This document shows positions 1 through 32,626 of a stretch of DNA of 32,626 bases, piece by piece. This DNA comes from a virus. The first letter of the stretch is position 1, and each line of letters begins with the position of its first letter. Both the position numbers and the translations under genes were made by a program. Below the pieces are notes generated by a model. That model saw nothing but the letters and a program-made list of their open reading frames with translations, did no database searches and was not told where the DNA came from. The stretch lies in IMG/VR virus record IMGVR_UViG_3300032220_000576, positions 1-32,626 of that record; one strand, 5' to 3'.

Positions 1-180
1 CTTTGTTTTATGCGAAAACTTAGGATATGTCGTTACTTCTTTTGACTCAGTAAATGGTGACTTTGATTGAGTCTCTTCACCCTTTGCTCTTTTTTTACGA
101 GCAGCACAATGAGCCTTTTGTGAAAAACCTTGTGGGTTATCACAGTCTACTGATTTTTTATATTCTTTAGACCAACTCAT
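1..180 (-). CDS. Partial small basic phage protein, runs off left edge
   Basis: This open frame begins with ATG at 180 and stays open for 60 codons to the window edge, so its C-terminus is missing. It is too truncated to appear as a complete ORF, but it follows gp16 by only 12 bases on the same strand. The visible protein starts MSWSKEYKKS and continues with a cluster carrying two Cys (residues 13 and 25) and the motif NPQGFSQKAHC, then a basic run ARKKRAK. Small proteins with an NPxGFSQKAHC motif are common in T4-like cyanophages; I recall them as a DUF6321-like family of unknown function, but I am unsure of that name. In T4 the next gene would be terminase large subunit gp17, so this is likely a small insertion between genes 16 and 17. 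No strong ribosome binding site is visible before the ATG. Function unknown. Confidence 0.72.
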   Translation of the reverse strand, partial: MSWSKEYKKSVDCDNPQGFSQKAHCAARKKRAKGEETQSKSPFTESKEVTTYPKFSHKTK

Positions 181-192
181 TAAACTATATGT

Positions 193-615
193 TTACTCTT
201 TATTATTTAGAAAACCTTGTTTGAGTAATTTTGACAACTCAGATGTTGAACCAACAAATACTGCATTGTTCGTGACATTATTTGTGGTTTTTATTGTATC
301 TTCTTCTACATCCTTTAATTTTTTCTGTAAATCAATTAATTTATCAGTTACATCTCCAACACTTTTAATCAATTGACCAGCAACTTCATATGCCCTCGGA
401 CTATCACTCTCTCCAGCAAGTTCCATAATACCATTGATCGCTTCTTGTCCCTTTTCTATAAGAGAGTACAAGTTTGCACGAGTATATTCGTAGTCTTTTT
501 TAATATCATCTTGCTTTTCATTCAAAGATGGTATTATTTCAGGCTTAGTGTCTTCTACTTCTACAATGCTACTTTCGATATTCAAAGCTTTATCAATCTC
601 ATCGTAATTTGGCAT
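193..615 (-). CDS. gp16: Terminase small subunit gp16
   Basis: The 140-aa protein matches T4 gp16 (164 aa) at two places: DSPRAYEV at residues 71-78 (T4 has ADSPRHMEV) and VFVGSTSELSKLLKQ at 119-133 (T4 has VFMGSPTELMDEI). Between them lies a charged helical stretch (about 80-108) that fits the central coiled coil used for oligomerisation. The family role is to form a ring that regulates the gp17 nuclease/ATPase during DNA packaging into proheads. The gene lies 10 bases after gp15, as in T4. The start is the only ATG that keeps the acidic N-terminal segment. No clear Shine-Dalgarno sequence precedes it, so translation may depend on coupling to gp15. Assignment rests on the motifs plus position. 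Confidence 0.9.
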   Translation of the reverse strand: MPNYDEIDKALNIESSIVEVEDTKPEIIPSLNEKQDDIKKDYEYTRANLYSLIEKGQEAINGIMELAGESDSPRAYEVAGQLIKSVGDVTDKLIDLQKKLKDVEEDTIKTTNNVTNNAVFVGSTSELSKLLKQGFLNNKE

Positions 616-625
616 AATTTATTCA

Positions 626-1672
626 TCAAATGTCTACTTGTCTTGTTGGGCTAAACTCTTTGGCGTCTCCTAGATAGGTCCAGTTTTCATTAAATCCAAA
701 GTCATCATCTGCTTCGACTAAAGCATCATCTTCCACAGTAAGTCTATTGATAGATGCACTTTGAAGATGTGAAGATGCCGCTGTATCATTATATCCTCTT
801 TGAACATTTAATGTATCAGCATCGACAATACCGGTAACTAGCATAATTTCATTACCAATAATTATTCTATCATTGGTAGTAAATGGTATTGTACTATTTA
901 CCTGTAAAACGAGAGATGAATTATTTACATCTGAGATTAAGTATGCTGAGTTATCATTATTATAGTCTTTTTTCGCTTGTGGAGTTGCGACATAACGCAT
1001 TTCACGTCTAGCGGTTCTCGTATTGGTATCACTATAAAGATCAACTTGAACTTTCTTAATAAGACCCTCAGAACTATCTGCGATTGGACCAAACAGATAA
1101 GTTTTTGCTGTAAACTGTAATGTATAAATTAGTGCTCTTCGTGTAGAAAAATCTCCTTCATAATCATCTTGGAAATTAATACTATCTAGTGTAATTGGAA
1201 TATCTCTTTTTTCGCCAATTGAATCGACTAGATCAACAGTTACGTTGAATGCTGGTTGAAAGTATGGTAATATCTGCTCAACTATTTGAAGAGCATCATC
1301 ATTCAACTTGCAAAGTATACTAAGTTCAAATCCAATATTATATGGTACGGGCATAAAAACTTTTTTAATGTTTGCACCATCACAAACCTTAAATGTTTGA
1401 GTTATGCTACTTTTTCTTGTTGCATCATATTGAATTGAAACCATTTCAAAAGACATTCTTGGTAATGTAATTTGAATTGGTTTATTTAAATCAGACTGTT
1501 GCTCTAAACGAGCTAGGAACTTTTGAACGGGACCATATGCTAATGGAACCCGCATATCGCTGATATTATTATTATCTCCGTCCTTATGTCTGATATGAAT
1601 TTGATTAAAAAGAGTACCAAAGGATATGATTGTCTTTCTAATTATTTCGTGATAATAGTAAGTTCCTAACAT
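626..1672 (-). CDS. gp15: Tail terminator / sheath stabiliser gp15, with extra C-terminal module
   Basis: The 348-aa protein is longer than T4 gp15 (272 aa). The homologous part covers about residues 1-212. The best match is around ALQIVEQILPYFQPAFN (127-143; T4 has FQIVEQILPYFQPHFN), followed by KRDIPITL and a conserved DSSEGLIKKVQVDLYSD (199-215) where T4 has DAEGLIRTTYTDF. In T4, gp15 forms a hexamer that caps the tail tube and sheath and joins the tail to the head-neck gp13/gp14. Residues about 250-310 are extra: a small module with IIGNEIMLVTG and RGYNDTAASSHLQ, which also occurs in the giant gp7-like and 2374-aa proteins of this window. The start ATG shares bases with the gp14 stop (TAATG), so translation is probably coupled. 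Confidence 0.93.
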   Translation of the reverse strand: MLGTYYYHEIIRKTIISFGTLFNQIHIRHKDGDNNNISDMRVPLAYGPVQKFLARLEQQSDLNKPIQITLPRMSFEMVSIQYDATRKSSITQTFKVCDGANIKKVFMPVPYNIGFELSILCKLNDDALQIVEQILPYFQPAFNVTVDLVDSIGEKRDIPITLDSINFQDDYEGDFSTRRALIYTLQFTAKTYLFGPIADSSEGLIKKVQVDLYSDTNTRTARREMRYVATPQAKKDYNNDNSAYLISDVNNSSLVLQVNSTIPFTTNDRIIIGNEIMLVTGIVDADTLNVQRGYNDTAASSHLQSASINRLTVEDDALVEADDDFGFNENWTYLGDAKEFSPTRQVDI

Positions 1673-3099
1673 TAATAACTACCAAATGGATTTGATTCTG
1701 AAAAATCTAAAATGAGATCTGCCTCTTCTTCAATTTCATCATTTTGACTATATTTATCATAAAGATCCATTTGATTAAATGTTTGAACAGAATATATTGC
1801 ACCAGACTCTTTTCCAACAATAGTTTCTCCGGGTAGGAATCCTTGTGTGGTGCTTCCAATACCAACAAAAGAAATTTTAAGAATCTTAGTATCTTTATCC
1901 CATTCTTTGACTCTTGCTCTGGTTCTTGACCTAGTTCCTTCAATTACTTCATTAAACAGGTAGGTTCCAATTCCTGTTATCAGCGTTGGATTTGCAATTG
2001 TAATAGTTGGTGTTGAAGTATATCCAATACCAGGATTTGATATATATATTGCTCTAACAACATCGTTGGAACCAACTCTACCAACAGATGCTATTCCAAC
2101 TGCGGTTACACCAATACCTGCAACTCCAGGAGCACTAACTGTTATTACTGGTGTTGTTGAATATCCAACCCCACCATCTGTTAGAATGAACCTGATAAGA
2201 CCATTATATGTAGTTTCTACAGAACAAGTTGCCGCTGCTCCTGCACCTGCTCCACCATATATTGTTATTGTAGGTGGTACAGTATATCCTACACCAGCAT
2301 TTGTTAAATAGATTCGTTCTACAGAACGAACTCCTGCTCTAACTGTAGTGATAGCAACAGCAGAAGCATTATTATTTGGATTACCAGTTGGTGATGTGCT
2401 AATAGCAACAATAGGATCTGAAGTATATCCAGAACCATCATTATTCAAGAAAATTTGCCTAATATATCCAGTACCAACAGATGCTGTTGCAGTAGCAGTT
2501 ACACCAACACCAACTAGTTGTAAAGTTGTAATATATCCTTCTTCTTGAACTTGAGTATCAATTTCATCAATAGAAGTGTCGATGATTTCATCTTCATATT
2601 CGAAGAGTTCACACTTAAGTTCATAAACATATAATTTTCCTAATTGATAGAAAGGTTGCTCATGCTCAACAAATTTAACTTCAAATAACCTTTGCCCTAG
2701 TGGAAAATATATTAAATCTCCTTCTCTTGGGCGAGTAGAAACTTCAATTTCAGATTCTTCAGTCCCATCATCTAAACCACCTAAAAATGGAGCAATGAAG
2801 TCTTCGAATCTTTCTTTAGATATTGTGATGAGTAACTCATCTCTTAAACTCATACCAAATTTTGTTAGTATATCACCTGCTCCAGAATATCCATCATATG
2901 TGTTTACATATGCTTCTAAGGCAAAGTTATCATCAAATCTTGAAGACTGTATTTCTTCAATTATAGTTTTTCTCTTTACAAACTTTCTTGGAATATAAAT
3001 TACTTCAACACCATACATCCTCAACTGCTCATTTACTAAATCTTGCAGTAGACGCTGTTCGCTAGGTGTTCCTTGTAAGAAAAAGGGATTAAGTGCCAT
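1672..3099 (-). CDS. gp14: Neck protein gp14 with repeat insertion
   Basis: This is a head-neck (head completion) protein. Residues 1-180 align with T4 gp14 (256 aa): GVEVIYIPRKFV (30-41; T4 GVECYYVPREYV), FGMSLRDELLITI (81-93), REGDLIYFPLGQRLFEV (125-141) and EHEQPFYQLGKL (145-156). The C-terminus ends ESNPFGSY, recalling the SSPFDNDF tail of T4. Between them, about residues 190-370, lie four copies of a GxGYxxxPxIxI repeat that T4 lacks; this explains the 475-aa length. A segment LPGETIVGKESGAIYSV (422-438) also recurs in other tail proteins here. In the family, gp13 and gp14 seal the filled head and dock the tail. The gene begins in a TAATG overlap with the stop of gp13. Confidence 0.94.
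   Translation of the reverse strand: MALNPFFLQGTPSEQRLLQDLVNEQLRMYGVEVIYIPRKFVKRKTIIEEIQSSRFDDNFALEAYVNTYDGYSGAGDILTKFGMSLRDELLITISKERFEDFIAPFLGGLDDGTEESEIEVSTRPREGDLIYFPLGQRLFEVKFVEHEQPFYQLGKLYVYELKCELFEYEDEIIDTSIDEIDTQVQEEGYITTLQLVGVGVTATATASVGTGYIRQIFLNNDGSGYTSDPIVAISTSPTGNPNNNASAVAITTVRAGVRSVERIYLTNAGVGYTVPPTITIYGGAGAGAAATCSVETTYNGLIRFILTDGGVGYSTTPVITVSAPGVAGIGVTAVGIASVGRVGSNDVVRAIYISNPGIGYTSTPTITIANPTLITGIGTYLFNEVIEGTRSRTRARVKEWDKDTKILKISFVGIGSTTQGFLPGETIVGKESGAIYSVQTFNQMDLYDKYSQNDEIEEEADLILDFSESNPFGSY
1990..2532 (-). repeat. Four GxGY repeats inside gp14
   Basis: Protein-level repeats occupy about residues 190-370 of gp14. Each copy has a beta-strand such as IYLTN or IYISN, then GxGYT or GVGYS, then two to four residues, P, and a strand like PTITI, often followed by Gly/Ala-rich AGAGAAATC or GIGVTAVG. 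Copies centre near residues 223, 270, 311 and 358. The four are divergent in DNA and amino acids, so they are old. The same unit appears in gp8, the gp7-like protein and the 2374-aa protein. Confidence 0.8.
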
Positions 3100-3941
3100 T
3101 ATCCAATAAAGTCGTATGGTGGTAACTCATGCTCCAGAGCCATGACCTGTTTCAGATTTTCTAGTTCTCTTTCAGCATCCTCATATAATTCTCTACCATT
3201 AAATTCAATACCTCCAGGAAGTTTAACACCTCTAAACTTAATTAAGTTTTGACCCCACTGTCTCTTAATTAATGCGGTTAGATATTTTTTGATAAAACTA
3301 TCATTATAAATTTTAGAAAAATTAGTTGGATCGAGAGCTCTATAACAATCAATAACCATATAGTTTCCTACACTTTGAGCACCCCAATCAATATCCAAAT
3401 ATAGTCTGTTCTGTCTTTTATTGAAACGAACTTGTTTATCTGTAGTTAATAAGAAGTCAATATCTTCTAGATAACTTTTAACCATTGAATATTGTAATAG
3501 TTCAACTGAATTAAAATAGTATAAGTCATTTAAGAATAACTGATACTTAATACTAAACATTCCACCAGAAATGGAACTCGTATCAAATTTAAATATTTTT
3601 TCAATTCCTATAACTGAATCTGGAACTTGAATATAGTTTGATGTTTCGTAAAAATTAAATGTTGTTGTTCCATATCCAGGAATGGATGAAGAACCTGTAG
3701 TCGTAACAATACCTGGTCCTGAAGTATTTCTTGCAGAACCTCTATCAATATCAGCTTGAGTAATCTGATATTTGAGATACATTCTTTCGACACCATCAAA
3801 ATGTCTTTCATTAAAGTATTGAATGGCGTCATCAACTAGATCATCAATTTGATCATCGTCTACGTTTATTTCTAATACGGGCGCACCTAAGCGTCTCAGA
3901 CAATAATCGATAAGTTCTTGTCTAGTTGATGGTTTCGCCAT
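3099..3941 (-). CDS. gp13: Neck protein gp13
   Basis: The 280-aa protein begins MAKPSTRQELIDYCLRRLG and continues with an acidic DDDQIDDLVDDAIQYFNERH segment. This N-terminus is the typical head-completion/neck gp13 signature of T4-like cyanophages (T4 gp13 is 309 aa). The rest holds aromatic-rich segments such as LYLDIDWGAQ and a C-terminus ending LPPYDFIG. In T4, gp13 assembles with gp14 on the portal after packaging and makes the docking site for gp15 and the tail. It lies directly before gp14 with a TAATG overlap, the T4 order. A ribosome binding site AAGGT sits about 10 bases before the ATG, inside the end of the 71-aa gene. Confidence 0.92.
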   Translation of the reverse strand: MAKPSTRQELIDYCLRRLGAPVLEINVDDDQIDDLVDDAIQYFNERHFDGVERMYLKYQITQADIDRGSARNTSGPGIVTTTGSSSIPGYGTTTFNFYETSNYIQVPDSVIGIEKIFKFDTSSISGGMFSIKYQLFLNDLYYFNSVELLQYSMVKSYLEDIDFLLTTDKQVRFNKRQNRLYLDIDWGAQSVGNYMVIDCYRALDPTNFSKIYNDSFIKKYLTALIKRQWGQNLIKFRGVKLPGGIEFNGRELYEDAERELENLKQVMALEHELPPYDFIG

Positions 3942-3943
3942 TT

Positions 3944-4159
3944 TTACTTACCTTCTTTTTTGGTGCTTTCCAATAATGCATCATATTTATTTTGTATTTC
4001 AAGATTTGCCGATAGAAGATTATTTTTTTCTTCAGCAAAATCTGCCGTTAAAGTTTGGAGTTTAGCTTCCAATAAAACATTTTGATTTGTTAGTAACGCT
4101 AATTTTTGATTATATAAACGCACTAAAACATTAACATCAACTTCACTTTCTTTATTCAT
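3944..4159 (-). CDS. Small coiled-coil protein, unknown function
   Basis: This 71-aa protein is mostly one predicted long helix: from about residue 12 to 66 it shows heptad-like spacing of Leu/Val (LVRLYNQKLALLTNQNVLL, then further Leu at seven-residue intervals). It has no Cys or Trp, no signal peptide and no membrane segment. It is compressed between the fibre-like gene (3-base gap) and gp13 (2-base gap), so it is very likely expressed with them. A GGAGGA sequence inside the end of the upstream gene lies 12 bases before its ATG. Short coiled-coil proteins are regular residents of this slot in cyanomyoviruses. A chaperone or trimerisation role for the neighbouring fibre is possible but only inferred. 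Confidence 0.8.
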   Translation of the reverse strand: MNKESEVDVNVLVRLYNQKLALLTNQNVLLEAKLQTLTADFAEEKNNLLSANLEIQNKYDALLESTKKEGK

Positions 4160-4162
4160 ATT

Positions 4163-5842
4163 TTAGAACGTTCCTCCATCTAATGTTGAAGTCCAGAATG
4201 GCTTATTAGTATGTATACCAGTTACAGCAGTTGGAATTATGGAAAGATTCTGAATAGAACCATTATCACCTTCTTTTCTCAAGTTATATGTGTTTGTAAA
4301 ACTTCCCTCAACACCAGTTAGGACAATGGTGGAGACTGTTCCGCCAACTTTTACAACACCATATGCATTTGATGTATCTTGCTTAATGATATCACCAGCA
4401 GAAACTGTAACAGAACTTCCAAGAGTCAAATTAACTTCAGAAACTGCGGTTAGAATCTGCTTCGACGTAATAGTCGGAGCATTTGGATTATTTGTTGATG
4501 TTTGTAATCCATTTTCATCAAAGTAAACAACACCATGAGTGTTGTATCCACCTGTTTGATAATAGATACCTCTAATATCAAGGAAACCTCTAGTACCAGC
4601 TACATTACCAGGTGATGTAATAGTAGCATCTGGAATATAAGTCCATGATCTTGCAGTAGCGGAACTTCCAACATTAGTTCCATCAATGTAACCAAAAAAT
4701 CCAGTTCTATTGTTTGCAGTGCCTACTCCAGTATTATAATCAAACGCAATACCACGATCTGTATTGGTATCAAATGCGTGTGTAATTGTTAACTGTGTAG
4801 TTGTGGTAATACCTGCAGTTGTAGTTCCCTGGATTGTAATAATTTTTGTAGCACTATTATATGCTGTAATAGTAGTTAAACCACTATTTGGTAATGAAGC
4901 ACTACCTTGAATGATATCTCCAGTGTTAATTCCAACAACAGAATCAATGGTAATTGTTGATACTCCAGAAGCAACTGGAGACATAACACTTCTTACGCTT
5001 GTTACGTCACCAATAACAATTATTGGATCATTAATTGATAAAACTGTGGAATTTACGGATGTGGTAGTTCCATCAACGTGCAGGTTACCTTTAATAACAA
5101 CTGTACCTTCATTACTTAAACCATCTGGATATGGATCAATGTAAAGTGTGTCTCCAGAATTAGGTAATGTTGAAATAACATTATTTTCAATCTTTACAGA
5201 ATCAAATATTGATGCTCCACTAACACTAATCGTTCCACCAACATTCAGATTCTTCTCAATACCAACACCACCTTCAACAACTAATGCACCATTATCCTTA
5301 GATGTTGATTCTGTAGTATCTCCAATTGTAATCTGAACGCCACCATCAAAAAACCAGTCAGCACCCTCAATCTCAAAACGATTGTCTGCCGCTTCATCGT
5401 AGCGCATTCCTACGTTCTTATCATCACCAAATGTTAGATAAGTATCGTCTGGAATTACTACGCTACCAATTCCAGTTGGATCGATGATGATATTACCATC
5501 AGTATTAGTTGATGATAGCGTGTTAGCATCTAACCTAAGGTTATCAACATTCCACTGATCTACTTTTCTGTTGTTATCAAGAATAGCAACAATACCACCA
5601 TCACTATTTCTAGTATTTGATACACCATCAATAGCACCTGGAGAGTGCTCCATCATAGAGGCGTAATAATATCCACCAACTGGATTTACATTATTACCAT
5701 CATCTCCGACAAAAATTCTATCTTTATATTGATTAACACCACCGTAACTACCGATACCTGTTACGTAAGCTAATTCACCCCAATTTAGACTTGATGGTTT
5801 ACTAGTACCAGAGGATCTTTTGATCCTAATAATACTTGCCAT
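4163..5842 (-). CDS. Tail fibre-like structural protein
   Basis: The 559-aa protein begins with IRIKRSSGTSKPSSLNWGEL followed by AYV, the phage fibre N-terminal pattern (basic strand, then GELAY) seen in tropism-determinant and tail-fibre heads. A Trp/Asp/Gly-rich part follows. Then comes GALVVEGGVGIEKNLNVGG (about 186-204), a module common in cyanophage fibres. The C-terminal half is built from Thr/Ile/Val/Gly-rich beta segments (for example TITIDSVVGINTGDIIQ and LTLGSSVTVSAGDIIKQ) and ends LDGGTF. It has no transmembrane helix. In T4 this slot, between gene 10 and gene 13, holds genes 11, 12 and wac (short fibre and whisker), none of which is otherwise recognisable here, so it may replace one of them. 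Which receptor it binds, if any, cannot be read from the sequence. Its start overlaps the 75-aa stop (TAATG), with a strong GGAGGT 8 bases upstream. Confidence 0.8.
   Translation of the reverse strand: MASIIRIKRSSGTSKPSSLNWGELAYVTGIGSYGGVNQYKDRIFVGDDGNNVNPVGGYYYASMMEHSPGAIDGVSNTRNSDGGIVAILDNNRKVDQWNVDNLRLDANTLSSTNTDGNIIIDPTGIGSVVIPDDTYLTFGDDKNVGMRYDEAADNRFEIEGADWFFDGGVQITIGDTTESTSKDNGALVVEGGVGIEKNLNVGGTISVSGASIFDSVKIENNVISTLPNSGDTLYIDPYPDGLSNEGTVVIKGNLHVDGTTTSVNSTVLSINDPIIVIGDVTSVRSVMSPVASGVSTITIDSVVGINTGDIIQGSASLPNSGLTTITAYNSATKIITIQGTTTAGITTTTQLTITHAFDTNTDRGIAFDYNTGVGTANNRTGFFGYIDGTNVGSSATARSWTYIPDATITSPGNVAGTRGFLDIRGIYYQTGGYNTHGVVYFDENGLQTSTNNPNAPTITSKQILTAVSEVNLTLGSSVTVSAGDIIKQDTSNAYGVVKVGGTVSTIVLTGVEGSFTNTYNLRKEGDNGSIQNLSIIPTAVTGIHTNKPFWTSTLDGGTF
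4172..4177 (-). promoter_or_regulatory. Ribosome binding site of the 71-aa gene inside the fibre gene end
   Basis: GGAGGA on the minus strand, 12 bases before the ATG at 4159. The same bases are the Gly-Gly codons of the fibre protein's final LDGGTF. Confidence 0.6.
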
Positions 5843-6069
5843 TAAAAGTTACCTCCGTTGATGTCCAAATTCTGGGTTGCTCCAGGTGTTAAAGTTAGCG
5901 TTGCATCCCACTTTTTAGTAGATCCATTATAAACAAGAACCATACCATCTAATAAATTTGTGGCGTTTACATCACTGAGTTCTGATAAAGACAATCCTTG
6001 AGCGCCAGCAAGTGAAGATATGACCTTTACCGCATTTTGTTGCCCTACTCGGACCTTTATTTCAGCCAT
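5842..6069 (-). CDS. Small virion-type protein with LSDV...DGMVLVYN motif
   Basis: The 75-aa protein has a basic N-terminus (MAEIKVRVGQQNAVKV) followed by LSELSDVNATNLLDGMVLVY, NGSTKKWDA and a C-terminus LDINGGNF. The pattern 'L-DV......DG-vL-yn....W' recurs in phage fibre and tail proteins, where it forms a small beta domain. The protein therefore looks like a detached fibre-type domain or a fibre partner. It is the first gene after a late promoter and ends in TAATG with the 559-aa fibre-like gene. The two C-termini resemble each other (LDINGGNF and LDGGTF). No Shine-Dalgarno sequence precedes its own start. Precise role unknown. Confidence 0.78.
   Translation of the reverse strand: MAEIKVRVGQQNAVKVISSLAGAQGLSLSELSDVNATNLLDGMVLVYNGSTKKWDATLTLTPGATQNLDINGGNF
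5851..5856 (-). promoter_or_regulatory. Strong ribosome binding site of the fibre gene inside the 75-aa gene
   Basis: GGAGGT on the minus strand, 8 bases before the ATG at 5842, an ideal spacing. The bases also encode Gly-Gly of the terminal NGGNF of the 75-aa protein. Confidence 0.8.
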
Positions 6070-6096
6070 TTATACAGATTTTCAGGATCTAATTTA

Positions 6097-6104
6097 TATT
6101 TATA
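6097..6104 (-). promoter_or_regulatory. T4-type late promoter box TATAAATA
   Basis: The minus strand reads TATAAATA, identical to the T4 late -10 box recognised by the gp55 sigma factor. It ends 27 bases before the ATG of the 75-aa gene (6069) and overlaps the stop of the 62-aa gene. A second overlapping weaker copy (TATAAATT, 6091-6098) follows. It is placed to start late transcription of the small protein, the fibre-like protein and the neck genes. Confidence 0.65.
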
Positions 6105-6288
6105 TTCCTTCCAACCCAACAGATCCAAGTTTAGAAACAACCTCCTGTTGCTTTAAATAAAGTTTGTAATAACATTTTGCAATGTTCCGTAATGTTTCAA
6201 CATCAGTTACAGAATCTATCTCTGATGCATATTTAAAATATTCAAAACTTTTGCTCAAGTTTTCTAAATTAATTTGATCTGGATCCAT
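6100..6288 (-). CDS. Conserved small cyanophage protein, unknown function
   Basis: The 62-aa protein is acidic and helical, with the core LSKSFEYFKYASEIDS followed by ETLRNIAKCYYKLYLKQQEV. The 'ETLR..AKCY.KLY.KQQE' pattern resembles a small protein I recall from many cyanomyoviruses near the baseplate genes; no function is known to me. It overlaps the 68-aa gene by 20 bases in another frame. The start is supported by a strong AAGGAG (6296-6301) 7 bases upstream. No membrane segment or signal peptide is visible. Confidence 0.8.
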   Translation of the reverse strand: MDPDQINLENLSKSFEYFKYASEIDSVTDVETLRNIAKCYYKLYLKQQEVVSKLGSVGLEGI

Positions 6289-6475
6289 TTACCAACTCCT
6301 TCAATAAAAATTTAATTTCATCAATATCCTTTTTGATCTGTTCAATCTCTTCACGTTGCTTCTTTTTTTCACCTTTCATTTTAAGATATTGTGTATAACC
6401 TGTTGTATCGCAATTAACAATTGCTCCACTATTCTCATCTCTAAAGAGATTTTTGTCTCCTTCTACTGGTATCAT
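6269..6475 (-). CDS. Small coiled-coil protein, unknown function
   Basis: The 68-aa protein begins MIPVEGDKNLFRDENSGAIV and has NCDTTGYTQYLKMK, then a highly charged helix KKKQREEIEQIKKDIDEIKF (37-56) with coiled-coil spacing. The N-terminal 'iPV.g..nL.RD..sgAIvN.D..gY..Yl' pattern is conserved among small proteins of T4-like cyanophages in this slot, function unknown. The start shares TAATG with the stop of the 2374-aa gene, and the end overlaps the 62-aa gene by 20 bases, so all three are likely co-translated. A baseplate or tail accessory role is inferred from position only. Confidence 0.82.
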   Translation of the reverse strand: MIPVEGDKNLFRDENSGAIVNCDTTGYTQYLKMKGEKKKQREEIEQIKKDIDEIKFLLKELVNGSRSN

Positions 6476-9400
6476 TATGCTAGTGCAATAACTCTTAGAT
6501 CCTTAAACTCTGGTGATTTAGATTCGTTTGTAGAACTGATTACGATCTTAATTGCAAAACCAGTAAATATGTCTAAGTTATCAGCAGTAAATTGATACTC
6601 TAAGAACTCTCCAGCGTTACTTGGACGTACAAAAGCATCAGATCTACCACTATTCTTAGAGGAGTCAATTACAAGATCGCCAAAACCATCACCATCAGTA
6701 TCTTTCAGGTTATCATATCCTGGGAATAGAACGAATGATTGATCCACTTCACTAGAATCTGTCTTGTACAACTTATACAGAACTCTAAAGTCTGCCTCTG
6801 CCGGTCTATAAGCGGAAACAAGAACTTTAAGAGATGATGCTGGTTGCTTAAGATCAACTCTATTGGAGATGTAAACCGAACTATGTGGATCTCCAGTAAT
6901 TAATTTAGATCTATTATCTAAAACATAATCTGAAATAGGGTTATTAACTCTATTTCTGGAAAGAATCAAGAATGCATTTTGTAAGTCTAGTACTGGGGAA
7001 AGATTTGCATCATCACTACTCATATTCACTTTTAATGTGAACGATTTATTTCTTGGTAGTGATGATAGTCTGTTTGTTTCATTTTGTTGGGAACATACAA
7101 GTCTTGGTTCTGGTAAGAAGTTAATCTTATTAAGTTGAACATTTTCATATCCCTTATCTTGGAATGATACTTCTGTTCCTCCAGAACTTGTACCTGTTAC
7201 CGTTCTAATTTCCGCATTAACTGTAGTATTCTTACCTGGAGTAATGGTGTTGATATAAGGTTCAACTCCAGAGAATTGGTAGTTTTGAGATGCTGAAATG
7301 AGTTTTCCACCAACAACTTTTTCATTGGTGAAACTTACTTGAGAATCTCCAGTGGATCTACCAAGTCTATTGACTTCTAGATGATAAACATCTAGACCTC
7401 TACGTGCTTTAAGTGACGCATTAGATGGTAAGTTATGAATTGTGTTAATCTTAGTCAACGACATTCCATTGAGTTCATATTTAAATGCGGCATCACCAGA
7501 TGCATGGTTTGTTATCGCAGTCCCATCAACACCTCTTGTTGAAATTCCAAGTGTTCCAGCACCACCAGAACCAGAGTTAACTGAAGTGTAGTACATAATC
7601 TCATTATTGACTTTAACGTATCCTCTCGATGTGCTAATACCTTCAAACTGTGCAAATGAATTTGTATTTGCTATCGAAATATTGGTGCTACTAATGGTAA
7701 CATCAGAAGTCAACTGAACTGGTACTGTATCTGGAAGAATATTCTTGATTTCTACAACATTGTTGTCGGCGTGCATACCATGGTTAAACTGACGAACTTC
7801 AACAACATTACCAGAATATAATGCGTCAATTTCAGTCGATGATCCTCTTATAACGGTACTTGCTGTAGCAACTGGTGTTGCGCCACTATAGTAAATGAGT
7901 GGTTGGTTATTGGTAAATGACTCACCTTGAACATTAGTTAGATATAGAGTATCTAAACCACCGATAGCAGAAACTGAAATTCTTGCTCCAGTACCTTTAA
8001 CAACATTACTTGTTGTAACACCAATAATATCTCCAACAACATAACCATTTCCAGTGTTAGCAATACTTACAGTATTTACGACACCACCAGTTGTTACGGT
8101 TACTGTTGCAGTTGCACCAGATCCTTTACCAGTAATTGTGTATAATGGAACGTTTGTATAGGTTCCACCTGAAGAACCTCCAGAGTATCCTAGACCCGCA
8201 TTTGCAATTGAAACTGTAGATAGTGGTCCACCAGCAAGTTCTACATATCCACTTGAACCAGGTGAAGAAACAGAACCATAACTTACCTTAGTTCCTGGAA
8301 CAAGAATTGTGTTCATGACGCTGGTAGTTGTAATACCAACTTTTAGTTTCCTAGGATAGGTAGTAATTGAGTTATCATTCAGATAAGCAATTGCAGATGA
8401 TTCTGGGATAAGAGGTGGGTTATAGAACCACATAGATCCCTTATTGGAAGTAAACTTAGCTTTATAGAGTTTAAACTTAAGATCTTGGAACTGGTTTGCA
8501 GTCCAAATAGTTCCGTTTTGAGACTTAAATAGACTTCCTCCACCATATTGTTTGGTTACAACAACACTTTCTGCAGATGGTAAGTTACTGGTATTAACAG
8601 TCTTCTTACCCATCTCTGCTATCCACATCTTATACTTATCTGAAGATGGTGCTAAGAATACCAAAGCGTATTCTACGTTTGGTTGTAAGTAAACTGGGGA
8701 TGGGAATTTAATATTGGTGACTGCAGTTCCATCAGATGAAACGTTTATCTGACTTGGTTCCAATATTACTCTTGCATAATCTGCAACTAATTGACCTGTT
8801 GGAGTTCCTAGTTCTACAGTTCTAAGTTCTACAAATAGCCTTTCGTTTGGATCTTTTTCTGCAAAATAAACATCTGCAGAAGTCAAGAATGCTCCAGTCT
8901 CATCTACAGTAAATGATTGTGCAAGTGGATCTTTTCCACCTCCGCCGCCGCCAGCAGGTGGTGGTGGGGGTGGTGGGGGTGGATTTCTAACCTGAACTAT
9001 ATTTGTAATTTGAGTTTGAATTATACCAGTTCCAGTATAAGTCGTTTGTGCTGAAGAAATTGATGTTTTATCTCCAGGTAGAGGTTTGACGTTTTCTGAA
9101 TTTTGATTTAATTTAAATAATCTTTCCCCTGTTCTAATTCTAACCAGTGGAACTGGAGTTGTGTTTGGATCTCTAATAAAGAAGCATCCTATCAGGTCTC
9201 CAAAAGTATCTGTAATGAGTCTAACATTGGATATTGACGCTACAGCACCGCTGGTTTTTCCAACAAGTTTAACACCAATCTTAACATATCCACCATATTT
9301 TGTTATTGATTCTTCTGCTAATGAAGATGTATCAATGTTTAGTACTGTAGAAGATGCAGAATATGCAGATGGTAAAATTTGTGCCTTGTTATATGGGTTT

Positions 9401-12400
9401 GCATTATATTCTGAAGTTGGACTATTATAAGTTCCTGCTTTATGAGATGGTTTTGCAGTTCTGAAAGAAATAACCTTTTCGGAACCAATAAATCCATCAA
9501 CATCTTCTCCAATATTAAATGAACCAGAAACCATTGAGATTTCAAGTAACTTGGGTACAATATCAATTGAACTTATATCATCGACGAATGAATAATGTGT
9601 TGTTAATGGTCTCAGTCCAGCAGATCTAAACTCAACGTTTCTAGATCTCATAAATGGATCTGGCTCACTGCTCACCTGAACGCTTTCTACAAAGTCATAA
9701 CTATCTCCAGCATTTCCTATTGATCCATCAGATACTGTTCTTTTATTTTCAATGTAAATATTTCTTACCCAGTTATCTGAAGAAGGATTGAGAGTAATTC
9801 CGCCAGTATATTCTACAATATTAAACGGGTTTACATTTTCAACTTGAGTTGCAAATGGTTGCTCCAACCAACCAGTTTCTTCATAGTTTAGTGTAACTAG
9901 GTCTCCAGTTTTTCTTACATTATTATCAAGAAGATTGAGATTTGTAGAAAAGTCTGCGGTTGATGGATCAAGGTTTGTTGCTAAAGCTGGTTGTAATTTT
10001 AAAGACCAGAAATCTGTTGAAGGTATAAGTTTACCTTCAGTTGTGTTTACATCACATTTTACATCTGGATTTGTTTTATCAATTAAACTATTATTTTTAA
10101 AGTCATCGACAAAGAATCCTGTTTTAAATCTTGATAGACCATCAGTATCTTGAATTTGTAGAGTCTTAGTGTTAACCTCTAGAAGTGAAAGAGACGTTGT
10201 TATCTCAAGGTTTTCAATTCTATCTTCAAGAGAACCAATGTCTCTCATCGTATATCTTCTATTATCAACCAAGGTTATCTTGGCGTCTTGTGGATTGTAA
10301 AGATATGCTGGTAAGTAAATAGTAGCAATATCCATCGCTTCTTCAATGTTTAAAGAAGCTTTTGGTTCTAAAGCAGAAACTCCCTTAACAATAGAGAACT
10401 GTCCTAGTTTATCTAAAATTATTCTATCAACTCTTGGTAGATAGAATGAATATCCAAGTAAAGAACTTTCATTTGGAGTGATAGCAGAGTATGCTGTCGA
10501 AACTACAAAAGACCTAGTTCCATATGCAAATGGAGACTGTGATGTTGAAGTGAATTCAGATACTCTTGGTCTGAAATCTAGAACATCAGTCGCTCTTAGT
10601 CCATTCTGAAGTAGTGGAATATCATTTGTATATCTTTCAGCATCATATGAATTTACTGTAAAGATATCGCCTTGCTGATTGGTTGCTACATTATAATAAT
10701 TGAAAACAACTAAAAGTTGTCTTGATGGTGCTGGAGTATTTTGTACTCTTACAAGTCTTGAATAATCATAATATTGCTCTTTTTGACCTTTATCTAAAGT
10801 AAATCTGCTTGTTACATCAAGATAACTTCCAACTGTTATCGACTGAATTGATGAAGTAATATTTGACTCTTCAAAAGTAACTGCTTCTCCAGAATCAAAT
10901 TTTGATCCATTTAAGTAAACAAAGTCAACTTCATTACCAGAACTTGGTAAAGTTACGACTTGGGCAACTGCTCCACTGTTACTTCCAATAATTTTTTCAC
11001 CAATAAATGCATTTGAGTCTAAACCTAGACCTGATGGGAAAGTTAGTCGATCTAAAATAGGTGTTGAAGTGTTGAGAGATTCATATACACATACGATGTT
11101 AACAACATCAGGAACATTCAAAGATATCTCATTATCTTCAATTCTTGTACCATAAAATAGACTTGTCGTTAAACCACTTACAGATGCTGTAGATCCATTA
11201 TTAGTTTTTGTGATATTTAACGTTCTACTTCTAGCAAAAGTCTTGTTTTTGTTAGTTAGAACTTGCTTTCTTAAAGTTGTATTGACTGTTACGTTTGAAC
11301 TCTGACTTGCTCTAAGACCATTTATTGTTATTTGAGTTCCATCAACACTTAAAACAAACTGATCTGAAGATAAGTCTTCAATAGTTCCATCAGAATAGAA
11401 AACTGAATATCTTTCAGCGTCATATGCTTCAAAGAAAGCACTTGAAATTCCTGTATTGGAAACTGTTATAGTTGCTGTTCCAGTACTATTGGTTGAAACT
11501 TCCCTAACTTGAGATGTTACAATTAAATTAGAACTAGATAGATTTACTGATGATATATTGCTTTGATTTAATTTTGTATAAAGACCAGACTTTTCTGTAT
11601 TTTTAAAATCTGGAACTCCAAGACTGAAGGTAGTTGTTTCTGATGATGATGGTAGTGTACCATCACAAACGCCATTAACTGATGGAACAGCACTGACCGT
11701 CATTGTGTATCCATCAGCAGAGATAGAAACAACTTTATTAAATGTGCTTACATTAGTAGATACACCAGTCTTTTGATATCTAATAATTGAATCTGTTTTT
11801 ATTCCTAAGAAAGACTTACCTGGGCATGTAACTATGCCTGCTGAGTTTACAGTTATCTTATCTGTTGCATTGAACCCAAATGGAATTTTTCTAAACAGAG
11901 AAGAATCTGCAGAAAATGCGGTCTTCAGTGCTGGTGTTATACCTACAGCATTTTGATAAACTGATTTAATATCTTCGGTGGAGAATGCTCTAACTGAAAC
12001 AACAGAACGAGCATTGACTAGAGTATCGTTGATTGTAATTTGTTCGCCAACAATAAACGTTCCAGATGTTTGAGTTAAAGTTAAAGTTGTTCCAGAAGGC
12101 GCAGTTACAACATATCCAGAACCACCACTACTCAAACCCTTTACATAAGAACCTACAGGACAATCGCCAGAGTTTAGGGATTGGTTAATAATCAACTCAG
12201 TATAAGTTTGTACATCAAAGAGATAAAGATCCCATGAAGATGATGTATTCTGGTATGCAGAATCTGTTAGATTGAATGTATATACTCTTGCATCACCAAT
12301 TGCTGTAGTTCCAGATCCAGATACACCTTTTCTTTGATTGAAAAGTTTTACCGTATTTCCACCAGTGTGAATTCCTACGAATGGTGTACCAGATGTATTG

Positions 12401-13599
12401 TTGACTCTAAGTAAACTACCAAGTTCGAATGGTACAAGAGCAGTATTTACAGTTTGAGTATCTCTTGGTTTTTGTACATCTAAAATTGTCGATGCTGGAA
12501 TATTGATATCATATCCGCGAACATATGCAGTTCCTGGGGAAACTTTATAGCATAATAAATTATCCGATGGTTCTGCACCTTGTTCTGTTTTTTGAGTTGG
12601 TAAATATATTCCTTCGTTCTTAATTCTATCGTTTAATGAGTTTAAAGCGGCGACTTCAAAGTTCTTGAGTGCATAGTCGCCAGACTCTTCATAAGTTCTT
12701 TTTGCAAAGTAGTCTTTTATAATTGAGTATACAGATTTGTCCTGTAACTTTTTAATTATTCCATTATCAATTCTAATTAATTCTACAAAGTTCTTATCAT
12801 CAAAATCATTGATGCTCTTTTTAGCAAGAACTGTACTTATTTTTAATCTGTCTGCTCCAGGAGCTGCATAGTTTGAAAACCCTCTAGCATTATCATTTAA
12901 AGATGGGTCATCATTTGATGTAACAATTTCTTCTAAAATATTCAAACCAACTCTATATGTTGGTGTGTTAGAATATGGTTCTAAAACAATTAAAGAATTG
13001 GGAACATTTACAAAAGTTCCACGTATAAAGTAAACACCTGCAGACAATCCGACAGCAGAACCAGTTGTACATGAACCAGTATCAATTAAAGTTGCAATAG
13101 TGTCTCCAACATTAATTGATGTGTTTCCATACTGTATTCCATCGAGAAGGATAAGTAATTCACCATCTTCAAATTCAGTTGTCTCAAAATCTGAACCAGC
13201 AGATGTATACTTAACGTATAGAGTTACTTCCTCAACATTATCATTTGAAGGTAAACTGTAGTTTTTAATTACTGCAGTTACGCCAGAATTTTGCCCTTCA
13301 ACTCTTATTCCTATAAGTTTATCGATATAAAGGGAAACATCTAACCCTAGGTGCTCTGCGTTAATTTTTACAGAATAATACTTATCATCAAATGTAATTG
13401 ATCCAGGTATGACCATGGATCCTTCTTTAAATATATGACTACCAAACGATTCTACTTGATTCTGAAGAATTGACTGAAGTGTAGTCAGTTCTCTAGATTG
13501 AACTGGATATCCTGGTTTAAAAAGAACTCTGTAAAAGTTCTTGTTGATATCAAAATCATCATAATATGGATTAATGTTGAGATTAGTTTTCTGTGGCAT
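6475..13599 (-). CDS. Very large DUF4815-type baseplate/tail protein (gene 10 position)
   Basis: The 2374-aa protein starts MPQKTNLNINPYYDDFDINK and continues with NFYRVLFKPGYPVQSREL, LQSILQNQVESFGSHIFKEG and MVIPGS. This is the N-terminal signature of the DUF4815 phage structural family. A central DVLDFRPRVSEF with nearby SPFAYGTRSF (near residue 1020) belongs to the same core. At residues 1540-1555 there are nine Pro, one Ala and six Gly, a hinge. After it, KDPLAQSFTVDETGAFLTSA begins a C-terminal domain of jelly-roll-like strands (FVELRTVE, YALVFLAPSSDKYKMWIAEM). GY repeats (about 1790-1875) and an RG...H module (about 1976-2041) are shared with other tail proteins here. The position directly after gp8 is that of T4 genes 9/10, so it probably joins the wedge to the fibres, but I see no direct gp9/gp10 similarity. 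No frameshift is visible in 7.1 kb. Confidence 0.85.
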   Translation of the reverse strand: MPQKTNLNINPYYDDFDINKNFYRVLFKPGYPVQSRELTTLQSILQNQVESFGSHIFKEGSMVIPGSITFDDKYYSVKINAEHLGLDVSLYIDKLIGIRVEGQNSGVTAVIKNYSLPSNDNVEEVTLYVKYTSAGSDFETTEFEDGELLILLDGIQYGNTSINVGDTIATLIDTGSCTTGSAVGLSAGVYFIRGTFVNVPNSLIVLEPYSNTPTYRVGLNILEEIVTSNDDPSLNDNARGFSNYAAPGADRLKISTVLAKKSINDFDDKNFVELIRIDNGIIKKLQDKSVYSIIKDYFAKRTYEESGDYALKNFEVAALNSLNDRIKNEGIYLPTQKTEQGAEPSDNLLCYKVSPGTAYVRGYDINIPASTILDVQKPRDTQTVNTALVPFELGSLLRVNNTSGTPFVGIHTGGNTVKLFNQRKGVSGSGTTAIGDARVYTFNLTDSAYQNTSSSWDLYLFDVQTYTELIINQSLNSGDCPVGSYVKGLSSGGSGYVVTAPSGTTLTLTQTSGTFIVGEQITINDTLVNARSVVSVRAFSTEDIKSVYQNAVGITPALKTAFSADSSLFRKIPFGFNATDKITVNSAGIVTCPGKSFLGIKTDSIIRYQKTGVSTNVSTFNKVVSISADGYTMTVSAVPSVNGVCDGTLPSSSETTTFSLGVPDFKNTEKSGLYTKLNQSNISSVNLSSSNLIVTSQVREVSTNSTGTATITVSNTGISSAFFEAYDAERYSVFYSDGTIEDLSSDQFVLSVDGTQITINGLRASQSSNVTVNTTLRKQVLTNKNKTFARSRTLNITKTNNGSTASVSGLTTSLFYGTRIEDNEISLNVPDVVNIVCVYESLNTSTPILDRLTFPSGLGLDSNAFIGEKIIGSNSGAVAQVVTLPSSGNEVDFVYLNGSKFDSGEAVTFEESNITSSIQSITVGSYLDVTSRFTLDKGQKEQYYDYSRLVRVQNTPAPSRQLLVVFNYYNVATNQQGDIFTVNSYDAERYTNDIPLLQNGLRATDVLDFRPRVSEFTSTSQSPFAYGTRSFVVSTAYSAITPNESSLLGYSFYLPRVDRIILDKLGQFSIVKGVSALEPKASLNIEEAMDIATIYLPAYLYNPQDAKITLVDNRRYTMRDIGSLEDRIENLEITTSLSLLEVNTKTLQIQDTDGLSRFKTGFFVDDFKNNSLIDKTNPDVKCDVNTTEGKLIPSTDFWSLKLQPALATNLDPSTADFSTNLNLLDNNVRKTGDLVTLNYEETGWLEQPFATQVENVNPFNIVEYTGGITLNPSSDNWVRNIYIENKRTVSDGSIGNAGDSYDFVESVQVSSEPDPFMRSRNVEFRSAGLRPLTTHYSFVDDISSIDIVPKLLEISMVSGSFNIGEDVDGFIGSEKVISFRTAKPSHKAGTYNSPTSEYNANPYNKAQILPSAYSASSTVLNIDTSSLAEESITKYGGYVKIGVKLVGKTSGAVASISNVRLITDTFGDLIGCFFIRDPNTTPVPLVRIRTGERLFKLNQNSENVKPLPGDKTSISSAQTTYTGTGIIQTQITNIVQVRNPPPPPPPPPAGGGGGGKDPLAQSFTVDETGAFLTSADVYFAEKDPNERLFVELRTVELGTPTGQLVADYARVILEPSQINVSSDGTAVTNIKFPSPVYLQPNVEYALVFLAPSSDKYKMWIAEMGKKTVNTSNLPSAESVVVTKQYGGGSLFKSQNGTIWTANQFQDLKFKLYKAKFTSNKGSMWFYNPPLIPESSAIAYLNDNSITTYPRKLKVGITTTSVMNTILVPGTKVSYGSVSSPGSSGYVELAGGPLSTVSIANAGLGYSGGSSGGTYTNVPLYTITGKGSGATATVTVTTGGVVNTVSIANTGNGYVVGDIIGVTTSNVVKGTGARISVSAIGGLDTLYLTNVQGESFTNNQPLIYYSGATPVATASTVIRGSSTEIDALYSGNVVEVRQFNHGMHADNNVVEIKNILPDTVPVQLTSDVTISSTNISIANTNSFAQFEGISTSRGYVKVNNEIMYYTSVNSGSGGAGTLGISTRGVDGTAITNHASGDAAFKYELNGMSLTKINTIHNLPSNASLKARRGLDVYHLEVNRLGRSTGDSQVSFTNEKVVGGKLISASQNYQFSGVEPYINTITPGKNTTVNAEIRTVTGTSSGGTEVSFQDKGYENVQLNKINFLPEPRLVCSQQNETNRLSSLPRNKSFTLKVNMSSDDANLSPVLDLQNAFLILSRNRVNNPISDYVLDNRSKLITGDPHSSVYISNRVDLKQPASSLKVLVSAYRPAEADFRVLYKLYKTDSSEVDQSFVLFPGYDNLKDTDGDGFGDLVIDSSKNSGRSDAFVRPSNAGEFLEYQFTADNLDIFTGFAIKIVISSTNESKSPEFKDLRVIALA
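8935..8982 (-). repeat. Nine-proline / six-glycine tract in the 2374-aa protein
   Basis: Forty-eight bases encode Pro x9 (8982-8956, CCA/CCC/CCT codons), Ala (8955-8953) and Gly x6 (8952-8935, GGC/GGA/GGT codons). The tract sits immediately before the DPLAQSF start of the C-terminal domain. It reads as a flexible or stiff hinge between two halves of the protein. Confidence 0.9.
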
Positions 13600-13602
13600 T
13601 TT

Positions 13603-15153
13603 TTAAAATTCCAGGATAATTTTAATATCTTCTTTTTGGCGTGTGTTTCTAGAAATCAGGGGTCTATTATCCAGGTAAATAATTTCCCCTGAGCCTTTAT
13701 TTATCTCTGGAGAAGCAAGACCGTTTGCAAAATTAACACCCAAGTTAATAACTTTAGTTCCTGTTGGATTAGTGCTAATACCGGTAAAGTTAGTGTCTAT
13801 AGAACCAGTAAAACCACTAGTTCCAGTTACTGCGTTTGCTGAAGATTGAAAACTTAAAACTTTACCACCGGTTGAAATACCAATGTAATCAGTTTGATCT
13901 AAAGTTGTTTGGTTGAAATATAAAGACCTGTCTTGAATATATTTCAGAACTTTCGTTTCACTATCATATGATGCTACATATCCAACAGATTTGCCGCCAG
14001 TCACATTTTGAGTTATCTTTTCTCCAATGGTTGGAGTTCCAGTAACAGAAGAAAACTTCAGCGAATATGTGGATGAAAACTGACTTTGAGTGAACGTTCC
14101 AGTTGATCCAATTGAAGTTGGATTTTTTAATATACCAACCTGTGCAAATTTCGTATCAATTGGAAAATCCTTTGTTGAGTCGTCAAATCTTGCATAAAGA
14201 ATAACTCTATCAGTTCCCAATTCTTTGTAAATATCATAACCATGTCCTCTGGATGGTGGAATGATGGGTATCAGTTTTGCAAAGGAACCAGTTGAGTTTC
14301 CATTGATGGATCCTAAATCAACTAAACCATAACTATATCCTTTTCCACCAGAGGAAACTGTTGTGTTTGTAATTTTTCCACCAACAACATCAACAATAAC
14401 TTTTGCTCCAGAACCATCACCTAAAATGTTTAGTTCTTGCCCTACACCATTTGAATAGTTTGCTCCAGGGTTATCAATATAAACTTTTTTAATTTGATTT
14501 GAGTTTACCGTAGAATCACCATTTTCTCTAACCGCTTGTATTTGAGAATCGGTTGATGTTGCCCAATCATTTGGAACAGTAATATATTCTGTAGAATCAA
14601 ACTTAATAATATCTCCAGGAGAAATACTGAATAAGTATTTCCAAACGTATCCATCACCACTAGAACCAGCAGCAGATGGTTCTAAGTCTGTAAAAGTTGG
14701 CTCATCTTGTGAAGCATTTCCTGTAGTGTTGATTCCAGAAGAACCATTATCTACGCAGATATAAACTCTGTAGTCAGAGTTGATTACATAGTAGTTTGAA
14801 TCATATAGTCTCGAAGACTGTGTAAATGGTGAAGGATTATTAGCACTGTAGTCATTACGATACATTTCATATCTTGTGCCTTTAGTCCAATCAATTCTCC
14901 TAATAACTCTCTTTACATTAGCAGTTGTTATTTTCTTACCAAACAACATCGTATCAGATGTATGTGCTTGATATGAAAAATTATCTGTAGGGTTAGGAAC
15001 GTTTGTGTTCCAGGTTGTTGACCTACCAAAACCAACTTGTGTAGGATTGGGTAGCCCTACAAAAATGTAATAGGAATTAGAATCATTTTCAACAGATTCA
15101 ATAAAGTTATCAGTATTTAAGATTCTAAACTGATCTGTTACAATTGCAGACAT
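13603..15153 (-). CDS. gp8: Baseplate wedge subunit gp8
   Basis: The 516-aa protein matches T4 gp8 (334 aa) at both ends. The N-terminal half has FGRSTTWNTNVPNPTDNFSY and then VIRRIDWTKGTRYEMYRND; T4 has FGRSEPWSS, then VIPRRDWGDTRYPD. Residues near 170-190 read DGYVWKYLFSISPGD and TEYITVPNDW, against T4 DGYVWEYLFEIPPD and NEYIVVPWP. The C-terminus GEIIYLDNRPLISR with KIILEF equals T4 GEMIYMENRPPI with NILFTF. The extra length comes from inserted GY repeats (about 221-275) and a GEKITQNVTGG region (about 374-395). In T4, gp8 dimers join gp6, gp7 and gp10 in each wedge. A TATAAATA late box lies 19 bases before the ATG and an AGGA ribosome site lies between them. Confidence 0.95.
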   Translation of the reverse strand: MSAIVTDQFRILNTDNFIESVENDSNSYYIFVGLPNPTQVGFGRSTTWNTNVPNPTDNFSYQAHTSDTMLFGKKITTANVKRVIRRIDWTKGTRYEMYRNDYSANNPSPFTQSSRLYDSNYYVINSDYRVYICVDNGSSGINTTGNASQDEPTFTDLEPSAAGSSGDGYVWKYLFSISPGDIIKFDSTEYITVPNDWATSTDSQIQAVRENGDSTVNSNQIKKVYIDNPGANYSNGVGQELNILGDGSGAKVIVDVVGGKITNTTVSSGGKGYSYGLVDLGSINGNSTGSFAKLIPIIPPSRGHGYDIYKELGTDRVILYARFDDSTKDFPIDTKFAQVGILKNPTSIGSTGTFTQSQFSSTYSLKFSSVTGTPTIGEKITQNVTGGKSVGYVASYDSETKVLKYIQDRSLYFNQTTLDQTDYIGISTGGKVLSFQSSANAVTGTSGFTGSIDTNFTGISTNPTGTKVINLGVNFANGLASPEINKGSGEIIYLDNRPLISRNTRQKEDIKIILEF

Positions 15154-15171
15154 ATTATTAGCTTTTTCCTA

Positions 15172-15179
15172 TATTTATA
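15172..15179 (-). promoter_or_regulatory. T4-type late promoter box TATAAATA before gp8
   Basis: Exact TATAAATA on the minus strand in the 26-base gap between the giant gene's TAG (15182-15180) and gp8 (ATG at 15153). The spacing to the start (18 intervening bases) matches that of the other late boxes in the window. It would let gp8 and the 2374-aa gene be made independently of the 12-kb upstream gene. Confidence 0.75.
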
Positions 15180-18100
15180 CTATACATTTGATCTCTTTCT
15201 AAGAGCACCAGTATCTCTAAGTCCAAATCCTCTTCTTTGAATGGTTGGGAATGTTGATAAACCAACATCAACTGTTAAACCAGAAACTCCAATAGCAACT
15301 GGAGAAGTGCCTCTGTTTATTCCAGAAAGTTTACCCCATGAATATCTTCCAACTGGAGAGGAAGAAGATCCAAAAGTAGAAACTCCAGATATGTTAGAAT
15401 TTGATTTTACATTTACTATAATCTCAGCGTTTGTTGCTGCGGGTACAATGTTAGCAACAATATAAACATTATCAACATTTGTTGTTCCTATTCCAATAAC
15501 CGAACTATTAAGATTGTTTATTGAAGTTAAACCATTTCCAACTGTTGTATCTTTAATTAGAATTGGATGTCCAGTTGCAAGACCACTAAATCCACTTGGT
15601 CCTTGAACGAAGAGTTTTAGAGCAAGTGGATTACCTGAAGTTCCAGTTGTTGTGGTGATACCAGTTATAATTCCTGCAAATCCTTCAACTGTTGTAATAT
15701 TCGTAACTTTCTCTACCTGAATGTCGGGATATGATACAATAACTTGTGGAGGATTGGATGAAGTGTATCCAAAACCTGGGTTAGTAATAACTGGAGTTGT
15801 TATTGAACCTCCAACAATGGAAACTGTTGCGGTAGCAGTGCTTCCTACTCCAACTCCAATTGTTGACGGAGATGCAATTTTAATGGTTGCGGAACCAGAG
15901 TATCCAGTTCCAAAGTTAACTACGCTCAGCGAAGAGATAGTTCCAGCGGTAGAAACTACAGCAGTGATTGCAGCAGATACTGGATCTGTTCCCTGAACAA
16001 TCAGTCCTTCTACACTATCAATAGTGATAGAATAATTATTTTCTTCATAGTTGAAGAATGATGCATCATCTACAAATATTGAATTATCGGATGCTTGTAC
16101 ATCTTTAATGATTTTTGCAGTTGGATAAATTTGAGTTTCTAGTGAATCTCTTTCTTTGGAGACAATATCAAGGTTAATAACTTTGTCAACCTTTTGTTTA
16201 ATCCAGGTTAGTGGTTTATAATATGTTTCATCTATTCCTTGAGCAGTATAAATTTCAGTTTCAATTTTATCAGACCCTGGAATATTAGATATAACTCTTT
16301 GATTCTGACTTATTGTTTGATCAAAGTCATTATTTCTGAAAACTTGAACCGAATCTCCAATTTTAACAGTTTCAGCAACGTTCACGAATACTGTATCATC
16401 ACCTCTTGTCCCTCTGTAGAAGAAGATAGCAATATTATCTTCAACTCTTGGTGGATCGGTAAACACGAATGATGTTCCACCGTCGAACTGATAAGCAACA
16501 CCTGGTTGCTGAATAACTCCATTAATGAATATTAATAGAACTGCATTAAGATCAATATTAACAGAAGTTGTATTTGATGGATCTTTTTCAAAACTCAACA
16601 GTTGACCATTATAATAAAGTGGAAATCTCTTTCTTTGGTTGTTTTGTAGATTCTTGATGGAATCGATGTAATCAAGTTCACCAAACTGCCAGAATGAGAA
16701 TGAATCTGTGAATGTATCCAAGACAGTCAGTTTAAACTCTTGCAATGGGGCATTAAGTCCTCTAGCAGTAACTAAACCAACTGGTTTAAATACATCACCA
16801 ACTTTAAATCCATATCCTGGTCTTGAAATTTTGAACGAGGATACTTCAAATAGTGTTGATCCGATACCAGTTGTTGAAATTGCTCCAACGTCTAAAGTTA
16901 TTAGTAAGTTTGAACCAGTATCGGTAGTTGCTCCCACACCAGCTCTAGAAACGCCTATGACTGGTAAGTTTTCATAATTTGGTTCAGATACCAATATGCG
17001 TGGATTTGTGTATCCTGTGCCTCCAGAAACAACGTTAAACGTTAGAGTTCCACCAGCACCAACAGTTGCTGTGATATTAGCAGCGGTTCCTGCATGTCCA
17101 GTTTCAGTAACACCAATTGAAACTACACCACGATAACCAGAACCAACAATATCTGTCGTTCCAATACCAACTGAAGTGATAACTCCGCCAGAAACTACGG
17201 CAGTCACTGATGCTCCAACAAGAGGAGCAAAACCAGCACCAGAAGTAGAACCAAGAGAAACAATAATTCCTCCTCTTGGAAGTTGGTTTTGATTTACATC
17301 ACCAGGAGAAACAATAATTTGCCCGTTAGTAGATGTTATTCCTGTAAATCTAACACTGGAAATACCAGACTGTGTTGATACAACATAGTTATTACCTGCA
17401 TTATTTGATGTTGTTGGAGTTTGGAAAATATCATTTAAGAATAGAACTCCACTTCCAGTTTGAATTCCTGTAGTGTTTATACCTTGAACTGTTACTACGT
17501 AAGTTTGTCCAATACCAGTAAACTGATCAGATACATCATCATATATTACATTTGTAGTGTAATCATTTCTTAAATAAACTCTACCATTAAATGTTGTTTT
17601 TGGTACTGGTAAATTAGACTGATTTCTCCTTTGTCTTGGATTTCCTTTAGGCGCCTCAGTAAACCAAATTTTGTTATTTTCAATGTTATATGCACCTCTA
17701 TAAATTTGAGCTAAAGCACCATTACTATGTGATGTTGCAGCACTGCCAACGTATCCCCGAGTAACTTCAATTAATGGGAAAGTTCCAACTCCACTAATTG
17801 GTCCAGTTGTAGTTGTACCTATTCCAACGTCAGTTACACTCATATATTCTTCGTCAATCTTTATGATATCTTTTGGTTTGATGGAAGAAATACCAGAAAG
17901 TGAGAAGAATGTAGCGGCTAATCCTACTTGCCCGTAATTATTTGCTACAGTGTATGATATTGGTACAAAAGTAAGTGGTTTTTGAACTACACCATTAAGT
18001 GATATTATGGTTTTTTCAAGTTTTTTGGACATCTCAAGAGTATGTGCATTACCAGTTCCAGATGATGTAAATGTTACAAATATTCCTGCAAGTGCATATT

Positions 18101-21100
18101 CTCTCTTAGTTGATAACTTAAATTGAGAATCATTTACTTTGATTGCATAAACTTTTGGAGGTAGTATTGTAGTTACAACTCCAACATAGTTTGCGGTTGC
18201 ACCGATTCCAACTCCAGTAGCACCAACTCCAACAAACGAAGAACCTGGTTCATAATAGAGTTCTTCTCCAGTACTAAAGAAATGATTTGGAATTGTGAAG
18301 ATGCCTGTAACTGGATTTAAAACACTTGAGGTTGCTGGATTAAATGTCTTGACGTATATTTGAGTTCCATCATATCTGATATCAAAATCGAGTCTGTTTG
18401 CTCTATTTCCATTAATTGCATCATAAGCAGATAGTTGAACAAGACTTGTTGCTGTTCCGTAGTCTAAGTTTTGTGGAGCATTATCATAATCATTTTCAAA
18501 GTAAATAATTTCATTAAAACTCTGTACTTGAATATTTGAACTAATTAATGGATCAGGATAGAACTTAAGATAAGTAGAGGAACCATTTATCTCTCCACCG
18601 AATGTTCCAATTCCAGAAGTGCTGCCTATTGATAGGAATGGATACTGAACTGTGTATACGTTTGAAGAATCTTGAAGCATCAAGACTTGATGTACAGCAG
18701 ACGTATTTCCATATGAGACTCTTACAAGAGACTTGAGAGAAGATACATTACCAGTCGATACGCCAATAACACTTGTTGTTCCAGATGAAACAGTATATGA
18801 TGACTCATATCTAGCACTGCTCTCACTACCATCTGGTTGTCCAGAAGCTAAGAATCTATATGTTCCTATACCAGTAGAAGTAGAACCAAATCCAACGATA
18901 CTAGATCTTACAAGAACAACGTTACTTTCTGTATTGTAATAAGTTAAGGAAACAATTCCAGCAGAGATGGTGGAATCAAATGTTCCCATATAGTTTGAAG
19001 AATTTCCTTGAACACCACTACTATCAAAGTAAAAATCTGCCTGATATGTGTTTGTTCCGTCATGATCTAGTAGTAACTCAACATAGTTCATTTTTTCTGT
19101 AACAGTGTTTAGAATTTGAATGTTCGCATACAAACTCTGAACATTGTTTTTGTTGAAAGATAGTAGCGTTACAGTTGTTCCAATACCAACAGACTTATTA
19201 ACTCCCGTGAGGTTTACAAATCCAACAGACTGTGTACCTATTCCATTTACGGAGGAGTTGAATCTAGTCTTCACCATTTTGATATCATAATCAGTGTCGT
19301 AAAAATCTGTAGGGGTAAATCTAATTGATTGACCTTCACTATCACTCTTACCACTAATTTCGCCTAGAGATATATTAGTATTTGATAAAGAACCTTTTTC
19401 TAAGACATAAGAATTTCCAGTATCTTTTAATACTGTAAATTCGTATATTTGACGATCTAGATTATTTGGATTTATTACTTGAATTAAATATCTTGAATAA
19501 GTATCATCTAAGAAGTCAATATCTACAAAAGTATCTGAATTTGATTCTCTGTTGGAGAATCTAGACTCAATATCATCAATAAGTAGAACTCTATTCGTTA
19601 AACACTTGATATAATCAGTTAGTTTTTTATTCTTGAATTTTAAGAACTTAGACTTCGTTTGATTAGATGATGTATCAATATCTAGAGTTAAATCGAAGTT
19701 ATTGATAGCATCAACTCTCTTATTATCAATGATATCAAGGACAATCGTATCATTAGTTGTAGAAGCATAAGAAACTTTACTTCCAACTTTTGATTCTATT
19801 TGAGTATCTGAGAAATTCTTGAGACCAGAAGTATGAAGAAGACGATTTACTGGATCTATCATTTCATCATACTGAATTTTACTTCTTACTGAGTAAGATA
19901 GATTCTGATAATAATCGTTATCAGAGGTTACTTGATATGATTCATTTAATTTTCCAGTGTCACTTATCCAACCATAGTCTTGTCTTGTTGCATAATCAAC
20001 TTTAAATTGACCTTTGTTCTCAGTTATACTCTTAACTGTTACAATGACTCCAGAATTTTTACCCTTTACCTTTTCACCAACTGAAAGTGTATATGAACCA
20101 TTTACCTTAATATAGTTTCTTGTGCTTTCTGAAACGTATAGGTCTCTTTCGATATATCCACCCCCAGTGCTTGTTAAAAGTTTTTCACCACTGTTTAGAG
20201 TTGCAAAGGTTTGAGTAATATCAAAAACTGGATAGTTATTTCTAGAAACGATTGAAGCATATCCCTGGTTTGTTTTTGCAAAACCAGCATTTGTTGCAAT
20301 TCCTGAAAGACTAAACTCTACAACAGCTGGGTTCGTATTTGTGTAGGAACTTACTCTAAAGAATTGATATCCATAATCTGCCGAATTGAATCCATCACCA
20401 GCAGTACTATCTTTTTCAATTCCTTCAACAAAAATTTCTTCACCAATTGAGAAAATATTAGTTGTAAATCCTAAAATGGGAGTAGAAAGAACACATGTTA
20501 CAATTCCAGCAGGTGAAGATGTAATCGAACTAATTGAAACTCCATTACTGTTGTCTATCGCAATAATTCTTTGTTGAACAGAACTTAAACCATATGGGTT
20601 TGAAATAATTTTTACGGAGTTTACTGAACTTCCAGATATCGTGCAGGATAGTGAGGTACTATCTACAACTTCTCCCGTTTCTGGATCGACAATTATCAGA
20701 TTTGGTGCCGAAGAATAATTTTTACCACCGTCAGTGACCAGTACATTTGAAATAGTATTTGATTTTTCAGTAAAGATAATTGGTGATACGTAAGCTTCTG
20801 GTCTGATAGTCTTATCAGAAGAATATTCAAAACCAGCATTTAAGATTCTGGTTTTATTAATCTTACCAATTGTGGTTGAGTTTGCAATAATGTTTGCATT
20901 TTCTCCACTACTTGATGAGAACCCAACAAACTTAGGCACTTTCTTATAGTTGTAACCTGCAAATATAGTTTTTAATTTACCAATCCCTCCAGAAGTTGTT
21001 CTAGATGAAGTTGTGTACTTTAATACATCGTGTTGGGTTGGATATAACGTATTTCTTTCTGGTGCCTTGGATAGTGCAATATTAAACGTGGTTGTTCCTG

Positions 21101-24100
21101 TTCCGGTTACGGTGTAAGTGCCATTATAAGCACTATCAACAAATGAAATTTCAGAATGATTTCTAACTTCAGTATCTGAAGTGCTCAGATATCCAGACTT
21201 TTCTAGAGTATAATAAAGTTTGGAAGGAACTCCATCAGAATACTTCAGAGTAAACGTTGCACTGGTTGATATACCAATTGTTCCTACTCCAGAAATATTA
21301 AACGTTGAAGTGTTTCCAATAGATACAAATTCATCATCAAAATTCTGATCATAGAATATTTTTAACTTTCTATTTTGCAGTGAAGAATCTGAAACATTGA
21401 AAACTAAGTCCGAGTTTCTAACAATTGGAATTTGTGGATTAACCAGACTTATTTCATGTCTAGAACCTCCAGCACCAACTATTGAAATGGTATTTGGATA
21501 TTTTAAAGTTGTATCATAATAAGTATTGGATAATTTTATTGTACTATCATCAATTTTGTAAATAAAATATGTTCCAGTTTGAAGTCCAGAAGCAACTAAG
21601 TCAGTAGAATTATAGAATATTTTATCACCCGTCTTTAGATTAGATGCATCAATTGTTATCTGAGAAGCACTGGTATTAATTCCTGTTGAATTAAATCCGA
21701 TTGAGTTGACTAAAACTTTATCATATTCTTGGTTATACTTAATTCTTACTGAACTGGAGTTTCCTATTCCGGTTGTTACATTAGGATAAACATTAAGAGT
21801 TACAATATCTCCTATCTGCAAACCATGTGATGTTGAAACAGAAACTGTTGACTTAATTTTTTCAACTTTTCCAGTTACTTGAGTTAGATTGCTAGTAATA
21901 TAGTATTCATAACTATTAGAACCATTGGTTGTAAATGCTACACCTTCAGTGTTTGTAGTTAATCCAACAGCAGTTGTTATTCCAATAAAATCTTTTGATT
22001 TATTGATAACATAAACTGTTTGTGAAACTGAACTTGGTAGGTTGAATACTGTAACTCCACCATCAACAGAACATAAGAATGAAGAAGTTCCATCTTTTTT
22101 AGTGAGTGTAACTTGCTGTCCAGATTTAAATGGATGATTTGGTAAATAGATGCTTCTATTCAATATAGAAATATTTTTGGATGTTTCACCTACGGTGTTT
22201 ATAATTGTAGAAGAACCACCAATAGTTGTTCCAACACCTACACTTTGTTTTGGATTGAAGTAAACAATATCATTTACACTTGAGTCAAAATAATTTGCAT
22301 TAAGTGGTATTTCAATTTTGTTTGGTATTACGTTTACTTGACTCGATGCAGTGTGTGCTACACCAGTGTCTGATCTTCTTACTCTTAGAATAGATCCTTC
22401 ATTATAAACATTAAGTACTCTTAAAGTTTCAGATCCACCAATTCCAATTGTAATAGTGCTACCAACTGAAACAGTAGATGGGATGTTTGAGATAAAGATA
22501 TCTTCAATAGTTCCCGGTGCGACAACTGCACTAATATTTTTTACTAAGTTTACTCTAGCAGTCGTAACTCCTACCTTGTGAGTTCTATCTAATTTGTATA
22601 TTGATGTCGATAAACCTGAAATACTTACATACTCATTATCGCTTATAGTGTGGAATGGTGAAATAACTGCTTCTACAGTCTCCTTATCCTTCCAAACAAA
22701 GACTGAGTTGTTATAAGTTTCTACGGAAGTGGAAACATTAGTAATTACCTTTCCTTCAACTTCAGATATTTCAAGACTTAAACCATTTCCACTTGTGTTT
22801 GAATCATCAAAGATAGAAATTTCTCCAACACGATATCCATCACCAGGTTCATCAATTGATACGGAAGTAACTGAACCTTTGGTTACAGATTCGATTAAAG
22901 TTTGTTGTGTAATAATTTCATTTGATTCCACTAAGAAATCGTTATCAGCATATCTATCACCAACTTTATATGGGAACGTATTTCTTATCAGATCGGAGTT
23001 ATTAAAGTCAAAAGTTTGATTTAAAATAAAGTTATCAGTATTAACTACCGATCTATATGAATCACCAACAAAGTAAGGATATGCTGGTTTTAAAGTGTTT
23101 GTTGCAGTATCTGTTGCAATACCAACGAAGTAAGCATAAGTTCCATTAGGAAATTCTGATGTTTTGCAGAATCTTCCATTGTGAACATCTAAGTCGCCAG
23201 CATTAGTATAAACATAGTCTTCTACAAAGAAACCAGCATCAAAAGAACTTGGTCTATTTTCAACTCTAGACGAATCTAAAACATATCCACTTTTTAACAA
23301 TCTAATACTAGATGAAATGTTCTCGGGATCTGAAAAACCATATGGACCATAGATTGGATTTCCATCATATGCCCATCCAATTATTGGTGAATGGGATGAC
23401 CCAGTATCGCCAAAATCACTTGCAACAGTGTTTGTAGAATAACCGACAATAGAATATTGTAAGTTATTTTGAGTATCGATTAGAGTATCTTCCGAGTTTC
23501 TATACTGTTCATTTAAAGTTAGAGATCTAATAGAAGGATCAATTATTGCTCCAGAACCTGCCGCAACTACATTAATTTTGGTTGTTTCTTGATTATAGTT
23601 TGTTCCTGAGTTAATAACAATTACACTTACTAGTTTTTGGTTTGATATTACTGGTCTTAATACAGCGCCAAAACCATCGCCAATAATTTTTAAATTGGGA
23701 ACTGAATAATACTCAGAACCAGAAGACAGAACCTGAACTTGAATTATTTTTCCATTCTTAACAATTGGTTCTACTTCAGCATTTTTACCATTCTTAATTC
23801 TAATTTTTGGTTTTTTAACAAAGTTTAGAATGTTTGAACCATATCCTGTTCCTTTTTCATACAAATATGCATCAATAAGTTGTCCTCTAATAACTGGAGT
23901 TGCAGTAATAATACCAACAACCGTGCTACCGAACGAAACATTGACGTTTATTTCAATATTTGGATACTTAAAGATTTGATATCCAGTTCCAGTAGAAGAG
24001 AACTTAACGTAGTTCTTTCTTTCATAATTTGAAACGATTGATGCTCCAATTCCAGCATTTGCTACTCTGAAGGAGTCATTATCTATTTTTAAGATATAAT

Positions 24101-27098
24101 ATGAATTTTCTGTAGATAGACCAGAAATTACAGATGGTGAAGTTACACCATCGATTGATGAAATATTATATTCAATAATATCACCATCATTAAAGTTGTG
24201 ATTTTTAAATATTACACAGTCTCTTTCAGAAGATATACCTGTTGGTTTTACATATAAGTTTCTAGATTGATAACCACTACCAGGTTCTATAACTTTAATT
24301 TCTCTTAAAGTATTCTTCTCAAGAGTTCTAAATTTATGAATTCCTGTTGTATTTTCGGTAGTAAATCCAACAGTGTTTACTCCAACATAATAATCACTAA
24401 AAGTCTGATATAACTTTATGCTACTTGGGTTAACGATTTGGACATAATACTCAGAACCATTAACCAGAGTTTTATTTCCAATTCTGTTGAAAACATTATC
24501 AGGAGGTCCAAAGGTTCCTATTCCTAGACTTTGATTTCCATTATTACTATAAATGATTGACTGTCCGTTAACAAAATTATGATTTGTTGTAAATGTTATA
24601 GTTTCATCTGTGGCGTCTATTCCACCACCATAAATTGACTCTCTAGCATCAAATTCAATTTCTCTATATCTTTTTGAAATAACTGGTTGTAATGTAGCAC
24701 CACTACCATTACCACCTTTAATAGTTGCAGAAACAACGGTTGAAATGTCAAAATCTTGTGGATCAACTAAGACAGACTCTACAGATCCACTTACAACTGG
24801 TTTAACTAAAGATCTTGTTCCTGTTGTAGGAGAGTCAACTTCTATGTAAGGAGGGTTGAGAACATCATAACCAGATCCAAAGTTTACAACATTGATGCTC
24901 TCTAAAGGTCCATAATAAATTTTATCATTTGTTTTTGGACTTACAATTTCAACACCATTAATTAAAAGACCAACTCCACCAGGTACAGTTTTTTCTGACT
25001 TACCACGTGCAAAATTAATCTCTAAGGGAAACTTTCTGAGAAGTTTTTGCGGACTTATAATTAAGTCCTTATGTCTTGCTAGGATAAATTTGTGGAATCC
25101 TGATCCAGACGATAGATTTCCAAATTCTAAATATTCTACTGTTCCGATAAAGGAACGAGAAGTGTATAGTTTAATTTGATTTTTTAAAGTTTGTACTTCT
25201 ACAAAATAACTGTTTCCAGAGACCAAACCAGGCATTGGTTCTTTTTCTGGTCTGTAAATTATTTCATCACCAGTAATGAATGGAACGTTACTGGTAAATG
25301 AAATGATGGAGTAGTTTAAAGTTGTTGAATTAAAACCTTGCAGACGAGAACCACTTGCTTCACTTATAGTAGCATCTGAAATATTTTTCGTAATAGTATA
25401 AGATGGTAATGAGTTTGAAGCTACATAACCATACTTTTGATCACTATAAACATTTTGAATGTTTGCAATTAACTTATCATTACCATATTCTAAAGAAGAT
25501 CCAGTACTAGAAGATTTCTTTATCTTTCTTCTAATATCATAGTCTAAAGAAACTGATGGTGTAAAAGTTCCAAGTCCGTTCAGAATAATTTCTTTTGTTG
25601 TATTGTTAATAACAGAAACTGTTGCTCCAGAAACAACAACATTTTGAGTCCCTCTAACAAGAACTTCAATAGAATCACCAACTTTAAGACTTGACTTATC
25701 AATATCACTTAATAAGGTAAATGTGGATCCAGATATTGCTGATACTTGATATCTTGAACTTGTGTTATAAATCCAAGAATTTGCAAAAGTTTCTTTATAA
25801 GTTCTATTTTCTGATGGATTTTTGATTGATTCTCCAACGTTTCTAATACCAATATACTCACCTTCACTCGCTAAAGAGATATCTCCTACTGGAACAAACT
25901 CAGAAAGAACACCGGTGATTCTTATCTCAACCTTCTTAGTTTGATCCCCATCTTCATAACCAAAAACAACTTCATCTGAACGAATGGCAGATGTAGTATT
26001 AATTACGTTACTAACACCCGAGCATCCAAAAAACTGGTTTATACTCTTGTCTAAGTAAGAAATTTTATTAGAACCACTAATAAGAACTCCTGTTTGTCCA
26101 AAACCAATAGTTGAATCTACTGGAATAATGGATGAACCAACAGATACAGTTTCTAATACCTTTGTATTTCCAGGTATAGTAAATGTTCCTTCAGTTAAGT
26201 CATTATCATTATATCCAACAAATAAAGATATCTTGTAGTATGTTTTATTATTTCTTGTAATAATTTCAACTTCAGATACAGAACCTTGTGTTCTTTCATC
26301 GGTTGATTTTTTAATAGTTTGACCAACTAACTTGAGTGGATCTCCAGATATTCTCTCTGCAATTATATTTTCTCTTCTAGAAAACTTTGCACTCGATGGT
26401 TTTGTAAGTAATTGTTCTAGATCAATTACTTTTACATCTTCATTATATAAAACTCTAAAAAGAATTTTAAAAGACTCTTCAGTTCCTTTTGATTGATATA
26501 AACTCTTTGCTTCTTTAATAAAATTACTTACATCCAGGTTTGACGTTAATGAAGTATTCTCTAAACCTGGAACAAAAGTATATTTAATTTTATTATAAAA
26601 TTCTTGTAAAAATAGAGAACTTAAGTTATTTACCCCAACACCACTAGTATGAATACCAGCCGCGGAAGTTGAAAAAACAAGTTCTTCAGGATTATTTACT
26701 TGACGATATGAAGTAATACCACTAAAACCACGAATACATCCAGTAAAACTATTTGTTGTTATACCCGTATATGTAATAATTTCATCATCAATCTTAAGAA
26801 GACCATACTGATCTGGAAATCCTTTAGTAGAATCAACTACAATAGTTCCTGTTAATGAATCTAAAGTATTTTTTAAAGTTGTTGTTCCACTGATAACCTC
26901 TGGAGTTAAGTTATCAACTTTTAAATATTGATCTAAGTTCTCAGCAATATCAATTGGACCACCTTGATATTCCTGTGAGATATAATATTGCTTTAAAAAA
27001 TCTGCAGCCTTTGGAGATTCTGATAGTAAAAATTCAGGTATTTGATTTTGAACAATTTGCTGAATCTTAACTCTTACGTCAAAACCAGTTGCGATCAT
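15180..27098 (-). CDS. gp7: Giant gp7-like baseplate wedge protein with YHYH domain
   Basis: This is a single open frame of 3972 aa, nearly four times T4 gp7 (1032 aa). Near the N-terminus, SLYQSKGTEESFKILFRVLY (199-218) followed by NEDVKVIDL, and then KLVGQTI (256-262), match the C-terminal part of T4 gp7 (YSTKGIEASYKFLFKVLYNE, then DLVGQTI). Residues about 1235-1330 carry a YHYH-type domain: GWAYDGNPIYGPYGF with W1242, then LDVHNGRFCKTSEFPNGTYA with H1306. About 2338-2440 holds GEKVKGKNSG followed by DYGWISDTGKLNES and DNDYYQNLSYSVRS. A segment ending near 3540 has VLLIFINGVIQQPGVAY and RVEDNIAIFFYRGTRG, common in phage fibres. Most of the rest is repeated beta-rich modules. The slot between gp6 and gp8 is that of gene 7. 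The start has AGGAAAT upstream, inside the end of gp6. Confidence 0.88.
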   Translation of the reverse strand: MIATGFDVRVKIQQIVQNQIPEFLLSESPKAADFLKQYYISQEYQGGPIDIAENLDQYLKVDNLTPEVISGTTTLKNTLDSLTGTIVVDSTKGFPDQYGLLKIDDEIITYTGITTNSFTGCIRGFSGITSYRQVNNPEELVFSTSAAGIHTSGVGVNNLSSLFLQEFYNKIKYTFVPGLENTSLTSNLDVSNFIKEAKSLYQSKGTEESFKILFRVLYNEDVKVIDLEQLLTKPSSAKFSRRENIIAERISGDPLKLVGQTIKKSTDERTQGSVSEVEIITRNNKTYYKISLFVGYNDNDLTEGTFTIPGNTKVLETVSVGSSIIPVDSTIGFGQTGVLISGSNKISYLDKSINQFFGCSGVSNVINTTSAIRSDEVVFGYEDGDQTKKVEIRITGVLSEFVPVGDISLASEGEYIGIRNVGESIKNPSENRTYKETFANSWIYNTSSRYQVSAISGSTFTLLSDIDKSSLKVGDSIEVLVRGTQNVVVSGATVSVINNTTKEIILNGLGTFTPSVSLDYDIRRKIKKSSSTGSSLEYGNDKLIANIQNVYSDQKYGYVASNSLPSYTITKNISDATISEASGSRLQGFNSTTLNYSIISFTSNVPFITGDEIIYRPEKEPMPGLVSGNSYFVEVQTLKNQIKLYTSRSFIGTVEYLEFGNLSSGSGFHKFILARHKDLIISPQKLLRKFPLEINFARGKSEKTVPGGVGLLINGVEIVSPKTNDKIYYGPLESINVVNFGSGYDVLNPPYIEVDSPTTGTRSLVKPVVSGSVESVLVDPQDFDISTVVSATIKGGNGSGATLQPVISKRYREIEFDARESIYGGGIDATDETITFTTNHNFVNGQSIIYSNNGNQSLGIGTFGPPDNVFNRIGNKTLVNGSEYYVQIVNPSSIKLYQTFSDYYVGVNTVGFTTENTTGIHKFRTLEKNTLREIKVIEPGSGYQSRNLYVKPTGISSERDCVIFKNHNFNDGDIIEYNISSIDGVTSPSVISGLSTENSYYILKIDNDSFRVANAGIGASIVSNYERKNYVKFSSTGTGYQIFKYPNIEINVNVSFGSTVVGIITATPVIRGQLIDAYLYEKGTGYGSNILNFVKKPKIRIKNGKNAEVEPIVKNGKIIQVQVLSSGSEYYSVPNLKIIGDGFGAVLRPVISNQKLVSVIVINSGTNYNQETTKINVVAAGSGAIIDPSIRSLTLNEQYRNSEDTLIDTQNNLQYSIVGYSTNTVASDFGDTGSSHSPIIGWAYDGNPIYGPYGFSDPENISSSIRLLKSGYVLDSSRVENRPSSFDAGFFVEDYVYTNAGDLDVHNGRFCKTSEFPNGTYAYFVGIATDTATNTLKPAYPYFVGDSYRSVVNTDNFILNQTFDFNNSDLIRNTFPYKVGDRYADNDFLVESNEIITQQTLIESVTKGSVTSVSIDEPGDGYRVGEISIFDDSNTSGNGLSLEISEVEGKVITNVSTSVETYNNSVFVWKDKETVEAVISPFHTISDNEYVSISGLSTSIYKLDRTHKVGVTTARVNLVKNISAVVAPGTIEDIFISNIPSTVSVGSTITIGIGGSETLRVLNVYNEGSILRVRRSDTGVAHTASSQVNVIPNKIEIPLNANYFDSSVNDIVYFNPKQSVGVGTTIGGSSTIINTVGETSKNISILNRSIYLPNHPFKSGQQVTLTKKDGTSSFLCSVDGGVTVFNLPSSVSQTVYVINKSKDFIGITTAVGLTTNTEGVAFTTNGSNSYEYYITSNLTQVTGKVEKIKSTVSVSTSHGLQIGDIVTLNVYPNVTTGIGNSSSVRIKYNQEYDKVLVNSIGFNSTGINTSASQITIDASNLKTGDKIFYNSTDLVASGLQTGTYFIYKIDDSTIKLSNTYYDTTLKYPNTISIVGAGGSRHEISLVNPQIPIVRNSDLVFNVSDSSLQNRKLKIFYDQNFDDEFVSIGNTSTFNISGVGTIGISTSATFTLKYSDGVPSKLYYTLEKSGYLSTSDTEVRNHSEISFVDSAYNGTYTVTGTGTTTFNIALSKAPERNTLYPTQHDVLKYTTSSRTTSGGIGKLKTIFAGYNYKKVPKFVGFSSSSGENANIIANSTTIGKINKTRILNAGFEYSSDKTIRPEAYVSPIIFTEKSNTISNVLVTDGGKNYSSAPNLIIVDPETGEVVDSTSLSCTISGSSVNSVKIISNPYGLSSVQQRIIAIDNSNGVSISSITSSPAGIVTCVLSTPILGFTTNIFSIGEEIFVEGIEKDSTAGDGFNSADYGYQFFRVSSYTNTNPAVVEFSLSGIATNAGFAKTNQGYASIVSRNNYPVFDITQTFATLNSGEKLLTSTGGGYIERDLYVSESTRNYIKVNGSYTLSVGEKVKGKNSGVIVTVKSITENKGQFKVDYATRQDYGWISDTGKLNESYQVTSDNDYYQNLSYSVRSKIQYDEMIDPVNRLLHTSGLKNFSDTQIESKVGSKVSYASTTNDTIVLDIIDNKRVDAINNFDLTLDIDTSSNQTKSKFLKFKNKKLTDYIKCLTNRVLLIDDIESRFSNRESNSDTFVDIDFLDDTYSRYLIQVINPNNLDRQIYEFTVLKDTGNSYVLEKGSLSNTNISLGEISGKSDSEGQSIRFTPTDFYDTDYDIKMVKTRFNSSVNGIGTQSVGFVNLTGVNKSVGIGTTVTLLSFNKNNVQSLYANIQILNTVTEKMNYVELLLDHDGTNTYQADFYFDSSGVQGNSSNYMGTFDSTISAGIVSLTYYNTESNVVLVRSSIVGFGSTSTGIGTYRFLASGQPDGSESSARYESSYTVSSGTTSVIGVSTGNVSSLKSLVRVSYGNTSAVHQVLMLQDSSNVYTVQYPFLSIGSTSGIGTFGGEINGSSTYLKFYPDPLISSNIQVQSFNEIIYFENDYDNAPQNLDYGTATSLVQLSAYDAINGNRANRLDFDIRYDGTQIYVKTFNPATSSVLNPVTGIFTIPNHFFSTGEELYYEPGSSFVGVGATGVGIGATANYVGVVTTILPPKVYAIKVNDSQFKLSTKREYALAGIFVTFTSSGTGNAHTLEMSKKLEKTIISLNGVVQKPLTFVPISYTVANNYGQVGLAATFFSLSGISSIKPKDIIKIDEEYMSVTDVGIGTTTTGPISGVGTFPLIEVTRGYVGSAATSHSNGALAQIYRGAYNIENNKIWFTEAPKGNPRQRRNQSNLPVPKTTFNGRVYLRNDYTTNVIYDDVSDQFTGIGQTYVVTVQGINTTGIQTGSGVLFLNDIFQTPTTSNNAGNNYVVSTQSGISSVRFTGITSTNGQIIVSPGDVNQNQLPRGGIIVSLGSTSGAGFAPLVGASVTAVVSGGVITSVGIGTTDIVGSGYRGVVSIGVTETGHAGTAANITATVGAGGTLTFNVVSGGTGYTNPRILVSEPNYENLPVIGVSRAGVGATTDTGSNLLITLDVGAISTTGIGSTLFEVSSFKISRPGYGFKVGDVFKPVGLVTARGLNAPLQEFKLTVLDTFTDSFSFWQFGELDYIDSIKNLQNNQRKRFPLYYNGQLLSFEKDPSNTTSVNIDLNAVLLIFINGVIQQPGVAYQFDGGTSFVFTDPPRVEDNIAIFFYRGTRGDDTVFVNVAETVKIGDSVQVFRNNDFDQTISQNQRVISNIPGSDKIETEIYTAQGIDETYYKPLTWIKQKVDKVINLDIVSKERDSLETQIYPTAKIIKDVQASDNSIFVDDASFFNYEENNYSITIDSVEGLIVQGTDPVSAAITAVVSTAGTISSLSVVNFGTGYSGSATIKIASPSTIGVGVGSTATATVSIVGGSITTPVITNPGFGYTSSNPPQVIVSYPDIQVEKVTNITTVEGFAGIITGITTTTGTSGNPLALKLFVQGPSGFSGLATGHPILIKDTTVGNGLTSINNLNSSVIGIGTTNVDNVYIVANIVPAATNAEIIVNVKSNSNISGVSTFGSSSSPVGRYSWGKLSGINRGTSPVAIGVSGLTVDVGLSTFPTIQRRGFGLRDTGALRKRSNV

Positions 27099-27101
27099 AT
27101 T

Positions 27102-29027
27102 TTATTTCCTCTCCAGTTCTCCGTTAGAGTAGCTTGATGTATAGTAATCTCTTGTAAAAGTGACTCCAGAGATATCTTCTCCGGAAGAAATAACATCCTT
27201 AACCATATTTATGGTGCTATCTGAAATACTAAAACTTAGATACAAATCACTCAGACCAACAACATCATTTGACTCAGGATATGCTTGTACTTCAATAATA
27301 TTATTTTCCTTTTCAGTTGAGGTGATGTTTATTGTGTTAATGATGATCTCACCATTTGCATAGTCAATCGTTCCTGCAGAAGCAATAATAACTCTATACT
27401 CACCATCATTCATGCGTTTTACAACAGATAAAACACCTCTTCCGCTACCATCAAGAGTACCGGTTGAAGTCTTATTTGGAACATCAGTGAAGTAAACTAG
27501 ATCAGTGTTTCCACTAATATAGAATCCTGTACTCTTGATGTTATATCCTTGAGAATTAATGTGGAACTTATTTCCATAGCACAGTTCATATTGTGCAAAC
27601 TGGTTGACGAGTGCCTTTAAGTTTCTACGTATTCTGACTTTTGTAATGTTGGAAGTAATCGAACGGTCAGCATTATCAATAATCTGTAGAATTTTACTGT
27701 ACTTAAATCTTCCACCAAACTTGTTCAGGTCAACAGAAGATGCATAGGTGTTTAATGCATCAACAGCAGTTGCTTTGAGACCACTGACGTTTGAAACTTG
27801 AGGTGAGTTGTAGTAGATTGAAGAATCAATTTCAACATAAAGAATCTTAAGATCGATAATTTCTTGGTTGATTCCTGTAAGTGAATATTGCTTTAGTTTT
27901 GAAAGAATAGTTTCTTTATCAAAGTCTGAGATAAAATCACCATTCTTTGGTTTGATACTAATTAAAACTTTTCCAAACTGTGGTGGACTCAGTTCTTCAC
28001 CACCAACTACAGAAACAGACTCTGTGTTTGGATATATTTGTTGGATAATCGCTTCATAGTCTCTTGAGGTCACTGCTCTGTACTGAGCAGAATAAAGACG
28101 AGGGGCAAAATATTTAATGGATGATACTGGTTCAATTTCACCACCATTCATTGCACCTTGAACAGTAGTTAATGTTACTGAACCAGCTGGAATTACAGGG
28201 TTGCTACTTGAATCTCTGAACGTTCCAGAGAAACTAAACTCCGATGGACCATTTCCATCTTTACCATCAGTAATAATGTATGTGACTGTAATGACTGAAC
28301 TATTCTCTAACTTCTTACCAAAAATACCATCACCAAATAACAGTTCATACTTCTCATCCTGAACTTCTTGAAGTAGATAGATTTCAGATGTTCTCTCAAT
28401 ACGAATAATATTATCTACCTTTTGATATTCTCTACCAAGACCACTATCTGATGGTCCCTTTACATAGACAACAATGGATGAAGTATCAATGAAAGAGTTA
28501 TCGAGAATAAATCTCTGATCCAGTGAACCATCAACAACAAACTGTTTTGTTAAAAATGTTCCCTGATAGATTTCAATAGGACTTGCGGTGGTTCCAAAGG
28601 TCGCAACACCACCATTGATGGTAGTAGAGACGTTTTCTGGAATAGAGAAGGTATATGTGCTCTCATTCGCTGTACCAACGCACACTAGACCCGCCTGTAG
28701 CGTGAGTGTAGGACTTGTAGCACTAGTTGGTACACTAATCGTTACATGTGCCCTTGCTGCCGTTCTAGAGCGTGGTGTGTAACCGATATTTCTTGCAAGT
28801 GAAACGACATTTTCTCTTAAAGTTGCTGAGTCTAGAAAAGACTCATTCACAACCATATTTGAGTTAAATGCTGTGATATATGTATTATACGCTAGAGTAT
28901 CGATTAAAACAGAAAAGTTAGAACCTTCGAAGTCAAAGTCAGTAAAGTCTGAATTTGCACGAAGATAATCTTTTATCGATGTTTTAATCTGATCAAAGTC
29001 TAGATTTGTAAATTTAGTGAAAGGCAT
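27102..29027 (-). CDS. gp6: Baseplate wedge subunit gp6
   Basis: The 641-aa protein is close to T4 gp6 in length (660 aa). It begins MPFTKFTNLDFDQIKTSIKD, then LRANSDFTDFDFEGSNFSVL and IDTLAYNT, the N-terminal pattern of the family. Around 314-350 it has YRAVTSRDYEAIIQQIYPNT, SVSVVGGEELSPPQFGKVLI and SIKP, which aligns with the T4 core (YRAVTASDYKALV ... GGEKNDPPQYGKVFVSLKP). The family forms the heterotrimeric (gp6)2-gp7 core of each wedge and links wedges in a ring around the hub. It follows gp25 with one base between stop and start, and precedes the gp7-like gene by three bases. No insertion of the kind seen in gp14 or gp8 is evident. Confidence 0.95.
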   Translation of the reverse strand: MPFTKFTNLDFDQIKTSIKDYLRANSDFTDFDFEGSNFSVLIDTLAYNTYITAFNSNMVVNESFLDSATLRENVVSLARNIGYTPRSRTAARAHVTISVPTSATSPTLTLQAGLVCVGTANESTYTFSIPENVSTTINGGVATFGTTASPIEIYQGTFLTKQFVVDGSLDQRFILDNSFIDTSSIVVYVKGPSDSGLGREYQKVDNIIRIERTSEIYLLQEVQDEKYELLFGDGIFGKKLENSSVITVTYIITDGKDGNGPSEFSFSGTFRDSSSNPVIPAGSVTLTTVQGAMNGGEIEPVSSIKYFAPRLYSAQYRAVTSRDYEAIIQQIYPNTESVSVVGGEELSPPQFGKVLISIKPKNGDFISDFDKETILSKLKQYSLTGINQEIIDLKILYVEIDSSIYYNSPQVSNVSGLKATAVDALNTYASSVDLNKFGGRFKYSKILQIIDNADRSITSNITKVRIRRNLKALVNQFAQYELCYGNKFHINSQGYNIKSTGFYISGNTDLVYFTDVPNKTSTGTLDGSGRGVLSVVKRMNDGEYRVIIASAGTIDYANGEIIINTINITSTEKENNIIEVQAYPESNDVVGLSDLYLSFSISDSTINMVKDVISSGEDISGVTFTRDYYTSSYSNGELERK

Positions 29028-29028
29028 T

Positions 29029-29430
29029 TTATCTGGTTGCCTCTAATATAAACGTAAACGCTTGTGTCGGAACATCTTGTCCAATAATATCAAAGACAAC
29101 AGTCACATTAAAAGTATTTTCATCAGGTTGAGGATCGACCTCTACCTTAACGTTTGTGACTCTTGGTTCAAAATTACGAACTGTCGTCAGAATTTGGTCT
29201 TCAATGATGGATGCAGTACCATAATCAACGAATTCAAAGAGACTTGAACGTACTTCAGAACCCAACAAAGAGTTAAAAAACCGCTCTGTTGGGATAGTCT
29301 CAACTAAATTTCTGACTGAACGACGAATTGCGTTCTCATTTTTCAAAATAGGCAGGTCTTTTGTCACAGGATGAGGCTCAAAAGACAAACTAATGTCCTT
29401 AAATGCCCTTGATACTCTGGTGACTGCCAT
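29029..29430 (-). CDS. gp25: Baseplate wedge subunit gp25
   Basis: The 133-aa protein is almost the exact length of T4 gp25 (132 aa) and has the family's lysozyme-like fold pattern: early DISLSFEPHPVTKDLPIL, then NAIRRSVRNLVETIPTERFF (33-52) and the hallmark NFEPR (86-90). The EPR motif is conserved in contractile systems, including TssE of type VI secretion. The protein ties gp6 dimers to the sheath and nucleates sheath assembly. It has no catalytic lysozyme residues that I can identify, as expected. A perfect late promoter box precedes it, with GGGAG between the box and the ATG, making it the first gene of the baseplate operon. Confidence 0.95.
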   Translation of the reverse strand: MAVTRVSRAFKDISLSFEPHPVTKDLPILKNENAIRRSVRNLVETIPTERFFNSLLGSEVRSSLFEFVDYGTASIIEDQILTTVRNFEPRVTNVKVEVDPQPDENTFNVTVVFDIIGQDVPTQAFTFILEATR

Positions 29431-29452
29431 TTGGACGTGGATTTTCTCCCAT

Positions 29453-29460
29453 TATTTATA
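29453..29460 (-). promoter_or_regulatory. T4-type late promoter box TATAAATA before gp25
   Basis: The minus strand reads TATAAATA, exact to T4 late consensus, 22 bases before the gp25 ATG and two bases after the stop of the 80-aa gene. It predicts a short leader containing GGGAG. This is the best candidate for driving the gp25-gp6-gp7-like operon. Confidence 0.78.
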
Positions 29461-29462
29461 GG

Positions 29463-29705
29463 TTATTTCCAAGGAATCCCATAGTTTGGTTCAGTTCCAT
29501 ACTCCCAATCATCATAATCTTCATCATTCCGAATGCGTTCATGGAGTTCTTCTTGTTTTTTGAGGTTATGCTTTGGTGCAGCATCGTGCATGACCTCTTG
29601 AATCACTCTTTTTGGTGGTGTATTTCCATAATCTGTAACTAATCTAGCAGTACCCCACATTTCTCTCATGTAGTTGGGGTCTCTATCGACTGGTAAGTTC
29701 GACAT
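29463..29705 (-). CDS. Small hydrophilic protein, unknown function
   Basis: I do not recognise this 80-aa protein. It is strongly charged, rich in Asn/Asp/Glu/Arg, Pro and Tyr/Trp, with no Cys, no membrane segment and no signal peptide. Visible pieces are NYMREMWGTARLVTDYGNTP, a Lys/His/Glu-rich middle (HNLKKQEELHERIRNDEDYD) and an aromatic acidic C-terminus (DWEYGTEPNYGIPWK). The start is well supported: AGGAG with five bases before ATG, lying directly at the foot of an 8-bp hairpin. It sits between speD and the gp25 late promoter, so it belongs to the upstream unit rather than to the baseplate operon. Confidence 0.78.
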   Translation of the reverse strand: MSNLPVDRDPNYMREMWGTARLVTDYGNTPPKRVIQEVMHDAAPKHNLKKQEELHERIRNDEDYDDWEYGTEPNYGIPWK

Positions 29706-29713
29706 TTTAGCTC

Positions 29714-29735
29714 CTGTTTTAAGTGAATAAAACAG
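29714..29735 (-). promoter_or_regulatory. Hairpin abutting the ribosome binding site of the 80-aa gene
   Basis: Perfect 8-bp inverted repeat (CTGTTTTA and TAAAACAG) with a 6-base loop. On the minus strand its 3' arm runs directly into the AGGAG Shine-Dalgarno sequence (the final AG of the arm is part of it). Folding could hide or present the ribosome site. There is no U-run after it, so it is not a typical terminator. Confidence 0.5.
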
Positions 29736-29737
29736 AA

Positions 29738-29745
29738 CTTTTATA
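29738..29745 (-). promoter_or_regulatory. Weak late-promoter-like box TATAAAAG
   Basis: Minus strand TATAAAAG, two differences from TATAAATA, between the speD-side hairpin and the RBS hairpin, 32 bases before the 80-aa gene. It is the only promoter-like element for this gene in the gap. Confidence 0.3.
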
Positions 29746-29765
29746 AAGGAGGTTGCTATCTCCTT
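29746..29765 (-). terminator. Possible hairpin terminator after speD
   Basis: Inverted repeat AAGGAG / CTCCTT (6 bp) with an 8-base loop, 8 bases beyond the speD stop. It is followed by TTATAAAAG rather than a clean T-run, so termination would be partial at best. Confidence 0.4.
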
Positions 29766-29773
29766 ATGTTTAT

Positions 29774-30100
29774 TTAACGCTCAACTTCACGGAGCATGTA
29801 GGAGTCGGAATTAAGGTATTTAAGTATCTCAAGAGCAATCAAACGTGGATTTCCTTCTCCACATGTGTAGACATCGACTGCTAGACATCCATTCTCTGGC
29901 CAAGTATGGCAAGACACATGACTTTCTGCAAGTGCAATCACTACCGTACAACCTTGTGGTAGAAAACAATGGGAAAATGTGTTTAAAATGGTCATCTTGG
30001 CACGGTTGATGCCTCGAATCATTGCATTCTGAAGCGATTCAACGTCATTAATCGCTTCAAAATCCACATTGTACACCTCTAGGAGCAGGTGTTTCCCCAT
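29774..30100 (-). CDS. speD: S-adenosylmethionine decarboxylase proenzyme SpeD
   Basis: This is a pyruvoyl-dependent decarboxylase that converts S-adenosylmethionine to its aminopropyl-donating form for spermidine synthesis. Signature ALAESHVSCHTWPE contains the self-cleavage pair Glu-Ser (the Ser becomes the pyruvoyl group) and the catalytic His, followed by AVDVYTCGEG with the catalytic Cys. Spacing Ser +5 His +20 Cys is the same as in bacterial class 1b enzymes (S63, H68, C83), so it should be active. I chose ATG at 30100 (MGKHLLLEVYN); the frame also extends to a TTG at 30115 (113 aa), which the late-promoter spacing would allow. The bacterial form is normally about 120 aa. It is an auxiliary metabolic gene, known from marine cyanophages. 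It has no spermidine synthase neighbour here, so its product would enter host metabolism. Confidence 0.93.
   Translation of the reverse strand: MGKHLLLEVYNVDFEAINDVESLQNAMIRGINRAKMTILNTFSHCFLPQGCTVVIALAESHVSCHTWPENGCLAVDVYTCGEGNPRLIALEILKYLNSDSYMLREVER

Positions 30101-32626: not shown

Follow-up and report, generated by a model that had tools for sequence, protein, structure and literature searches.

A giant gp7 as the probable wedge initiator in the baseplate of a T4-like cyanophage

What does a protein of almost four thousand residues do between gp6 and gp8, where phage T4 has a gp7 of 1032 residues? The window analysed here, 32,626 bases long, covers an entire virus record (IMG/VR record IMGVR_UViG_3300032220_000576), which appears to be part of a larger phage genome and whose host, judging by the relatives of the virus, is cyanobacterial. 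A single minus-strand frame runs for 3972 codons without a stop, and the plus-strand frame of the same interval is full of stops; the frame is real, and chance is excluded. The gene order gp25-gp6-gp7-gp8 is found in the window with Pfam and PHROGs (Table 1), and the uninterrupted 11.9-kb frame between gp6 and gp8 described in the initial annotation is borne out by these matches and by the ORF calls. The gene for gp8 also lies downstream of gp7 in 17 of the 20 related IMG/VR records asked, and is split in two in one of these. The protein encoded after gp8 takes the name VrlC from its position, given that the gene following gp8 is VriC/VrlC in S-SRM01 and S-SCSM1. This neighbour is matched by both DUF4815 and phrog_358, for which the giant has no listing (E up to 0.1 and up to 0.001, respectively).

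The reading favored here, with a probability of roughly 0.7, is that the giant is a gp7, the wedge initiator in the contractile-tail baseplate of a T4-like cyanophage, and that its long extension and the VrlC-type protein serve as the outer baseplate.

Table 1. Features of the giant gp7 and its neighbors in the window
Feature	Position	Strand	Basis
gp25, sheath initiator	29029..29430	-	Pfam GPW_gp25 E 1.6e-12
gp6, expected wedge partner	27102..29027	-	Pfam Gp6-like_1st E 2.1e-18; phrog_219
Giant gp7 (probable baseplate wedge initiator), 3972 aa, ~429 kDa	15180..27098	-	ORF, phrog_2885 E=0
Predicted helices H5-19, H22-27, H31-44, H51-59 (residues 5-59), presumed core-bundle helices	26922..27086	-	model, pLDDT 41-58
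Small beta-barrel, residues 66-158, inserted between helical halves of core	26625..26903	-	model + VIA
Second helical half, residues 159-218, with T4 gp7 signature 199-218 (26445-26504)	26445..26624	-	phmmer, profile, model
Beta domain, residues 240-400, matching T4 gp7 765-846, with KLVGQTI 256-262	25899..26381	-	VIA
Second inserted small beta-barrel, residues 308-376, inside beta domain 240-400	25971..26177	-	phmmer + VIA
C-terminal extension, residues 401-3972 (3572 residues), absent from T4 gp7	15183..25898	-	models, conservation
GxGY-type repeat run, residues 1066-1190	23529..23903	-	loose regex without control, PHROG cross-matches
YHYH domain, residues 1231-1333	23100..23408	-	PF14240 E 2.4e-25, 90.1 bits, cut-off 25
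Third copy of small beta-barrel fold, residues ~3045-3135	17694..17966	-	VIA; pLDDT about 45-69
Best conserved part of extension, residues 3251-3500, 0.64-0.73 identity per 50-residue block	16599..17348	-	alignment
gp8, baseplate wedge	13603..15153	-	Pfam Phage-Gp8 E 1.4e-15; phrog_438
VrlC-type structural protein, 2374 aa, separate from gp7	6475..13599	-	DUF4815, phrog_358

Membership of the giant in the gp7 family is accepted. With residues 1-450 as the query, phmmer returned two PDB chains up to E 1, both of them T4-type gp7 (E 0.0032 and 0.034). A profile of 25 sequences covering the first ~340 residues returned the same two chains and nothing else up to E 1, at E 3.2e-4 and 4.5e-4, so that the profile search proposed with the initial annotation finds T4-type gp7 alone in the PDB. 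T4 gp7 scores 21.7 bits. Among the controls, the highest-scoring of 200 shuffles gives 7.5 bits and the reversed chain -1.8, and each of 12 other T4 proteins stays below 1.2. In the reciprocal direction, T4 gp7 matches phrog_2885, with its residues 730-758 on 196-224 (E 1.3e-4). The direct sequence match to T4 gp7 spans only about 35 residues, and the window has no match to phrog_964, the T4-type gp7 family, at E 0.001. The giant does match phrog_26741 at E 3e-11; this family and phrog_17744, both of small gp7 proteins, are also matched by T4 gp7 and, strongly, by the gp7 of Ochrobactrum phage OC. A phmmer search with the whole chain diluted the signal, leaving in the PDB only a LacI-type regulator at E 0.43, which is taken as a chance match.

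Residues ~190-400 are shown to match T4 gp7 ~726-846 directly, and residues 5-59 to match by way of OC gp7. Both motifs named in the initial annotation lie exactly at residues 199-218 and 256-262. Tyr201, Lys204 and Gly205 (Y201, K204, G205) are invariant in 79 aligned sequences, and the strict signature YxS/TKGT is present in 38 of 63 relatives with long N-termini. The statement that the signature lies near the start of the giant holds, and its counterpart, that it lies near the end in T4, is roughly right, because the T4 stretch falls at 70-82% of the chain with ~186 residues behind it. T4 gp7 (phrog_964) and the giant therefore have in common the core signature, the beta domain that follows, the partner gp6 and the neighbor gp8, but differ in what surrounds the core: ~640 residues before and ~186 after in T4, almost none before and ~3570 after in the window. 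The T4-type N-terminal part of ~640 residues is absent from the window, where the core starts at residue ~5.

Predicted structures agree in order with the sequence match. An AlphaFold2 model of residues 1-1200 has a mean pLDDT of 75.8, with about 41-61 for the predicted core helices. Foldseek places T4 gp7 at the top of 350,542 chains for this model, at an E of 0.021 that is not significant alone; at E 0.001 there are no matches for the N-terminal model or for the C-terminal model (residues 2920-3972). With VIA, residues 240-400 align to T4 gp7 765-843 (5hx2_A; Z 7.7, rmsd 2.5, 79 aligned, 22% identity, rank 23), residues 226-401 to 761-846 of a related gp7 (9f4a_A0; Z 8.4, rmsd 3.0, 85 aligned, 21% identity, rank 12) and residues 197-400 to 731-844 of a T4-type gp7 (Z 8.6, 114 residues, 29% identity, rmsd 11.0, rank 7). 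The VIA matches are colinear with the sequence match, although the Z-scores are modest and the fold alone would not decide. Several small-barrel rows, matched elsewhere on the model and in part unrelated (UBA6, Z 8.8), rank above T4-type gp7; the rows for F1-ATPase and Uba1 were likewise read as common small barrels and not as relatives. The C-terminal model is nearly all beta and poor (mean pLDDT 59), and gives small-domain matches only, the best with Z 8.9. The claim that the protein is a gp7 orthologue is upheld by the family profile, by the Foldseek ranking and by VIA (Z 7.7-8.6).

The core itself is interrupted by barrels. The first, at residues 66-158, resembles a JBD30 baseplate domain (8rk3_b 478-559; Z 10.2, rmsd 2.0, 76 aligned) and 9in6_M (Z 10.9, rmsd 2.5, 77 aligned). 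The second resembles it, with residues ~308-376 and 66-155 alike by phmmer (E 0.0046, best decoy 0.19), and also resembles a tail tube domain of Mystique (9n71_A 105-177 on residues 310-375; VIA Z 8.9, rmsd 1.8, 66 aligned). The third, far out in the extension, resembles both known domains (8rk3_b, Z 8.9, rmsd 2.3, 78 aligned; 9n71_A, Z 8.2, rmsd 1.9, 69 aligned). Within the modelled parts, residues 401-1200 and 2920-3972, the extension is predicted to be mostly beta. By a loose and uncontrolled regular expression, GxGY-type repeats occur at about 740, 1030-1190, 1410, 2085-2130, 3280-3430 and 3725-3780, among looser matches. A YHYH domain is also present in both full-length relatives scanned, and in S-SCSM1 it lies at a place matching that of the window.

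Modules of the GxGY type are seen as well in gp14, gp8 and VrlC through PHROG cross-matches. Comparison of gp14 with gp7 by phmmer gives 7e-5 and 5e-4, for which the best decoys are 0.48 and 0.12. The pairs gp14-gp8, gp14-VrlC and gp15-gp7 are no better or hardly better than decoys by phmmer, and these links therefore rest on PHROG profiles. No cross-match was found by BLASTP among the window proteins at E 1e-3.

The window protein is a typical member of a known, poorly understood family of giants, given the family match, the annotated relatives, the single frames in IMG/VR and the identity along the chain. In its best stretch, phrog_2885 ('baseplate wedge subunit', 4179 positions) aligns over positions 3-3336 to residues 3-3319. 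Matches to residues 1-300 occur in 466 of 50,697 phage records, by name nearly all cyanophages (Synechococcus 372, 'Cyanophage' 61, Prochlorococcus 24, Marine 5, Methylophilales 4), with S-SRM01 the best at 65% identity over this range and P-SSM2 at 60%. Among the matches listed, close ones are mostly labelled baseplate wedge initiator or subunit, and 'structural protein' is the usual label of distant ones. For the last 440 residues, matches occur in 96 of the 50,697 records, including S-SRM01, S-SCSM1 and P-SSM2. The protein annotated after gp6 has 3895 residues in S-SRM01, 4120 in S-SCSM1, 5195 in P-SSM2, 6619 in S-SZBM1 and 7312 in P-SSM4; in S-PM2 it has 3048, and its best family is phrog_4406. 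NCBIfam lists no family for gp7 or for VrlC.

Related IMG/VR loci number at least 80; 20 records, mostly long, were asked for gp8, and the gp7 region was fetched from 18. In 17 of these 18 the giant is a single frame of 3655-4723 residues, and in one (L091) it is interrupted. The median length of 20 complete proteins (the 17 from IMG/VR, P-SSM2, S-SRM01 and the window) is 3972.5 residues. Identity to the window per 50-residue block is 0.31-0.73, spread over the whole chain with peaks in the first ~400 residues and at residues 3251-3500; S-SKS1 (L003), with a broken frame, was dropped before this conservation count, and L091 was aligned as one piece and excluded from it.

A giant gp7 in cyanophages is not new. 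The P-SSM4 example is already in print, where a baseplate wedge initiator of 7312 residues and 800 kDa is given as the largest bacterial-virus protein of a proteome survey (PMC8553790). In a 2010 comparison, gp7 is placed among the large structural proteins of the non-cyanophage core, with divergence that leads to up to nine clusters (PMC3037559). The giants of S-SRM01, S-SCSM1 and P-SSM2 share with the window the locus gp25-gp6-gp7 followed by gp8, the N-terminal core and the C-terminus, but differ in diverged sequence and in length, and S-SCSM1, unlike the window, has two genes between gp7 and gp8. The proteins of P-SSM7 (compared over 4982 residues only), P-SSM4, S-SZBM1 and S-PM2 share the core and the position after gp6.

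The placement of the core bears on how the giant arose. The initial annotation correctly put a T4-like core near the N-terminus of the giant, but its proposal that an ancestral C-terminal domain had been turned into an N-terminal anchor is not supported by the relatives. In OC gp7 (631 residues), the core lies at 5-59 and 78-141 (i-E 1e-7 and 4e-12), the first stretch aligning to residues 5-59 of the window profile. The core is also N-terminal in all seven cyanophage giants examined, four of which were in the search profile. The core and module searches have E-values for 12 target sequences, and four of six giants in the first and two of six in the second were already in the profile. In XM1 gp17, a gp7 orthologue, the core-bundle helices are described at residues 1-48 (PMC10457771), and in A-1(L) gp32 a helical bundle is described at 1-107 (PMC10966104). 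Among the proteins compared, T4 alone has ~640 residues ahead of the core. Since the core is N-terminal in OC, the giants, XM1 and A-1(L), with T4 the exception, the simplest reading, drawn from these placements and not from a rooted tree, is an ancestor with an N-terminal core, to which an N-terminal part was added in the T4 line and C-terminal parts in cyanophages. The gp7 proteins of the Ackermannviridae VP-1 and Ag3 have a weak N-terminal core match (E 0.0012 and 0.0007), and the gp7-position proteins of Campylobacter CP30A and Maribacter Molly_3 have no core match (E 0.23 and 1); the N-terminal placement can therefore be relied on only in OC and the cyanophages, along with XM1 and A-1(L) as published.

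OC gp7 looks like an intermediate form, because it has a short extension that shares one module with the giants (its residues 200-326 on window ~2356-2486, E 3.2e-11). Its helical halves are separated by fewer than 20 residues (59 to 78), too few for an inserted barrel, as against about 100 in the window. In the three longest giants, P-SSM7, P-SSM4 and S-SZBM1, ~500 more residues interrupt the inserted barrel of the core. Most of the larger modules of the window are kept in the same order in P-SSM7 and S-SZBM1 (6-115, 117-569, 683-808, 1066-1356, 1407-1458 and 1873-2517, the last split into two in S-SZBM1), with insertions separating them, and S-PM2 keeps this order only to ~1458. Repeat-type modules (window ~1105-1175, ~3706-3795 and others) recur in P-SSM7 and S-SZBM1 as extra copies out of order. 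Because module order is shared around the inserts and repeat modules are out of order, the giants are read as having grown by insertion and copying of beta-rich modules, both after residue ~400 and within the core.

No solved giant gp7 was found in the PDB by phmmer, profile or Foldseek, and no solved baseplate of a T4-like marine cyanophage was recognised in the available passages of a mostly open-access literature; placement and copy number are thus drawn by analogy. By this analogy, residues 1-400 would fix the chain within the (gp6)2-gp7 wedge. As in T4, XM1 and A-1(L), residues 5-59 and 159-218 would pair with two gp6 chains in the core bundle, and one chain per wedge, six per virion, would seed the wedge. 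The available descriptions of XM1 gp17 (242 residues) and A-1(L) gp32, with which the window is compared by description only, likewise have an N-terminal helical part in the wedge. In XM1 gp17, a loop inserted in the core (residues 80-106) and the C-terminus (201-242) hold the tail spikes (PMC10457771). In the cyanophage chain the additions sit in similar positions, one separating the helical halves and the other lying at the C-terminus, suggesting that the extension may leave the core where the short XM1 orthologue binds spikes, although XM1 gp17 as described is tiny and binds separate spike proteins, unlike the giant. Residues 401-3972 would then be small beta modules strung together covalently and, with the VrlC-type protein, may form an outer baseplate in place of the separate gp9, gp10, gp11 and gp12 trimers of T4, hold the fibres and pass the contraction signal inwards.

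The gp9/10 N-terminal domain (PF07880) and gp11 (PF08677), two of the gp9-gp12 families, were found in T4 but not in P-SSM2 and S-SRM01, which are complete relatives, or in a 236-kb IMG/VR record, with sequence profiles being able to miss diverged copies. Two annotations count against loss of the outer parts: P-SSM4 has a gene labelled gp9 next after gp7, and in S-SZBM1 the label 'tail fiber connector' is given to S-SZBM1_203. Stand-ins for the fibres may also lie elsewhere in the genome, of which the window would be only a part. Each T4 wedge carries gp9, gp10, gp11 and gp12 as trimers. Counting three each of gp9 (288), gp10 (602), gp11 (219) and gp12 (527) plus 640 residues of gp7, a T4 wedge has about 5500 residues, roughly equal to the about 5900 of the gp7 extension (3572) and VrlC (2374), if one copy of VrlC is assumed. 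More tentatively, and on balance doubtfully, the T4 outer trimers may have been replaced by the two giant covalent chains, gp7 and VrlC, the chains growing by insertion of small beta modules from a common pool, drawn on as well to decorate gp8, gp14 and gp15, which would give related surfaces on the baseplate, the sheath end and the neck.

It was first suggested that the extension may reach outwards from the baseplate, perhaps to the cell surface, which is plausible. As a rival to the main reading, in which the extension is itself a long side-fibre or adhesin and each of the six chains projects from the baseplate to touch the cell with receptor-binding ends, this is unlikely. It draws on XM1, where spikes are described as attached through the corresponding parts of gp7. 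Receptor-binding tips are usually the most variable part, so conservation of the extension over its whole length, with the best part near the C-terminus, counts against it. In addition, PHROGs, Pfam and NCBIfam list no fibre or adhesin family for the giant except YHYH, and S-SCSM1 has separate tail-fibre genes.

A polyprotein-like precursor, cut during assembly so that the gp7 core stays in the wedge and other pieces are freed, would suit the extreme length but is improbable. Published virion data for two relatives include their giant gp7 orthologues. In the S-SZBM1 virion table, the 'baseplate wedge initiator' S-SZBM1_208 is entered with 724.20, 6619, 71 and 13.5%, read as kDa, residues, peptides and coverage (PMC9146016), and the length agrees with the genome annotation. 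The partial coverage could suggest cleavage, but it lies within the 2.6-43.7% spanned by the other rows available, though below many. S-SCSM1_15, the 4120-residue wedge protein, which aligns to the family profile over nearly its whole length, is marked 'virion protein' in its genome record; mass spectrometry in the S-SCSM1 paper gave 45 virion proteins, and the available passages do not name this one (PMC9602691). S-CREM2 ORF122, compared by description only, is reported with 91 unique peptides (27.2%) and is flanked by an inner wedge protein and by another intermediate one (PMC10665884).

A 2020 paper, in the passages available, holds that T4 gp7 is absent from cyanophages and pelagimyophages and was apparently substituted by VrlC (PMC7029224). 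Direct sequence similarity to T4 gp7 is confined to a stretch so short that it is easily missed, but this reading is now very improbable for cyanophages, given that the window encodes both a gp7 orthologue, flanked by gp6 and gp8, and a separate VrlC-type protein after gp8. The order gp6, giant, gp8 and a 'virulence associated' VrlC/VriC also occurs in S-SRM01, S-PM2 and S-SCSM1. One or two further genes lie within the giant-gp8-VrlC/VriC order of S-PM2 and S-SCSM1. An assembly fusion or chance frame, for which nothing was found in the window and only the broken frames of S-SKS1 and L091 speak, is already refuted by near-identical contigs (L004, 100% over residues 1-400; L193 and L194, 99% over the C-terminal 470) and by the single-frame relatives.

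Because the window holds both gp7 and a VrlC-type protein, the published absence of gp7 is contradicted for its own lineage. Placing the giant as gp7 makes residues 1-400 an anchor point for model building. It also means that a conserved wedge protein ranges from about 630 residues in OC, and perhaps 270 in the Ackermannviridae, to 7300 while its place in the gene order is unchanged.

In the giant wedge protein gp7 the YHYH domain has a high family score despite lacking the tetrad after which this domain is named. Of the 21 sequences aligned, 19, among them that of the window, have YAYF at the tetrad position, and the remaining ones have YAYY and YAYH; YHYH itself was found in none of the 21. 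The gp7 gene also contains a short tandem repeat. In the cyanophage S-SKS1, gp7 is split over several frames, the first part of which is without annotation, and in L091, the IMG/VR contig behind the related locus L047, gp7 likewise lies in several frames and gp8 is in two pieces. The broken gp7 frames in both are likely to result from sequencing errors.

Features in the window and within its proteins
Feature	Window position	Details
gp15	626-1672	matching tail, residues ~210-305
gp14, neck protein	1672-3099	module-bearing part, residues 201-372
Short tandem repeat	16515-16566	26-base unit, 2.1 copies, within gp7 gene
YHYH domain	23100-23408	gp7 residues 1231-1333
S-adenosylmethionine decarboxylase	29774-30115	E 4.1e-30
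'Ferredoxin'-labelled protein	30136-30792	phrog_3704
phrog_1574 protein	31113-31868	weak glycosyltransferase similarity

The genes for the decarboxylase and the phrog_3704 and phrog_1574 proteins all lie upstream of gp25, and S-SRM01 likewise encodes an S-adenosylmethionine decarboxylase two genes ahead of gp25. The end of the window (about 32001-32626) is possibly foreign or chimeric, given that its G+C content is 0.536, compared with 0.29-0.41 in the rest of the window, and that the ORF at 32307-32609 has no match in Pfam or PHROG.

GxGY repeats, which gp7 shares, form the C-terminal tail of gp14. A phmmer comparison of gp14 with gp7 gave E-values of 7e-5 and 5e-4, against 0.48 and 0.12 for the best decoys. 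Among PHROG profiles, the gp14 tail matches the gp7 family phrog_2885 (E 3.2e-7) and the gp15 tail matches the giant-type family phrog_4406 (E 1.4e-5). In the record of a related locus, L077, residues 216-281 of a gp8 query match inside the giant gp7 frame (33%, at 23050-23241), a further sign of module sharing between gp8 and gp7. A single pool of modules seems to supply the neck, wedge and VrlC proteins.
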